Positions 1 through 64,000 of a DNA stretch of 64,000 bases are shown one piece after another (the first letter of the stretch is position 1; the number at the start of each line of letters is the position of its first letter). The notes below the pieces were generated by a model that did not search any database, had not been told where the DNA came from, and saw only the letters and a program-made list of their open reading frames with translations. The DNA lies in contig NZ_CP126247.1 of the NCBI RefSeq assembly GCF_030142155.1, positions 3,596,001 to 3,660,000 on the forward strand, given 5' to 3'. The position numbers and the translations under genes were made by a program. Source of the stretch: Arthrobacter sp. zg-Y820 (lineage in GTDB: Bacteria; Actinomycetota; Actinomycetes; Actinomycetales; Micrococcaceae).

Positions 1-558
1 GGCCGGCCGCTGACGCCGCTGCGCGCCGGAAATCCGCACGACGTCCTGTATTTGGGCTCGTTCTCGAAGATCTTTGCGCCCGGCGTGCGCGTGGGTTGGG
101 CACTGGTTCCCAAACACCTGCACCGCCGCTTTTACCTGGCCTGCGAAGCCGTGGTCCTCTGCCCGTCGCCGCTGACCCAAATGCTGGTCTCCGCTTACCT
201 GCGGGACTATGACTGGATGCAGCACATCCGGAACTCGCGGGTACTGTATGCGGCTCGCTGCGCCGCCATGCTTTCGGCACTGTCAGAGCACCTGCCCGAC
301 GGCGTGAACTGGACGGTGCCCGACGGCGGGTTCTTCGTGTGGCTCAGCCTTCCGGAGGGCGTGGACACCTATCCCCTGCTGTACGAGGCCATCGACGCCG
401 GCGTGGTCTTCATTCCGGGCGCTGCCTTCACCCCGTCGGATGAGCCCTCCAACAAGCTGCGCCTGGCGTTCAGCGCCGTGTCCGAGGAGGACATCCGTGA
501 AGGAGTGCGGCGGCTGGCCCCGGTGCTGCGCCGGGCGCTGGATGCCGCTGCCGGTTAG
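1..558 (+). CDS. PLP-dependent aminotransferase, 3' part (5' end outside window)
   Basis: The reading frame is open from base 1 to a TAG at 556-558, so only the C-terminal ~185 residues are seen. The Schiff-base lysine lies in a GSFSKIFAPG motif near the left edge, followed by RVGW, and the substrate-carboxylate arginine is in the NKLRLAF segment. This is the pattern of fold-type I aminotransferases of the LysN/MocR type. Whether a GntR DNA-binding domain precedes it (MocR regulator) or it is a plain enzyme cannot be told without upstream sequence. Its stop overlaps the convergent next gene by four bases. Confidence 0.85.
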   Translation, partial: GRPLTPLRAGNPHDVLYLGSFSKIFAPGVRVGWALVPKHLHRRFYLACEAVVLCPSPLTQMLVSAYLRDYDWMQHIRNSRVLYAARCAAMLSALSEHLPDGVNWTVPDGGFFVWLSLPEGVDTYPLLYEAIDAGVVFIPGAAFTPSDEPSNKLRLAFSAVSEEDIREGVRRLAPVLRRALDAAAG

Positions 559-764
559 CGGTTCCGCCGGCGCCGCTCCAGGAAGGGAAAGACGACGGCG
601 AACAGGGCAATGATGATCAACAAGCGCCAAATCGTGCCCAGGCCCGGAAACAGGATGATGAGCAGGCTGGAGACGATAAACGCCACAGCGAGCAGCATGA
701 CCGTGCGTTTCCAGTCGATGTGCGGGGCGCCGCCTTGGCCCTGGGGGCTGCGAGGATTTGTCAT
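555..764 (-). CDS. small two-TM membrane protein
   Basis: A 69-residue protein starting at the ATG at 764 (MTNPRSPQG). A longer open frame continues upstream to 956, but that part runs antisense to nothing conserved and lacks membrane character. There are two hydrophobic segments at about residues 22-40 and 45-60 and a strongly basic C-terminus (ERRRRNR), which by the positive-inside rule is cytoplasmic. I do not recognise the family. It is convergent with the aminotransferase and sits downstream of the E2 gene on the same strand with a gap of about 120 bases, so it may be co-transcribed. Confidence 0.6.
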   Translation of the reverse strand: MTNPRSPQGQGGAPHIDWKRTVMLLAVAFIVSSLLIILFPGLGTIWRLLIIIALFAVVFPFLERRRRNR

Positions 765-885
765 GGTCCCCTGATCGTATCCGCCCGGACGCGGGACCGC
801 AGCTCCCGGCGACCCGCGGCAGCGGCCAAACCGGCCAGTCCGCTGCCGCTGCCCGGCCAAGCGCATCCCCGGCAGCCCGCCCGGA

Positions 886-2346
886 TTAGTCCAGCAGCAG
901 CGCCGGTTCCTCGAGGATCGAGGCGACGTCGGCCATGAACCGTGCCGAAAGATCACCGTCCACCACGCGGTGGTCGAACGAGCCGCCCAGCGTGGTTATC
1001 CAGCGCGGGATGACTTCGCCGTCGAGCACCCAGGGCTTTTGCTTGATCGTGCCAAAGGCCACGATCGCGACTTCCCCGGGGTTGATGATCGGCGTTCCGG
1101 TGTCAATGCCGAGCGCGCCGATGTTGGTGATGGTCAGGGTGCCGCCCCGCATGTCGGCAGGCGGCGTCTTGCCGGCGCGTGCGGTGGTCGCCAGGGCGTT
1201 GAGCGCCACTGCCAGTTCCTTCAGGGACAGGTCCTGGGCATCCTTGATGTTCGGCACCATCAAGCCGCGCGGCGTGGCTGCAGCGATGCCGAGGTTCATG
1301 AAGTGCTTGACCAGGATCTCCTCGCCCCCCCAGGTCGCGTTGACCGAGGGGTTGCGGGCCGCCGCCCAGATGACCGCCTTGGCCAGGATCAGCAGCGGGG
1401 AAACCTTGATTCCTTCGAAATCGCGCGAGGCTTTCAGCCGCTTCACGAATTCCATGGTGCGGGAGGCATCCACGTCCACGAAAATACTCACGTGCGGAGC
1501 GGTAAACGCGCTTTCGACCATCGCCTTGGCGGTGGCCCGACGCACCCCCTTCACCGGAACGCGCTCAATCCGCTGATCCCGTGGCTGCTGGGCCCCGGCC
1601 CAGAAGGTGTCGGCCGAGTCCTGCTCGGAATCACGCTGTGCCTGATAGCTGATCAGGTCCTGCTTGGTCACTTCGCCGCTGGCACCGGTTGCCGGGACGT
1701 CGGCGAGGTTGATGCCCAGGTCCTTCGCCGCCTTGCGCACCGGCGGCTTCGCCAGCACCCGCTGGATCAGGCGGCTGAGGGTATCCTGCACGGCGGCGCC
1801 GGCAGAGGCGACGCTCTGCGGGCGGGGATCTTGGCCTGCCGGCTGCGAGGAGGGCGGCGCGGGCACGCCGGCGGTTTCACTCAAGGGAGCGGAGGGCGTG
1901 GCCTCGGCCGGGTTTGCAGTGGCCGCGGCAGGCTCAGCGGGGGTGGCGGCAGGCCGGCTGACCCGCGGCCGGCGCTTCACGGCGTCGGCCTTGGGACCGG
2001 TGCCGGTGAGCGAGGCGCTGGGCTGCTCGTCGTCGTGCGCTGCCGCCGGAACGGGCGCCGGAGTCATCGGAGCACCCGGCTGTTGGCCGCCGTCGTCCGC
2101 CGGGGAACCGGCAGTGACGCTGATGATCGGCGATCCGACGTCGACGGTCTGGCCTTCCTGCACCAACAGTGCCGAGACCGTGCCGGCGTAGGGCGAGGGC
2201 AGCTCCACCAGCGACTTGGCGGTTTCAATCTCAACGATCACATCGTTGACGGCAACCGTGTCTCCGGCCTTGACCTTCCACTCGACAATGTCAGCCTCGG
2301 TCAGGCCTTCTCCAACGTCGGGAAGGTGGAACGTTCTCTCAGTCAT
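886..2346 (-). CDS. bkdC: 2-oxoacid dehydrogenase E2 (dihydrolipoamide acyltransferase)
   Basis: 486 residues. An N-terminal lipoyl domain (about 3-78) carries the lipoylated lysine at K44 in ETAKS. An Ala/Pro-rich linker (about 80-190) follows, then a peripheral subunit-binding domain (about 199-232, [12 protein letters not shown]). The C-terminal catalytic acyltransferase domain has the DHRVVDGD motif (H459, D463). E2 forms the core of the complex, moving acyl groups from E1 to CoA. It is the third gene of an E1-alpha/E1-beta/E2 operon (81-base gap to E1-beta); no E3 gene is present here. Substrate (branched-chain 2-oxoacids or pyruvate) is not decidable from sequence; the heterotetrameric E1 favours BKDH-type, so the symbol is tentative. 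Confidence 0.92.
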
Positions 2347-2427
2347 GGCTTCTCAATCTTCGTGTGCGGCAAGCTTCATGGATGGGCCTTCCGGCCGGCT
2401 GCCCGATCCGTCAGCGCGGGGAACGGG

Positions 2428-3402
2428 CTAAAAGGCGAAGGAGCGGTCCAGGGCATCCATCAGTTTGTCGATGTCCGGCAGGTAGTGCTCTTCGACCTTG
2501 GCCACGGGATAGGGCATGTGGAACCCGCCGACGCGGATGACCGGCGCCTCCAGCGACAGGAACGCGCGCTCGGTGACGCGGGCTGCAATCTCGCCGCCGA
2601 TGCCGCCGAAGGTGGGGGCCTCGTGGGTCACAATCAGCCGGCCGGTCTTGCGGACCGACTCCGTTACGGTGTCGAAGTCGATGGGGGAAATCGAGCGCAG
2701 GTCCACCACTTCGACGCTCCGCCCGTCTTCCTCGGCGGCCTTCGCGGCGGCCAGGGCCACCGGCACCAGCGGTCCGTAGGTCACGATTGTGGCGTCGGTT
2801 CCCTTCCGCAGCACATGGGCAGCGAAGGGGTCTCCGGTGGGCTGTTCGGTGTCCACGTCGCCCTTGAGCCAGTAGCGCCGCTTCGGTTCGAAAACGATCA
2901 CCGGATCCTGGCACGTCATGGCCTGCTGAATCATCCAGTAGGCGTCCTGCGGGTTCGACGGCGTCAGGATGCGCAGTCCCGCAGTGTGCGCAAACAGTGC
3001 TTCGGGGGATTCGGAGTGGTGTTCAATGGAACCGATTCCGCCGCCGTAGGGAATGCGGATGACCACCGGGGCACTGAGGGCGCCTTCGCTGCGCGAGTGC
3101 ATCTTGGCCAACTGGGTGGTGATCTGGTTGAACCCCGGGAAGACGAACCCGTCGAACTGGATTTCACAGACCGGTCGGTAGCCGCGCAGCGCGAGTCCGA
3201 TGGCGGTGCCGATGATGCCCGATTCCGCCAACGGCGTGTCCATGACCCTGCTGGCGCCGAAATCCGCCTTCAGCCCTTCGGTGACGCGGTACACGCCTCC
3301 GAGGTCGCCAATGTCTTCGCCCATGAGCAGGGACTTTGGGTTGGCCGCGAGACCGGCGCGCAGCCCGGCGTTGATGGCCTTGGCCATGGTCATGGTGCTC
3401 AT
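2428..3402 (-). CDS. bkdB: 2-oxoacid dehydrogenase E1 component, beta subunit
   Basis: 324 residues, the usual length for E1-beta. It shows the transketolase-like pyrimidine-binding domain (MGEDIGDLGGVYRVTEGL, then DTPLAESGI) and the C-terminal transketolase domain (PSNPQDAYWM; VVDLRSISPID). With E1-alpha it makes the thiamine-diphosphate-dependent alpha2beta2 enzyme that decarboxylates the 2-oxoacid and reductively acylates the lipoyl arm of E2. The start codon overlaps the E1-alpha stop in an ATGA, so translation is coupled. Confidence 0.93.
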   Translation of the reverse strand: MSTMTMAKAINAGLRAGLAANPKSLLMGEDIGDLGGVYRVTEGLKADFGASRVMDTPLAESGIIGTAIGLALRGYRPVCEIQFDGFVFPGFNQITTQLAKMHSRSEGALSAPVVIRIPYGGGIGSIEHHSESPEALFAHTAGLRILTPSNPQDAYWMIQQAMTCQDPVIVFEPKRRYWLKGDVDTEQPTGDPFAAHVLRKGTDATIVTYGPLVPVALAAAKAAEEDGRSVEVVDLRSISPIDFDTVTESVRKTGRLIVTHEAPTFGGIGGEIAARVTERAFLSLEAPVIRVGGFHMPYPVAKVEEHYLPDIDKLMDALDRSFAF

Positions 3403-4682
3403 GCGGTGGGCTCCTGGGAGTCGGCGAAGCCGGCCTCGTACCGGCGGTGGAAGTCCAGTTCCTCCTGGATCAGCGGGTGCGCTTCGGCATACACATCGGT
3501 GAAGGCGTCTTCGAATCCGGGTGCCTGCATGGCCAGGACGTCCTCGCGGAGCTTGTCGGCCATCGCCTGTCCGTCCTTGGCCAGCGTGTCGAAGAAGGCA
3601 TCATCGGCAAGGCCCGCCGCGCGCAGGTGTTTCTCCAGCCTGGTCAGCGGATCGCGCGAAACCCAGGCTTCCTCATCGGCGCTGAGACGGTACTTGGTGG
3701 GGTCATCGGCGGTCGTGTGGGCGCTCATCCGGTAGGTGAAGGCCTCGATCAGCACCGGCCCCTTTCCGGAGCGGGCGTGTTCCAGCGCCCAGCGGGTCAC
3801 CGCGTGGACAGCGACGACGTCGTTGCCGTCCACGCGGATGCCGGGGAAACCGTAGCCCTTGGCGCGGTTGGCGAGCGGAATCCTGGACTGCACTTCAGTG
3901 GGCACCGAGATGGCCCAGTGGTTGTTCTGGCAGAAGAAGACGACAGGGGCGTCATACGAGGCGGCGAAGACCATGGCCTCATGGACATCGCCCTCGGAGC
4001 TGGCGCCGTCACCGAAGTAGGCCACTGTGGCTGCCTCGGGGAGCTGCGGTTCCGCTGCCTGGTCCCGGGCCATTCCCATCGCGTAGCCGACGGCGTGCGG
4101 CACCTGTGCGGCCAGGACCAGGGTGTAGAGGTGGAAATTGGCCTCGCTGGGGTTCCAGCCGCCGTGCGAAATACCGCGGAAACGGCGCAGCAGGTGGGAC
4201 AGTTCCAGGCCGCGGGTCAGCGCGACGCCGTGCTCGCGGTAGGTCGGGAACACATAGTCCTGGGGCTGCAGAGCGCGGCCCGATCCGATCTGCGCACCTT
4301 CCTGCCCGGTCATGGGCACCCACATCACGAGTTCGCCCTGCCGCTGGAGCGCCGTGGCTTCCTGGTCAAAGCGGCGAATCGTGAACATGTCCCGATACAG
4401 CCCGCGCAGCTCCTCAGCGCCCAGCTCGGCGGCATAGGCGCCGTAGCTGCTGTCGTCCAGCCACTCCCCTTCGGGGGTCAGCAGCTGCACCATGCCGGTG
4501 CCGTCGGCAGGGCCGGCGGCGGTCGGTGCAGCGGTGCCCGGGGCGGCGGTGCCGCTCTGGCCACGGCTGGTTATTGGGGCGCCGCCGGCGCTCGAGCCGG
4601 TGCCCACGGCGCCGCCGGCGCCGCCGGGCAGGCGGGAGCCATCACCGGCTGCCGTTCGGGCAGGCGAGTGTTTGAGGTCCAT
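3399..4682 (-). CDS. bkdA: 2-oxoacid dehydrogenase E1 component, alpha subunit
   Basis: 427 residues; first gene of the operon. The thiamine-diphosphate motif is clear (GDGASSEGDVHEA ending in the NN pair of CQNNHW), as is the phosphorylation-loop-like YRMSAHTTADDP region. The first ~60 residues are a Gly/Ala/Thr-rich low-complexity extension ahead of MVQLLTPEG. The chosen ATG at 4682 is preceded by GAGGAG at good spacing, so the extension appears to be translated. Upstream lies a 43-base inverted repeat that probably controls the operon. Confidence 0.93.
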   Translation of the reverse strand: MDLKHSPARTAAGDGSRLPGGAGGAVGTGSSAGGAPITSRGQSGTAAPGTAAPTAAGPADGTGMVQLLTPEGEWLDDSSYGAYAAELGAEELRGLYRDMFTIRRFDQEATALQRQGELVMWVPMTGQEGAQIGSGRALQPQDYVFPTYREHGVALTRGLELSHLLRRFRGISHGGWNPSEANFHLYTLVLAAQVPHAVGYAMGMARDQAAEPQLPEAATVAYFGDGASSEGDVHEAMVFAASYDAPVVFFCQNNHWAISVPTEVQSRIPLANRAKGYGFPGIRVDGNDVVAVHAVTRWALEHARSGKGPVLIEAFTYRMSAHTTADDPTKYRLSADEEAWVSRDPLTRLEKHLRAAGLADDAFFDTLAKDGQAMADKLREDVLAMQAPGFEDAFTDVYAEAHPLIQEELDFHRRYEAGFADSQEPTA

Positions 4683-4725
4683 GCTTACTCCTCGCCGGGA
4701 CAGCCACCTGGCCGACCCGTGCTAG

Positions 4726-4768
4726 ATATATGCCCGCCGGGGAATAGATCACCCCGGGGAGCATATAT
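4726..4768. promoter_or_regulatory. large inverted repeat upstream of the E1/E2 operon
   Basis: Two 17-base arms (4726-4742 and 4752-4768), beginning atatatgc on one side and ending gcatatat on the other, match at 15 of 17 positions around a 9-base AT-rich spacer. It lies 44-86 bases upstream of the E1-alpha start and downstream of hisC. No T-run follows on either strand, so a dimeric regulator binding site is more likely than a terminator. No regulator gene is adjacent; the Lrp/AsnC family commonly controls such operons, but that is inference. Confidence 0.6.
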
Positions 4769-4827
4769 GCGGAACTTACTTCCCTCAGCCTAACGAGCGC
4801 ACAGGCCCGGACCGCACTTAGGACACG

Positions 4828-5967
4828 CTAGGAAACGCGTGGTCCCTTTGTATAGGTCGCACAGAGATCCAAGAATCGCGTATTGGCTTCCTCCTCACCG
4901 ACGGTGACCCGAACCCCTTCGGTGCCGAAAGCCCGGACGGCGATGGCCCTCTGCTCCGCCAACGCTGCAAACTCGGGGGTATTGTCGCCGAGTGCCAGCC
5001 AGACAAAGTTTCCCTGCGCGTCCGGAATCCGCCACCCGAGCGCCCTGAGCCCGTTGACCACGCGTGCCCGCTCTTTCACCAGTTCTTGTATTCTTTCCAC
5101 AAGTTCCCCGTGGTGCCGCAGCGACGTGACTGCTGCGGTTTCGGCGAGCTGGGAGACGGCAAACGGCACGGCAGCCACCCGCAGGTATTGCGTGATCGGC
5201 GGGTGTGAGACAGAGTACCCGACCCGAAGTCCGGCCAGTCCCGCCCCCTTCGAGAAGGTCCGCAGCACCACCACGTTGGGGTGCCGGCGGTACATGTCAA
5301 TGCCGTTCACCGCCTCGGGGTCGCGGACAAAGTCTTCGTAGGCTTCATCGATCACGACAATCACGTCGGAAGGCACCTTGGACAGGAAATCCTCCACCTG
5401 GCGGGCGGTCAGTGCCGGACCGGTGGGGTTGTTGGGAGTGCAAAGCAGGACCACGCGGGTCCGCGGAGTGACGGCGGCGGCCATCGCCTCGAGATCATGC
5501 GTGCCGTCCTCCCGGAGCGGCACTTGGACGCTCTCGGCACCGGACAGCCCCACGCTGATGGGATACGCCTCAAAGGAACGCCACGGGTAGATGACCTGGT
5601 CCTGCACGCCGTTTTCGTCTTGGCCGGCGAAGGAGGCCAGCAGCTGGTTCAGTGCGCCAAGGCTTCCGCCGCCGGTGACGATGTCATCAGCCGGGACGTC
5701 CAGGAAAGAGGCCAGCTCGGTGCGCAGAGCGGTGGAGAGCGGATCCGGGTAGCGGTTAATGTCCTGCCGGCCGCTGATCGCCTCCAGGACCACCGGAAGC
5801 GGAGGAAAGGGGTTTTCGTTGGAGGAGAGCTTGTAACTTTCCAGTCCGTCGATGACGGCGGGCGGCTTTCCGGCCGTGTAGCGGGGCAATGCACCCATTA
5901 CGCTGCGGGGACGGATCTCCGGGGCCGGAACGTCAGCTGCGTTGGTGTCATTCTCGGTAGTCGTCAT
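4828..5967 (-). CDS. hisC: histidinol-phosphate / aromatic amino acid aminotransferase
   Basis: 379 residues, class I/II PLP aminotransferase of the HisC/Pat subfamily. Visible motifs: SSNENPFPPLP near the N-terminus, CTPNNPTGP, D207 and Y210 in VVIDEAYEDF, and the PLP lysine K240 in RTFSKGAGLAGLRVGY. HisC converts imidazole-acetol phosphate plus glutamate to histidinol phosphate; Pat homologues act on phenylpyruvate. No other his genes are near, so an aromatic aminotransferase (Pat) role is equally plausible. The ATG at 5967 has only GAGGG directly against it, so the start is not strongly supported by a ribosome binding site. Confidence 0.85.
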   Translation of the reverse strand: MTTTENDTNAADVPAPEIRPRSVMGALPRYTAGKPPAVIDGLESYKLSSNENPFPPLPVVLEAISGRQDINRYPDPLSTALRTELASFLDVPADDIVTGGGSLGALNQLLASFAGQDENGVQDQVIYPWRSFEAYPISVGLSGAESVQVPLREDGTHDLEAMAAAVTPRTRVVLLCTPNNPTGPALTARQVEDFLSKVPSDVIVVIDEAYEDFVRDPEAVNGIDMYRRHPNVVVLRTFSKGAGLAGLRVGYSVSHPPITQYLRVAAVPFAVSQLAETAAVTSLRHHGELVERIQELVKERARVVNGLRALGWRIPDAQGNFVWLALGDNTPEFAALAEQRAIAVRAFGTEGVRVTVGEEEANTRFLDLCATYTKGPRVS

Positions 5968-6093
5968 CCCTCAACCCTAATAGCGTCCGCTTCCCGGCAG
6001 AGGCACGGCCGCGGCGTATGACACCACGACGCCACACAGGACCGCGGCCGGCCAGAACGGCAAACGCGGCGGACGGTGTGCCAGCATGTAGGC

Positions 6094-6492
6094 ATGCGCT
6101 TTCTGATTCGGATCCTCATCAACGCCCTGGCAGTGTGGGTGGCAGGCCTGCTGCTGCCCGGCATCGCGGTCATCGAAACCGGCGGCGCCCTGACCGGCGA
6201 TCCCACTGTCGATCTGGTGCTCGCCTACCTTTTCATCGGGTTGCTCTTCGGCCTCGTCAATGCCCTGATCCGTCCGGTCGTCAAGCTGCTGTCGCTGCCG
6301 CTGACCATCCTGACCCTGGGCCTCTTCACGATCGTCATCAATGCGGGGATGCTCATGCTCACCTCCTGGCTGAGCAGCTATACGCCGGTGGAACTGGCAG
6401 TGGACTCCTTCTTCTGGACGGGCATCCTGGCCTCGATCATTGTCAGCGTGGTGTCCCTGGTGGCGGGCTCACTGACCGGGACCCGCCGGTAA
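6094..6492 (+). CDS. four-TM 'phage holin superfamily IV' membrane protein
   Basis: 132 residues from the ATG at 6094 (MRFLIRILINALAVW); a GTG 18 bases earlier is possible but adds nothing hydrophobic. It has four hydrophobic segments and the family pattern GLVNALIRPVVKLLSLPLTILTLGLF, typical of the PF04020 group of actinobacterial membrane proteins. Despite the family name there is no phage context here, and the cellular role is unknown. It is divergent from hisC, and its 3' end overlaps the convergent hydrolase gene by 24 bases. Confidence 0.85.
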   Translation: MRFLIRILINALAVWVAGLLLPGIAVIETGGALTGDPTVDLVLAYLFIGLLFGLVNALIRPVVKLLSLPLTILTLGLFTIVINAGMLMLTSWLSSYTPVELAVDSFFWTGILASIIVSVVSLVAGSLTGTRR

Positions 6493-7887
6493 CCAGAATC
6501 CCGGCGGCGCGGCTGGACCCACCGGCATCGGCAGCGGCGACACCGGTTTCGGCAGCGGCGGGACAGTTCCCTGCCGGGGCGGAGGCAGCGCCGGGACCGT
6601 GCCCTGCCGGGGCGGCCGCTGCGCAGGAGATTGAGAAGCCGGTTTCCTGGAGAGCTTGAACAGGCCCCGCGTGGCAATGGTTCCGGGCGCGATGACCTCG
6701 GCCAGGTGCGCCAGGGACTCCTTCAGCGACGGATCACCGCTGGCGTCCGCCTGTGCGGCAAGGTCCAGGTAAACATCAAGCTGATGCGCCGGACCCAGGC
6801 CGCCGTCGCCTCCCTCAGGCACCGGTGCAGTGCCCGTGACGGTGATGCGATCTCGCGTATCGGGGTTTGATGCCCCGTCGGCGCCGGTGGCCCAATCCTC
6901 GGCATGCTCCAAATGCAACGCCCTGACGCCCTCGGGAAGGTCCCGGCCCCCGCGCGGCGCGGCCGCAGTCAAAACCATTTCCATGGTGAACTCTCCGTCC
7001 TGCGCCAGTCGCGCAGCGATGTTGACCGCATGAATTCCGCCCTCGCTGTAGCCCGTCAGAATGACTGAATCCCCGGGTGATGCTCCGGACTGCCGCAGGG
7101 CTTGGGCAACGGCTTCGGCCACATACCGGCTGTCCCCGCCCATGCCTTCGACGTTCCCGAGACTATCGAACGGATTCGATATACCCAGTGCTGGATCGTC
7201 CTGCGTTCCGGGCAGCGTGACGATCTGCAGCCGCTGACCGCCGCGGACAACCGTGAGAATTTCGATGACGCCGGCGTCCTCCTCCTCCAGGAGGCGGACG
7301 CGTTCCAGGAGACTCCGGGCGGTGCCGCCCAGCCGGACCTTCCCGTGGTTTCCGGCCTGTTTGCTGACGGCGATCGGTCCGAGGAACCCGTGGCGGCTGA
7401 GCCTGGACTCCAGCTTTTCGGCGGCGCCCTCCGTGTCCGGAAGCATCAGTTCGCTGACTATCCGATCCGGGTATCCCCAGCCGTTGTGGCCCCATAGGTA
7501 CAACGCCAGCCCCAGGGCGGGGACGCCGCGCTGAAGGGCTTTGAGCTCCTTTTCCACCCGTCCTTCAACCTCGAGATAGTTCTCGCCAGCTTTCCGAAGG
7601 CGCCGCGCCGCATCCTCCAGTTCCTCGATGCCCCGGAGGAGACCTTGAACTGCTGCATCCACCGCATCTGCAGCTCGGGCTGCCGCCTCAGGCAACGCGC
7701 TGAGCCCGCGCAATCGAAAGCAGAGATCCGTGCCGCGGAACCGCAGGTCCTGCAGCCGTTCGGAGGTGTCCTCCAGCTTTCCTCCGGTTGCTTCGAGCTC
7801 GCGGTATTCCACGGCAAGTCCCCTGGACCCGCCCTTGACTATGGGACCGCCGGGATCCTCGGTCGATGCGAGCGCCGGGGCCTTCAT
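6469..7887 (-). CDS. alpha/beta-hydrolase-like protein with helical (WXG-like) N-terminal region
   Basis: 472 residues. Residues ~25-120 are predicted helical and Ala/Glu/Arg-rich, resembling the WXG100/LXG-type N-terminal domains of type VII-associated proteins. The C-terminal ~250 residues contain a serine-hydrolase nucleophile elbow, GYSEGG, within VILTGYSEGGIHAVNIAARLA, suggesting a lipase/esterase. The tail is Pro/Gly-rich. The start abuts the stop of the upstream small gene (TAA then ATG), so the two are translationally linked. No signal peptide is present. Substrate unknown; type VII export or a contact-dependent effector role is inference only. Confidence 0.7.
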   Translation of the reverse strand: MKAPALASTEDPGGPIVKGGSRGLAVEYRELEATGGKLEDTSERLQDLRFRGTDLCFRLRGLSALPEAAARAADAVDAAVQGLLRGIEELEDAARRLRKAGENYLEVEGRVEKELKALQRGVPALGLALYLWGHNGWGYPDRIVSELMLPDTEGAAEKLESRLSRHGFLGPIAVSKQAGNHGKVRLGGTARSLLERVRLLEEEDAGVIEILTVVRGGQRLQIVTLPGTQDDPALGISNPFDSLGNVEGMGGDSRYVAEAVAQALRQSGASPGDSVILTGYSEGGIHAVNIAARLAQDGEFTMEMVLTAAAPRGGRDLPEGVRALHLEHAEDWATGADGASNPDTRDRITVTGTAPVPEGGDGGLGPAHQLDVYLDLAAQADASGDPSLKESLAHLAEVIAPGTIATRGLFKLSRKPASQSPAQRPPRQGTVPALPPPRQGTVPPLPKPVSPLPMPVGPAAPPGFWLPAGPGQ

Positions 7888-8166
7888 TTAGCTGTCCCCC
7901 GCGTTCAGCAGCCGCAGTTCGCCCGCATACCGGACGAGCACTTCCGCAGCGGCTTCAAAATCGCGCACGGTTGTGGCCATGCGGCTCACGCACCCGTGCA
8001 GAAATTCCGCGAACTCGTCGGCAGCTTCGGAGCGCCATTCCATCCTCTGCAGCTGTGGAAGGTCCCGTTCCAGCGACTCCAGCTCCTCAATCGCGGCCTG
8101 CACATATTCGGCTCCGGCTTCTGCTTCCGACATACCCGGCGGATTGTCCCCGTAGACCGGATCCAT
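7888..8166 (-). CDS. small WXG100-like protein
   Basis: 92 residues, predicted as a helical hairpin. The turn region MEWRSEAADEFAEFL resembles the W-x-G...AA..F signature of WXG100/ESX proteins, with serine at the glycine position. The ATG at 8166 has an AGGGG ribosome binding site 5 bases away. It is immediately followed by the hydrolase gene, the arrangement seen for type VII small partners and their cognate larger substrates. No EccC or other secretion machinery gene lies in the window. Confidence 0.6.
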   Translation of the reverse strand: MDPVYGDNPPGMSEAEAGAEYVQAAIEELESLERDLPQLQRMEWRSEAADEFAEFLHGCVSRMATTVRDFEAAAEVLVRYAGELRLLNAGDS

Positions 8167-8371
8167 TTGTTTCCCCTATCCCGACTGCTTGCTCCGTTCC
8201 CTGCGCCTCTGTTCTCCCACGTAACCGCACGGGCCAGTGCCGTCCTCGGATCAGTTGTGGATAAAAGCGCGCAGAGGCGGCCGCAGGCGCCGCAGTGGAG
8301 GACAGGTCAGCGGACGCACAGCAGCGAAGCTTGAGCAGCTCTCATTGATGAGGAAACAGTGGGAAACACGG

Positions 8372-8439
8372 ACGGGAGCCCGGCTGCCGCGACGCGGCCG
8401 GACTCCCGTTCCCGGTGGGGACCGGCCGCGCGGGCCGGT
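8372..8439. terminator. two GC-rich hairpins downstream of the monooxygenase unit
   Basis: One hairpin pairs 8421-8427 with 8433-8439 (7 bp, perfect). A second pairs 8372-8384 with 8397-8409 (12 of 13 bp). Both lie 45-115 bases beyond the stop of the last gene of the minus-strand unit. Neither has a T-run, so they are candidate terminators or processing sites only. The rest of the 318-base gap 8167-8484 shows no gene. Confidence 0.45.
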
Positions 8440-8484
8440 ACTCCCGATGCTCCTCAGACCGTCGTTGCTTCTGTCTGGGCTCAC

Positions 8485-9030
8485 CTACTGCTCGAAGGTG
8501 GCGGTGAGCACTCCCCTGCCGAGCGTGTGGCCGTACAGGTTGAACGCCAAGAAGGCCGGGGTGGCGTTCTCGGGGAGTCCGAGCGATTCCACATCCAGTG
8601 CATGAACCGCTATGTAGTACGTGTGCAGTCCGTTTCCGGGAGGAGGAGCGGCACCCAGGAACTGCTTGAGGGAGAGATCGTTGGCCAGTTGCCAGGCGCC
8701 GTCGGGCAGGCCGGCTCCCGTTGGCGAGCCGGCACCGGTCTCCAACTCGTTAACCGCGGCGGGGATGTCGGCCACGGCCCAGTGCCAAAACCCGGATCCC
8801 GTCGGCGCTTTGGGGTCGTAGACCGTGACGGCGTAGCTCTTGGTGCCCTCCGGGGCTCCGCTCCACGACAATTGGGGCGAGACATCAGCGCCTCCGGCGC
8901 CGAGGATGCCGCTGCGCTGAGGAACCGGCCATTCTCCGCCGTCGTCGACATCGGCGGACGTCACGGAGAATTCCGCAACCCCCGGGAGATCGGCAAAGGG
9001 ATCACGCGGTTCGGTCATTGTTGCTGCCAT
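8485..9030 (-). CDS. YbhB/YbcL-family PEBP-like protein
   Basis: 181 residues. The family pattern is evident: DPFADLPGVAEFSVTSADV, then SPQLSWSGAPEGTKSYAVTVYDPKAPTGSGFWHWAVADIP (ligand pocket Asp-Pro and His), then the C-terminal YYIAVHALD and LYGHTLGRGVLTA. These are phosphatidylethanolamine-binding-protein homologues of unsettled bacterial function. The ATG at 9030 has AGGAG 5 bases upstream, and that site overlaps the GMC gene stop, so it is very probably the last gene of the monooxygenase unit. Confidence 0.9.
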   Translation of the reverse strand: MAATMTEPRDPFADLPGVAEFSVTSADVDDGGEWPVPQRSGILGAGGADVSPQLSWSGAPEGTKSYAVTVYDPKAPTGSGFWHWAVADIPAAVNELETGAGSPTGAGLPDGAWQLANDLSLKQFLGAAPPPGNGLHTYYIAVHALDVESLGLPENATPAFLAFNLYGHTLGRGVLTATFEQ

Positions 9031-9038
9031 GATTGCTC

Positions 9039-10607
9039 CTAAATGAATTGCTGGTGCATTTGGTCGACGATGTATTCCGCCTGCCGTGTCGCCAGGGCAA
9101 CGATCGTCAGGGTCGGATTGGCCGCCGCGCCGGTGGTGAACACGGAACCGTCCGAGACAAAGAGATTGCTGATTTCATGGGACTGCCCGAAGGCATTGAC
9201 CACGCCGTCCTCGGGGCGTGAGCTCATTCGGGCCGTGCCGAGGTTGTGGGTCGAGGGGTACGGCGGGGTGTGCGTGGTGTCATCCGAGCCGACGGCCGAG
9301 TACAGCAGGTCCGCCTGCTGGTAGGCGTGTTCCCGCATGGCCACGTCATTGGGATGGTCGTCGAAATGCACGTTGGGGACCGGCAGCCCGAGCGGATCCG
9401 TGACCGCACTGTTCAGTGTGATCCGGTTGGATTCCTGCGGCATGTCCTCCCCAACAATCCACATTCCGGCGGTGTTCAGGTACTCCGCCATCACATGGGC
9501 AAACGTCGGTCCCCAGGTACCCGGATCCACGAAGCTGGCGAGGAAGGCCGGCCCGAGGGAGAGCGTTTCCATGTAGTAGCCGCCGGAGAAACCCCGGCCG
9601 GTGTCATGCCGTGATTCATCCGCGATGATCCCGGCCATGGTCTCTCCGCGGTACATCCGGACCGGCTGGTCGAAGCGTGCGTAGACGGATCCGGTGGTGT
9701 GGCGCATGTAGTTGCGCCCGACCTGGCCGGAATAGTTGCTGAGGCCGTCCGGATGCCTGGAATCGGCGGACATGAGCAGCAGCCGCGGCGTTTCGATGGC
9801 GTTGCCGGCCACGCACACGGCCCGGGCCAGCTGGCGCTGCACCTGGCCGTCGGCGTCGATGTAGATGACCCCGTCCGCCTTTCCGAACGCATCCACGGTG
9901 ATCTGCACGGCCTGCGAGTTCGGCCGCAGGTCCAGCAGCCCGGTTTTTTCCGCCTTGGGGATCTCGCTCACCAGGGTGGACCACTTGGACTTGTTTTTGT
10001 CTCCCTGGAAGTTGAAGCCGTCCTGGATGCTGGCGGGCCGGCCGTCGTAGGGTTCGGCATTGGTGGCGTAGGGGCCGGTGGCGTAATGCCGGTACCCGAT
10101 CTTCTCGGCGCCGTTGGCAAAGACCTTGTAGTTGTTGTTGGCCGGAAGGGCCGGCCGCCCATGGCGGTGCGTGCTGCCCATCTTTTTCTCGGCCGCGTCA
10201 TAGTACGGCTCAAGATCCGCCAGGGATATCGGCCAGTCTTCGAGGTTGGCCCCCTCGATCCGGCCGTAGGTGGAGCGTGCCGTGAACTCGTGAGCCTTGA
10301 ACCGCGGTGTGGCGCCGGACCAGTGCGTGGTGCTGCCGCCCACTGCCTTGACGATCCAGGCCGGAAGGTTTGGGAAGTCGCGGGCCACCCGCCAGCTGCC
10401 GCTGGTGGTCCGGGGATCCAGCCAGGCCATCTGGTTGAAGGCCTCCCATTCATTGTTGACGTAGTCCTCGTTGAGGATGTGGCCGCCGGCCTCCAACGCC
10501 ACCACCGGCACCCCGGACTTCGTCAGCTCATACAGGACCGTGCCCCCGCCCGCGCCGGTGCCGATAACCACCACTGCAGATTTGTCGTCAAACTCGATCT
10601 TGGCCAC
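9039..10607 (-). CDS. GMC-family FAD oxidoreductase (gluconate/fructose dehydrogenase-like large subunit)
   Basis: 522 residues from a GTG at 10607. The N-terminal FAD-binding fold reads VVVIGTGAGGGTVLYEL with the ribose-binding glutamate in ALEAGG. GGSTTHWSGATPR and LEPYYDAAEK are typical of the large subunits of membrane-linked gluconate and fructose dehydrogenases. The C-terminus carries HNLGTARM and AANPTLTIVALATR of the GMC family. There is no signal peptide, so a cytoplasmic site is likely. The GTG overlaps the stop of the subunit-3-like gene in TAGTG, implying a two-subunit enzyme. The substrate may be an alcohol or hydroxy compound arising from alkane oxidation; this is inference. Confidence 0.9.
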   Translation of the reverse strand: MAKIEFDDKSAVVVIGTGAGGGTVLYELTKSGVPVVALEAGGHILNEDYVNNEWEAFNQMAWLDPRTTSGSWRVARDFPNLPAWIVKAVGGSTTHWSGATPRFKAHEFTARSTYGRIEGANLEDWPISLADLEPYYDAAEKKMGSTHRHGRPALPANNNYKVFANGAEKIGYRHYATGPYATNAEPYDGRPASIQDGFNFQGDKNKSKWSTLVSEIPKAEKTGLLDLRPNSQAVQITVDAFGKADGVIYIDADGQVQRQLARAVCVAGNAIETPRLLLMSADSRHPDGLSNYSGQVGRNYMRHTTGSVYARFDQPVRMYRGETMAGIIADESRHDTGRGFSGGYYMETLSLGPAFLASFVDPGTWGPTFAHVMAEYLNTAGMWIVGEDMPQESNRITLNSAVTDPLGLPVPNVHFDDHPNDVAMREHAYQQADLLYSAVGSDDTTHTPPYPSTHNLGTARMSSRPEDGVVNAFGQSHEISNLFVSDGSVFTTGAAANPTLTIVALATRQAEYIVDQMHQQFI

Positions 10608-11257
10608 TATTCGCCCCTTGCTTCACGCCGGGCGAAGCCCGAACTGGGTCCAACACCTGACAGTTCATCCGGACCCGCCGCTGCGGCGGCAGCCGGAACG
10701 GCACCGCCGCCGGCCGCTTGGCCGGCCGCCGCGGGACGGGCTGACGCGACCGGCACCGCGGCCACACGGTAGGGCAGGGGGCCCTGGTCCGGCACCTGTT
10801 CCTCCGACTCGTCGATCCGGGGCTCCGGGAGCCAGTCCAGGTCGTTGAATCCCCGATGCAGATAGCCGCCCTGGTCAAAGGACGATCCCTCGTAGCCCAG
10901 CGCTTCCCAGACTTCGGGATCATCGTAGAAGTTCAGCACCGTGGTCCGCCGGATGAATCCGAAAAACACCGAGTCTTCGATGCGGCGCAGGACGCTCATC
11001 GCCTCCTCATCGGAGAGGTCGATGAAGCGGTGCTCGTCAGCGGCGGCGTTTAGGGTGGCCAGCCCCTGGACGAGCTCAATGCGGAACCAGGTGGAGGCGG
11101 CGGCTTCGGCAGCGATTTTCGCAGCCGTCCGGGCGTACGGCCCGTCCGGGAACCCGGGATGCGGGAACGCTACCCGGAGGATCCGGATGAGCGTGGACTG
11201 GGCCTCCTCGGACAGCTGCGTGGCGTTGAGGGATGGATACTTGGCTGGAAGTTTCAT
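10607..11257 (-). CDS. gluconate 2-dehydrogenase subunit 3-like protein
   Basis: 216 residues from the ATG at 11257 (MKLPAKYPSL), chosen over an upstream ATG at 11284 because GGAG lies 6 bases before it. The first ~145 residues carry subunit-3 family features (TLIRILRVAFPHPGFPDGPYA; FDQGGYLHRGFNDLDWLPEP). The last ~60 residues are an Ala/Gly/Pro-rich tail. The usual Tat signal of subunit 3 is absent, matching the lack of an export signal on its GMC partner. It is 62 bases downstream of the GroEL paralogue and overlaps the GMC start by one base. Confidence 0.85.
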   Translation of the reverse strand: MKLPAKYPSLNATQLSEEAQSTLIRILRVAFPHPGFPDGPYARTAAKIAAEAAASTWFRIELVQGLATLNAAADEHRFIDLSDEEAMSVLRRIEDSVFFGFIRRTTVLNFYDDPEVWEALGYEGSSFDQGGYLHRGFNDLDWLPEPRIDESEEQVPDQGPLPYRVAAVPVASARPAAAGQAAGGGAVPAAAAAAGPDELSGVGPSSGFARREARGE

Positions 11258-11319
11258 CGGATCTCCTTCGATCAAATGAGTCAAATGCGTTGAAAATCTG
11301 GGAACAGATGCCGTGCAAC

Positions 11320-14092
<2,773 letters not shown>

Positions 14093-14096
<4 letters not shown>

Positions 14097-14443
14097 GGCT
14101 GGACCGGCATCAGGTCAAAGCCGATGTACTCGGCTGCCTCTTCGGGGTTGGCGAAGAGCATGGTGCGGTCATCGAAATGCACCATGCGCCCGTAGTGCGT
14201 GGACATGATTTCCTCGAAATCCGTCTGGTCGAAATCCTGGCCGAGCTCTTCTCCGATCTCGGCGAAATCGAACGTCAGGGTCTCGGTGCTGTCGACCCGG
14301 ATCATGGAGGGAAATTCCACCAGCTTCACCCCGGGCTTGCGGCCCATGACCTCGGCAACGACATATCCGTTCTGGTTGTTCATGAGGGTGACACCGCACA
14401 TGTTCGAGGATCCGGCGACAGATCCAAATACCATTTCGTTCAT
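14093..14443 (-). CDS. prmD: monooxygenase coupling/regulatory protein (MmoB/DmpM family)
   Basis: 116 residues, usual size. It contains the family pattern [21 protein letters not shown] followed by [29 protein letters not shown]. This cofactor-free effector binds the hydroxylase and tunes oxygen activation and substrate access. The start at 14443 shares one base with the hydroxylase beta stop, and the stop overlaps the ADH start. The fourth monooxygenase component in order A-B-C-D. Confidence 0.93.
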
Positions 14444-15561
14444 CAGTTCAGCTCCTTCGGTACGTCGATTCCGAGGTCCTTCAACAACAGGGTGCGGAGG
14501 CCGTCCTTTGCCGCCTCGAACGATTCAGCGAACGGCATCACGCGTTCCAGCGGCTGGGACCAGATGGGCTGAAGGTCCTGTGCCGCCTTCAGGCTTCGGG
14601 GCACCCAGACCGCCAGCCACTCGGACAGCTTCGCTTTGTTGGCTTCACCGTGCGCTTCATCGCGCACCAGCATGGCGAACAGCGCCCTGGTGTAGGCCTG
14701 GTCGCGGCTGTAGTCGTGTTCCCCGGAGCCCACCAGGCTGGGGGTGACGTAGTCACCGTTGCGGGCAGCGATCTGCATGACCAGGTGGCTCCGGAACAGC
14801 ACGCCGACGAGCTGCTCGTAAACCACGTTGGTGGCGAAGACTGCCTCGGCCCAGTCGCTGGCGGCGGTCAGGAGCTCGACGTTTTCCCGGACACCCTGCC
14901 AGACCGGATCGGTCTGCCACACCTCCCGGTGCACGTCGCCGTTGAACCCCTCGACCACCTCGCTCAGGTCAAGGTTGTACAGCGCCAGGTCCTGGGCGAA
15001 ACGCAGCTTGTGAGCACTGTTGACGGCCACGGCGGTGTTGATCATGTTGGTGGGGCCCGAGCGCTGGACGGCGGTGAACACATGCAGGCCCAGACCGTGC
15101 TCTGCGTGCATCCACGCACCGAGGTTCCGTTCCACGAACCGGGTCCAGGCCGGCGTCCAGCTGTCATAGGCCTTGGCCAGCTGGGCGTTGGCCAGGTTCT
15201 GCTGCACCTGGCGGACCACATTGGCATTGTTGCGGAAAATGGTCTGTTCCCACTCGCCGTTCGGATCCCGGAACTGGTGCCAGTCACTGGATTTCAGCGC
15301 GGTCCATTCCTTGGGATAACCCCCGGGGCCGTCACGGAATCCGTAGATCCAGCCCTGATAAAGATGTCGTTCCGGATCAGGCTGCACGTCGAGAGTGACG
15401 TCTTCATACATGGTGGCCCGCAGCTTTTCGGGAGTGAAATAGCTGTACGACCGGCTGGTGGAGCTCGGGAATTCCAGCGCGCCGGCTTCGGCGTCAGTGA
15501 ATTGCGGCTTGGGAAAGCTGCGCTCCGGATTTTCGGGCTTGGCCGCTGTGGGTGTGCTCAT
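14443..15561 (-). CDS. prmC: soluble diiron monooxygenase hydroxylase, beta subunit
   Basis: 372 residues from the ATG at 15561 (MSTPTAAKP); a longer frame to 15690 would run into the reductase gene. Family features: [49 protein letters not shown] and the [12 protein letters not shown] helix. Like other beta subunits it lacks the iron ligands and packs against the alpha subunit in the (alpha-beta)2 hydroxylase. It is 17 bases downstream of the reductase gene. Confidence 0.93.
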
Positions 15562-15578
15562 GGTGATGCTCGCTTTCC

Positions 15579-16628
15579 TCAGTCTTGCGGAACCGTGGTT
15601 GTGAATTTGTCGAAGAAGACCTGCTCGCGCGGGACATTTTGGCTGTCCAGGAAGGCCATGGCGGCGTCGACCATGGGAGTCGGCCCGCACAGGTACAGGT
15701 CGGTCCCGGTCAGGTCAGCTTCGCGGCGTTCGAGGACGTCGGTGACCCGGCCGACTTCGACCGCCATCCCCAGGTTGGTCCCGTCCGCCGCGCCGCCGTC
15801 GGAGAGGCAGGGAATGAACGTGAAGTCAGCGAGCCGGCTGCCCAGCTCGCTGATCTCGGCCAGATAAAAAAGATCCGCGGCGGCGCGGGCGCCAAAGTAG
15901 AAATGCACCGGCCGTGGATTCTGCGTCTTCGCCAAATGGCGCAGCAGGGACAGGATCGGCGCCAGCCCGGCGCCGCGGCCCACGCAGACGATGGGGCGCT
16001 CCGATTTGTCCCTGATGGTGAAGGATCCATAGGGGCCGGCCAGGTCGAGTTTGTCGCCGACCTTCAGCTCGGACTCCAGCAGGGCGGAGAACCTTCCGCC
16101 CGGATACCTCTTAATGATGAATTCGAGCTCCGGACCGTCGTCGGGAGTCATTGCCATGGAGAAGGAGCGGTGCTCCGGCGTGCCGGGGATCACCAGGTCC
16201 GCGTACTGGCCCGGTTTGAACTGGAACCGCGCGGATCCGGCCGGCAGCAGCTTCAGCGACACGATGTCAGCCGTCAGCGCAGTGATCGCCGTGACGGAGG
16301 TGGTCAGATTCTGCAGGGGAACCGCGTTGCGCAGCTCGTCCTCGTCAAAATTGATCAGTTCAACTTCGCAGTCACTGTAAACATGCGTCTTGCAGAGCAG
16401 GACGTACCCTTCCTCGCTTTCCGACTCGGCCAGCGCGAAAGTGGAATACCGGTCCATCTGGACATCGCCGTCGAGCAGGAAGGACTTGCAGGCGGAGCAT
16501 TGGCCTTCCCGGCAACCGTGCATCAGGGAAACCCCCTGCCGGAACGCCGCATCCAGGACGGTTTCGTCCTCGTCGACGTCGATCTCAAGTTCAACCGGTT
16601 CGAAGCGGACTTTGTGGTTCCTGCCCAT
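15579..16628 (-). CDS. prmB: monooxygenase NADH reductase component
   Basis: 349 residues from the ATG at 16628, which has GGAGAAAG just upstream; the frame stays open further but without a site. A plant-type [2Fe-2S] domain carries C39, C44, C47 and C79 (GCREGQCSAC; LLCKTH). An FAD domain (HRSFSMAM for flavin; YPGGRFSALL) and a NAD-binding domain (GRGAGLAPILSLLRHL; LYLCGPTPMVDAA) follow. It passes electrons from NADH to the diiron hydroxylase. Confidence 0.94.
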   Translation of the reverse strand: MGRNHKVRFEPVELEIDVDEDETVLDAAFRQGVSLMHGCREGQCSACKSFLLDGDVQMDRYSTFALAESESEEGYVLLCKTHVYSDCEVELINFDEDELRNAVPLQNLTTSVTAITALTADIVSLKLLPAGSARFQFKPGQYADLVIPGTPEHRSFSMAMTPDDGPELEFIIKRYPGGRFSALLESELKVGDKLDLAGPYGSFTIRDKSERPIVCVGRGAGLAPILSLLRHLAKTQNPRPVHFYFGARAAADLFYLAEISELGSRLADFTFIPCLSDGGAADGTNLGMAVEVGRVTDVLERREADLTGTDLYLCGPTPMVDAAMAFLDSQNVPREQVFFDKFTTTVPQD

Positions 16629-16755
16629 TCTTTCTCCTAGCAAGTGTCTTTCTCCGGCCAATGCGGACGGTGGCGGTGGCCTTGGCCGGCCGGCTGGCCC
16701 GGAAGCGGCGCCAGGCGCGTGCAATAACGCCGCTTCCGGGTGATCAAGGGGGTTC

Positions 16756-18405
16756 TTACCCCGTGGCCGCGAAGCGGCCTCCCGGTCCGCCTGCCTTGTA
16801 GGCCGCAATGTGGGCCTCCCGCTCCGAGTCGGACATTTCGTTCAAGGTCACGTTGGGGCTGGGGAAGGGGATGCCCTTGAAGTCGTCGAGTGTCCACAGC
16901 TTCTTGGGATCATCAAGGTCGAGGTGCGGTTGCGCGATGAGGGTCTTGCCGTCGTCGCGCACGTAGCCGAGCTTCTTGATGATGTGGGAAACCTCCTCGT
17001 TGTGGTTGAGGGTCTCCCATTCCCGGTCTCCGGTGAGCCGGCCCATGTTCGGCGTCGGCCTGCCCTCGTACTCGGGCCGGAAGGCCTTGATGTCGGTCCA
17101 GGCGCAGGTTTCGGAACAGTAGGTCCGCCACTGTCCGTCGACCTTTTCCGTCACCATGTCCTCGCGGATCAGGCACGGCACCATGCACGTCCAGCACCGG
17201 TGCGGGTACTGGTAGTCGACGTCTTCGAAGGCGATGGCCTTGTGCCCGCCCGGATAGCGCAGCCGGTTGTAGTTTTCCCACCATTTGCCGTACTTGCTGT
17301 ACCAGCCGGGATACTTCTCCTCGAACCACTCGAAGTCCTGGTCAGTCATCGGATCGATCCGCCAGTAGTTCACCGGCCAGCCGGTGGCGAAGAACTGCGC
17401 CACCTCGTGGACGTATCCCTTGTTGACGATGCGGTTCCAGGCCTCTTCGACCAGGTCATGCGGGATTTTCAGGCCGTACTTTTCCAGCGGCAGCAGATAG
17501 CTGCGGTAATAGTCGTCGTAGATCCAGCGCCGCCACATTTCGGCGTAGCTGTCCCGGTCCTTCCGGCGGTCCTTGGTGCCGTACTCAATGAACGTGCCGA
17601 TCGCGGCGTCGACGACGCAGTGGTTGTTCCACCAGGCGTACCGCAGGTCGCGTTCGAGCAGCACCCGGTTGTCCTCATCGGCCAGGGCCATCAGCAGGAT
17701 GGAGTAGCCGTTGGAGATGTGCCGTGACTCGTCGGACTGGACCGAGTGGAAGACCGTCGGCAGCAGGTAGTCGCCGTTGGCTGCGGCCTCCGCAGGCATG
17801 GCGACGAACAAGGTGTTGGTGAACGCTGTTTCGGCCACCACCGTCAGGTAGATGTTGGCCGCGGTGATGGCATCACCGGTGATGAAGCCCTCGCCGAACT
17901 GGCGGCCGATGGTGCCGGCGTAGTTGTTGGCGAAGGCCTTCTCGCTGATGTCGAACCCTGCCGGGTCGATGTAGTGGTTCATGTACAGCTTTTTCAGGTT
18001 CATCTGGATCGTGGAGTGGCGGACCTCGTCGATCATCTGGACGGCCAGCCCGTTGTGCAGGTCCGGATTCGGAACGGCGTCAATGGCCATGGGCATGGCC
18101 CGGGCTGCCGAGATCTCCGGGAACGGAATGATGGACAGGAAGAGCTTCTGCCACTCCATCCAGCGCTCCTGCACCTGGCGGAACATGTTGCCGCGGATCG
18201 CGCCGTCCATGGCGCCGTACACGCGGTTGTCCTTCTCCTCCTCCATCGGGAAGTAGGAGCGCAGGATCTGCTTCAGCGGATCCTTCTTGGGGGATTTGGT
18301 GAAGTTGTAATCGGTGCCAAATCGGGTTGCCGGCGTGGCGAAGGTCGGTTCCCACGACAACTCGCTGATCTTCTTGTGAGCCTTGCTCAAGCTTTGCCTG
18401 CTCAA
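16756..18405 (-). CDS. prmA: soluble diiron monooxygenase hydroxylase, alpha subunit (propane 2-monooxygenase type)
   Basis: 549 residues. The iron ligands are all in place: E97, E127 and H130 (DEVRH), E192, E226 and H229 (DESRH). Their spacing (30, 3, 62, 34, 3) is identical to E114/E144/H147/E209/E243/H246 of soluble methane monooxygenase. The sequence closely follows actinobacterial PrmA/MimA as I remember them (start [29 protein letters not shown]). The product catalyses NADH- and O2-dependent hydroxylation of propane or similar small substrates. The start codon is TTG at 18405, supported by AAGGAGG five bases upstream. First gene of the long operon. Confidence 0.95.
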
Positions 18406-18431
18406 CGCTGCCTCCTTGTTAGGGCTGGGGC

Positions 18432-18460
18432 ACCCGCGGGGCCGTCATGGACCCGCGGGT
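18432..18460. promoter_or_regulatory. inverted repeat in the prmA leader region
   Basis: acccgcggg at 18432-18440 pairs with cccgcgggt at 18452-18460 around an 11-base loop; the right copy is itself a 10-base palindrome (18451-18460). It lies 27-55 bases upstream of the prmA start, where it could form a leader hairpin or act as an operator. Confidence 0.4.
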
Positions 18461-18508
18461 CGGAGGCGGTCCGAAGTGCCGAAGCATCGGTGGCGCATCG
18501 GTTGGGTG

Positions 18509-18585
18509 CCGATTCGATTCGGCCGGCCCGCCTCTGTGATCCAATGACACCGGAACCGGGCTGGGGACGGCGTCTCATTTTGAGA
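18509..18585. promoter_or_regulatory. candidate activator sites between prmA and its divergent regulator
   Basis: The 293-base divergent gap contains a perfect interrupted palindrome tctcattttgaga (18573-18585) and a near-perfect 14-base palindrome ccgattcgattcgg (18509-18522, 6 of 7 pairs). They lie 104-180 bases from the prmA start, a typical distance for upstream activator sites. Assignment to the adjacent AcoR/MimR-like regulator is inference. Confidence 0.45.
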
Positions 18586-18698
18586 TGGGCTTCCGGAGCC
18601 GCGCCCGGTAAGCTCCAGAAACGAAGGCGGCCCTCGGCGCGCCCAAACGGACCTGGGGGAGGTCTTTCGGTAGTGCAGACTTCAATGCTGAAGGCGGT

Positions 18699-20477
18699 GT
18701 GGCGATGGGATCCCGGCCAACGGGCGCCAGCGAGCGCCAGCTGCATGAGGCAAGAGAACGATTCCTAACGGCTCAGGCGGCGGAGGCGGAAGCTGCGGTG
18801 CGGGAACCGATCCGGCAGTCCTGGCTTAGGTCCCGCGCACTGACGGTGCATCCCCACCGGGCGGAATCCCAATTCATCCGCGAACCCAACACCGAAGCCA
18901 CGCTGATCCGGGCGGCCGCCCCGATTCTGGCGCAGCTGGCGGAAAACCTCGCCGCCGAACCCGTGGCCGTGATCCTGACAACCGCCGACGGCGTGATCAC
19001 CCAGCGGATAACGGCTGACCGGACAATCAAGGCAGCCATGGACGATGTCCGGCTGGCCCGGGGGTACAGCTACTCGGAACAGTTTGTCGGCACCAACGGC
19101 ATTGGCACTGCCGTGGAAATGCGAATGCCCGCCCTGGTGCTGGGCCGGGAACACTACACGGATGATCTGGCGGCCCTGTCCTGTGCCGGCGTGCCGATTC
19201 TCCATCCGGTGTCCGGGAAGCTGCTGGGCGTCCTCGACCTCACCACCTGGGCGGCCAACGGCGGCAGTCTCCTCATGACCCTGGCCAAAACCGCGGCCCG
19301 GCACATCCAGGACCGGATCCTGAGCCAGGCCCTCGAAGCGGAGACCGCCCCGTTCAACGGTTTCCTGCGAGCATCCAGGCGGACCTCGCAGGCAATCCTG
19401 GCTCTCGGCGGGGATCAGGTGCTGATGAACCGGAAGCTGCGGTCCTCCCTGGACGGACAGGACCTGGCCTCGCTGGCGGAGTACGCCCTGGAGTCCACGC
19501 ATCCGGCCGGCCGGAACTTCATTGTGCCGCTGCCCAGCGGGCGGACCGTCCGACTGTCAACGGAGCCGCCGGATCACGACAGCACAAGCACCGTGTTCAC
19601 CGTCCAGCTGCTGGAGCCGGCCCGCGCTGCCGCGGCAGGACATCCCGGCCGGCAGACCCTGCCCGGGCTCGTGGGCAGGAGCCCGTCCTGGCGCCGGAGC
19701 CAGCAGGAGGTTGACCGCTGCTACCGGGACGGCGGCTGGTTCCTGGTTGCCGGGGAACCCGGCAGCGGCCGCGCCGCGCTGCTCCGCTCGGTGGCTGCGC
19801 AGTTCCCTTCGGCCGCCCGCTTGGAGGTCCTGGGTCCGGGAGGGCACCGGACCAAGGAGGAATACCTCAATGCCGTGGCGGCGGCGGTGGAGGAGGAGAA
19901 CTTCGAGCTGCTGCTTCGGGACGTTAATACCCTCCCGGCCGAGCTGGTGGAGCCGTTGTCCGGCCTGCTGCAGTCCGCGGAGGGCAGGGGGCGGCTGATG
20001 GCAACCGTCGACAGCACCGTGGATGATCCGGATTTCGAGGTCAGCATTCAACCGTTTTTCAAGCACACGGTGGCGGTTTCCGCGCTCCGCCACCGGATAG
20101 AGGATCTGGATGAGCTGGTGCCTCATCTGCTCGGCAAGGCGGCGCAGCAGCCCGGCAAGGGGCCCGGTGTCACGCTTTCGCCGGAGGCCATGCAGCACCT
20201 GGCCAAATTCAACTGGCCCGGCAACGTGGCGCAGCTGCGGGGAATCCTCCGCGATGTGACGCTGCGGCAGCGCTCCGGTGTGGCCGGGACTGACCAGCTG
20301 CCGGCCGAGGTGCGGGCCCTGAGCAAATACCGCCTCTCACCGTTGGAGGCGCTGCAGCGCGACGCGATTGTGCGGGCGCTGGAGGAGAACGACGGCAATA
20401 TGACCCGGGCCGCGGCGGCGCTGGGCATGTCCCGCGCAACCATTTACCGGCGCAAACGCTCGTATGGCATCAGGTGA
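18699..20477 (+). CDS. AcoR/MimR-like transcriptional regulator (GAF, degenerate AAA+, Fis-type HTH)
   Basis: 592 residues. N-terminal region with GAF-like sensor (IRQSWLRSR; GTNGIGTAVE; LSCAGVPILHPVSGKLLGVLDLT). The central part aligns with sigma-54 activator AAA+ domains, but its Walker A reads GEPGSGRAAL (Lys and Ser/Thr replaced) and the GAFTGA loop is absent. The C-terminus is a Fis-type helix-turn-helix (NMTRAAAALGMSRATIYRRKR). Actinobacteria lack sigma-54, so it probably activates by direct contact, as proposed for MimR in the mycobacterial mim cluster. It is divergent from prmA and likely controls it. GTG at 18699 or ATG at 18705 are both possible starts. Confidence 0.88.
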   Translation: MAMGSRPTGASERQLHEARERFLTAQAAEAEAAVREPIRQSWLRSRALTVHPHRAESQFIREPNTEATLIRAAAPILAQLAENLAAEPVAVILTTADGVITQRITADRTIKAAMDDVRLARGYSYSEQFVGTNGIGTAVEMRMPALVLGREHYTDDLAALSCAGVPILHPVSGKLLGVLDLTTWAANGGSLLMTLAKTAARHIQDRILSQALEAETAPFNGFLRASRRTSQAILALGGDQVLMNRKLRSSLDGQDLASLAEYALESTHPAGRNFIVPLPSGRTVRLSTEPPDHDSTSTVFTVQLLEPARAAAAGHPGRQTLPGLVGRSPSWRRSQQEVDRCYRDGGWFLVAGEPGSGRAALLRSVAAQFPSAARLEVLGPGGHRTKEEYLNAVAAAVEEENFELLLRDVNTLPAELVEPLSGLLQSAEGRGRLMATVDSTVDDPDFEVSIQPFFKHTVAVSALRHRIEDLDELVPHLLGKAAQQPGKGPGVTLSPEAMQHLAKFNWPGNVAQLRGILRDVTLRQRSGVAGTDQLPAEVRALSKYRLSPLEALQRDAIVRALEENDGNMTRAAAALGMSRATIYRRKRSYGIR

Positions 20478-20528
20478 CCCGCAAGTCACACAGCAGGGAG
20501 CGCGGCCGAGCCGTGAAAGAATTGCGGC

Positions 20529-21950
20529 ATGGCTGACTCCGCTGCTTCCCGCGTCCCTCTTGCTTCCGTCACTCCCGCCATTGCGCTCGGTCCGTTGGAC
20601 GGCCGCTACCGCGGCGTCACGGCCCCGCTGGTGGACTACCTGTCCGAGGCCGCGCTGAACCGCGACCGCACGCACGTCGAAGTCGAGTGGCTGATCCACC
20701 TCACGTCCAATGCTGTGCTTCCCGGCACTTCCCCGCTGAGCGCCGAGCAGCAGGCGCAGCTGCGCGAAATCGTCTCCGGTTTCGACGGCAACTCGATAGC
20801 CGAACTGGGTGAAATCGAGCAGGTCACGGTTCACGACGTCAAGGCCGTGGAGTACTACATCGGCCGCCGCCTGGCAGCCATCGGCATCGAAAACCTGACC
20901 TCGCTGGTGCACTTCGGCTGCACCTCTGAGGACATCAACAACCTCTCCTACGCCCTGGGCGTCAAGGGCGCCGTGGAGAATGTCTGGCTTCCCGCCGCGC
21001 ACGACCTGGTCGACCGGATCACAGTCATGGCCGAGGAAACCCGCGCCGTGCCGATGCTCTCCCGGACGCACGGCCAGCCCGCCACCCCCACCACTCTGGG
21101 CAAGGAACTGGCCGTGACGGCCCACCGACTGTCCCGGCAGCTGCGCCGCATTGAGAAGACCGAATACCTGGGCAAAATCAACGGCGCCACCGGCACCTAC
21201 GCGGCACACTACGCTTCGGTGCCCGACGCCGACTGGCAGCAGGTGGCGCGCAGCTTCGTCGAGGGCCTGGGCCTGCACTGGAATCCGCTGACCACGCAGA
21301 TCGAATCCCACGACTGGCAGGCCGAGCTGTACGCCGACATGGCCCGGTTCAACCGGATCCTGCACAACTTCTGCACCGACGTGTGGAGCTACATCTCCAT
21401 CGGCTACTTCAAGCAGATCCCGGTGGCCGGCGCCACGGGTTCCTCCACCATGCCGCACAAGGTCAACCCGATCCGCTTCGAAAACGCCGAAGCCAACCTG
21501 GAGATCTCCAACGGCCTGCTGGACACTCTGGCATCCACCCTGGTGACTTCCCGCTGGCAGCGCGACCTCACGGATTCCTCCTCACAGCGCAACATCGGCG
21601 TGGCGTTCGGCCACTCGGTGCTCGCCATCTCCAACGTGGCCAAGGGCCTGGAGCGCCTGGACGTGGCCGACGACGTCCTGGCCGCGGACCTGGACACCAA
21701 CTGGGAGGTGCTCGGCGAAGCCATCCAGATGGTCATGCGCGCCGAGGCCATCGCCGGCGCCCCCGGCATGGAAAACCCGTACGAACGCCTCAAGGACCTG
21801 ACCCGCGGGCAGCGCGTGGACGCCGAGCGGATGCGCGAATTCGTCTCCGGCCTGGGCCTGCCGGCCGACGCCGAAGCGCGCCTGCTGGACCTGACCCCGG
21901 CCAAGTACATCGGAATCGCCGACTCGCTGGTGGACCACGTCACCAAGTAG
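20529..21950 (+). CDS. purB: adenylosuccinate lyase
   Basis: 473 residues, normal for the actinobacterial form. It carries the fumarase/aspartase superfamily signature GSSTMPHKVNPIRFENAEAN with the catalytic serine loop, plus HFGCTSEDINNLSYAL and RTHGQPATPTTLGKE. The enzyme acts twice in purine synthesis, cleaving SAICAR to AICAR and adenylosuccinate to AMP. It begins 51 bases after the regulator gene and is followed by a strong terminator, so it forms its own unit or shares read-through. Confidence 0.96.
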   Translation: MADSAASRVPLASVTPAIALGPLDGRYRGVTAPLVDYLSEAALNRDRTHVEVEWLIHLTSNAVLPGTSPLSAEQQAQLREIVSGFDGNSIAELGEIEQVTVHDVKAVEYYIGRRLAAIGIENLTSLVHFGCTSEDINNLSYALGVKGAVENVWLPAAHDLVDRITVMAEETRAVPMLSRTHGQPATPTTLGKELAVTAHRLSRQLRRIEKTEYLGKINGATGTYAAHYASVPDADWQQVARSFVEGLGLHWNPLTTQIESHDWQAELYADMARFNRILHNFCTDVWSYISIGYFKQIPVAGATGSSTMPHKVNPIRFENAEANLEISNGLLDTLASTLVTSRWQRDLTDSSSQRNIGVAFGHSVLAISNVAKGLERLDVADDVLAADLDTNWEVLGEAIQMVMRAEAIAGAPGMENPYERLKDLTRGQRVDAERMREFVSGLGLPADAEARLLDLTPAKYIGIADSLVDHVTK

Positions 21951-21960
21951 CCCTCTAAGC

Positions 21961-22015
21961 ACGACGACGGCGGGAGGCCGGGTTTCGCAACCCGGTCCCC
22001 CGCCGTCGTCGTTTT
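21961..22015 (+). terminator. rho-independent terminator after purB
   Basis: A perfect 14-bp stem (21961-21974 with 21999-22012) encloses a second hairpin (ccgggtt/aacccgg) and is followed by a short T-run, 10 bases after the purB stop. Confidence 0.85.
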
Positions 22016-22042
22016 ACGGTCCGCCGCCGTTAGCGTTGGCCC

Positions 22043-22102
22043 ATGACCGGTTTCCCGCAGCTGCCCCACACGGTTTTGGACACTACCGATTGCGCTTCGT
22101 AG
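22043..22102 (+). pseudogene. N-terminal remnant of a VOC-family gene
   Basis: A 19-codon frame reads MTGFPQLPHTVLDTTDCAS then TAG. PQLPHTVLDTTD is, from memory, the characteristic N-terminus of actinobacterial glyoxalase/VOC proteins of ~120-250 residues. No continuation (AEFYRELLG-type sequence) is found in any frame downstream, so only the 5' tip of the gene survives. Could also be chance, but the match is long for such a short stretch. Confidence 0.5.
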
Positions 22103-22163
22103 CCCGAAGCGGACACGAGGCCCCGCATTTGGGCAGTGGCCCGTTCACAGGCAGACTGGCCCC

Positions 22164-22337
22164 ATGGAATTCACGACAAAGATTCAGCGATACCTCGGCA
22201 TGGAGCCGGTAAAGGTACTCGACCAGTATGAGAAAGCAACACGCGCAGCACATTTAACGTGCCTGAGGTGCGGGGCCTTTGTCGCAGCTGAGCACCAGAT
22301 GTTGCACAACAACTGGCACGCGGCCCACGACGGGTAG
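22164..22337 (+). CDS. 57-residue CxxC/HxxxH small protein
   Basis: An open frame from ATG 22164 to TAG 22335-22337. It has a basic/amphipathic first half and a possible zinc site formed by C33, C36, H44 and H48 (CLRCGAF; HQMLH). No good ribosome binding site is seen. Codon use has the mixed look of a short, non-highly expressed gene. It stands alone between the purB terminator and the convergent rlmN. I do not recognise a named family. Confidence 0.5.
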   Translation: MEFTTKIQRYLGMEPVKVLDQYEKATRAAHLTCLRCGAFVAAEHQMLHNNWHAAHDG

Positions 22338-22374
22338 GGGCTGATGCCCCCACCCGCTTCGGGGTACCGGGTTC

Positions 22375-23649
22375 CTAGTCCGCGGCAGCCAGCTGACCGC
22401 AGGCGCCGTCGATCTCCTTGCCGCGGGTATCGCGCAGCGTGGTGGGGATGCCGGCATCGATGAGGTGGTTGATGAAGTCGCGGGTCACGTGCGGCTCCGG
22501 CGAGGTCCAAATGGAACCCGGCGTGGGGTTCAGTGGAATCGGATTCACGTGCACCCAGCCGCGGCCGCGGGCGTTGAGCTTCTTCGCCAGCAGATCGGCG
22601 CGCCACGGATGGTCGTTCATGTCCTTGATCAGCGCATATTCGATGGACACGCGGCGGCCGGTGACGCGGTAGTAGTTGTACGCGGCGTCCAGAGCCTCGT
22701 CCACCTTCCAGCGGCTGTTGACCGGAATCAGTTCATCGCGCAGCTCATCATCGGGGGCGTGCAGGCTCAGCGCGAAGGTGACCGGGATGTTCTCCTCGGC
22801 CAGCTTGTTGATGGCCGGCACCAGGCCCACGGTGGACACGGTGATGTGCCGGGCGCTCATGCCCAGGCCTTCGGGAACGTCCGCTGCCATGCGGTGCACG
22901 GCGTTCATCACGCGCTTGTAGTTGGCCAGCGGCTCGCCCATGCCCATGAAGACAATGTTGGTGACGCGCTCGGCGTCGTGCCCGCCGTCGCGGCGCTTGC
23001 CGCCCAGGCCGCCCTCCTTGATCACGCGGTTGGCTTGGACAATCTGGTCCAGGATTTCCGCGGTGGACATGTTCCGGGTCAGGCCGGCCTGGCCGGTGGC
23101 GCAGAACGGGCAGTTCATGCCGCAGCCGCACTGGCTGGACACGCACAGGGTGATGCGGCCGGGGTAGCGCATCAGCACCGACTCCACGAGGGAACCGTCG
23201 AAGAGACGCCAGAGGAACTTGATGGTGTCGCCGTTGTCGGTGGTCAGGCGCTTGACCTCGGTCAGCAGCGTCGGGAACATCTCCTGCACCAGGTCATCGC
23301 GGCGCTCCTTGGGGAGGTCGCTCATGGTTTCCGGGTCCGTGGTGTAGTGCTGGAAGTAGTGCACCGAGAGCTGCTTGGCGCGGAACGCGGGCAGGCCCAG
23401 CTCCTTGAGCTTCGCCTGGCGCTCGGACAGGGTCAGGTCGGCCAGGTGCACCGGCGGCTGCGACACACGCGGGGACTTGAACTGCAGCAGCGGGCGGCCG
23501 TCCGGTTCCTTGGCCTGTTCCCAGCCCTCGGTGGCAGGGCGGACCTGCGCCTTCCGCGCCTGCAGCTGCGCCTTGGAGGTGCCGACCGGCTTGGACGGGG
23601 TTGCGGGGGAAGTATCGAGGGAAGTCATCCCTTCCATTTTTGCACGCAT
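22375..23649 (-). CDS. rlmN: 23S rRNA (adenine-2503-C2)-methyltransferase / tRNA methyltransferase RlmN
   Basis: 424 residues from the first ATG. The radical-SAM [4Fe-4S] motif is CGMNCPFC, and [20 protein letters not shown] and [20 protein letters not shown] are conserved RlmN stretches. The partner cysteine for the methyl carrier lies near the C-terminus (GACGQLAA). The enzyme methylates A2503 of 23S rRNA and A37 of some tRNAs. Alternative starts at 23637 and 23628 exist; the N-terminal ~60 residues are a variable Ala/Pro/Lys-rich leader, so the true start is uncertain. Confidence 0.95.
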
Positions 23650-23762
23650 CCGCTATCTCTGCTTCCTGTTAGCCAACTGGCCACAGCACTGAAACACGGT
23701 TGAAACCGCCGGCGCCTAAGTTGGGGGAAAGCCCGCTCGGGTGCCCGCACAGGAGGTCCCAC

Positions 23763-24272
23763 ATGCTTGCCGACCAACCACCGCACCTCACCATCCGGGA
23801 AGTTCCCTGGACCAACCCGGTGGGTGCCGATTTGCGCGCGGCCCAGCAGTCGGAGCTGGACTTCCGGTTTGGCAGCGCGGACCGCGAGCCCTCACCTCCC
23901 ACCGCGGAGGACACGGCCGTGTTCCTGGTGGCCTATGAAAAGAGCTCCGGACAGCCGCTGGGGTGCGGCGGGCTGCGAAGGATCGGCGACACCACGGCGG
24001 AGGTCAAACGGATTTACGTCCTGCCCTATGCCCGCGGCTCCGGGGTTGCCACGGCCATCCTCACCGCACTGGAGTACCGGGCCCGGGCCGCAGGCTACGA
24101 CGTCATCACTGCCGAAGCAGGATCAGCACAGCCGGACGGGCGCCGGTTCTACCAGCACGGCGGATACACCGTGGTGCCCAACTTCGGTCCGTACGCCGGA
24201 CGGGAGGACTCGGTCTGCTTTGCCAAGACCATCGGTCCGGTCCGCGTGAAAACGCGGGCCGGATATCAGTAG
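23763..24272 (+). CDS. GNAT-family N-acetyltransferase
   Basis: 169 residues from the ATG at 23763, chosen because AGGAGG lies 6 bases upstream. The acetyl-CoA pyrophosphate-binding loop follows the EVKRIYVLPYARGSGVATAIL pattern, with the C-terminal RRFYQHGGYTVVPNFGPY typical of the family. Substrate unknown. Convergent with the nucleoside deaminase gene, 3' ends overlapping by seven bases. Confidence 0.88.
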   Translation: MLADQPPHLTIREVPWTNPVGADLRAAQQSELDFRFGSADREPSPPTAEDTAVFLVAYEKSSGQPLGCGGLRRIGDTTAEVKRIYVLPYARGSGVATAILTALEYRARAAGYDVITAEAGSAQPDGRRFYQHGGYTVVPNFGPYAGREDSVCFAKTIGPVRVKTRAGYQ

Positions 24273-24745
24273 TCGGTGCGGCGTTCCGCGGCGTTCCAGG
24301 CGTCGAAGGGTGCCATGGCCGGACTGCCCTCAACAGCCAACTGTTCCACGGGGAGGGTCCGGCGCCCGGTCGGGGTCTCGAAGTACTCGTAGAAGGCGGC
24401 GTCGTCGAACCCTGCACCGGCGGCATCGTGCCGGTCGGCGGCGAACACCACCCGGCCCACGCGGGCCCAGAGCGACGCCGCAAGGCACATCGGGCAGGGT
24501 TCGCAGCTGGTGTAGAGAACCGCTCCGCTGAGGTCGAAGGTGCCCAGCGCCGCACAGGCATTGCGGATGGCACTCACTTCCGCGTGTGCGGTGGGGTCGT
24601 TGGCCGCGGTGACCCGGTTGACGCCCTCAAACGCCTGGCCGTCCGCGGTGACGATAACTGCCCCGAACGGGCCGCCGCTGTCGGCAACGTTGGCGGTGGC
24701 CAGGCTGACCGCCCGGCTGAGGAATTCGGCTTCGCTGGTAATCAT
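24266..24745 (-). CDS. nucleoside deaminase (CMP/dCMP deaminase fold; guanine deaminase-like)
   Basis: 159 residues from the ATG at 24745, preceded by AAGGAGA. Zinc ligands and catalytic acid are H54 and E56 (HAE) with C84 and C87 (PCPMC). The C-terminal F-Y-E-Y-F / PTGRR region resembles the guanine deaminase (GuaD) group rather than TadA. It probably deaminates a free purine such as guanine. Confidence 0.88.
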   Translation of the reverse strand: MITSEAEFLSRAVSLATANVADSGGPFGAVIVTADGQAFEGVNRVTAANDPTAHAEVSAIRNACAALGTFDLSGAVLYTSCEPCPMCLAASLWARVGRVVFAADRHDAAGAGFDDAAFYEYFETPTGRRTLPVEQLAVEGSPAMAPFDAWNAAERRTDY

Positions 24746-25107
24746 GGGCGTCTCCTTGGAGCTTCGATTCCGGCGGCGCCCCGGAGGGAGCGGTTTGCCG
24801 GAACAATCGGAAGGGTCTGCCAGGTAGATAACGCACGCAGGCGCCCGCCTTCGGCAGCATGACACTAGCACCAATCCGCGGACGGCCGAAGCCGTGTTCG
24901 CCCTCCACGGCGGGGATTGCCAGTGCCTGCCGCCGAATGGCAATCTGAACAGCGTTGGACATTCTGTGTCGCAGGCCTCGAGCCGCCCCGGTGTGGAGGT
25001 GGAACAGCCGCCAGGAGGTCGACACCCTGCCGGCCAGCTGCCTGGGCACGCAACGGAGAATCAGATGCACTGACCACGGCGGACAGTGCAAGGGATGGAG
25101 ACGCAGC
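24746..25107. other. 362-base intergenic region
   Basis: No convincing gene. It holds the divergent promoters of the deaminase and uvrA2-type genes. The one notable element is a perfect inverted repeat, gattgcca at 24915-24922 and tggcaatc at 24938-24945, separated by 15 bases, which may be a regulator site. Confidence 0.5.
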
Positions 25108-27537
<2,430 letters not shown>

Positions 27538-27541
27538 CCGG

Positions 27542-28423
27542 CTATCCGGCGGGCTGCACGCAGATGGTGTCCATGGTCAGGGTCACCGCACCCTCGCCCG
27601 CGGCGGCGGTCAGCGTGACCTGAATGCCGCCGGCTTCCTTGAGGGATCCCACGTGGGTGCCGCCGCAGGGAATGGAAACCGTCCCGTCGGGCAGGTCCAC
27701 GCTCCACCGCCGCAGGTCGGTCAGCCGATCGCCGTCGCACTCAATGCGCACGTCGGCTCCGCTGGCGGTCCAGTCGGCCAGGGTCGCGTTGATGCCCGCT
27801 TCCACGGCGGGCAGGTCCTCCAGCACCTCCGGCGAAAAACCCTTGCGGCGCAGCGACTTTCCGAGCCGGTACACGTCGGTGGAGCCGTGTTCGGTGATCG
27901 TGGAGGTTTCGATCGCCAGGGCGTCAAAGTTGGGGTTCCCGGCGGCGTCGGGCAGGACCTCCTTCTTCCAGGCACCGGCCAACTGCCGGTTCAGTGCCAG
28001 CGAGGCCAAGTGGCAGGCGGTGTGCCCGGCGGAGAGCGCGGCCCGGTACGCGGAGTCCACCTCGACCTGCACGGAGTCGCCCTCCTGCACCGAGGCATCC
28101 CCGGGCAGCACATGGGCAACGGTGAAAACCCATCCCTCGGTGCCCTTCTTCACCGGAATATCGGCGCCGAGGCAGAGCGCTGTTCCGTCGGTGGCGGCGA
28201 CGACGGCGTCCAGCACGTCATGCGCGGTGCCGGCGGCGGTCCTCAGCACCGCCCGGTCGGCCCCCTGGTCGGGCCAGCCGGCATCCACCGGATGGACGGC
28301 GGTGGTGTCCAGCAGGACGGCCCGGGTGCCGTCGGCCAGATCCTGGACATGCAGGACCGTGCCGGCGGATTCCACGGCGCCGGAGGGATAAGTGACTGTT
28401 GCATCTACGGTGGGAAGGCTCAC
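27542..28423 (-). CDS. alanyl-tRNA editing protein (AlaX-like)
   Basis: 293 residues. Second-additional-domain (SAD) zinc motifs are present as HTACH (replacing the usual HxxxH) and CGGTHVG near the C-terminus, with an N-terminal beta-barrel like that of AlaX-type proteins. It would hydrolyse mischarged Ser- or Gly-tRNA(Ala). The gene is convergent with the UvrA2-type gene, with a four-base gap. Confidence 0.85.
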   Translation of the reverse strand: MSLPTVDATVTYPSGAVESAGTVLHVQDLADGTRAVLLDTTAVHPVDAGWPDQGADRAVLRTAAGTAHDVLDAVVAATDGTALCLGADIPVKKGTEGWVFTVAHVLPGDASVQEGDSVQVEVDSAYRAALSAGHTACHLASLALNRQLAGAWKKEVLPDAAGNPNFDALAIETSTITEHGSTDVYRLGKSLRRKGFSPEVLEDLPAVEAGINATLADWTASGADVRIECDGDRLTDLRRWSVDLPDGTVSIPCGGTHVGSLKEAGGIQVTLTAAAGEGAVTLTMDTICVQPAG

Positions 28424-28518
28424 AAGGCCACCTTACCGAGGAAAATCGGGCCCGCATCGTGACGGCCGTCACTGGATTCTTCATCCGGGCTGACATGGGG
28501 GTACAGTTCTAAGTACGA

Positions 28519-28595
28519 CGCGGGGTGGAGCAGTTCGGTAGCTCGCTGGGCTCATAACCCAGAGGTCGCAAGTTCAAATCTTGCCCCCGCAACCA
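28519..28595 (+). tRNA. initiator tRNA-Met (CAT anticodon, encoded CCA)
   Basis: A 77-base cloverleaf. The 7-bp acceptor stem has a C1-A72 mismatch, and the anticodon stem has three consecutive G-C pairs next to the loop; both are hallmarks of initiator tRNA. The anticodon CAT is at 28553-28555, the T-arm is ttcaaat, and the 3' CCA is encoded at 28593-28595. Confidence 0.96.
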
Positions 28596-28602
28596 AGAAG
28601 AT

Positions 28603-28640
28603 GGTCCTGACCGGTGAAAACCGGTCGGGGCCGTTTTTGT
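28603..28640 (+). terminator. rho-independent terminator of the tRNA gene
   Basis: A 13-bp stem (28603-28615 with 28620-28632, two G-U pairs) closed by a GAAA tetraloop and followed by a T5 run and a further T3. Confidence 0.85.
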
Positions 28641-28746
28641 TTAACCCCGCCCTCTTTCTCCGAAGTTACCCGGAACATGGTTGTCTCCCTGCATGGCCTC
28701 CGGTAGGTTTCAGCACCAATGGCATTAGGCAGAGGGCGGCCGGCAC

Positions 28747-29283
28747 ATGGAAGCTGAAATAACCCTGCAGGTGGACGGCGCTGAACGGACACTGAGGGTT
28801 GACACCCGCACCACAGTGTTGGACGCGCTGAGGGACAGGCTCGGGGTGACCTCCCCCAAGAAGGGCTGCGACCACGGCCAGTGCGGCGCCTGCACGGTGC
28901 TGCTCGACGGGCGGCGCACCAATTCCTGCCTCACCCTCGCGGTGGCGCACGACGGCGCTGAGGTCGTCACTGCCGAAGGCCTGGCCGGCGGCACCCCGGA
29001 CGGCGGACTGCACCCCATCCAGCGTGCCTTCCTGGATCAGGACGCCTTCCAGTGCGGCTACTGCACCCCCGGACAGATCTGCTCCGCTGCAGGGGCCATC
29101 GAAGAGGCGGCCGCCGGCCACCCTTCCACGGCAACCGCCAACCTGCAGACCGACGGCGCCGTCGACCTCACCGACGCCGAAATCCGTGAGCGGCTGAGCG
29201 GCAACCTCTGCCGCTGCGGTGCCTACGTGAACATCGTTGCAGCCGTACGCCAGGCCGCCGAAGCCGCCCAGGACCGGCCATGA
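28747..29283 (+). CDS. molybdenum hydroxylase, [2Fe-2S] subunit (YagT/PaoA-like)
   Basis: 178 residues. The plant-type [2Fe-2S] site is [11 protein letters not shown], with its fourth cysteine in NSCLTL. The C-terminal helical [2Fe-2S] domain has [10 protein letters not shown] and CRCGAYVNI. Unlike E. coli PaoA there is no Tat signal, so the enzyme is probably cytoplasmic. First gene of a three-gene operon; its stop overlaps the next start in ATGA. Confidence 0.93.
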
Positions 29284-30359
29284 TCCCTTTCGAATACCGG
29301 CGCGCCGACGACGCCGCGTCCGCCGTCGCGCTGGTCAGCGGCAACCCGAACGCCGCGTTCCTGGCCGGCGGCACCAACCTCGTGGACCGGATGAAGCTGG
29401 GTGTGGACAACCCGGGCATGCTGGTGGATGTCAGCAGGCTCCCGCTGGACGCCGTGGCTGTCCTCGAGGACGGCAGGGTGCGAATCGGCACGAATGTGCG
29501 CAACGCGGATCTGGCGGCCAACGCGGTGATCCGCCGCCGTTATCCGGTCCTGGCGCAGGCGTTGCTCTCCGGGGCGTCCGGCCAGCTGCGGAACATGGCC
29601 ACGACCGGAGGAAACCTGCTCCAACGCACCCGCTGCGTGTATTTCCAGGATCCCACTACGCCATGCAACAAGCGCGAGCCCGGCACGGGCTGCTCCGCCG
29701 TGGGCGGCTACACCCGCTACCACGCCATCCTCGGCGCCTCGGAACACTGTGTCGCCACCCACCCCTCCGACATGGCCGTGGCGCTGGCCGCGCTCGATGC
29801 GGCGGTGGTGGTGCTGGGAAGCGACGGCGAGCGGACCATAGAGGTCAGCGAATTCCACCGACTGCCCGGCGACGAGCCGGAGAAGGACACCGTCCTTGGC
29901 CACGGGGAGCTGGTCACCGCCGTTGAGCTGCCCCCGGCGCCGCAGCGGTCCGCCTACCGCAAGGTCCGGGACCGCGCGTCGTACGCCTTTGCCCTGGTGT
30001 CGGTGGCCGTTGCGCTGGAGTTGGAAGACGACGACGCCGTCACGCCGGTGATCCGTGACCTGCGGATCGCCCTTGGCGGCGTGGCCCACAAGCCATGGCG
30101 GGCGCTGCAGGCCGAGGCCGTGCTGCGCGGAGCCCCTGCTACCGAAGAGAACTTCCGCGCCGCAGCCGATGCCGAACTGGCCGCCGCCGAACCGCTGCAC
30201 GATAACGGCTTCAAACTGCCGATGACTCGAAATGCCCTGGCCGCGGTCCTGAGGGAGCTGACCGGCGCACCGGCCCCGGAGGCGGCAGCAGCGGGGACCG
30301 ATCACCTCGAGGGTCCCGAGGGCCCTGTGGACGCCGGCTGGGAAGAGATGGGCTCATGA
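29280..30359 (+). CDS. molybdenum hydroxylase, FAD subunit (YagS/PaoB-like)
   Basis: 359 residues with the FAD-binding [15 protein letters not shown] and the CO-dehydrogenase flavoprotein C-terminal domain. The stretch from about residue 113 contains four cysteines ([26 protein letters not shown]). In PaoB this loop holds an additional [4Fe-4S] cluster. It passes electrons from the molybdenum centre to the acceptor. Overlaps both neighbours by four bases. Confidence 0.93.
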
Positions 30360-32440
30360 GCAGACTGCTGCCGGCTTCGGCCATCGGAGAATCCCTTGAG
30401 CGGCTTGACGGTGAGCTTAAGGTTACGGGGCGGGCCCCCTATGCCTATGAACAGCCGGTGAAAGACCCCGTTCACCTCTATCCGGTGCTTTCCACCATTG
30501 CCCGGGGCCGGGTGGAACGGGTGGAAACCGCGGCAGCCGAGGCCGTCGACGGCGTGCTGACCATCCTCACCTCGGAAACTGTGCCGCGCCTGGCGGATAC
30601 ATCCGACCGGGAACTGGCCGTCCTCCAGGATCCCGGCGTGGGCTATCGGGGCTGCATTGTCGCCGCAGTGCTGGCCGAAACCCCGGAGATTGCCCGGGAA
30701 GCAGCAGCAATGGTGTCAGTGAAATATGCCGAAGAGCCCTTCAACGCAGAACTGCGCAGCGACGACCCGGCACTCTATGCACCAGAGGAACTGAACGCCG
30801 GCACGCCTACGGACAGCAGCCAGGGCAATGTGGACGCCGCCTTGGAAACCGCTGTCCTTACTGTTGATGCCACGTATTCCACCCCTGCCGAGCACAACAA
30901 CCCGTTGGAACCGCACACTACGGTGGCCCAGTGGGACGGACGGATCCTGACCCTGTGGGATTCCACCCAGGGCGTGCATTCGGTGAAGGACACGCTGGCA
31001 CAAGTACTGGGGCTGGAGCAGGACCAGATCCGGGTCATCGCTCCGCATGTGGGCGGCGGATTCGGTTCCAAGGGAATGCCTCATGTGCACGTGGTGATGG
31101 CTGCCCTGGCCGCACAGTGCACCGACGGACGTCCGGTGAAGTTTCCGGTCAGCCGACAGCAGATGTATTCGCTCACCAGCCACCGCACCCCCACCGTTGC
31201 GCACATCCGGCTGGGCGCCGCCGACGACGGCCGCCTCACGGCGATGTCCATGGATACCCACGAGCACACCTCCAGGATCAAGGAATTCGCGGAGCAGACA
31301 CCGGCACCGTTCCGGATGATGTATGCCTGTCCCAACCGCCGCACCACCACCCGCCTGGCTCCGCTGGATATCCCCGTGCCGTCCTGGATGCGCGCGCCGG
31401 GTGAGTGCCCGGGCATGTTCGGGCCGGAGGTGGCCATGGATGAACTGGCCGCCGCGGCAGGCCTGGATCCCCTCGAGCTGCGCCGGCGGAACGAGCCGGA
31501 CGTCGATCCGGAAACCGGCAATCCGTTTTCCAGCCGACATCTGCTGGAATGCTTCGATCTCGGGGCCGAGCGGTTCGGCTGGGAGAACAGGGTCACCCGC
31601 CCCCGCTCGGTGGTGGAGGACGGCTGGCTGGTGGGCATGGGCACGGCCAGTGCGGTATATCCGTTTATGCGCCAGCCCGCCAACACCGCCCGAATCGGCT
31701 ACGAGCAGGACGGAATCTATTCCGTGCAGATCGGTGCCGCGGATATCGGCACCGGCAGCTGGACCGCCCTGACGCAGATTGCCGCCGATGCCCTGCGGGT
31801 TCCGGTGGACCGGATCCGGCTCGGGATCGGTGACACACGGTTCCCCCCGGCCAGCGTCGCCGGCGGATCTTCGGGCACGGCGAGTTGGGGCGGCACCATC
31901 GTGGCCGCAGCACAGGTGTTCCGGGCCGACCATGGCGAGCACCCCTCGCCAGGGGCACAGACCGAGGCCGGGCCGCCCGCCGACCCCGAGGCGCAGAACC
32001 TCGCCCTCTATTCCTTCGGGGCGCACTTCGCGGAAGTGCGGATTTCGACCGATACCGGCGAAGTCCGGGTCAGCCGGATGCTGGGAGTTTTCTCTGCAGG
32101 GCGGATCATCAATCCCAGGACCGCCCGGTCCCAGCTCCTCGGGGGGATGACCATGGGCCTGGGCATGGCGCTGCACGAGCACAGCGTGCTGGATCCGCGG
32201 TTCGGTATTTTCGTCAATCACGACCTCGCCGAATACCACGTTCCCACGAATGCCGATGTGCTGGACATGGACGCGCTCTGGATCGAAGACCGGGACGAAC
32301 ATGCCGGTCCGCTGGGTGCGCGCGGACTCGGGGAGATAGGCATCGTGGGCAGCGCGGCGGCCATAACAAACGCCGCCTACAACGCCTCCGGCGTCCGCGT
32401 CAGGGACCTGCCGCTCACGCCGGATAAGTTTCTGGCCTAG
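30356..32440 (+). CDS. molybdenum hydroxylase, molybdopterin-binding catalytic subunit (YagR/PaoC-like)
   Basis: 694 residues. The two molybdopterin-binding domains include [20 protein letters not shown] and the active-site glutamate in [12 protein letters not shown]. The subunit set and its ~700-residue length fit the aldehyde oxidoreductase (PaoABC/YagTSR) branch better than xanthine dehydrogenase. Likely substrates are aldehydes, possibly aromatic. No XdhC/PaoD-type maturation gene is in the window. Convergent with a TetR gene 26 bases away. Confidence 0.93.
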
Positions 32441-32466
32441 GAGCACGGCCCCGGAGCACCTGGGGT

Positions 32467-33093
32467 TCAGCCTTGGGGAAAGCCGTCCCGGGGCCACCAC
32501 GCCGGCAGCAGGTTCGGCAGCGACGCCAGCCAGGCTTCGACGTCGTCGTCGTCCCCCGCAACCCACTGCTCAATCCAGGAGGCGTAGGCGCCGCCCAGGA
32601 ACGCCGCGGCCACCTCGCAGTCAAGGTCCGGCACCAGTCCGTAGCCCTCCCAGGCGTACACGGCCAACAGGAACCGCGGACGCAGCCCCTCGGCGAGCAC
32701 CTCCTGGAAGGTGCCGGTGGAAAACAGCAGCCGATAGGTCCGCCGCTCCGACCGGGTGTGCTCCAGGATTCGCCGGAGGGCGTCGGCATACAGGACGCCG
32801 ACTTCAGCTTGTGTCCGGCCGGTGCCCCGCTGGTCGACGTCCACGGCACCGAGCCGATTCACCACGTCGACGTAGACCGAGGCGGCGAAATCGAAAATAT
32901 TGCGGTGATGCCCATAGAACGTGGTGCGGTGCACGCCGGCCTGCCGGCATAACCCGGCAACACTGATTTCCGCCAGGTCAGAGTCCCGCAGCAGCTCCCA
33001 GAGCCCGTTCTCAAGCGCCTCCCGGGTGCGGGCGCTCCGCGGCTCGTCCGGGACGGGTCGCCGAGGGGGAAGGGGTGTTTCCGGTCCGGGCAT
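32467..33093 (-). CDS. TetR-family transcriptional regulator
   Basis: 208 residues from the ATG at 33093. N-terminal helix-turn-helix LAEISVAGLCRQAGVHRTTFYGHHRNIFDFA; the C-terminal ligand domain is not assignable. It is convergent with the molybdenum hydroxylase operon, so it need not control it. Two adjacent 22-base direct repeats lie 8 bases upstream of the start and probably mark its own promoter or operator. Confidence 0.92.
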   Translation of the reverse strand: MPGPETPLPPRRPVPDEPRSARTREALENGLWELLRDSDLAEISVAGLCRQAGVHRTTFYGHHRNIFDFAASVYVDVVNRLGAVDVDQRGTGRTQAEVGVLYADALRRILEHTRSERRTYRLLFSTGTFQEVLAEGLRPRFLLAVYAWEGYGLVPDLDCEVAAAFLGGAYASWIEQWVAGDDDDVEAWLASLPNLLPAWWPRDGFPQG

Positions 33094-33100
33094 GGACTTA

Positions 33101-33144
33101 TCTTCTCAGATATACGGAAGGGTCTTCTCGGATACACGGAAGGG
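33101..33144. repeat. tandem 22-base direct repeats upstream of the TetR gene
   Basis: Two abutting copies (33101-33122 and 33123-33144), each beginning tcttctc and ending acggaaggg, differ at two of 22 positions. They sit directly before the TetR start at 33093 and may be tandem operator half-sites or a recent duplication. Confidence 0.75.
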
Positions 33145-33350
33145 CCCGCCGAAGCGAGGCCCTTTCATGCCGCCGCGCTGGGGGACGCGGCGAGGATGGT
33201 GTCCTAGTTATTCAACACCTGTAGAACAGACTCTAGCCGAGAGAAGGCCGTACAGCCGAACGGGCCGGGCGCGGCGTGTCGGATTGGCCGGCCGCGGTGG
33301 CCGGATTCCGGCGGTTAGCGCGGAACCGGACCGAAACCCCGTGGGCGCGG

Positions 33351-34172
33351 TCAGCTGGCTTCCGCGGGCCGCACCCGGTGGCGCGGCGGGAGCGGAATGA
33401 CCGCAGAGGTCCGGCGCTGATACTGCACATAATCCGGATGCCGGGACCGGGAGATGCTCTCGGTGAAAAGCGCGGACCCCGTAAAGAGCAGGGTCAGCAG
33501 CGCCGCGCCCAGCACGGTCCAGTGCAGCCAGGCGCCGGTGGCCGCCACGGCGAAGCCGTAAAACAGCCACCACTGCACCTGCTCGAAGAAGAAATTGGGG
33601 TGACGCGAGAAGCGGAAGAGGCCGGTTTGCAGGAAGTCCGGCCGGGGCGTCCGGCCGGCGCGCCGTTCGGCGGCCTTCCACTGGTGAAAGTTCCACTGCT
33701 GCTGGTCGGCGACCGTCTCGCCGGCCAGCGCAGCGACAAACAGCACCGCCAGGGCCCAGTCTCCGGCGGTCAGCTGACCGGGATGCCGGTACACCGTGAG
33801 GGCCGGCAGCGTCATCGCGAAGATGATGACGTTCTGGTAGATGCTGATGAAGAGGAGGTTGAAGACGGCGAACTGCCACGGTTTCATGCGGTTTCTCAGA
33901 ATGGCCCACCGGTAGTCTTCGCCGCCGGGCGCATATCCGCCCTTGCGCGCGAAGTTGAACGTCAGCCGGGCTCCCCACAGGCTCACCAGCGCAGCCATCA
34001 GCAGCAGGCGTCCCTCGAAGCCCGATGCCGCCGCGAAGACCCAGACGTAGGCGAGGGGAACCACCGACCAGATGCGGTCGGTCCAGGAATACTCCCGGGT
34101 GAGCAGGGAGAGCACCCACGTCCCGGCACAGACAGCGGTGAGGATCCACAGGTTGACCAGAACCGGATTCAT
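33351..34172 (-). CDS. DUF1295 / steroid 5-alpha-reductase-like membrane protein
   Basis: 273 residues with about seven hydrophobic segments. Family signatures: SWTDRIWSVVPLAYVW near the N-terminus, RLTFNFARKGGY, and the C-terminal GLFRFSRHPNFFFEQVQWW with HPDYVQYQRRTSAVIPLPPR. These resemble 3-oxo-5-alpha-steroid 4-dehydrogenases and isoprenylcysteine methyltransferase-fold enzymes; true substrate unknown. Divergent from the GNAT gene. The 257-base gap 33094-33350 otherwise shows only the direct repeats. Confidence 0.88.
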   Translation of the reverse strand: MNPVLVNLWILTAVCAGTWVLSLLTREYSWTDRIWSVVPLAYVWVFAAASGFEGRLLLMAALVSLWGARLTFNFARKGGYAPGGEDYRWAILRNRMKPWQFAVFNLLFISIYQNVIIFAMTLPALTVYRHPGQLTAGDWALAVLFVAALAGETVADQQQWNFHQWKAAERRAGRTPRPDFLQTGLFRFSRHPNFFFEQVQWWLFYGFAVAATGAWLHWTVLGAALLTLLFTGSALFTESISRSRHPDYVQYQRRTSAVIPLPPRHRVRPAEAS

Positions 34173-34238
34173 CCTCGGAGCGTACGCGCGCGGCTCCCTG
34201 GGCGGAAGACGGACGACGGCGGCTGGTAGCCTCGGCGC

Positions 34239-34781
34239 ATGACCTCGCTTTTACTGCGGCCCTGGCAGGCGGCCGACGCCGGCGCTCTGGCCAGTATTTA
34301 CCGCGGCAGTCCCGACCTGGCGCGGCAGCTCGGTCCGGAGGCCGGCTCAGCCGCCGGAGCGCAGCGGATCATCCGGGAGGACCTCGGCTGGGATCCTGCG
34401 AACGCGGGCAACCTGGCCCTCGAAGCCGGCGGCACCGCCGTGGGCAACGCCGGCATCAGCAGCATCGACTTCCGCCACGGGACGGCCTGGACGTACTACT
34501 GGCTGGCCGCTCCGGTGCGCGGCAAAGGCCTGGCGGCGCGTGCGCTGGCCACGCTGAGCCGCTGGGCCCTGGAGGAACTGCACCTGCACCGGCTCGAGCT
34601 GGGCCACCGGACCAACAACCCTGCTTCCTGCCGGGTGGCGTTGGCCGCGGGCTTTGCGCCCGAGGGAATCCAGCGCGCAAAGCTGCGTTACGGCGTCGAC
34701 CGCTTCGATGTGGAAACGCACGCTCGGCTGGCGACGGACCCTGCTCCGGGACTGCCGCCGATCGAGTTGCGCCTGCCCTAA
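34239..34781 (+). CDS. GNAT-family acetyltransferase (RimJ/RimL type)
   Basis: 180 residues. LLLRPWQAADAGAL at the start and GKGLAARALATLSRWALEELHLHRLELGHRTNNPASCRVALAAGF are typical of ribosomal-protein-type N-acetyltransferases. Substrate unknown. No clear ribosome binding site precedes the ATG at 34239, so a leaderless or weakly translated message is possible. Confidence 0.9.
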   Translation: MTSLLLRPWQAADAGALASIYRGSPDLARQLGPEAGSAAGAQRIIREDLGWDPANAGNLALEAGGTAVGNAGISSIDFRHGTAWTYYWLAAPVRGKGLAARALATLSRWALEELHLHRLELGHRTNNPASCRVALAAGFAPEGIQRAKLRYGVDRFDVETHARLATDPAPGLPPIELRLP

Positions 34782-34814
34782 GTAGACGGGGCGGGCCACA
34801 ACCCCGCCAATCCG

Positions 34815-35813
34815 TTAGCGGCTGGTGGTGTTCCGGGCGGCTTGGGCGTTGAAGAGCGATGCCGCAGTGGCCGCGTCCTGGATTGTCACCGTGAGGCTTC
34901 GCCCGCCGGGACCATGGACACGCAGCGCTTCGCCATTGCGGAAGATCAGCCCGACCGAACCCGCTCCGCCGAACCGGATCCCCCACCCCAGGAACTCCGT
35001 GAGGCCGCGGACAGTGACCACCTCCGCTGTTGTGCCGTCGGCAGCCGGAATACGGAACCGACCCAGGCCTAACAGTGAGCTGCAGGTCAGCCCGCGGTGA
35101 TCGACGGTGACGGTCCACCGTCCGGCGACAACGCCGAGCGCCAGCAGAACCGTTCCCACAATGGTGAGGAACCACAGCGGGCTAACCAGGCCGACGACGA
35201 TCAGGGCCAGCCCGGCAATCCCCCCGCCGAGCAGGCAGACCCAGGCGGTGGTGACTTTGCTCCAGGCGGCGATTTCGCCCGGCGCAAGGTTCAGGCCCGG
35301 GGTAGGGACGCCGGCAGCATCGGGTGACGCGAGAGGACGACTGCCGGCGACGACGGCGGCGAGAATCCCGTACCCACCGCTCAGGAGCGCGGTTATCACC
35401 ATCGAGGCACGCGGATCCGGAGCCAGCAATGGATCCGAGAGGCCAACCTGGCCGCTAAGCAGCACGGGAAGCGCTGAGGCCAGGAAGACTTCGATGCCGG
35501 CTAAGAGAGCAACGGACAGCCGGCGACCCCATCCGGTCAGTTTCCCGGACCACTTCATGAACGCCAGGACGGCCAACCCTGCGGCGGCCGGCGCCGCAAA
35601 GGACAGCACGATGAGCGACAACGGACCGACGGTGGTAACTTCTTGCGTGGACCAGCTCCATTGCTGGGCAACCTCCGCGGGAAGCCGCCCGCTCCATCCG
35701 GTGACAAGTGCGAGGGATCCCAGCAGAACCGCCGCCGCTGGAAGGAAGACCCCCAGCCAGAAGCGAGGGTCCGGATCCGACGGTGTGCGGCGGGCGGGCA
35801 GATTCGTCGTCAT
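34815..35813 (-). CDS. DUF1648-type membrane protein paired with GntR regulator
   Basis: 332 residues. An N-terminal DUF1648-like segment (LPAEVAQQWSW), about seven hydrophobic segments, then a C-terminal soluble PH-like domain of about 100 residues (VTVDHRGLTC; GLTEFLGWGIRF). The start overlaps the stop of a YtrA-type GntR gene by four bases. Such GntR/membrane-protein pairs are common in Actinobacteria and may sense envelope stress, but no function is established. Confidence 0.85.
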   Translation of the reverse strand: MTTNLPARRTPSDPDPRFWLGVFLPAAAVLLGSLALVTGWSGRLPAEVAQQWSWSTQEVTTVGPLSLIVLSFAAPAAAGLAVLAFMKWSGKLTGWGRRLSVALLAGIEVFLASALPVLLSGQVGLSDPLLAPDPRASMVITALLSGGYGILAAVVAGSRPLASPDAAGVPTPGLNLAPGEIAAWSKVTTAWVCLLGGGIAGLALIVVGLVSPLWFLTIVGTVLLALGVVAGRWTVTVDHRGLTCSSLLGLGRFRIPAADGTTAEVVTVRGLTEFLGWGIRFGGAGSVGLIFRNGEALRVHGPGGRSLTVTIQDAATAASLFNAQAARNTTSR

Positions 35814-36178
35814 GAGGAAGTTTCCTTGTCGAGGCGTTGGCGGAAGAGCGCGAGGATCGATTCGGTGGACAGACCGAGCCCGGCCAGCTGCGAGGCGGCG
35901 TCGTCAAGGATGCGCAGGACGTGCTCGCGTGCGGCCGGTGCCGGAGCAATAACCACCGCTCCACGCCCGCGCCGCAACTCAATGAGTCCCTGATCGCGCA
36001 GGTCCTGATAGGCGTGCAGGACGGTGTGCAGGCTGACACCCAGAGACTGTCCCAGCACCTTCGCGGCGGGAAGGCGCTCCCCGTCGGGCAGCGAACCGTC
36101 CAGGATGCCCTGCCGAACCGCTCCTGCAATCTGTTCGTGCAGGGGCGAGTCATTGGCGGGGGCCAGGCGAATCAGCAT
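35810..36178 (-). CDS. GntR-family regulator, YtrA subfamily
   Basis: 122 residues: the GntR winged helix (LHEQIAGAVRQGILDGSLPDGERLPAAKVLGQSLGVSLHTVLHAYQDLRDQGLIE) followed by a short helical C-terminal dimerisation tail, the YtrA layout. First gene of a two-gene operon. A perfect 10-bp inverted repeat lies 10-38 bases before the ATG and is the likely autoregulatory operator. Confidence 0.93.
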   Translation of the reverse strand: MLIRLAPANDSPLHEQIAGAVRQGILDGSLPDGERLPAAKVLGQSLGVSLHTVLHAYQDLRDQGLIELRRGRGAVVIAPAPAAREHVLRILDDAASQLAGLGLSTESILALFRQRLDKETSS

Positions 36179-36187
36179 TTGTTCATT

Positions 36188-36216
36188 CTATTGTTATAGG
36201 TGAAGCATAACAATAG
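36188..36216. promoter_or_regulatory. operator of the GntR/DUF1648 operon
   Basis: ctattgttat (36188-36197) and ataacaatag (36207-36216) form a perfect 10-bp inverted repeat with a 9-base spacer. It is strikingly AT-rich for this genome and lies directly upstream of the regulator start, overlapping TATAAC-like -10 sequence. Confidence 0.75.
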
Positions 36217-36284
36217 GCCCGGACCCGACCCGTTCGTCTGCAGTTTGGGGCCGAGGGCTTGGCGGCCCGTGGGAAGGGTCGGGG

Positions 36285-36671
36285 CTAGGCGCTCTGCTCC
36301 GGGAGCGGATTGCTGTCCCGGTCGTGGAGAAGGTCAACACCCAGCGACGCGAGCGCCGTAGCCGCGGCCATCCAGAGACGGGGTGCTGCCACTCCGCGCC
36401 GGGACAACCAGTCTTCGGTTCCCGCATCCAGGCGAAGCGACAGCGCCTGCATGCCGGCTACCGCCGCTCCGGCGCCGGCCGCCACCGCCGCACGCACCGC
36501 CGCTGGCCGGGCCCGGCCCGGAAACAGCACCACCGCCACCCCGGCAGCAGTCAGGATCCCGGGCGCGAGGACATAGGCACGGCGGAGCGCGACTGGCCAG
36601 TCGGTCGGTCGCCGGAGCGTGAACGCTCCGGCGAGTGCGGAAACGCCCAGTGACAGGGGAAGATTCTTCAT
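36285..36671 (-). CDS. small membrane protein of unknown function
   Basis: 128 residues, Ala-rich, with three to four hydrophobic segments (LGVSALAGAF; AYVLAPGILTAAGVAVVLF; AAVAAGAGAAVAGMQAL; LWMAAATALASLGV). No family recognised. Its ATG overlaps the stop of the upstream membrane protein gene by four bases (ATGA), so the two are co-translated. Confidence 0.7.
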   Translation of the reverse strand: MKNLPLSLGVSALAGAFTLRRPTDWPVALRRAYVLAPGILTAAGVAVVLFPGRARPAAVRAAVAAGAGAAVAGMQALSLRLDAGTEDWLSRRGVAAPRLWMAAATALASLGVDLLHDRDSNPLPEQSA

Positions 36672-37138
36672 GCCCCCACGCTACCGGGCCCCGCGGCCGG
36701 GGTGATGGCGGAAGCGATCTCAACATCCCGGCACACCGCCAGCCGACCCGCTGCGGCGGCAGCCCCGATGCTGAGCGCCAGCACTCCCCCGAAAGGGTCG
36801 AATCCGAACACCGCCCACAACACCATGGAGGGCACCGCGAAGAACGCAACCACGTGAATCCACTGCCGGCGCACGGGACGCAGCAACAGTCCCAGCACCA
36901 GGCCCACCGGAACGCCCACCAGCAGGCAAAGCCCGCCGAAGATCGCCATCATAAACAGCCACATGCCGAAGGGGTTAAAATCCGATCCCGGCTGCACCGG
37001 CTCCTGAAAAAGCAGAACAACGTACAGCACCGTCCAGGCCGCCAGCCATAGTCCGGTGGCCACGGCTATCCCCTTGATCAAGCCGTAATTGCCCAGCACC
37101 ACTCTGCCGTTCTGCGGTGAAAGTTTTGGTTTCCGCAT
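36668..37138 (-). CDS. four-TM membrane protein of unknown function
   Basis: 156 residues, four hydrophobic segments (GIAVATGLWLAAWTVLYVVLLF; MWLFMMAIFGGLCLLVGVPVGLVLGLLL; VVAFFAVPSMVLWAVF; LALSIGAAAAAGRLAV). Not recognised. GAGG lies upstream of the ATG at 37138. Paired with the next gene by overlapping stop/start codons. Confidence 0.7.
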   Translation of the reverse strand: MRKPKLSPQNGRVVLGNYGLIKGIAVATGLWLAAWTVLYVVLLFQEPVQPGSDFNPFGMWLFMMAIFGGLCLLVGVPVGLVLGLLLRPVRRQWIHVVAFFAVPSMVLWAVFGFDPFGGVLALSIGAAAAAGRLAVCRDVEIASAITPAAGPGSVGA

Positions 37139-37245
37139 GCATCCTCCCCTCGTCCTGGTGTGATCCTACCGGGACTGTTCTCCCGCGGACGGAGTCGAGG
37201 AAGCCGGATGCGAAGTCACCATGACCTGGACTGCAGCGGAACCGG

Positions 37246-38136
37246 CTACTCCTCGGAGCCGGTCAGGTTTACTTCCAGCTGGCCACCGCGGACCCGGGTG
37301 TGGAACACCGGCTGCGGAGCGGTCGCCGGGCCGCGCAGCACCTCGCCGCTCCTGAGTGAAAAGGTGCAGCCGTGCCAGGGGCAGACCACGCCCAACTCAC
37401 CGCGGACTTCCTCCAGATGCCCCTCAAACAGCGGCCCGCCGAGGTGGGAGCAGGTGCCGGCGAGCACCGACACGCCGTCGTCGCCCGCACCGTCCCGCCG
37501 CAGCACCACCAGCGGAACGCTGCCCAGGGTCGCCGCGCGGAGCTGCCCGACGGCAAACCCTTGGATCAGACCCAGCGAGTGCCAGCCGCTGGGGACTTCC
37601 TCGGGCAGGTCCTCGTTGCGGTTCACACCCGCGCCCTGGCGGTAGGCCAGATGTGCTCCCAGGTACGCGCCGAAGCCGGAAAGGCCATACCCGCTGAACG
37701 ACAGCAGCTTTCCGAGCCGATGGTTGCCGCGGATCCGGACCACCCAGGAGGCGGCATAGAGCCCGACGGCGATGCCGTTGGCGACCTCGTGCACAATACC
37801 GGTTCGCTGCTGCCGCGTTTCGAGCTGGGAAAAATCGGTCACTCCCGAGACGGCTGCGGGCACTGCCGCTAACACACCCACTCCCACCAGGATTTGGGCC
37901 GCCTGCTCGTTGCCGGGCAGCAGATCCAGCACGGCGGCGGAAGACCAGGCGCCCAGCGGCACGCTCACCAGCGCCGGATGCAGCGGATGGCCCAGCGGCA
38001 CACCATGCAGGACATCCGTTACCGCCGGCCAAGGCAGGACTTTCTTGACGATGCCGGACACCGTGCCGGCAAGGGGGTCCAGCCAGGCGGCCCCTTCGAG
38101 TTTGTCGGCAGTGTCGGCCAACGGCAGACGTGGCAT
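37246..38136 (-). CDS. Rieske [2Fe-2S] protein with N-terminal DUF2231 membrane domain
   Basis: 296 residues from the ATG at 38136, which has AAGGAGAG upstream. Residues ~35-165 form the DUF2231 domain (GVPLGHPLHPALVSVPLGAWSSAAVLDLL) with about four TM helices. The C-terminal Rieske domain has the C-x-H and C-x2-H ligands (CSHLGGPL; CPWHGCTF). It is probably a membrane-anchored electron-transfer protein of unknown partner. Confidence 0.9.
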   Translation of the reverse strand: MPRLPLADTADKLEGAAWLDPLAGTVSGIVKKVLPWPAVTDVLHGVPLGHPLHPALVSVPLGAWSSAAVLDLLPGNEQAAQILVGVGVLAAVPAAVSGVTDFSQLETRQQRTGIVHEVANGIAVGLYAASWVVRIRGNHRLGKLLSFSGYGLSGFGAYLGAHLAYRQGAGVNRNEDLPEEVPSGWHSLGLIQGFAVGQLRAATLGSVPLVVLRRDGAGDDGVSVLAGTCSHLGGPLFEGHLEEVRGELGVVCPWHGCTFSLRSGEVLRGPATAPQPVFHTRVRGGQLEVNLTGSEE

Positions 38137-38281
38137 GTCGCTCTCCTTCGACGGTGCGGGCCGGGAATCCGGCCGCGAAACCGGTGGACGGTCAACAGGG
38201 TAGTCAGGGTGCCGTGAGCCGCACCACCCGCAACCGGCATATCCGCGCCCGAGGCGGTTATACGCCGGTTGCGGTCGTCGG

Positions 38282-39259
38282 CTAGTACCGGCCGCCCTCC
38301 GGCAAGGGAGCATTGTCCAGCATGGCCAGGTCCTCGCCGCTGAGCTGCAGCTCACCGGCCATCACATTGTCCCGCAGGTACTTCGGTGATTTGGTTCCGG
38401 GAATCGGGATCACCCGCCGGCCCTGGGCCACCACCCACGCCAGTGCCACCTGCGCCGGCGTAGCGCCCACCCGTTCGGCGACGTCGCGCACCCGCTGCAC
38501 AATCGCCAGGTTGGCTTTCAGGTTGTCCTGCTGAAAGCGCGGGAGCCGGCGCCGCATGTCGTCGGCCGGTAAATCGTCAAACGAGGTGAAGCGGCCGGTC
38601 AGAAAACCGCGGCCCAGCGGGGAGAAGGGAAGGAAAGCCATCCCCTGTTCCTCGCAGTAGGGCACGACGTCGGACAGCCGGTCGCGGGTCCACAGCGACA
38701 GCTCGGACTGCACGGCGGTGACGGGGTGCACGGTCTGGGCCAGCCGGATCTGCTCCACGCTGGCCTCGGACAGGCCAATGGCACGGGCCTTGCCGTCCTG
38801 GACGGCCTGAGCCATCGCGCCCCAGGACTCCTCCAGCGGCACCTGCGGATCGACCCGGTGCAGCAGATACAGGTCCACGTGGTCGGTTCCCAACCGTTGA
38901 AGGCTGCCGTCGATGGACTCCCGGATGTGCCCGGGGCGGCCGTTGACCGTCAGGCCGGGCAGCGTGCCGCTTCCCCTGGACGCGGTGCTGACTTCCAGTC
39001 CCACCTTGGTGGAGAGCACCGCCCGGTCCCGGTAGCCGTCCTGCAGCGCCCGGCCCACGAGTTCCTCGTTGGTGTAGGGGCCATAGACGTCCGCCGTGTC
39101 GATCAGTGTTGCCCCGAATTCGATGGCTCCGCGGATGACCGCGACGGAGGTTGCGTCGTCGCGCTCCGCATCCATGTCATAGGCATAGCTCATACCCATG
39201 CAGCCCAGCCCTATGACACCGACGTCAGGCCCGTTGGTTCCCAGCGTGGTTGTGCGCAT
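38282..39259 (-). CDS. aldo/keto reductase
   Basis: 325 residues from the ATG at 39259 (MRTTTLG), with GGAGG upstream; an in-frame upstream ATG at 39346 lacks a site. TIM-barrel AKR: LIDTADVYGPYTNEELVG contains the catalytic Asp and Tyr, STKVG the Lys, and DLYLLHRVDP the His. The C-terminal NADPH-binding RVIPIPGTK is present. Related to the YakC/AKR13 group; substrate unknown. Confidence 0.93.
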   Translation of the reverse strand: MRTTTLGTNGPDVGVIGLGCMGMSYAYDMDAERDDATSVAVIRGAIEFGATLIDTADVYGPYTNEELVGRALQDGYRDRAVLSTKVGLEVSTASRGSGTLPGLTVNGRPGHIRESIDGSLQRLGTDHVDLYLLHRVDPQVPLEESWGAMAQAVQDGKARAIGLSEASVEQIRLAQTVHPVTAVQSELSLWTRDRLSDVVPYCEEQGMAFLPFSPLGRGFLTGRFTSFDDLPADDMRRRLPRFQQDNLKANLAIVQRVRDVAERVGATPAQVALAWVVAQGRRVIPIPGTKSPKYLRDNVMAGELQLSGEDLAMLDNAPLPEGGRY

Positions 39260-39372
39260 GTTGGCTCCTCCTGGTTGCTCTGAAGCATCTCTGCGGAAAC
39301 CGGAAGCGGGCCTCCATGGGTCAAGGCTAGAAGGAGGGCCGCCCAAGCGGGAGGTGCGGCAGACTGGTGGGT

Positions 39373-39845
39373 ATGACTTCGGGGGAAGAAAACCAAGCAG
39401 CCACCTTCCGCACAGCCATGCCGGCCCGCTACCGGGGAATCCTGGGCGGTCTGGGGTTCGCCACCGTAGCGGGAACCGTCATCGCCGCGCTGGAGGGGGG
39501 CCCCTCGCGTTAGGGGCCGGCCTGTTCATCGCGGTTATTTTTGTACCCGTGCTGCTGATGACCACCCGGATTTCGATTTCTGAGCAGGGCATCAGGATTC
39601 GGGTCGCCGCCGTCTTTGCGACGGAGATCCCCTACCGGGAGATCACGGGCGTCTCGGTGGGACCGGTTACGGGGCTGCGCGAGGGCATGGGGCTGCGCAT
39701 CCTTCCGGACGGCACCGGCTACTTGGTGGGCGGTCCGTCCGTCCGGATCGAGTGCGGCAGGACGGCGGTCCTGGTGTCCTGCAGCAGCCCGGACCGGCTG
39801 CTGGATGCCCTCGCCCCGCATCTGAGCGCAGCATCCGGGAGTTAA
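39373..39845 (+). pseudogene. frameshifted small membrane/PH-like protein gene
   Basis: The frame from ATG 39373 (MTSGEENQ) encodes a first TM segment, then hits TAG at 39511-39513. A second frame, offset by -1, picks up exactly there (PLALGAGLFIAVIFVPVLLMTTR) and continues to a stop at 39843-39845 through a soluble domain (RIRVAAVFATEIPYREITG). Together they make a sensible ~157-residue two-TM protein. The shift maps to the G6C4 run at 39495-39504, consistent with loss of one base. Sequencing error, recent mutation or programmed slippage cannot be told apart. Confidence 0.65.
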
Positions 39846-39850
39846 CCGAC

Positions 39851-39890
39851 GGTGCCGCCCTCCTCCCTTGCGGGAGCAGAGCGGCACCTT
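39851..39890. terminator. bidirectional terminator-like hairpin
   Basis: ggtgccgc (39851-39858) pairs with gcggcacc (39881-39888), with an inner ctccc/gggag stem (39863-39867 with 39872-39876). It separates two convergent genes. A TTT follows on the plus strand. Confidence 0.7.
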
Positions 39891-39905
39891 TCAGTTAGCG
39901 GGACG

Positions 39906-42482
39906 TCAGCGCGTGGCGGCGCCGTCGTGCACGGTATCCCCGGGCGCTGTGCCCTTGGACGCGGTGCCCGCCGGGCCGGTTTCGCCGTCGACGGCCGGCT
40001 GGTCGGTGTGCGGATGGCGGCGCTCCAGGGAAGCGCCCTCGACGTCGACGTCGGGCAGGATCTTGTTCAGCCACTTCGGCAGCCACCAGGCCTTGTCGCC
40101 GGCCAGGTGCATCAGCGCCGGGATCAGCAGCATGCGCACCACGAAGGCGTCCAGGAGGACACCGAAGGCCAGCGCGAAGCCAATGGGCCGAATCATCGTG
40201 CTGTGCGAGAAGATGAATCCGCCGAACACTGCGGCCATGATGATCGCTGCCGCCGTGACCACCGAGCGGCCGGCGCGGACACCCTGCGCGACGGCGTCGC
40301 GTGCCGTCGCTCCGTGGGCATAGGCTTCGCGCATGCCGGAGCCCAGGAAGAGCATGTAGTCCATGGCCAGGCCGAACAGGATCCCCACGAGGATGGTCGG
40401 CAGGAAGCTCAGGATCGGACCAGGCGTCTCCACGCCGAAGACGCCGGAGAGCCAGCCCCACTGGTAGATGGCCACCACGCCGCCAAGGGCCGCGAAGTAG
40501 GACAGGATGAAGCCGAGGGTGGCGATGACCGGAACATAGATGGACCGGAACACCAGGATCAGGATCAGCAGCGAGAGCCCGACAACCACACTCAGGTAGA
40601 TCGGCAGCGCCTCGGACAGCTTGTCCGAGATGTCGATGTTGCCGCTGGCGGAGCCGGCCACGCCGATCTCGTATTCGCCGTTCAGCGGTGACATGTCGCG
40701 CAGCGTGTGCACGAGGGTTTCAGTGGATTCACTGGTGGGGCCTTCGGTCGGAATGACCTGGAAGGCTGCCACGGTCCGGTCCTCGGAGGAGCCGATGGGG
40801 GCAACGGCCGCCACGTCCTCCTGGTCGAAGAGGGTCCGGGCGATCTCGGTCTGAGCTGTCAGGGCTTCCTCCTCGGAAGGCTCCCCGGGCAGCTCGGCGA
40901 CCACCAGCAGCGAGCCGTTCTGGCCCTCGCCGAACTTTTCCGACACCGCTGAGTAAGCCTGGTACTGGCTCGAGTCGTGGGCCTCGGCTGAGCCGTCCGG
41001 CAGGTTCTGCCGCAGGTCCAGCGCCGGGATGGCGATCAGCAGCAGGCCGGCGATTGCCGCAACCACGGTGAGCACGGCACGGCCGGTGCCCATGGCCTTG
41101 ACCGGCGCGGTCTCCGGGCGGCCGTTGCCGGCCGCAGCGGTGGCGGCAGCGCCGTGCGCATCAAGGGCCGCACGTTCCTTGCGGCTGAGGACGCGCCTGC
41201 CGGCGATCTTCAGCAGCGCCGGAGTCAGCGTGACAGCGATCAGCACGGCAACGGCCACGCAGGCGGCGCCCACGGTGCCCATCAGGCCCAGGAAGGGGAT
41301 GCCCGTAACGTTCAGGGCCAGCAGGGCGATGAACACGGTGGCACCGGCGAACACCACGGCGTTGCCGGAGGTGCCGTTGGCCAGCGCGATGGATTCCTCG
41401 AGGGCGTAACCGGCCTTCAGCTGGCGCCGGTGCCGGTTGACGATGAACAGCGCGTAGTCAATGCCAACGGCGAGGCCCAGCATCAGTCCAAGGATGGGGG
41501 TGATCGAGGCCATTTCGACGACGCCGGAGAAGGCCAGCGCGCCCAGGGCGCCGATGCCGACGCCGATCAGCGCGGTCAGCAGGGGCAGACCGGCAGCGAT
41601 CAGGCTGCCGAGCATGACGACCAGCACGACGGCGGCGACCACCAGGCCGACCACTTCACCGACACCGAAGAGGCTGGGGACGGCGGCGGAGATTTCCGCT
41701 GAGTAGTTGACCTTGACGCCGTCGACCCGGGAGTCCTCAAAGACGGCCACGACGGCGTCCTTCGTCTCCTGGGTGATTTCCATCTGCGTGTCGGAGAAGA
41801 CCACGTTCAGTACAGCCGCGCTGCCGTCTTCGGAGACGGTGCGGATTCCCTCGGCCATCTCCAGCAGCTCGGCGCCCTGCTCGGCCGGCTGTGCCTGTGC
41901 TTCAAGTTCGGCGGCCTGGGTGTCCAGTTCGTCGCGGCCGGCGTCCAGTTCTGCCTGCTGCGTTTCCAGGCCGGCGAGCATTTCTGCCGGGGCTCCGGCG
42001 GCTTCAGCCTGCGCACGCGCGGCATCGAGCTGTTCCTGCCCGGCGTCGAGCTGTGCCCGGGCCTCCTCAAGCTGGGCGCGGCCGGCCTCAATCTGGGCCT
42101 GCCCCTCGGCCAGCTGCTGCCCCTGCGCCGCACGCTCGGCCTCGGTGGCAAAGGGATCAACAACGTTTTCCACGCCGTCGATCTCGGCGGCCTCGGTCAC
42201 CAGCGCGGAGATCTCCTGCTGCTGCTCCGGGGTGAAGCGGGAGCCGTCCTCGGTCTGGACAATAACCGAACCCGATCCCCCGGATGCCTGCGGGAGCTTC
42301 TCCTGCAGACGCTCGGTGACCTGAGTGGTGGGGGTGTTGGGGATGGAAAATGCGGTGGCGAGCGTGCCGCCGAAGAGCGCGAACGCTATTCCGGCAACCG
42401 CAAGCACGGCAATCCAGACCGCGAGCACGGTGCGCGCCCGGCGCGCTGCCGCCCGACCTAGTCGGTAGAGGAATTCAGCCAT
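39906..42482 (-). CDS. MMPL/RND-family transporter
   Basis: 858 residues. About 12 TM segments in two sets, with the first large extracytoplasmic loop (~45-240) containing a long Ala/Glu/Gln-rich coiled coil of heptad-like repeats (AQIEAGRAQLEEARAQLDAG). Conserved MMPL membrane motifs include GLAVGIDYALFIVNRHR and FGLAMDYMLFLGSGMRE, whose Asp-Tyr pairs carry the proton relay. It probably exports lipids or drugs. It follows a TetR gene (47-base gap) and is presumably repressed by it. Confidence 0.93.
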   Translation of the reverse strand: MAEFLYRLGRAAARRARTVLAVWIAVLAVAGIAFALFGGTLATAFSIPNTPTTQVTERLQEKLPQASGGSGSVIVQTEDGSRFTPEQQQEISALVTEAAEIDGVENVVDPFATEAERAAQGQQLAEGQAQIEAGRAQLEEARAQLDAGQEQLDAARAQAEAAGAPAEMLAGLETQQAELDAGRDELDTQAAELEAQAQPAEQGAELLEMAEGIRTVSEDGSAAVLNVVFSDTQMEITQETKDAVVAVFEDSRVDGVKVNYSAEISAAVPSLFGVGEVVGLVVAAVVLVVMLGSLIAAGLPLLTALIGVGIGALGALAFSGVVEMASITPILGLMLGLAVGIDYALFIVNRHRRQLKAGYALEESIALANGTSGNAVVFAGATVFIALLALNVTGIPFLGLMGTVGAACVAVAVLIAVTLTPALLKIAGRRVLSRKERAALDAHGAAATAAAGNGRPETAPVKAMGTGRAVLTVVAAIAGLLLIAIPALDLRQNLPDGSAEAHDSSQYQAYSAVSEKFGEGQNGSLLVVAELPGEPSEEEALTAQTEIARTLFDQEDVAAVAPIGSSEDRTVAAFQVIPTEGPTSESTETLVHTLRDMSPLNGEYEIGVAGSASGNIDISDKLSEALPIYLSVVVGLSLLILILVFRSIYVPVIATLGFILSYFAALGGVVAIYQWGWLSGVFGVETPGPILSFLPTILVGILFGLAMDYMLFLGSGMREAYAHGATARDAVAQGVRAGRSVVTAAAIIMAAVFGGFIFSHSTMIRPIGFALAFGVLLDAFVVRMLLIPALMHLAGDKAWWLPKWLNKILPDVDVEGASLERRHPHTDQPAVDGETGPAGTASKGTAPGDTVHDGAATR

Positions 42483-42529
42483 GAGAGTCCTAACAGGGGT
42501 GGGTAAGGAAAATTTTGGAGGAAGCGGGT

Positions 42530-43183
42530 CTAGGCCGGAGCTCTTGCCGATGGTTCGGTGCCGTGGCCGTCCCGGACTGCTTCGATGAGGCGTTCCAGAT
42601 GCCGCGCCCAGATCTGCCGCGACTCGGGGGTGTCAACAGCACCGGTTTCTGCGGCCCAGTGGTGGTAGAGCACACCAATGCCGCCGGCGAGGGACCCTAC
42701 CAGCAGGTGAAGGGCGATCTTGTCCGCGTCCGGCCGGCGGCGGAGCATGGCGTCAAGGAGCCGGTCGCTCACATCGGTGAAAACGCGCAGCGTCATCAGG
42801 GCCTGATGCGGGGACGGGTCCTGATCAGGGCAGCCCAGCACCCGGGTCAGGTAAGACATGGGCCCCACGAGGTCGGCTGACCGGAACGCGGCGGCCATTT
42901 CCTCCATCATGGAGGCCTCGGGGCCGTCGCCGGCCGGCACTGCGGAAAGACTCTCGACGACGGAGCTCAGGACATTGCCGCACGCTTCGGTAACGACGTC
43001 GTCCACTGAGGCGAAATGGTTGAACACGGTGCGCCGGGACACATCGGCGCGTGCGGCGAGCTCGTCGACAGTGAAATCCGTGCCTGCACGCTCGCTCATG
43101 AGAGTTGCCGCGGCATCAACGATTGCCTGCCGGTGGCGGGATTTCAGCGCCGTGCGGCGGTCGGCGGGGTTACTGGTTAACAC
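42530..43183 (-). CDS. TetR-family regulator of the MMPL exporter
   Basis: 217 residues from a GTG at 43183. Helix-turn-helix FTVDELAARADVSRRTVFNHFASVDDVV. First gene of a two-gene operon with the MMPL transporter. The start codon abuts two tandem palindromic operators, so it very probably represses itself and the exporter until a ligand releases it. Confidence 0.93.
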   Translation of the reverse strand: MLTSNPADRRTALKSRHRQAIVDAAATLMSERAGTDFTVDELAARADVSRRTVFNHFASVDDVVTEACGNVLSSVVESLSAVPAGDGPEASMMEEMAAAFRSADLVGPMSYLTRVLGCPDQDPSPHQALMTLRVFTDVSDRLLDAMLRRRPDADKIALHLLVGSLAGGIGVLYHHWAAETGAVDTPESRQIWARHLERLIEAVRDGHGTEPSARAPA

Positions 43184-43188
43184 GTCAT

Positions 43189-43218
43189 TACACTAAGTGC
43201 AGTGATGCACTAAGTGCA
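43189..43218. promoter_or_regulatory. two tandem TetR operators overlapping the promoter
   Basis: A perfect palindrome tgcactaagtgca at 43206-43218 and a one-mismatch copy at 43189-43201 have centres 17 bases apart. On the minus strand, TTGCAC (-35) and TAGTGT (-10) with an 18-base spacer fall inside the two operators, so binding would block RNA polymerase. Confidence 0.8.
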
Positions 43219-43280
43219 ATTTGAAAGGCTGCACGCAGCCCCACCTCCCCCAGGAGGCAGCAGCTAGGTGCTGGGAACGA

Positions 43281-44675
43281 TTAGGTACTGGGAACGATGT
43301 TGTGGTTCCGCCGGAACAGGTTCTGCGGATCGTACGCATTCTTCAGCGCCGTGAGGCGGGCCAGCTTGTCCTTCCCGTAGACGGACGGGGCGGTGCCCTG
43401 TGCCACCGGATCCTCGGCGCCCATAAAGTTCACGTACTGCGCGCCGGAGGAAAACGGTTCCACGGCCTTCGCCACCCCTCGGACAAAGGCCGTCCGGGCG
43501 GCATCGTCCGCCGGGTCCTGCCAGAAGCCGTAAATGTTCAGCCAGTAGGGGGCATCCCGGGTGGGAAAGGCGGTGGCGTCCTCCGACACACGGCCGTAGG
43601 CGCCGCCCAGATGGTGAATGTCGAAACCGGTCCCGCGCCAGGTCTGCTCACAGCCGGCGCGCACCAGGGCATCTATGGCGGCGTCATCAAGTCGGTCGAT
43701 GTTGGCGTTTTTCCAGTAGGCGCGCGAGCCCGGCGGAAACGTCGAGTCCATGGCCGTCTGCCATTCGGACCAGGGCACCGCTTCCACTACCTCCATGTCA
43801 GGGGGAGCTGCCGCGGTAAGCTGCCGGATCAGCGCTGCCCCGGCCTCCTGATCCGGGTCCGCCCAGGCGAGTCCGATCACCAGCAGCGGCTGGTCCCCCA
43901 TGTCCCATTCCTCGATCGGCACCAGGCAGCTGATGATGGTGGTCATCTCATCGGGCAGCCCGGCCGTCCACGCGTCATAGGCGTGCAGCGCCGAGCGCCA
44001 GTGCATGTTGCCGTACACCAGGTTCCCGGTGAGGACCTGCGCGGGCAGCGGATGTGCCGAAAACGTAAAAGAGGTCACCACGCCGAAGTTCCCGCCCCCG
44101 CCGTGCAGCCCCCAGAACAGCTCGGGGTGCTGGTCCGCGTCCGCGCGCACCTCCTCACCGTCGGAGGTGACGACGTCGGCCCCCAGCAGGTTGTCGATGC
44201 TCAGCCCGCCGGATCGGGTGAGCCAGCCGACGCCGCCGCCGAGCGTCAGCCCGGCGACTCCCGTGCCTGAGACCACACCCAGGGGAACCGCGAGCCCGTA
44301 AGGGGCGGTGGCGAGGTCCACGTCTCCGATGGTTGCCCCCGCCTGCACGGTGACCGTACCGGCGCCGGCGTCCACGCTGACGTCGTTCAGCGCACCCATG
44401 TCCAGGACCACGCCGTCGGCAACCGTGCCATTGCCGGCCACGTTGTGCCCTCCGCCGCGCACCGCCAGCGGCAGCCCCCACAGCTGGGCGAAGTCCAGCA
44501 CGGGTGCAATGTCCTTCGCGGACCCGGCCCGGACAATCAGTGCCGGCCGGACATCGATCATCCCGTTCCAGACGTTGCGTGCCGTCTCGTAGGTTTCTTC
44601 ATCCGGGAGAATAACGGTTCCGGCCACGGCTGTGCGCAAGTCTTCCACGGCGTCCGGAGGCAGCTCAGGCAACAT
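43281..44675 (-). CDS. FAD-linked oxidoreductase, berberine-bridge-enzyme type
   Basis: 464 residues from the ATG at 44675, supported by AAGGTGG 8 bases upstream (a GTG at 44687 is alternative). PP-loop FAD domain with the covalent-flavin histidine in RGGGHNVAGNGT, then GTGVAGLTLGGGVGWLTR. A cysteine for a second flavin bond is not seen at the usual place, implying mono-covalent FAD. The C-terminal BBE domain is YGRVSEDA...NLFRRNHNI. Likely oxidises sugars or other alcohols; substrate unknown. Confidence 0.92.
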   Translation of the reverse strand: MLPELPPDAVEDLRTAVAGTVILPDEETYETARNVWNGMIDVRPALIVRAGSAKDIAPVLDFAQLWGLPLAVRGGGHNVAGNGTVADGVVLDMGALNDVSVDAGAGTVTVQAGATIGDVDLATAPYGLAVPLGVVSGTGVAGLTLGGGVGWLTRSGGLSIDNLLGADVVTSDGEEVRADADQHPELFWGLHGGGGNFGVVTSFTFSAHPLPAQVLTGNLVYGNMHWRSALHAYDAWTAGLPDEMTTIISCLVPIEEWDMGDQPLLVIGLAWADPDQEAGAALIRQLTAAAPPDMEVVEAVPWSEWQTAMDSTFPPGSRAYWKNANIDRLDDAAIDALVRAGCEQTWRGTGFDIHHLGGAYGRVSEDATAFPTRDAPYWLNIYGFWQDPADDAARTAFVRGVAKAVEPFSSGAQYVNFMGAEDPVAQGTAPSVYGKDKLARLTALKNAYDPQNLFRRNHNIVPST

Positions 44676-44698
44676 CGGGTTCACCACCTTGTGGGCGG

Positions 44699-44926
44699 CT
44701 ACCGCCGGGCCCGCGGGATGGTGCCCGAATCCATACGGCTCCTGCCGCTCTCGCTAAAAATTGTTCGCCGCGGCGCCGGGACAGTCAAGGGACGGAGGGG
44801 CGCCTCGCCCGCAGGACACGCCGCCGGAGCGGGCCCCTGCTCCACATCCGGCAGCACAGCGGTGAAGACCGTCCCTTTCCCCGGCGAACTTTTGAACGTC
44901 AGGGATCCACCGTGAAGTCTCGTCGC
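44699..44926 (-). pseudogene. C-terminal remnant of a sensor histidine kinase gene
   Basis: The minus frame includes ATRLHGGSLTFKSSPGKGTVF followed by TAVLP, the G2-box end of a HATPase_c domain, then a Pro/Ala tail to a stop at 44699. No N, G1 or dimerisation motifs occur upstream in any frame, so the rest of the kinase is lost. The remaining bases of the 502-base gap 44676-45177 show no gene. Confidence 0.6.
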
Positions 44927-45177
44927 TGTGCCGTTCAGCGGAGGACATGGGTGGAGCGTGAGCGCACGCCCGGGCCCGGAGATAAGGAGCGGCGCTGCGG
45001 AGCTGCATCGAAATCCAGCAGGAAAAGGAAGAAGCCGACGCCGGCCGGGCCCGCCACGGTTGGCAAGCCGGCTGCGCCGCCGGCACTGCATATGCAAGGC
45101 TGGGGAAGTACCGAACGCCCATTCGCTTCCCGGAGAAGTTTCCACACCGGGCGTTACGCCAAGGACAGGAGCAGCAC

Positions 45178-45408
45178 ATGAGCGACCAGGATCAGAGCAT
45201 CAACCCCGGAGCCGACGCCACGGACAACAATCTGGCCGGCACCCGGGATGAGTTCAACGACGAAGTAACTGCCCGCCTCGTCCAGGAGGCAAAGACGCAG
45301 GAGCACGAGGAGGAAGCCGGGAACGACGGCGAAGCCGAGCGGGAAGATCAGCCAGCCCTCGAAGTGGACGAGGACAGCCCCGCCTCGGAAGCAAAACCCT
45401 CGTCCTGA
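45178..45408 (+). CDS. small acidic protein of unknown function
   Basis: 76 residues, very rich in Glu, Asp, Gln and Ala (QEAKTQEHEEEAGNDGEAER), predicted mostly disordered. AGGAG lies 6 bases before the ATG at 45178, a good site. No family recognised. It precedes another envelope-type gene by 116 bases. Confidence 0.65.
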   Translation: MSDQDQSINPGADATDNNLAGTRDEFNDEVTARLVQEAKTQEHEEEAGNDGEAEREDQPALEVDEDSPASEAKPSS

Positions 45409-45524
45409 TTTCTTCCTGATACCGAGTCCCCTTCACGGCACGCAGGCCGCCCCTGTAGGATTAGTAAGCACACTGTCTATTACGGTTCGTTCTTCAGATC
45501 CTAAATTGGTAAAGGGAGAATCCG

Positions 45525-46181
45525 ATGAGCACGAGCGCAGGAGCGGCCGGAGAGCCGGCCCGCAAGCCAAACCCTGCGGGCACCGGCCAGCCAAGCCGGA
45601 ATGCCGGCAGCACCAACCGCCGCCACGACGCCGCTGAAAGCCGCGAGCAGATTGTTGGACGGGAAAAAGATGAGTTTGGCGGCGTCAAGATCGGCTCCGC
45701 CTTCTTCGGCTGGTTGGCTGCCGCCGGAACCACAGTGCTGTTGAGCGCTATCGCCACTGCTTTCGGCGCGGCCTTGATCGCCAACAATAACGACGTCGCC
45801 GGCGAGGCCACAGCCAACCCCGAGGGCGCCGGGATCACCGGAATCATTATTCTCATGGTGATCCTGTTTGTTGCCTACTTCTGCGGCGGATACGTTGCCG
45901 GACGGATGGCACGGTTCAGCGGCATCAAGCAGGGCGTGGCGGTCTGGGCCTGGGGCATCGTCATCGCCGTCGTACTGGCCCTTATCGGAGCCATTGCCGG
46001 GAGCGAGCTGAACATCAACGCCCAGCTGAACACCTATCCGCAGCTCTCCGGAGACAATACGGGCGCCGCCATCATCTCAATCATCATTGCAGCCTTGGTT
46101 GCGCTCGCCGGAGCCATCTTGGGGGGTCTGGCCGGCATGCGCTTCCACCGCCGAGTGGACAAGGCCGGACTCGGAAACTGA
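45525..46181 (+). CDS. membrane protein with basic N-terminal tail
   Basis: 218 residues. An Ala/Asn/Arg-rich N-terminal 60 residues are followed by four TM segments (FFGWLAAAGTTVLLSAIATAF; GITGIIILMVILFVAYFCGGYVAG; GVAVWAWGIVIAVVLALIGAIAG; AIISIIIAALVALAGAILGGLAG). Resembles actinobacterial YrzE-type hypothetical membrane proteins. GGGAGAA precedes the ATG at good spacing. Function unknown. Confidence 0.8.
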   Translation: MSTSAGAAGEPARKPNPAGTGQPSRNAGSTNRRHDAAESREQIVGREKDEFGGVKIGSAFFGWLAAAGTTVLLSAIATAFGAALIANNNDVAGEATANPEGAGITGIIILMVILFVAYFCGGYVAGRMARFSGIKQGVAVWAWGIVIAVVLALIGAIAGSELNINAQLNTYPQLSGDNTGAAIISIIIAALVALAGAILGGLAGMRFHRRVDKAGLGN

Positions 46182-46222
46182 GCGGCGTGCGAACCGCGTC
46201 GACCAGGCTCCGCGATTTCCCC

Positions 46223-46420
46223 TTAGCCCTCATCCCGTCGATCGAGTTCCTGCACCAGTTCCTCGTGCCGAAATTCGGTCTCCGGATGGATTTCACCATC
46301 CCGGAGGATCTCCACGTCCCGCTCCCGATGCACCTTGCTGTTGAGGATTTCCACGTCCGACAGTTCCAGGTCCTGCAAATCCTCGGGGTACGGATCGTCG
46401 GGGGTCAGCATGGTTTTCAT
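46223..46420 (-). CDS. small charged hypothetical protein
   Basis: 65 residues from the ATG at 46420 (MKTMLTPDDPYPEDLQ), chosen because GAGAG lies 6 bases upstream; an ATG at 46435 is alternative. Highly charged (DVEILNSKVHRERDVEILRDGEIHP) with an internal DVEIL repeat. Convergent with the preceding membrane-protein gene and divergent from the TIGR02611-like gene. Not recognised. Confidence 0.6.
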   Translation of the reverse strand: MKTMLTPDDPYPEDLQDLELSDVEILNSKVHRERDVEILRDGEIHPETEFRHEELVQELDRRDEG

Positions 46421-46551
46421 GTTCACTCTCTTCATATCAGTGGAACCTCTGCCTACATATATTACGGCCGCGCACCCACAGTGCGTCCCAGTCGGGAGCA
46501 TATCCGGCTGCCGCACCGAAGCGACACCGTGCCGTCCCTGGACTGGTGCCG

Positions 46552-47046
46552 ATGAAGGCCTTACCGCGGTGGTTGCGCCGCGTGGGTATCGAGGTTGCCG
46601 GATGGGCGCTGATTGTCCTGGGACTGGCCGCCTTGGTGCTGCCCGGCCCCGGCCTCCTGGCCCTCGTGGCCGGCCTGGCCTTGCTCTCCCTGCGCTATCG
46701 GTGGGCCAACCGCTTCCTCCGCCCGGTCAAGGCCAAGGCCTTTGAAGCGGCCGAAAAGGGAGTGCAAACCTGGCCACGCATCGGCTTCAGTGCGAGCGGC
46801 GCCGTGTCAGTCATGGCAGCAGGTATTCTCTGGGGCGCCTGGGGCAAGACTCCGCCGTGGTGGCCCTACGGTGATGCCCTCTGGCTGCCCGGCGGCTGGG
46901 GCACCGGAACCGGACTCATCATCTCCGGGCTTATCGCCCTGGGGCTGATTGTTTACAGCTGCCGCAAATTCCGCGGACGGGCCACGCGCAATTCCGGCGC
47001 CGTGGAGACGGCCGATTCCCGACGGGCCCCGGGCAATCAGGCTTAG
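46552..47046 (+). CDS. PGPGW / TIGR02611-type membrane protein
   Basis: 164 residues from the ATG at 46552 (GTG at 46546 also possible). The first TM hairpin carries the family motif LVLPGPGLLALVAGLALLSLRY. Two further TM segments follow (VSVMAAGILWGAW; GTGLIISGLIALGLIVYSC). Function unknown. Its stop overlaps the stop of a convergent MarR-like remnant. Confidence 0.82.
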   Translation: MKALPRWLRRVGIEVAGWALIVLGLAALVLPGPGLLALVAGLALLSLRYRWANRFLRPVKAKAFEAAEKGVQTWPRIGFSASGAVSVMAAGILWGAWGKTPPWWPYGDALWLPGGWGTGTGLIISGLIALGLIVYSCRKFRGRATRNSGAVETADSRRAPGNQA

Positions 47047-47222
47047 GCCGTCTGGTCGGACCGCAGCCGGGCATTGAGTGCCTGCAGCGCCTCGGCAGCA
47101 GCCGCGAGGGCTGCCGCTTCCTCGTCGCTCAGGTTGGCCAGGCCGTTTCGGATTGGTCCGGCCCATGCATCTTCGATGCCCTCATCCTCCGCCAGCGCCT
47201 GTTCAGTTGTGGCAGCCGCGTC
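47043..47222 (-). pseudogene. C-terminal remnant of a MarR-like regulator gene
   Basis: The minus frame encodes IEDAWAGPIRNGLANLSDE then EAAALAAAAEALQALNARL before a TAA at 47043-47045, the pattern of the last two helices of MarR-family regulators. There is no start codon in frame before a stop at 47223-47225, so the N-terminal DNA-binding part is gone. Confidence 0.5.
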
Positions 47223-47316
47223 CTACCTGACCCTGACCCGCGATTCCGGCACCGCCGCCGCCGAAGAGGGCGAGCTGCTGAACGACGACGCCGCACTGCC
47301 GGCTTCCCGGGCATAG
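47213..47316 (+). pseudogene. C-terminal remnant of a probable transporter gene
   Basis: The plus frame reads VAAASYLTLTRDSGTAAAEEG...ALPASRA then TAG at 47314-47316. A hydrophobic stretch ending in an acidic, disordered tail looks like the end of a membrane transporter. It abuts the MarR-like remnant in divergent orientation, as expected after a deletion between the two genes. Confidence 0.4.
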
Positions 47317-47379
47317 CCGCCGCCAAACGTCGGCATAGCGGTTCAGGGGACAAAACCAGCAAGCCGCCGGTAACGGCCC

Positions 47380-47417
47380 GGTCTGCTTCCGGACGCTCCG
47401 GCGTCCGGAAGCAGACC
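47380..47417. terminator. perfect 16-bp hairpin
   Basis: 47380-47395 pairs perfectly with 47402-47417 around a 6-base loop (ctccgg). Without a T-run it is a candidate terminator or small inverted element between remnants and the next gene. Confidence 0.55.
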
Positions 47418-47461
47418 TCGTTAAGGAAGCGGACGCCCCCGTGAGCCAGGCTCATGGACCG

Positions 47462-47986
47462 CTACGCACACAGGGTGCATCTGCACAGAAGCCCGCCCGG
47501 TTCGCGGCCACCTGCGTCCGGTTCCGCCGCATTCAATTCCGCGGCAGCAAAACTGGTGGCTTCAAACAGCATGTCCAGGAACTCCCGAACCGTGCCTTTT
47601 TCGGCGGAGTACCGCACTGAACCGAGGACGGGAGGCAGCGGATGGACCATTTCCATGTCGACCTGTCCGGCGTCCATCCCCATCTCGGAAGCCAGCACCT
47701 TCAGCAGCCTCTCCTCAACGGATGGACTCATCGTTCGCCGCTTGGAAATCCTGTCAATTCTTAACGTGCAGGGCGTGCCCCAGGAGTCCAGGTGAGCGCG
47801 CAGCACGAAGTCCAGTGCCACCTCATCCACTTCCTGCAGCGACGGCCCGTCAGTCCAGGCCACGTCCAGGGTCGTGATCTCGTACGCGGCCAGGGGGACA
47901 ATTTGAAACCGCACACCGGTGAAGGCAGCGGCCAGGAGCTCACTCAGCCGCCCGGATACGTCAGTCGGCCACAGAAGTTCTGTCAT
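47462..47986 (-). CDS. hypothetical protein with LPD29-like segment
   Basis: 174 residues. The segment YEITTLDVAWTDGPSLQEVDEVA resembles the large-polyvalent-protein-associated LPD29 pattern (D-V-x-W-T-D-G-P). The C-terminus is cysteine-containing (LLCRCTLCA). No other domain recognised. It is divergent from the orphan lanthipeptide-dehydratase-like gene across a 587-base gap. Function unknown. Confidence 0.65.
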   Translation of the reverse strand: MTELLWPTDVSGRLSELLAAAFTGVRFQIVPLAAYEITTLDVAWTDGPSLQEVDEVALDFVLRAHLDSWGTPCTLRIDRISKRRTMSPSVEERLLKVLASEMGMDAGQVDMEMVHPLPPVLGSVRYSAEKGTVREFLDMLFEATSFAAAELNAAEPDAGGREPGGLLCRCTLCA

Positions 47987-48573
47987 TCGCCCTTCCCTGA
48001 CCGCGGGCGGCCATGCGGAAACAGGAACTGCCCAAGTCGGCCTGCTCCTGCAGGGCTAAGGGTAATTGCCGTCGGCAACGAACTAGACTCTAAGGTCACG
48101 GACAACCGCTCCACCAGAGTGCACGCCCAAAGTTACGGAAACTTTTTCCGTACGCGCCCCCGAACGGCGCCGCACATCGGCTCTTTCGGGCCAGGGGACA
48201 ACCCCGCCACTCCGCGAAGAATTTATACCCGATATTTCTGTGGGTGCAACTAGTAACTCGGATTCCGAGGGGTTTTTAAGATACCTCTAGAAAACGCGGC
48301 GTGTCTGCTGGAAGTATATGAGCCTGACGGCACCGCACACGCCGACAGGGAGCATCTGCACCATTATCCTCATCTGCCCCCAATCCTCCTCCGGCCTCCA
48401 GCGGCCGGACCGGCAGCAAAGGAAGCCGCGTTTCCGCGGAAGTCGAGATCCTAGGCTCCCCACCGGCCGCCAACCCAAAACTGCAGAGGGCAGCACAGCA
48501 CATCAGTCCTACTTCTTTGCCTGAAATACTTGCCGGAATTTTTGCCGGTATGACATCAACGGGAGGGCTTCAC
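47987..48573. other. 587-base low-GC intergenic region
   Basis: Noticeably more AT-rich than its surroundings (around 48205-48300 and 48500-48560). It contains a perfect inverted repeat tacggaaa/tttccgta (48134-48141 and 48145-48152), a small ctcgga/tccgag hairpin followed by GGGGTTTTT (48257-48275), and an open frame of 68 codons at 48318-48524 described separately. Confidence 0.5.
48318..48524 (+). CDS. possible small peptide ORF upstream of the LanB-C-like gene
   Basis: 68 codons from an ATG with GGAAG only three bases away. The N-terminal third, MSLTAPHTPTGSICTIILIC, is rich in Thr, Ser and Cys and has high GC3. The rest is basic and low-quality (QRKPRFRGSRD). It ends 49 bases before the next start. 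It may be a modified-peptide precursor, or chance; there is no recognised leader motif. Confidence 0.25.
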   Translation: MSLTAPHTPTGSICTIILICPQSSSGLQRPDRQQRKPRFRGSRDPRLPTGRQPKTAEGSTAHQSYFFA

Positions 48574-49527
48574 ATGAGCCAGTTAGCTGCGGCACAGCCA
48601 GTCAAGCCGTTATCCACAGGAGCCGAGTGGTGGTCATTGACCATCCAGCCCAATGAGAAGGATGTCTGTGACGCCGTAATCGGGGATGTCGTTACTCCGC
48701 TGGCCGCCCAAGCCCGATCATGGGGCGCACAGCGATGGTTCCACACACGCTGCATGGACCCGGCCCGTCCGTCCATCCAGGTCCGCATCCTCGGTGCACC
48801 CCGGGTTCTGGACCGCTTGGAATCCCTGATGCGCGCGCTGGTGGATCAAGCCGTTCCCAACTTGGGGGAGCTGCAGACGTCGGAGTACCGGGAGGATGCC
48901 ATCCCGAGCCGCTGGGACTATGGGCCGGTGTCGCCGAGGGCCGAGTCCGACCTGGCGAAATACGGCGGAGCGGACGGGCTCTCACTGGCGGAAGAAGTTT
49001 TCGAGCTGTCGTCCGATCTGGCTGCTTGGGCCACTTCACGCTTCCCCAAGCCGAACAGCCGCTCGTCGCTGGCCGCGTTGCTCCTTTTCGATGCCAGCTA
49101 CAGCATGATGCGCGGCCCGCGCTCCCCCGTCTGGGCAGACCGGCGGGCCATTTCCTGGGACTATTACTGGGACAGTCACCTGCGCAGCTGCACTGCCGGT
49201 TCGGGGCCCCAGGCCGCGCACGTGCGAAACGCGCTGACCTCGCAGCTGGCGCCGCGAATTGTGCCGGCCCACCGGCTAATGGCTGCCACAGCCTCGGAGC
49301 CGGCCGTGGATAACTGGCGCAAGCGCTGGTCCCGGGCCATTGACACCTATTTGTACCGCGCGGACAAGGTGCGGGCCAGCCGCAGCGCCCAGCAGTTGAC
49401 CGTCTACCAAAGCCGGCTGATGCTGAACCGCCTCGGCATCTCCGTCCGCGACGAGGCCGGGCTTGGACTCTACGCGCGGTCCTGGAGCAAGGAACGGGAA
49501 GCCGACTTCCTCAAGATGGCCCCGTAG
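48574..49527 (+). CDS. stand-alone lantibiotic dehydratase C-terminal-domain protein (thiopeptide-type bacteriocin biosynthesis domain)
   Basis: 317 residues from the ATG at 48574, which has GGGAGG 7 bases upstream. Domain features: WWSLTIQPNE at the start, RWFHTRCMDPARPSIQVRI (the domain's W-F-x-R-x-x-D-P-x-x-x-x-x-R pattern), then SEYREDAIPSRWDYG and KYGGADGLSLAEEVFELSSDL. In LanB this domain performs glutamate elimination; stand-alone versions act in thiopeptide ring formation and in other peptide-modifying pathways. No LanB N-terminal dehydratase, cyclase, YcaO or transporter lies nearby, so it is orphan here. Confidence 0.75.
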   Translation: MSQLAAAQPVKPLSTGAEWWSLTIQPNEKDVCDAVIGDVVTPLAAQARSWGAQRWFHTRCMDPARPSIQVRILGAPRVLDRLESLMRALVDQAVPNLGELQTSEYREDAIPSRWDYGPVSPRAESDLAKYGGADGLSLAEEVFELSSDLAAWATSRFPKPNSRSSLAALLLFDASYSMMRGPRSPVWADRRAISWDYYWDSHLRSCTAGSGPQAAHVRNALTSQLAPRIVPAHRLMAATASEPAVDNWRKRWSRAIDTYLYRADKVRASRSAQQLTVYQSRLMLNRLGISVRDEAGLGLYARSWSKEREADFLKMAP

Positions 49528-49961
49528 GCGGCCCGCGGAGGGGTCCGCTGCCAGCATCCTTTCAGGTCGATTGGTCCTGCTAATGGGGCAACGAGAGGGG
49601 CGCTTCCGGAAGTGAGACCACTGGAGGCGCCCCGCCTCATGTACCGGATTTCCGCTCAGCGTTTTTTGCCTTCCGCCGCTTCTTGACACAATATGAGCAC
49701 AAGTACGACGGCGCTGCCGGACCTGCGTCGGCAGCGCAGCGCGTGCCGCGGCACACGCATTGAGCGGAATTCGGAAAGGCGGCTTCGGCGTGCAGTTTTC
49801 CTGTACCTGCATTTACCATCCCCATCCGGTTACTGCCCGGTTGGAGGTTGCGGTCCACGACCCCTTCTGCGGCCTGCGGGTACACCGCCTCACCGCGTCC
49901 ACCAAATACGAGCCGAGCTACACCTTTCACCGCTAGGCCCCGAGAGGCCGCTGCCGGCCGG
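49528..49961. other. 434-base region with hairpin and a weak small ORF
   Basis: A terminator-like hairpin pairs 49597-49607 with 49623-49633 (10 of 11 bp), with a T6 run 28 bases further on. A TTG-initiated frame at 49760-49936 (58 codons, CTCIYHPHP...EPSYTFHR) has fairly high GC3 but no ribosome binding site; I do not call it a gene. Confidence 0.4.
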
Positions 49962-51242
49962 CTAGGCGGTGTCCGCCGACGCCTTGGCTGCAGCGGAAAC
50001 GGGCTGGGGCAGTTCCTGACCATTGCTTGGCTCCGGAACGAATCCGCTGTCTGCTTCCGGCACCTTTCCGGACACGGCCGCGTTGGCCGAGGTCAGTGAC
50101 TGGTCGCGCAGGTACCGCAGCACCACAATGGTGACGGCGGTTGCGGGGACCGCCAGGAACGCACCCACAATCCCGAAAAGAGTGCTGCCAACGGTAACGG
50201 ATCCCAGCACCACCGCGGGGTGGAGCTTCAGTGTCTTGCCCACCAGCAGGGGCTGCAGGATGTTTGACTCGAGCTGCTGAACCACCAGCACGATGCCCAG
50301 GACAATCAGGGCCGTCACCCAGCCGTGGGCGACCAGCGTCACCATGGTGGCCAGGACTCCGGTGGCCACTGCTCCAACAATGGGAATGAAGCTGGCGAAG
50401 AAAATCAGGACCATCAGTGCCAGAGCCAGCGGAACGTCCAGCAGCAGCAGGGCCACCCCGATGAGTACGGCGTCGACCAGCGCGACGGCGGCCTGGGACA
50501 GGATGTAGGCGGACAGCGTCTGCCAGGCCTGTTCGGAGACCTTGACGGAGTGGACAAAGGCCCGGTTATTGGTCCAGCGGCTGGCCCAGGGCAGGAATTT
50601 GTCGCCGTCCTTGAGACAGAAAAAGGTGAACACCAGGGTAAGCAGGAACACCACGGTGACCGACGTGACCGTCCCGAGTCCGGCGGTGATGCCGGAGACA
50701 ATGTCGCTGCTGTGTGCGCGCAGCTGGGCCACACCGGCGTCGAGCAGTTCATTGAAGTCGATTTCCGAAACAGCGAACGGCAGCCCGGCGACAAAATCGC
50801 TCAGGTCCTGCAGGTTCCGCCCGGCCATCTTGACCAGTTCCTTCGAACCGGAGGAAATGGAGGGCAGGACCAGCATGGCGACCGCGGCGATGGCGGCGAG
50901 CAGTCCCACGAGGGTGAGCAACGCGGCCAGGGCCTTGGGCAGCGCCTTGCGGAGCACCCGGTTGACCGGCCACAGGATGGACGACAGCAGCAGGGCGAGC
51001 AGGCCCGGAAGGGCGATCGACCAGAGCGACCGGATACCGAACCAGATGACCACGAGGCCCGCCAGGACTATCAGCGCCCGGGCAACCCAGACGGATGAAG
51101 CAGCCAGTCCGCGGGCGAAGGTCCCGCGCGGCTTGAGGCCGGAGGTTGTCCTTGGGCGTTTCCTGGCACCGCGGTCATCCGCGGGCGACTGGTCGCTGCG
51201 TTCGGGGGTTGCCGTCGAGGATGCGGATTCGGTCGTCTTCAC
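49962..51242 (-). CDS. AI-2E-family (PerM-like) transporter
   Basis: 426 residues from a GTG at 51242 (MKTTESAS); an in-frame TTG at 51260 is alternative and neither site is strong. A disordered N-terminal ~55 residues precede eight TM segments. Family motifs: FFCLKDGDKFLPW, ASFIPIVGAVATG and the QQLESNILQPLLVGKTLKLHP region. The family includes autoinducer exporters and Na+/H+ antiporters; substrate not predictable. Confidence 0.9.
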   Translation of the reverse strand: MKTTESASSTATPERSDQSPADDRGARKRPRTTSGLKPRGTFARGLAASSVWVARALIVLAGLVVIWFGIRSLWSIALPGLLALLLSSILWPVNRVLRKALPKALAALLTLVGLLAAIAAVAMLVLPSISSGSKELVKMAGRNLQDLSDFVAGLPFAVSEIDFNELLDAGVAQLRAHSSDIVSGITAGLGTVTSVTVVFLLTLVFTFFCLKDGDKFLPWASRWTNNRAFVHSVKVSEQAWQTLSAYILSQAAVALVDAVLIGVALLLLDVPLALALMVLIFFASFIPIVGAVATGVLATMVTLVAHGWVTALIVLGIVLVVQQLESNILQPLLVGKTLKLHPAVVLGSVTVGSTLFGIVGAFLAVPATAVTIVVLRYLRDQSLTSANAAVSGKVPEADSGFVPEPSNGQELPQPVSAAAKASADTA

Positions 51243-51272
51243 CGCTCCATTTTGCCTCAAGAGCGAGGGCAG

Positions 51273-51473
51273 CTATTCCGCGAACTGCGGCTGCGCTTCG
51301 ATGAACACCCAGTCCCGCTCCTCAAGGATGGGCTCCATCACAGGTCCGCCCGCCTCCGCGATGCGGTCCTGAACCTTTCCCGGAATCCCCTCGTCGCGGA
51401 GGTTTTCCCGAAGCCATGCCTTGGCCGAGCCGTCGAGATACGGCCACCAGCGCTCAATTTGTATGGGTTGCAT
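51273..51473 (-). CDS. small hypothetical protein
   Basis: 66 residues from the ATG at 51473 (MQPIQIERWWPYLDG), with GAAGGGGG 4 bases upstream. Compact and charged with several Trp residues (KAWLRENLRDEGIPGKV). Looks like a conserved actinobacterial small protein, but no family name comes to mind. It ends 30 bases before the AI-2E-family gene start and may be in the same operon. Confidence 0.65.
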   Translation of the reverse strand: MQPIQIERWWPYLDGSAKAWLRENLRDEGIPGKVQDRIAEAGGPVMEPILEERDWVFIEAQPQFAE

Positions 51474-51559
51474 AACGCCCCCTTCAAAGTGCGGTAGGTC
51501 AACGGTGCCACCGCTGTCCGGACCGCGCAAGGGGGCTCCGCCCGTACCGGCTTCGGTTA

Positions 51560-52711
51560 TCAGGGCATCGTGGTGATGCCGTCTATGGCCGTGCGGGCCT
51601 GTTCCGCGAGGGACGCCGGGATCGGCGCGCTCTTGGCGGCATCCTCCGAGGCTGCCTGCCCCTCATCGCTGACAACATACAGCCCGAACTCCTTCACCAG
51701 TTCCACCGTCTCCGGATCCTCGTACGCGCTGCAGAAGATCTGGTACGACACCAGCACGAGGGGGTAAGCGCCGGGAGCAGTGGTCGTGCGGTCCAGATGG
51801 AGGGCAATGTCGTCGGCGCTGCGGTCCGGAACACGGCTTGCCTGTTCGACGGCGATCGAGGCGCCGTCGGCGCTGATCGGCACGTACTGGTCACCGACGC
51901 GCAGGTTTACGGTGCCCATGGAGTCGTCGATGACCGAATCGTCGGCGTACGTAACGGCTCCCTCGGTGCGTGTCACGGTGCTGACGACCCCGGAGTTGCC
52001 CTGCGCGTTTTCGCCGGCCAACCCTCCGGGCCAAGTTCCCGACGGGCCATCCGGCCAGGCCGCCGGAGCGGCATCATGCAGGTATTCGGTGAAGTTCTCC
52101 GTGGTGCCGGAATCATCGGCGCGGCTGACCGGTGTGACGGGAGTGGCCGGAAGCTGGATGCCGGGGTTCTGCGCGGCTATCGCCGGATCATTCCACGTCG
52201 TGATCTCGCCCCGGAAGACGGCGGCGATCGTTGCCGCGTCCATATTGAGGGAGTCAATGCCCGGCAGGTTGAAGGCAACAGCAATCGGCGAAATGTAGGC
52301 CGGGATATCCATGGCTCCGCCGGGACCGCACACTTCCTTGGCCTCGGCAATCTCCTCGTCCTGAAGGTAGGCGTCGGAGCCGGCAAAGTTCACGGCGCCC
52401 GCCAGCAGGGCATTGCGCCCGGCGCCGGAGCCGTCCGGGGAGTACTGGAGCTGAACGTCCGGATGCCGGATCCCGAAACCGGCAATCCACGCATCCATCG
52501 CCGGGCCCTGCGCGCTGGAGCCGGAGCCTGAGAGGATGCCGGACAGCGTGGAGGTGCTGTTTTCCGCTGCCTCGCGCTGTTCATCGCCGAGCGGATAGTC
52601 GGAGCCGCAGGCAGACAACGCCAGGGCAGCTGCGGCAACCAAGGCAAGCGTGCGGGCGGAACGGGGTTTCGGCACGGAGGCGGTCCTTCCGGGGACTGTG
52701 GCTGTGGGCAT
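51560..52711 (-). CDS. pstS: phosphate ABC transporter substrate-binding lipoprotein PstS
   Basis: 383 residues from the ATG at 52711. Signal peptide ending in lipobox LSACG (lipid-anchored C35). Phosphate-binding PstS motifs: GSGSSAQGPAMDAWI, YSPDGSGAGRNALLAG, FAGSDAYL, and SRADDSGTTENFTEYL. It captures phosphate for the PstCAB importer, but no pstC, pstA or pstB is adjacent, so it is an isolated copy here. Confidence 0.92.
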   Translation of the reverse strand: MPTATVPGRTASVPKPRSARTLALVAAAALALSACGSDYPLGDEQREAAENSTSTLSGILSGSGSSAQGPAMDAWIAGFGIRHPDVQLQYSPDGSGAGRNALLAGAVNFAGSDAYLQDEEIAEAKEVCGPGGAMDIPAYISPIAVAFNLPGIDSLNMDAATIAAVFRGEITTWNDPAIAAQNPGIQLPATPVTPVSRADDSGTTENFTEYLHDAAPAAWPDGPSGTWPGGLAGENAQGNSGVVSTVTRTEGAVTYADDSVIDDSMGTVNLRVGDQYVPISADGASIAVEQASRVPDRSADDIALHLDRTTTAPGAYPLVLVSYQIFCSAYEDPETVELVKEFGLYVVSDEGQAASEDAAKSAPIPASLAEQARTAIDGITTMP

Positions 52712-52942
52712 CGAGCAGCCCGTGAGGCTCCGGCAATAGACCGGACACCTCTTCAAGGCTAGCCGCCGTTCCGGGTCCATCGCCAACTCGAAAGGCCTGC
52801 CCGTCCTTGGCGGGACCACACACCAGGTGCAACGATTGTGTCCCCGGCAACGCCGCTTCCCCGGCGGCCGCCCATCTGCCGCAGACGGAGCAACTCTTTC
52901 CGCGGCGGCGGGCCCGCGGGGATTCAGGCGGAAGGAGTTCTT

Positions 52943-53326
52943 GTGCTCATTACCGCAGCCGTTTTTGCCGTCTTAGCGGCGGCCGTTCACCTGTACATCT
53001 TTGTCCTGGAATCCCTGCGCTGGACGGCGCCGGCCACGATGGCCATCTTTCGTGTTTCCACTCCGCAGGAAGCCGCCTCCACGCAGACGCTGGCCTACAA
53101 CCAGGGTTTTTACAACCTGTTCCTGGCGGTTGGGATTGTGCTCGGGGTCGTTCTGCTCGGCGCCGGCAGCAGGGTGGCCGGGCTGACCCTGATGAGTTTT
53201 TCCTCAGCCTCAATGGTGCTTGCAGCGCTGGTCCTGGTGGTCAGCAACCGGAGCATGATCCGGCCGGCACTGATTCAGGGCGGGCCACCCGCCGTCTGCC
53301 TCGCATTCACGCTGCTCGGCGCCTGA
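52943..53326 (+). CDS. DUF1304 membrane protein
   Basis: 127 residues from a GTG at 52943 with GAAGGAG upstream. The frame is open further upstream but without a site or protein-like sequence. Four TM segments; the first carries the family motif AVHLYIFVLESLRW. YNQGFYNLFLAVGIVLG is also typical. Function unknown. Divergent from pstS. Confidence 0.85.
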   Translation: MLITAAVFAVLAAAVHLYIFVLESLRWTAPATMAIFRVSTPQEAASTQTLAYNQGFYNLFLAVGIVLGVVLLGAGSRVAGLTLMSFSSASMVLAALVLVVSNRSMIRPALIQGGPPAVCLAFTLLGA

Positions 53327-53361
53327 GGGCACCGTTTCCATCCATCTGCCCTCCGGACGGG

Positions 53362-54048
53362 TTAGGCCAGGCCCGTCATCCGCAGAGTGATGTTGATCCG
53401 GCCGCCGGCCAGCCCGGTTTCCGGATCCGCCGTGCCGGGCAGGGTCTTCGGGACGCCGTGGTAAGCGAACCGCGACGGGCCGCCGAAGACGAACAAATCC
53501 CCGGAGTTCAGCTCAATATCGGTGTACGGCTTGGTCCTCGTGGATGTATTCCCGAAGCGGAATATGCAGGTGTCGCCGATGCTCAGGGAAACCACCGGGG
53601 CGCTGGACCGTTCATCCTTGTCCTGGTGCATGCCCATGTGGGCCCCATGCGCGTAGTAGTTGATCAGCGCGGTGTCCGGCGTGTAGTCCTCGGGCTTCCA
53701 GATGTCCGGAGCGTAGCCGGGCTGGCCGGGCTGCAGATACGCCGCGGCCAGGGCCCGCCGGCCCAGCTGCACCAGCCAGTCCGGAACGTCGGCCACCCGG
53801 CCGCCGCCGGCGTCGTCGGCCGTTCGGGTGTATTTGTACGGCTGCCAATGCCAGCCCAGGCAAACGGTCTGCACCGACATGGGATGCCCTCCGGGCAGGA
53901 CCGCAGCCCGCATCGGCACCGGTCCGATGGCCCACTGTCGGCAGGCGGCGACAATGTCGCGCTGGGCCGCCGGGTCGAGCCACCCGGGAACATGGACGGC
54001 GCCGGGGCCCAGCGCGGCGCGGTTCGGAGGAAAGAGCGTGCCGGTCAT
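53362..54048 (-). CDS. alkB: AlkB-like alpha-ketoglutarate-dependent dioxygenase
   Basis: 228 residues. Fe(II) ligands are the HQD of HMGMHQDKDE and the distal His of RFAYHGVPK. The 2-oxoglutarate-binding arginines lie in GRINITLRMTG. NYYAHGAHMGMH and GDLFVFGGPSRFAYHG are AlkB hallmarks. It reverses 1-methyladenine and 3-methylcytosine damage by oxidative demethylation. Last gene of a three-gene operon; the start overlaps the ogt stop in ATGA. Confidence 0.93.
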   Translation of the reverse strand: MTGTLFPPNRAALGPGAVHVPGWLDPAAQRDIVAACRQWAIGPVPMRAAVLPGGHPMSVQTVCLGWHWQPYKYTRTADDAGGGRVADVPDWLVQLGRRALAAAYLQPGQPGYAPDIWKPEDYTPDTALINYYAHGAHMGMHQDKDERSSAPVVSLSIGDTCIFRFGNTSTRTKPYTDIELNSGDLFVFGGPSRFAYHGVPKTLPGTADPETGLAGGRINITLRMTGLA

Positions 54049-54671
54049 GCCGCCGCCTCCAGCTTCAGGAGAAGACGCTTCGCGTCCGGACCCCCGCGGT
54101 AACCGCCGGTGGCGCCGTCCGAGCGCACCACCCGGTGGCAGGGCACGACCACGGGCAGCGGGTTCAGGGCGCAGGCGGTCCCGACGGCGCGCACTGCCCC
54201 GGGACTGCCGGCCAGCGCGGCCACGGCGGCGTAGGTTGCGGTGGATCCGTAGCCGATGCCGGAAAGGTGCTCCACGACCGAGCGGCGGAAGCCGGCGGTC
54301 AGCCGCAGGTCCAGCGGCAGGTCAAAGGAGCGGCGGATGCCGGCGAAGTACTCGGTGATCTGGGCTGCCGCGGCCTGCAGCCGGTCGGGGGCCTCGAGGA
54401 TCCGGGGGCTGATGCGTTCCGCGAGGGTGGCGAGCACGGCATCGTGATCCTCGCGGGCAAAGGACACCCGGACCAGGCCGACGGGAGTCGCGGCCAGGAG
54501 CAGTTCTCCCACCGGGGTCTCGAGCACCATATACGCCACATCAAGCACGCCGGTTTCCACGGCGGCGGCGGTGAGGCGGGAATGCAGCCGCAACAGGGCG
54601 GCGTCGTCGGCGGTTTCCTGCCCGGGCGGCAGCCGCAGTTCCGGGGGCAGCTGTTCCAGCGGCTGTGTCAT
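54045..54671 (-). CDS. ogt: methylated-DNA--protein-cysteine methyltransferase
   Basis: 208 residues from the ATG at 54671. N-terminal methyltransferase-associated domain (MVLETPVGELLLAATPVGLVRVSF), then the catalytic domain with the methyl-accepting cysteine in VVPCHRVV and GGYRGGPDAKRLLLKLE. It removes O6-methylguanine suicidally. Its start overlaps the ECF sigma factor stop by four bases, and its stop overlaps the alkB start, so all three are co-translated. Confidence 0.94.
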   Translation of the reverse strand: MTQPLEQLPPELRLPPGQETADDAALLRLHSRLTAAAVETGVLDVAYMVLETPVGELLLAATPVGLVRVSFAREDHDAVLATLAERISPRILEAPDRLQAAAAQITEYFAGIRRSFDLPLDLRLTAGFRRSVVEHLSGIGYGSTATYAAVAALAGSPGAVRAVGTACALNPLPVVVPCHRVVRSDGATGGYRGGPDAKRLLLKLEAAA

Positions 54672-55180
54672 CGGTTGTCCTCCAGATTCAGGATGCGGAG
54701 TTTCTTCAGGCCGTCGGCGGCCGATCGGCGGCATGCGGCCGCGGTGCCGCCGAGCAGCACGGCCACCTCGGCATAGGGCAGTCCGGCGAGGTAGTGATAG
54801 GCGAGGGTTTCGCGCTGGCGCCGCGGCAGGGTTTTCAGCGCGGCCCAGAGCGGATCGGATCCGTCATCCCCGGGACGCCGCGGCGCCCCGGGTTCCGCGG
54901 CGGAGGGCGCCCCTCGGTCCGGTGTCTCGGGAAGCTCCTCGACCGGAACCGGCCGGCGGGCGGCCGCGCGGTGGGAGTCGATGGCCTTGTGCTTGGCGAT
55001 GGTCACCAGCCAGGCCTCGATGTTGGCGCCGGGAGCAAGCGCAGGGTAGGCGCGCAGGGCGGCCAGGAAGGTCTCCGACCAGGCGTCCTCGGCGTCCTGC
55101 GGCCCCAGCACCGCACGGCAGACCCGCAGCACGGCCGGACCGTGTTCCCTGACGATGGCTTCGAACGGTTTCACTTCCAC
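54668..55180 (-). CDS. ECF-type RNA polymerase sigma factor linked to alkylation repair
   Basis: 170 residues from a GTG at 55180. Region 2: AVLRVCRAVLGPQDAEDAWSETFLAAL and NIEAWLVTIAKHKAIDSHR. Region 4: LKTLPRRQRETLAYHYLAGLPYAEVAVLLGGTAAACRRSAADGLKKL. No anti-sigma gene is adjacent; instead it leads an operon with ogt and alkB. The simplest reading is a dedicated, damage-responsive sigma factor controlling DNA dealkylation. Confidence 0.9.
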   Translation of the reverse strand: MEVKPFEAIVREHGPAVLRVCRAVLGPQDAEDAWSETFLAALRAYPALAPGANIEAWLVTIAKHKAIDSHRAAARRPVPVEELPETPDRGAPSAAEPGAPRRPGDDGSDPLWAALKTLPRRQRETLAYHYLAGLPYAEVAVLLGGTAAACRRSAADGLKKLRILNLEDNR

Positions 55181-55222
55181 ACCCGGTAGACGTTTCCGGG
55201 AGCGGCTTTGTGAGCTCCCGGT

Positions 55223-56656
55223 TTACGATCCCATGCTCTCACCCGAAGCTGCCAGCCACCCGCTCCCCGGGCCGGAGTCTTCGGCACCGGCGGCCGCCCC
55301 GAGCAGGCTGCGCGTGAGCTCTTCGCCCTGCCCCATCAGCTCCTCCACTGCCAGGAGCAGGTGGGCATCGCCGGGCTCCTCTCCTGCGGTCAAGGCACTG
55401 AGGATGGCCCGGCGCACCAGTTCACGGGCAAAGGATGCGGTGGCGCCCTCGCTCTGCTCCGCTGCCTGGCTCAGTGCCTGCGGCGAGAACATGCCGTCCG
55501 GTGAGTAGAGGGCCAGCAGCCGGGCGCGGCTGCCGGTGTCCGGCATGGGGATTTCGACGGCGAGATCCACGCGGCCGGGCCGCTGGGCCAGGGCACGCTC
55601 CAGTACATCCACCCGGTTGGTGGTCATGATGAAGGCGACGTCAGCATCGGAGTCCAGCCCGTCGAGAGCGTCAAGCACTTCAAAGAGCAGCGGCTGGGGT
55701 CCGTGGCCGAAGCTTCGGTCCTCGGCCACGAGGTCGATATCTTCGAGAATCACCAGGGATGGCGCCATGGCGCGCGCCAACTTGGCTGCCTCGGAAACGG
55801 CGGCCAGGGAGCCGCCGGAGAGGAGCACCGCCGTCGTCCCTTCGCTCGCACTGAGCAGTCGCCGGACGGTGTGCGTTTTTCCAGTGCCGGGAGGCCCGTA
55901 CAGCAGCACCCCGCGTTTGAGGTGCTGGCCCCGGCTCTGCAGCTCGCTCCGGTGCCCTGCGATCCCCAGCACGTGGGCGGAGACCTTCCCCAGCACCCCC
56001 GGGGGCAGGATGACGTCCTTTTCGGCCAGCTGCGGCCGGACCAGGAACGACACACCGGCGGCCTCCTGGCCGTAGGGATTGTGCGTGAAGGACACCACCT
56101 GTCCGCGCAGAATGCTGCTGCGGCTCAGCTCCGTCTGGATTTCCGCGAGGAAGGCGGCCGCCACTGCGCGGTCGGCCGTAAGCACGGAGAGCGAGGGAGT
56201 GTTCCGGCCGGACTGGGGATCGGCGGCGCGCTGCATGACAGCCATTGGGCTGCCCCGGTAGCGGAAAAGCCGAATTCCCAGGGTCAACGCCTGACGGTAA
56301 CTGTCCGGCCCGATGGGGAGATTGACATAGTCGGGCTGGCCGACCGGAATATACGAATACCCCTCATGGAAGATGTCCGCGAGGTCAACATGGTGCCGCT
56401 GCTGCCCGCCGCCCATTCCGAGCAGGGTTGCCTCAGGATCGGAGCCGGCGAGTTTTTCCAGTGCTATGTCCAGATCGGCGAAGCGGTGCGCCGGAAAATT
56501 CTCGGCCACCACGGGCAGCTCGCCGCCCGGCTGACTCATAAAGCCGGACAGGGCCGTGGCGATCCTTCGATGCTCGTCAGCGTGGCCCCTGTACTCCTGG
56601 GCAAGCGTCACTGCAGCGTTGAAGCTCGTGAGGAATTCCCCCAGTTTTTCATCCAT
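55223..56656 (-). CDS. AAA+ ATPase (CDC48/FtsH-like ATPase domain)
   Basis: 477 residues from the ATG at 56656 (MDEKLGEFL). Residues ~1-215 are a family-specific N-terminal region (GFMSQPGGELPVVAENFPAHRF). The AAA+ core has Walker A GPPGTGKTHT, Walker B LVILEDIDLV, sensor-1 MTTN and the arginine finger in ALAQRPGRVD. Role unknown; related to stand-alone AAA+ ATPases of soil actinobacteria. Downstream on the same strand lies the sigma-ogt-alkB operon, 42 bases away. Confidence 0.88.
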   Translation of the reverse strand: MDEKLGEFLTSFNAAVTLAQEYRGHADEHRRIATALSGFMSQPGGELPVVAENFPAHRFADLDIALEKLAGSDPEATLLGMGGGQQRHHVDLADIFHEGYSYIPVGQPDYVNLPIGPDSYRQALTLGIRLFRYRGSPMAVMQRAADPQSGRNTPSLSVLTADRAVAAAFLAEIQTELSRSSILRGQVVSFTHNPYGQEAAGVSFLVRPQLAEKDVILPPGVLGKVSAHVLGIAGHRSELQSRGQHLKRGVLLYGPPGTGKTHTVRRLLSASEGTTAVLLSGGSLAAVSEAAKLARAMAPSLVILEDIDLVAEDRSFGHGPQPLLFEVLDALDGLDSDADVAFIMTTNRVDVLERALAQRPGRVDLAVEIPMPDTGSRARLLALYSPDGMFSPQALSQAAEQSEGATASFARELVRRAILSALTAGEEPGDAHLLLAVEELMGQGEELTRSLLGAAAGAEDSGPGSGWLAASGESMGS

Positions 56657-56711
56657 GCGGGCAGAGCCTACCAGCGCTCTCCCGGCATCGGACCCAGGGG
56701 TCGGAACCTGC

Positions 56712-57007
56712 TCAGAACAGGGTTGCCTGCACCCGGCGCGGATCCTCCAGGCCGAGCAGGAACTGCTTGCGGTCCAGTCCCCCGGCGTATCCGGTGAGAG
56801 CTCCGGCCGCTCCAATCACCCGGTGGCAGGGAATGATGATGGAGGCCGGGTTGCGGCCGTTGGCCGAGGCTCCACCCGCGCACCGAGCAGCTCGGCTGCC
56901 GGAGCGCGCTTGTGGTTCTGCATGTGGACCGCGGTGAGGGCACCGCCGTCGGCCACCAGGGTCAGGGGCCCGATCGGCGGGGACACTACTGCATGCACGG
57001 CAGTCAC
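56712..57007 (-). pseudogene. decayed second ogt (methylated-DNA methyltransferase) gene
   Basis: The N-terminus ([22 protein letters not shown]) runs from 57007. Near 56870 the frame is broken, and in another frame the active-site region appears: [21 protein letters not shown], then [19 protein letters not shown] to TGA at 56712-56714. About 70-100 codons between the two parts (the rest of the N-terminal domain and start of the catalytic domain) are missing. Deletion plus frame change makes it non-functional. Confidence 0.88.
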
Positions 57008-57026
57008 AGACCCGAGCGTAACCCGA

Positions 57027-58529
57027 TCAGCCGCCCAGTTGCCCGCTGAGCCGGGAGCGGATGCTTTCGGAGGAATCGTTCAGGCCGGTAATCCGCGCCG
57101 TCTTGCCGTGTGTGCGGTATTTCTCGGTGATTGAATCCAGCGCCGCCACGGTGGAGGCGTCCCAGACATGGGAGCCGCTCATGTCAATCAGCACGCGTTC
57201 GGGGTCCAGTGCGTAGTCGAACTGGGTGTAGAGGTCATTGGAGGAGGCGAAGAACAGCTCGCCCTGCACCGTATAGGTGACGGCGGCGCCGTCGTCGTCC
57301 ACCGTGCGCTGAACCGTGACGAAGTGCGCCACCCGGCGGGCGAAGAGCACCATAGCCGCCAGCACGCCCGCTGCGACGCCGATCGCCAGGTTGGAGGTCA
57401 GGACCACCACGGCAATGGTGATGGCCATGACCGCGGTCTCGGATTTGGGCATCCGCTTCAGCGTGGCCGGCCGGATGCTGTGCCAGTCGAAGGTCGCCAC
57501 GGACACGTAGATCATCACGGCCACCAGCGCGGCCATCGGAATCAGCGCCACCACATCGCCAAGCACCACCACCAGCAATAGCAGGAACACCCCGGCCAGG
57601 AAGGTGGAGATCCGGGTGCGGGCGCCGGAGGCCTTCACATTCATCATGGTCTGCCCGACGACGGCGCAGCCGCCCATGCCGCCGAAGAACCCGGTGATGA
57701 TGTTGGCCACGCCCTGGCCCCAGGACTCGCGGACCTTTGAGGAGCGGGTATCGGTGATGTCATCCACGAGCTTGGCGGTCAGCAGGGATTCCAGCAGGCC
57801 CACAAACGCCATCGCCACCGCGTACGGGGCAATGATCTTCAGGGTGTCCAGGGTCAGCGGAATGTCGGGGAACAGCAGGGACGGCAGGGAGGCGGGCAGA
57901 TCGCCCTTGTCCCCCACCGTCGGCACGTCCCAGGCCAGCAGGATGGTCGCGGCGGTGAGCACCACGATGGCCACCAGCGACGCGGGCACCGCCGTCGTCA
58001 GCTTCGGCAGGCCGAAAACGATGGCCAGGCCGACGGCGGTGATCGGATACACCAGCCAGGGCACACCCAGCAACTCCGGCACCTGGGAGGAAAAGACCAG
58101 GATGGCCAGGGCGTTCACGAAACCGACCATGACCGAGCGTGGAATGAAGCGCATCAGCTTCGCGACGCCGGCTCCCGCCAGCAGGATCTGGAAGAGGCCC
58201 GCCAGGATCACCGTCGGCACCAGGTATTGGGCGCCGTGTTCAGCCACCACCGGGGCGATGACCAGGGCGACGGCGCCGGTGGCGGCGGAGATCATCGCCG
58301 GGCGTCCGCCCACGAAGGAGATGGTGACGGCCATCGTGAAGGACGCGAAGAGTCCCACGCGCGGATCAACGCCGGCAATGACTGAGAAGGCGATGGCTTC
58401 GGGGATCAGTGCCAGCGCCACGACCAGACCGGCAAGGGCCTCGGTCTTGAGCAGGCGCGGAGACTTCAGGGTGGTCAGCACCGACTGCCGGGCGGCCGGC
58501 GTGAGGGCGGGTGCCGCGGAGGAGGGCAT
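57027..58529 (-). CDS. SulP-family inorganic anion transporter with STAS domain
   Basis: 500 residues. About eleven TM segments, beginning TEALAGLVVALALIPEAIAFSVIAGVDPRVGLFASF. The C-terminal STAS domain contains RVLIDMSGSHVWDASTVAALD. Likely substrates are sulfate, bicarbonate or related anions. Lies alone on this strand, with a 243-base gap upstream shared with the divergent acyl-CoA ligase gene. Confidence 0.93.
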   Translation of the reverse strand: MPSSAAPALTPAARQSVLTTLKSPRLLKTEALAGLVVALALIPEAIAFSVIAGVDPRVGLFASFTMAVTISFVGGRPAMISAATGAVALVIAPVVAEHGAQYLVPTVILAGLFQILLAGAGVAKLMRFIPRSVMVGFVNALAILVFSSQVPELLGVPWLVYPITAVGLAIVFGLPKLTTAVPASLVAIVVLTAATILLAWDVPTVGDKGDLPASLPSLLFPDIPLTLDTLKIIAPYAVAMAFVGLLESLLTAKLVDDITDTRSSKVRESWGQGVANIITGFFGGMGGCAVVGQTMMNVKASGARTRISTFLAGVFLLLLVVVLGDVVALIPMAALVAVMIYVSVATFDWHSIRPATLKRMPKSETAVMAITIAVVVLTSNLAIGVAAGVLAAMVLFARRVAHFVTVQRTVDDDGAAVTYTVQGELFFASSNDLYTQFDYALDPERVLIDMSGSHVWDASTVAALDSITEKYRTHGKTARITGLNDSSESIRSRLSGQLGG

Positions 58530-58676
58530 GGGAGTTCCTTACAAGCAACGGCTATGGGACGGACCGCGGCGCCGGCCGGAACCGGCCGAAGCTCCGTCGG
58601 ATCCAATTCCAGAGTACCCGCGGCAAAAAAGTACCGCGTTCCCGCCCACAGCCGGGTTGCCGGCGCTAGACTGCCG

Positions 58677-58692
58677 CATACCGCGCGGTATG
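58677..58692. promoter_or_regulatory. perfect 16-bp palindrome upstream of the acyl-CoA ligase
   Basis: cataccgcgcggtatg is a perfect palindrome 80 bases before the ligase start. The ATACCGnnCGGTAT form is common for TetR-type operators in Actinobacteria. No regulator gene is adjacent. Confidence 0.7.
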
Positions 58693-58772
58693 TGACGGGT
58701 GTCGTGTGCCGTGCCGCCGCCGGTTACCGCACTGTCTGCTTAATGTCTGCTGCCTGATCAAAGGAGATCTTC

Positions 58773-60341
58773 ATGCAAAATCTTGCCGGCATCCTTACCG
58801 CTGCTGCGGCCCGGGTTCCGAACCGGACCGTCCTCAAGCTCGACGACGCCATCATTCCCTACGCGGCTCTCGACGCCATGAGCGCCAAGGTGGCCGGTGT
58901 TCTCGCGGACCGCGGCATCGTCCCGGGCGACCGGGTGGCGCTGATCATGCCCAACATTCCGCAGATGGCCTTCGTGTACTACGGTGTGCTGCGCTACGGC
59001 GCAGTGGTGGTGCCGATGAATCCGCTGCTGAAGGGCCGCGAGGTGGCGTATCACCTCTCCGATTCGGGGTCACGGCTGGTGTTCGCCTGGGAGGGCGTCG
59101 TGTCCGAAGCCCTGGCCGGCGCCGAGGAGGCCGGCGGCGTGCCGGTCATCCCGGTGGATTCCGGTGGATTCCTGCAGTTGCTGGCCGAAGCGGATCCGCT
59201 GACCGAGGTGCGCGAGGTCGACGGCGAGGATGTCGCCGTCATCCTCTACACCTCCGGCACCACCGGACGGCCCAAGGGCGCAGCGCTGACCCACCACAAC
59301 CTGCGCAGCAACGCGGATATCTCCCGGAACCTGCTGCACACGGTGGAATCCGACGTGATCTTCGGCGGGCTGCCGTTCTTCCACGTGTTCGGCCAGACCT
59401 CGGCACTCAATTCGGCGGTGATGGCCGGCGCGTCCATCAGCCTGCTGCCGCGCTTTGACGCAGGCAAGGCCCTGGAAATCATTGAGCGCGACGGCGTGAC
59501 CATCTTCGAAGGCGTGCCCACCATGTACGTGGGCATGCTGCGCCATCCGAACCTGGCGGCCACCGACGTGTCCACTCTGCGCGGCGCGATCACCGGGGGC
59601 TCGGCGATGCCGCTGGAGGTGCTGCATGAGTTTGAGCGCGTTTTCGGCACCCAACTGCTGGAGGGCTACGGCCTGTCCGAAACCTCCCCCGTGGTTTCGT
59701 TCAACCTGCCGGGCCCGGACCGCCGGGCCGGATCGATCGGCAAGCCGGTGGAGGGCATGCAGGTGCGCGTTGTGGATCCGGACGGCAAGGACGTGCCGGT
59801 GGGTGATGTAGGCGAGCTGGCCGTGCGCGGCACCGGGGTGATGAAGGAGTACTGGCACAATCCCGAAGCGACGCAGGCGGCTATTCCGGACGGCTGGTTC
59901 CGCACCGGCGACCTGGGCAGGTCCGACGACGACGGCAACCTCTACATCGTGGACCGGAAGAAGGATGTGATCCTGCGCGGCGGCTACAACGTCTATCCGC
60001 GCGAGGTCGAAGAAGTGCTGTACGAGCATCCGGCCGTTGCCGAGGCGGCGGTCATCGGGGTGGCCGATGACCTCCAGGGCCAGGAAATCGTGGCCGTGGT
60101 GGGACTGAAGGAGGACATGCAGCCCGCGGACGCCGCGGCCCGGGAGGCCCTGCTGGGCGAGATCCGGGACTTCGCCAAGGAGCGGCTGGCCGCTTACAAG
60201 TATCCGCGCCGGATCCTGCTGACCGATGCCCTGCCCAAGGGGCCGACGGGAAAGATCCTCAAGCGGGAAATCCGCGTGGATGCTGCCGCGGCGGATCCGG
60301 TAACTGCCCCTCCGGTGGAGCAGGTCGAGCCGCAGGGCTAG
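58773..60341 (+). CDS. AMP-binding acyl-CoA ligase
   Basis: 522 residues from an ATG with AAAGGAG at good spacing. Adenylation motifs: VILYTSGTTGRPKGAALTHHN (P-loop), GYGLSETSPV, the DGWFRTGDLG hinge region, VDRKKDVILRGGYNVYPREVE, and the catalytic lysine in GKILKREIR. It activates a fatty or aromatic acid to its CoA thioester via an acyl-adenylate; chain length not predictable. Probably controlled through the 16-bp palindrome upstream. Confidence 0.93.
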   Translation: MQNLAGILTAAAARVPNRTVLKLDDAIIPYAALDAMSAKVAGVLADRGIVPGDRVALIMPNIPQMAFVYYGVLRYGAVVVPMNPLLKGREVAYHLSDSGSRLVFAWEGVVSEALAGAEEAGGVPVIPVDSGGFLQLLAEADPLTEVREVDGEDVAVILYTSGTTGRPKGAALTHHNLRSNADISRNLLHTVESDVIFGGLPFFHVFGQTSALNSAVMAGASISLLPRFDAGKALEIIERDGVTIFEGVPTMYVGMLRHPNLAATDVSTLRGAITGGSAMPLEVLHEFERVFGTQLLEGYGLSETSPVVSFNLPGPDRRAGSIGKPVEGMQVRVVDPDGKDVPVGDVGELAVRGTGVMKEYWHNPEATQAAIPDGWFRTGDLGRSDDDGNLYIVDRKKDVILRGGYNVYPREVEEVLYEHPAVAEAAVIGVADDLQGQEIVAVVGLKEDMQPADAAAREALLGEIRDFAKERLAAYKYPRRILLTDALPKGPTGKILKREIRVDAAAADPVTAPPVEQVEPQG

Positions 60342-60356
60342 TCCGGGGGTCTTGGG

Positions 60357-61355
60357 CTAAGCGAACGGTTCGGGCTGCTCCGGGGCCTCGCCGGGCAGGC
60401 CGGCACGCTGGTCCGCGCGCACCAGCACCACACCCAGCACGATGAGCGCCCCGCCGAACAGCTGGACCGGGCGTGGCAGCTCCGCCAGGAGCAGCCACGC
60501 CCAGAGGACCGCAAAGAGCACCTCGGTCAGCGATACGAAGGAGGCGACCCGGGAGCCCAGTGTCCGGGCCGCGACGATCCCGGTGACGTAGGCCAGCACC
60601 GTGGAAAACAGCACGAGTCCGGCCAGCGGCACCCACCAGGACAGGGTCCGGCCGGCCAGGACGACGTCGTCGGTTGCAAAGCCGGTGGGCAGCACCCCGG
60701 TGAGACCGAGCAGCAGCATCGTGGCTGCCCCCACGAGCATGCCGCCGGTGGCCAGCACCAGCGGCGGCAGCGAATCATTCTGCTTGGCGGTGATAAAGAA
60801 GTAGATCGCCAGGCACACCGCCGCGGCCAACCCCCACAGGACACCGATGGGGTCAACCCGGACGTTGCCGGTGATGTCCAGGACAAGCACCAGGCCAGCG
60901 ATCGCGGCCAGCGCTCCGCCGACGGTTTTCAGCCCGGGCCGGCGCCGGGTGGCGGCCCAAATCCACAGCACCATGAGCACCGGAGCCAGAAACTCCAGCA
61001 GCAGCGCCACACCAACGGACAGGCGTTCCACCGCATTAAAGAAGAAGAACTGGCATCCGGCGACTCCAATAAAGCCGAAGGCGACGATTGTTTTCCAGTT
61101 GTCGAGCACCTGATTCCAGCGGCCGCGCAGCGTGACCATGGCCGGAATCAGCAGCACCAGGGCAGCACCGCCCATCCGCACGGCGACGGCGGTGGTGGAC
61201 GTCCATCCCGTTTCCAGCAGGGACTTGGCAAAGGAGCCGGACAGCCCGAAAACCGCCGAAGACAGCAGAGCCACGGCCAACGCCGCGCTGGTGTCCGGAC
61301 CCGTGCGGTGAAAGCTGTTGAGGGTCCGGAAACGGGTCGGCATGAAGCGGGTCAC
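60357..61355 (-). CDS. EamA/DMT-family exporter
   Basis: 332 residues from the GTG at 61355, chosen because AGGAGG lies 4 bases upstream (in-frame ATGs at 61370 and 61343 lack a site). Ten TM segments in two EamA repeats (VLLIPAMVTLRGR; SLTEVLFAVLWAWLLLAELPRPVQLFGGALIVLGVVL). Likely a metabolite or amino-acid exporter. Divergent from a CGNR regulator. Confidence 0.92.
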   Translation of the reverse strand: MTRFMPTRFRTLNSFHRTGPDTSAALAVALLSSAVFGLSGSFAKSLLETGWTSTTAVAVRMGGAALVLLIPAMVTLRGRWNQVLDNWKTIVAFGFIGVAGCQFFFFNAVERLSVGVALLLEFLAPVLMVLWIWAATRRRPGLKTVGGALAAIAGLVLVLDITGNVRVDPIGVLWGLAAAVCLAIYFFITAKQNDSLPPLVLATGGMLVGAATMLLLGLTGVLPTGFATDDVVLAGRTLSWWVPLAGLVLFSTVLAYVTGIVAARTLGSRVASFVSLTEVLFAVLWAWLLLAELPRPVQLFGGALIVLGVVLVRADQRAGLPGEAPEQPEPFA

Positions 61356-61462
61356 GGGACCTCCTGGCATACAGTCTGGCTGTCCCGGCGGGACCTGTCA
61401 TGACCATTATGGGCTGTAGCACCTTACACTGGGAAGACCACGCAATATATGTCAGGGGCAAC

Positions 61463-62008
61463 ATGGCTTTTACAGATGACACAGCAGTTGCACTGCAGAC
61501 GGTGGCTGCACTGATCAACACGGGCGTTGACAGCCCGGACACGTTGCGAACTCCCGGGGACCTTGACGAGTTTCTTGCCGGACAGGGATTCAGCGGCTCC
61601 CGCACCCACACGGTCGGCGAGCTGAGGGCGGTCCGCCACTTGCGCAGCCGTTTGCTGCAACTCTGGACGGCTGACGAAAACACGCTGGCTTCCGGCGTCA
61701 ATCAGTTGCTGCGAAACGCGCGGGCCCTGCCCCAGGTGGTGCGCCACGACAGCTGGGGCTGGCACCTGCACTGCACCTCACCGGCGGCTCCGCTGGAAGA
61801 CCGGATGGCCACCGAGGCCGCCATGGCGCTGGCGGACGCCCTCCGTGCCGGCGAGCTGGACCGGCTGGGGCGGTGCGCCGCACCGGACTGTTCAGCGGTC
61901 CTGCTGGACCTGACACGGAACCGGTCCAAGCGCTACTGCGACACCGGCAACTGCGGGAACAGGGAACATGTCCGCTCTTACCGGAACCGGCAGCTGGGTT
62001 TGGCGTAA
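61463..62008 (+). CDS. CGNR zinc-finger (ABATE domain) regulator-like protein
   Basis: 181 residues from the ATG at 61463, with AGGGG 4 bases upstream. N-terminal ABATE domain (DTAVALQTVAALINT; GELRAVRHLRSRLLQL) and a C-terminal zinc finger with CAAPDCSAV, RYCDTGNCGNREHVRSYRNR (the CGNR motif). Members are thought to be transcription factors. The divergent EamA exporter is its likely target. Confidence 0.9.
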   Translation: MAFTDDTAVALQTVAALINTGVDSPDTLRTPGDLDEFLAGQGFSGSRTHTVGELRAVRHLRSRLLQLWTADENTLASGVNQLLRNARALPQVVRHDSWGWHLHCTSPAAPLEDRMATEAAMALADALRAGELDRLGRCAAPDCSAVLLDLTRNRSKRYCDTGNCGNREHVRSYRNRQLGLA

Positions 62009-62211
62009 CAAATCCGGAACTGACTCATGAAAACTAGTAAGGCCTCTTGTTAGATTCCTCACCTGCCGTTATGCTCTGGTTGAGCTTCGTCTGCCCTCTG
62101 GGCGGACGGCCATTCCACTCAGTCTCGACTTCGCATTTTCTCTTGGCCAGGTACTACTCCTGTGCCCGATGCGGGGATGGGGTCTGTGCCAGTACATAAA
62201 TGGGGGTTTCA

Positions 62212-64000
62212 ATGCAGGACAACTCGAGCGCGTTTTACAAACGCGTTGGCGCCTTAGGCGCCGCAACAGCACTGGCGGTGAGCGGAGCATTCATTGCTTC
62301 CCCGGCCATGGCTTCACCCACAGGAGAGCCGGATACCACGTCCACCGATGCTCCCGTCACCACCGCCACAGAGGCGCCGGCCAGTGAAACCACCGTTGAC
62401 GAAACTGTCACCGAGGAAACCGCCCCGGAAGAAGCCGTCAACGCCGGGGCTGAAGTTTCCGAAGAAGCCGGAACGCTTCCTCCCGGCCTGGCCGAAGCCC
62501 TCCTCCGCGACCTGGGCATGACGGTCGAAGAGTTCGAGGCAGCCGGCGAGCTCGGCAAGAAGGCAGCGGACGCCCTTCCCGAACTCCAGGCCACCGAGGG
62601 CTTCGTCAGCGTCGCCATCGAAGACGAAAAGATTGTCATCACCGGCTCCGGTGAGGCCCTCGAGGCCCTGGCCCTCGAACTGGACGCCACCCTCGTGGCT
62701 CCCGCCGAAGAGGTCACCGACGAGGCTGAGGCCACGGAGGCCCCCGCTGAGGAAACAGCCGAAGCTCCGGCAGCCGAGGCCACCGAAGCCGCTGAAGAAC
62801 CCGCCGCCGAGGAAGAAACTGCCGCTCCGGTCAGTCTTTCGGGTGACCCCCGCGAAATAATCAAGAACCTCCGCACTGAATACATTTCCAGTGTGGGCGT
62901 CGAGAGTCTGCAGTCCATCATGCTGACGGCCGACGGCTACGTCATCAGGGCGAAAAATGCTGCGCCTGCTGCGGTTGTGGATGGTTCGGTAGTCGCCGAG
63001 CGTCTGGCCGAAGCAGCTGGAACCACTCCGGCCGATGCCTTCGCCAAGAACAATCCCAGCGTTGCAGTCGTCGACGTATCCGGTCCGGCCAAGGCTCTCG
63101 AGGACGTTGTCAACGGTCAGGGTTACGCCACCTTCACCGGCAACAGCGGCGGATCATGTTCCATCGGTTTCAACGCCTTCAATGCATCCGGTGATGCTGC
63201 AGTTATCTCGGCAGGACACTGCGCCAATGACGGTGCGGCCACCGACACCATCCTGACAGTTCCCGCCAATGACACAGCCGGTGGCGGAAGCCAGCCGTCG
63301 CTCGCGTCACCATTGGGCACCTGGGGATTCTCCCAGTTCGGCGGCGAGAATAATTCACCGACCGAGTTCGGTTCCGGGGAAAACATCGGCACCGATATCG
63401 GTGTCATCAATGGCATCAACGGTGAGCTTGACCTGCTGCCCGAGGTCACTCAGTGGACCAATCCGGAGGACCTGACGGCCAACACCGTAAAGATCACCGG
63501 AACCACCGACGCTGTTGTCGGTGCTCCTATGTGCAAGTCCGGCCGCACCACCGGCTGGAGCTGCGGCGAGGTCAGCGCCCTCGGCGAGTTCTACGTCGGC
63601 GCAGCGGACGGCGACCGCGGGGTCTGGGGCTTTGAATCCACGCTCGACAAGAATGCAGCACCCGGTGACTCCGGCGGATCCGTCATTTCCGGTTCCAACG
63701 CCATGGGCCTCGTCAGTGCCGGGCCCGAGGGTGGAAACTACTTCTTCTCCACCTCCCTCTCGGACGGCATGACCCGCCTTGAGGGTTACTCCGTTGCCGT
63801 CTTCGTTGACGCTCCGCAGCTGACCTCGCACGAAAACAAGGGCACCGTCCTCACGGACGAGGCCATTAGCGGAACCACCACCGGCACTTCCGTCAAGCTC
63901 ACCCGCGACGGTGAGACCGTTGACCTGGACGTTGTCGACGGCAAGTGGAGCTTCAACGCTCCGTCCACCGTTCCCGAAGGCGGAACGCTGGAATTCAAGG
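62212..64000 (+). CDS. secreted S1-family serine protease (5' part; runs off window)
   Basis: 596 residues visible, frame still open at the window end. Signal peptide 1-34 ending AMA. An acidic Thr/Glu/Ala-rich region and two pro-domain-like halves (~85-165 and ~205-300), separated by a Glu/Ala-rich linker (~165-205). The chymotrypsin-fold protease domain starts near residue 305: catalytic H336 (SAGHC), D395 (GTDIGV) and S487 (GDSGGS), with cysteine pairs C316/C337 and C441/C451 typical of alpha-lytic/streptogrisin proteases. A further C-terminal domain begins after ~510. Confidence 0.92.
   Translation, partial: MQDNSSAFYKRVGALGAATALAVSGAFIASPAMASPTGEPDTTSTDAPVTTATEAPASETTVDETVTEETAPEEAVNAGAEVSEEAGTLPPGLAEALLRDLGMTVEEFEAAGELGKKAADALPELQATEGFVSVAIEDEKIVITGSGEALEALALELDATLVAPAEEVTDEAEATEAPAEETAEAPAAEATEAAEEPAAEEETAAPVSLSGDPREIIKNLRTEYISSVGVESLQSIMLTADGYVIRAKNAAPAAVVDGSVVAERLAEAAGTTPADAFAKNNPSVAVVDVSGPAKALEDVVNGQGYATFTGNSGGSCSIGFNAFNASGDAAVISAGHCANDGAATDTILTVPANDTAGGGSQPSLASPLGTWGFSQFGGENNSPTEFGSGENIGTDIGVINGINGELDLLPEVTQWTNPEDLTANTVKITGTTDAVVGAPMCKSGRTTGWSCGEVSALGEFYVGAADGDRGVWGFESTLDKNAAPGDSGGSVISGSNAMGLVSAGPEGGNYFFSTSLSDGMTRLEGYSVAVFVDAPQLTSHENKGTVLTDEAISGTTTGTSVKLTRDGETVDLDVVDGKWSFNAPSTVPEGGTLEFK

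Follow-up and report, generated by a model that had tools for sequence, protein, structure and literature searches.

Why should a propane monooxygenase operon end in genes for a flavin dehydrogenase pair and a PEBP protein? The question is raised by a locus of Arthrobacter sp. zg-Y820 (NZ_CP126247.1), lying within the 64,000-nucleotide stretch analysed here (the window). The minus strand of positions 8485-18405 carries the gene order prmA-prmB-prmC-prmD-adh-groEL-gdh3-GMC-PEBP. The features of the locus are:

16756..18405, minus strand: prmA/mimA, hydroxylase large subunit (Phenol_Hydrox, Pfam PF02332, 5e-57)
15579..16628, minus strand: prmB, reductase (Pfam Fer2, FAD_binding_6, NAD_binding_1; longer ORF 15579-16808)
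14443..15561, minus strand: prmC, hydroxylase small subunit (Pfam PF02332, 8e-53; longer ORF 14443-15690)
14093..14443, minus strand: prmD/mimD, effector protein (NCBIfam NF045941 PropMonoxMimD, 184 bits, cut-off 150)
13071..14096, minus strand: zinc alcohol dehydrogenase (ADH), prm type (Pfam ADH_N, ADH_zinc_N)
11320..12969, minus strand: GroEL-like chaperonin of the prm cluster (TIGR02348, 703 bits)
10607..11257, minus strand: gluconate-dehydrogenase-subunit-3-like small subunit (Gdh3), no Tat signal seen
9039..10607, minus strand: GMC flavoprotein, proposed catalytic subunit of an acetol (hydroxyacetone) dehydrogenase (Pfam GMC_oxred_N, GMC_oxred_C)
8485..9030, minus strand: YbhB/PEBP-family protein, encoded by the final gene (PF01161, 3.6e-36; TIGR00481, 117 bits, cut-off 57.75)
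18699..20477, plus strand: divergent regulator with a Fis-type C-terminus, DhaR/AcoR-related (NCBIfam DhaR, 115 bits, cut-off 551)
8366..8450, minus strand: hairpin 3' of the PEBP gene (-55.6 kcal/mol, z -3.81), without a T run
8320..20485, no strand: ~12.2-kb insertion flanked by conserved chromosomal neighbours (approximate borders, by eye)

The nine-gene unit of the preliminary description was confirmed, including its joints by overlaps or short gaps. The common strand, the overlaps and the single insertion are most simply read as one transcription unit joining the prm core to a flavin oxidation step. A separate promoter before gdh3, which had been named as evidence against such a unit, was not seen; the consensus scan, an insensitive one, gave no sigma-70 promoter-like sites in the 12.3 kb from 8300 to 20600 (1.1 in shuffles). 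Terminator-like sites in the same interval were no commoner than chance in a pattern scan (9 versus 8.6 in shuffles). The hairpin at 8366..8450, absent from these sites, is a possible end of the transcript. The divergent regulator belongs to the prm unit and has counterparts next to other prm clusters; at each of 16 clusters the best match is 34-49% identical.

In all nine congeners examined (of 28) the corresponding site next to purB is without the ~12.2-kb unit, so the trio and the prm core are interpreted as a single insertion. The nine are colinear on both flanks, with 0.2-2 kb between them; no direct repeats flanking the insertion were evident. PrmA occurs in 1 of 29 genomes of the genus. 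Six of 28 congeners have the GMC at 77-79% identity, but a quick tree with some weak forks places the window copy outside the clade that they form; vertical inheritance within the genus was rejected on this placement. A class-level search of 394 genomes found PrmA in 11 and a GMC of at least 75% identity in 3, with both present in the zg-Y820 genome only.

The core has the A-B-C-D order and all of the hydroxylase, reductase and effector domains of a Mim/Prm-type (group 5) soluble diiron monooxygenase. PrmA contains two ExxH motifs, EVRH and ESRH (translation, by eye), which we take to be the diiron ligands, and is 87-93% identical to PrmA of the actinobacterial clusters L131-L137 and L171-L174. 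The reductase has 2Fe-2S, FAD and NAD domains. The enzyme would oxidise propane at C2; its sole functional label is the MimD equivalog. The ADH, probably a 2-propanol dehydrogenase, groups with prm-cluster ADHs (support 92/94, not starred), and GroEL is 64-77% identical to that of the closer prm clusters and 52-53% to that of the remaining ones. The amidohydrolase of other prm clusters had no match in the genome in a search run without a positive control.

The export signals said to be missing from Gdh3, GMC and PEBP were indeed not visible at the N-termini (by eye). Gdh3 gave no TAT_signal match at E <= 1, with a Pfam model that is insensitive and missed Methylocella tundrae too. Its structural model had no Foldseek match in the PDB at E <= 0.001, its alignment profile hit one row only among solved structures (a designed protein, E 0.68), and viral contigs held no close relatives. 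The window GMC carries the FAD motif GTGAGGGT and the motifs THN and NPT, whose His and Asn are presumably the catalytic residues; these columns are conserved (THN in 90/90 rows, NP in 90/90). Its closest solved relatives are the large subunits of fructose and glucose dehydrogenase. It lacks three cysteines, which we take to be [3Fe-4S] cluster ligands, that are present in all six proteobacterial prm-linked GMCs read. The c-type cytochrome of an Azospirillum prm locus, used as query, matched nothing in the window at E <= 1e-8 but did recover the M. tundrae and Bradyrhizobium cytochromes. With neither a cytochrome c gene nor Fe-S cysteines, no electron exit is visible. The GMC is probably cytoplasmic, without Fe-S cluster or cytochrome c, and would hand its electrons to an acceptor, quinone or oxygen. 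Assignment as the mycofactocin dehydrogenase MftG was rejected (NCBIfam TIGR03970, 33.5 bits versus a cut-off of 387). The PEBP protein might, as a guess, be an accessory in assembling or stabilising the Gdh3-GMC pair.

The window GMC belongs to a widespread ADH-Gdh3-GMC(-PEBP) module, with at least 575 relatives, that is otherwise found apart from prm. Among the 80 closest loci (60 at least 20 kb long, 13 shorter than 15 kb), Gdh3 is present in 79 (tblastn), an ADH related to the prm ADH stands immediately before Gdh3-GMC in 23, and PEBP lies immediately behind the GMC in 13; none shows an adjoining prm gene. A PrmA match is missing in 46 of the 49 module genomes searched, which come from 50 of the 80 loci. 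Neighbour families, each with one representative named and from crude ORF calls, include a GlcD-like FAD/Fe-S oxidase (at least 16 loci), GldA-like dehydrogenases (at least 8), the D-lactate dehydrogenase Dld (at least 7) and glyoxalase I (at least 6). These counts are lower bounds because at 6 of the 80 loci the ORF script called no GMC frame, and it called only 48 Gdh3 ORFs. The zg-Y820 genome itself encodes a counterpart of the GlcD-like representative, at 62% identity. Derivation of the window ADH from a prm-free module was rejected; all 23 module ADHs form another clade (99/98), in a tree from which rows below 50% identity were left out.

The extra trio had been thought undescribed for such clusters. 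None of the 16 other actinobacterial prm clusters read has it (PrmA loci L139 and L177, cut by contig ends, are excluded), but overall the claim is not supported. The pair is linked to prm in Methylocella and other Alphaproteobacteria, so the absence of co-occurrence that would have told against the unit does not hold overall, although it describes the actinobacterial clusters read. Of 21 plasmid records with PrmA, at least 11 place Gdh3-GMC no more than 10 kb from prmA, a lower bound with 9 of 69 GMC plasmid records outside those listed. In Ponticoccus the order on one strand is prmABCD-ADH-amidohydrolase-FeS-GroEL-SDR-VOC-Gdh3-GMC, with an ADH just 28% identical to that of the window. The six prm-linked plasmid GMCs read belong to the three-cysteine subfamily, unlike the window GMC, which suggests two or more origins of the GMC-prm linkage. 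A cytochrome c gene was found in only 3 of the 6 prm-linked proteobacterial loci, which softens their contrast with the window.

Function is best documented in Methylocella silvestris. According to PMC7364539, the GMC Msil_1641, a few genes from the propane monooxygenase genes, is propane-induced and is assigned to acetol; the deletion mutant accumulates acetol, grows more slowly on propane and no longer grows on 2-propanol or acetone. The M. tundrae locus reads GMC, Gdh3, VOC, cytochrome c, RHH, sigma-54 regulator, GroEL pieces (unannotated), D, C, B, A, consistent with the numbering Msil_1641, 1643 and 1648-1651 in M. silvestris. Taking M. tundrae as proxy for M. silvestris, the window GMC is 62% identical and shares one branch (SH-aLRT 100, quick tree), and Msil_1641 is probably its orthologue. 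As the window protein is cysteine-free, the Methylocella GMC is a more distant relative, probably of the three-cysteine type. In Methylacidiphilum, GMC genes adjoin pmoCAB3 together with glyoxalase and lactate dehydrogenase genes (PMC8630023, PMC12235487).

The reading that we consider somewhat more probable than not is that the window holds a Mim-type (group 5) propane monooxygenase operon carrying an acetol dehydrogenase module. PrmABCD would oxidise propane to 2-propanol, the operon ADH would convert this to acetone, and PrmABCD, as Mim, would turn acetone into acetol, a reaction of Mim reported in PMC7176365 and PMC8764830. The cytoplasmic Gdh3-GMC flavoprotein pair would then take acetol to methylglyoxal, and chromosomal enzymes would carry methylglyoxal to lactate and pyruvate; GroEL would assist hydroxylase folding. 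The window GMC probably shares the acetol substrate of the Methylocella GMC. The operon may take propane to methylglyoxal in one unit, since the pair's relatives adjoin propane genes and one is needed for growth on acetone. The route is supported by the repeated linkage of one GMC family to prm in unrelated bacteria, and by GMC neighbourhoods often with glyoxalase I and D-lactate dehydrogenase genes. Against it count the 46 of 49 module genomes without PrmA, the 16 of 16 other actinobacterial prm clusters without the pair, the sugar substrates of the nearest solved relatives, a GMC without the cysteines of its six proteobacterial prm-linked counterparts, and the proposal of Adh1 rather than a GMC for acetol in an actinobacterium (PMC7176365). 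A glyoxalase homologue was not found in the window (Azospirillum VOC query); acetone carboxylase (PF08882) had no match in the genome, and none in 14 control genomes either, which makes its absence uninformative. A stronger version is possible but on the doubtful side: one horizontally gained operon in which all steps from propane to methylglyoxal are cytoplasmic, the acetol dehydrogenase has a PEBP partner, and Fe-S cluster, haem subunit and export signal are dispensed with.

An alternative judged unlikely is that the pair is a second, flavin-linked dehydrogenase for 2-propanol or 1,2-propanediol that feeds respiration and works alongside the NAD-dependent ADH or in its place. A GMC was suggested as 2-propanol dehydrogenase in Methylacidiphilum IT6 (PMC8630023), and the GldA-like neighbours would fit; however, the prm-related ADH directly preceding Gdh3-GMC in 23 of 80 loci lowers the likelihood of a duplicate function, acetol built up in the Methylocella mutant (PMC7364539), and a dual role is considered unlikely in PMC12235487. 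Quite unlikely is a pair that oxidises a sugar or other alcohol unrelated to propane, having come with, or been captured by, the prm unit and merely co-transcribed. The module's wide occurrence without PrmA, the lack of adjoining prm genes in its closest loci and its solved sugar-oxidising relatives agree with this, but the plasmid records link the same family to prm, and several recurrent neighbours suit methylglyoxal or lactate metabolism. Least probable, though compatible with the acetol dehydrogenase module, is an oxidase passing electrons from acetol or another product to oxygen, which the missing cytochrome c gene and Fe-S cysteines would suit but the Gdh3 partner, typical of dehydrogenases, would not.

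The proposed acetol dehydrogenase module bears on how acetol is used in propane metabolism. In an actinobacterial proteome study (PMC7176365), the enzyme taking acetol onward is Adh1, not a GMC, and is a proposal rather than a finding; the present operon supplies a concrete candidate. If the stronger version is true, its GMC would be the acetol dehydrogenase so far missing from propane and acetone metabolism in Actinobacteria, and its recruitment to the prm cluster would be independent of that of the exported proteobacterial type. The operon also suggests that two unrelated lineages each coupled this monooxygenase to a member of one enzyme family. The three-cysteine form, which at some loci comes with a Tat signal and a gene for cytochrome c, contrasts naturally with the form that has none of the three, and this makes the electron path of Gdh3-GMC enzymes testable. 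Were the substrate proved, the prm-free module could be annotated at once.

Several known systems resemble the locus in part. The actinobacterial prmABCD/mimABCD clusters, such as that of Gordonia TY-5 and those read from Rhodococcus and others, share PrmA, with B-C-D in 15 of 16 (plasmid copy L131 lacks them) and an ADH 62-79% identical in 12 of 16. Every one of the 16 has GroEL and a regulator resembling AcoR/DhaR, but 12 of 16 have amidohydrolase and Fe-S assembly genes that are absent from the window. The ADH-Gdh3-GMC(-PEBP) modules of Arthrobacter, Brevibacterium, Microbacteriaceae and others have a GMC 69-79% identical and likewise cysteine-free, whereas their ADHs form a clade separate from the prm ADHs and 40 of 80 have an IclR-type regulator. 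Fructose dehydrogenase (7w2j, 9jqa) has CCGNNNC cysteines whose aligned positions are not cysteines in the window GMC, and, unlike it and the FAD glucose dehydrogenase (6a2u), the window has no detected Tat signal or haem subunit. The M. silvestris PrMO locus, seen through M. tundrae, shares prmABCD and a Gdh3-GMC pair of one family. There the pair stands beside genes for a c-type cytochrome and for a VOC (glyoxalase) protein, neither found in the window; Gdh3 starts with a twin-arginine stretch (by eye) and the GMC has three cysteines, neither of which was found for the window pair. The operon in the window, for its part, joins the pair to a PEBP gene and an ADH.

The PrmA gene is confined to the window genome among 29 genomes of the genus, and 1 of 197 genomes in a sample of the family has it. 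The GMC proteins of congeners match those of named Arthrobacter records exactly, which points to Arthrobacter as the genus. The site was compared in nine congeners fetched out of 28. In these nine, the start region of the window up to 6440-8109 and the region from 20481-20565 onward, including purB, are colinear with the window and lie 0.2-2 kb apart. The borders of the insert, judged by eye, fall at ~8320 and ~20485; it therefore holds the regulator, prmABCD, adh, groEL, gdh3, and the GMC and PEBP genes, and little else.

Features of the window
7627-7722: tRNA called by ARAGORN, its anticodon four bases long, lying within the reading frame of a predicted gene; most likely spurious
8366-8450: stable hairpin beyond the PEBP gene (z -3.8)
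8485-18405, minus strand: prmA-prmB-prmC-prmD-adh-groEL-gdh3-GMC-PEBP
18699-20477, plus strand: divergent regulator
30356-32440: xanthine dehydrogenase-type large subunit that binds molybdopterin; together with a pair of shorter gene predictions immediately before it (region 28747-32440) it may form a three-subunit molybdenum hydroxylase operon

Gain of the insert in the window lineage is simpler than its loss in 28 others. The GMC protein of the window branches apart from the clade formed by its congeners, consistent with its having come in as part of the insert, and the ADH groups with prm ADHs. Repeats were looked for at the insert ends and none was seen; the gap between groEL and gdh3 folds no better than its shuffles. 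The unit is real, well delimited and functionally readable.

Sixteen further actinobacterial prm clusters were compared in stretches of 17-32 kb, and none of these stretches contains Gdh3, GMC or PEBP. Twelve of them have an ADH of 62-79% identity, and those twelve also carry genes for an amidohydrolase and for Fe-S assembly, both of which the window lacks; an amidohydrolase homologue gave no match in the window's own genome (a search run without a positive control). The two genes adjoin prmD, ADH or GroEL in L131-L136, L138, L171-L174 and L182 (compared with window 13071-14443). The cluster on the Rhodococcus aetherivorans BW2 plasmid (L131, 15001-21935) is a cut-down copy with PrmA (494 residues matched), ADH and GroEL, and no match for PrmB, PrmC or PrmD.

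The Gdh3-GMC pair is widespread away from prm genes. The 80 nearest GMC loci (69-79% identity) were kept as the best of at least 575 relatives; no prm genes were seen beside them, 60 of the 80 stretches being 20 kb or longer. Gdh3 is present in 79, ADH (57-65%) directly precedes Gdh3 in 23 (a 24th is truncated by the end of its contig), and PEBP is the next gene after GMC in 13. Counted as crude ORF clusters named after one representative each, the neighbors include an IclR-type regulator (40 loci), a GlcD-like FAD/Fe-S oxidase (16), SDR (10), a GldA-like dehydrogenase (8), Dld (7) and glyoxalase I (6). PrmA occurs elsewhere in the genome in three of 49 such genomes searched: Actinomycetospora endophytica (79%), Pseudonocardia sp. 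N23 (76%) and Pseudogemmobacter (68% over 276 residues). GMC and PEBP of the first two lie near a window-like regulator (37% over 145 residues; 31% over 591). In the Pseudonocardiaceae loci L107 and L111 (around 1276-12053), Gdh3-GMC-PEBP lies near window-type regulators with PrmA elsewhere in the same genome, and unlinked co-regulation is possible. At 9333-10780 of the Pseudogemmobacter bohemicus locus (L184), a partial match to GroEL comes shortly after the 276 PrmA residues, an arrangement that looks like a cluster shortened by deletion.

Linkage of GMC to prm genes is found on plasmids. PrmA occurs in 21 plasmid records and this GMC family in 69; their coordinates place the two no more than 10 kb apart in at least 11 of the 21, a lower bound because the GMC comparison took in 60 of the 69 records. 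These are four Azospirillum records, Indioceanicola (spanning the record start), Bradyrhizobium CB82, Skermanella, two Methylocella tundrae records, Ponticoccus and Gemmobacter. Stretches of ~31 kb from two of the three Rhodococcus PrmA records contain no GMC, and the third record is absent among the 60 GMC records. Ponticoccus carries prmABCD, ADH, amidohydrolase, Fe-S assembly, GroEL, SDR, VOC, Gdh3 and GMC on one strand, an order resembling that of the window, but its ADH is listed as only 28% like the window ADH. In Gemmobacter fulvus (L161, 1272-5657), 2-oxo acid dehydrogenase complex genes (E1 alpha, E1 beta, lipoyl, E2) precede Gdh3-GMC near prm. A VOC gene is nearby in five of six prm-linked proteobacterial loci, and a c-type cytochrome gene in three (M. 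tundrae, Azospirillum, Bradyrhizobium).

An alignment of 90 GMC sequences separates two forms. The motif [ST][IV]QDGFNFQGD is found in 87, including the window, and CQQIGFCFQGC stands at the same position in three prm-linked proteobacterial proteins; three more of these also have the cysteines (6/6 examined). All 90 retain the catalytic His and Asn. The cysteines of fructose dehydrogenase (CCGNNNC) align with SIQDGFN of the window GMC; in fructose and glucose dehydrogenase, cysteines of this kind are ligands of a [3Fe-4S] cluster. A twin-arginine stretch was seen by eye at the Gdh3 N-terminus of three prm-linked Alphaproteobacteria; Pfam detects the Tat signal in Azospirillum and misses M. tundrae, and the Ponticoccus record annotates one. 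Among 48 Gdh3 ORFs of loci apart from prm, six of 12 proteobacterial ones are Tat-like by eye, with one more possible, and none of 36 actinobacterial ones is at a credible start (by eye, several starts being miscalled), so a cysteine-free GMC and a Tat-less Gdh3 are not strictly coupled. The window has both.

The one tested relative found is Msil_1641 of Methylocella silvestris. According to PMC7364539, it is propane-induced, and its deletion slows growth on propane, causes acetol to accumulate and abolishes growth on 2-propanol and acetone. Gene order and numbering point to a counterpart of this gene in M. tundrae. Mim-type enzymes turn acetone into acetol by hydroxylation (PMC7176365, PMC8764830). 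This activity and the mutant phenotype together suggest a route that would lead from propane through 2-propanol, acetone and acetol to methylglyoxal, all inside one operon. The window's own genome also encodes a protein 62% identical to a GlcD-like oxidase found beside GMC loci apart from prm; it is possibly a lactate dehydrogenase.

Literature searches brought up the methanotroph papers; titles and abstract openings among the open-licence matches listed, a weak basis for absence, mention no actinobacterial prm cluster with the trio. The preliminary description had proposed a flavin-dependent step new to prm clusters. This holds in comparison with the sixteen other actinobacterial clusters, but such a step beside a propane cluster is already known from Methylocella and is not categorically new. 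The novelty, as far as seen, lies in finding the step inside an actinobacterial Mim operon, in the reduced form of the pair, which has neither the cysteines nor an export signal, and in the PEBP gene that accompanies the pair in this operon.
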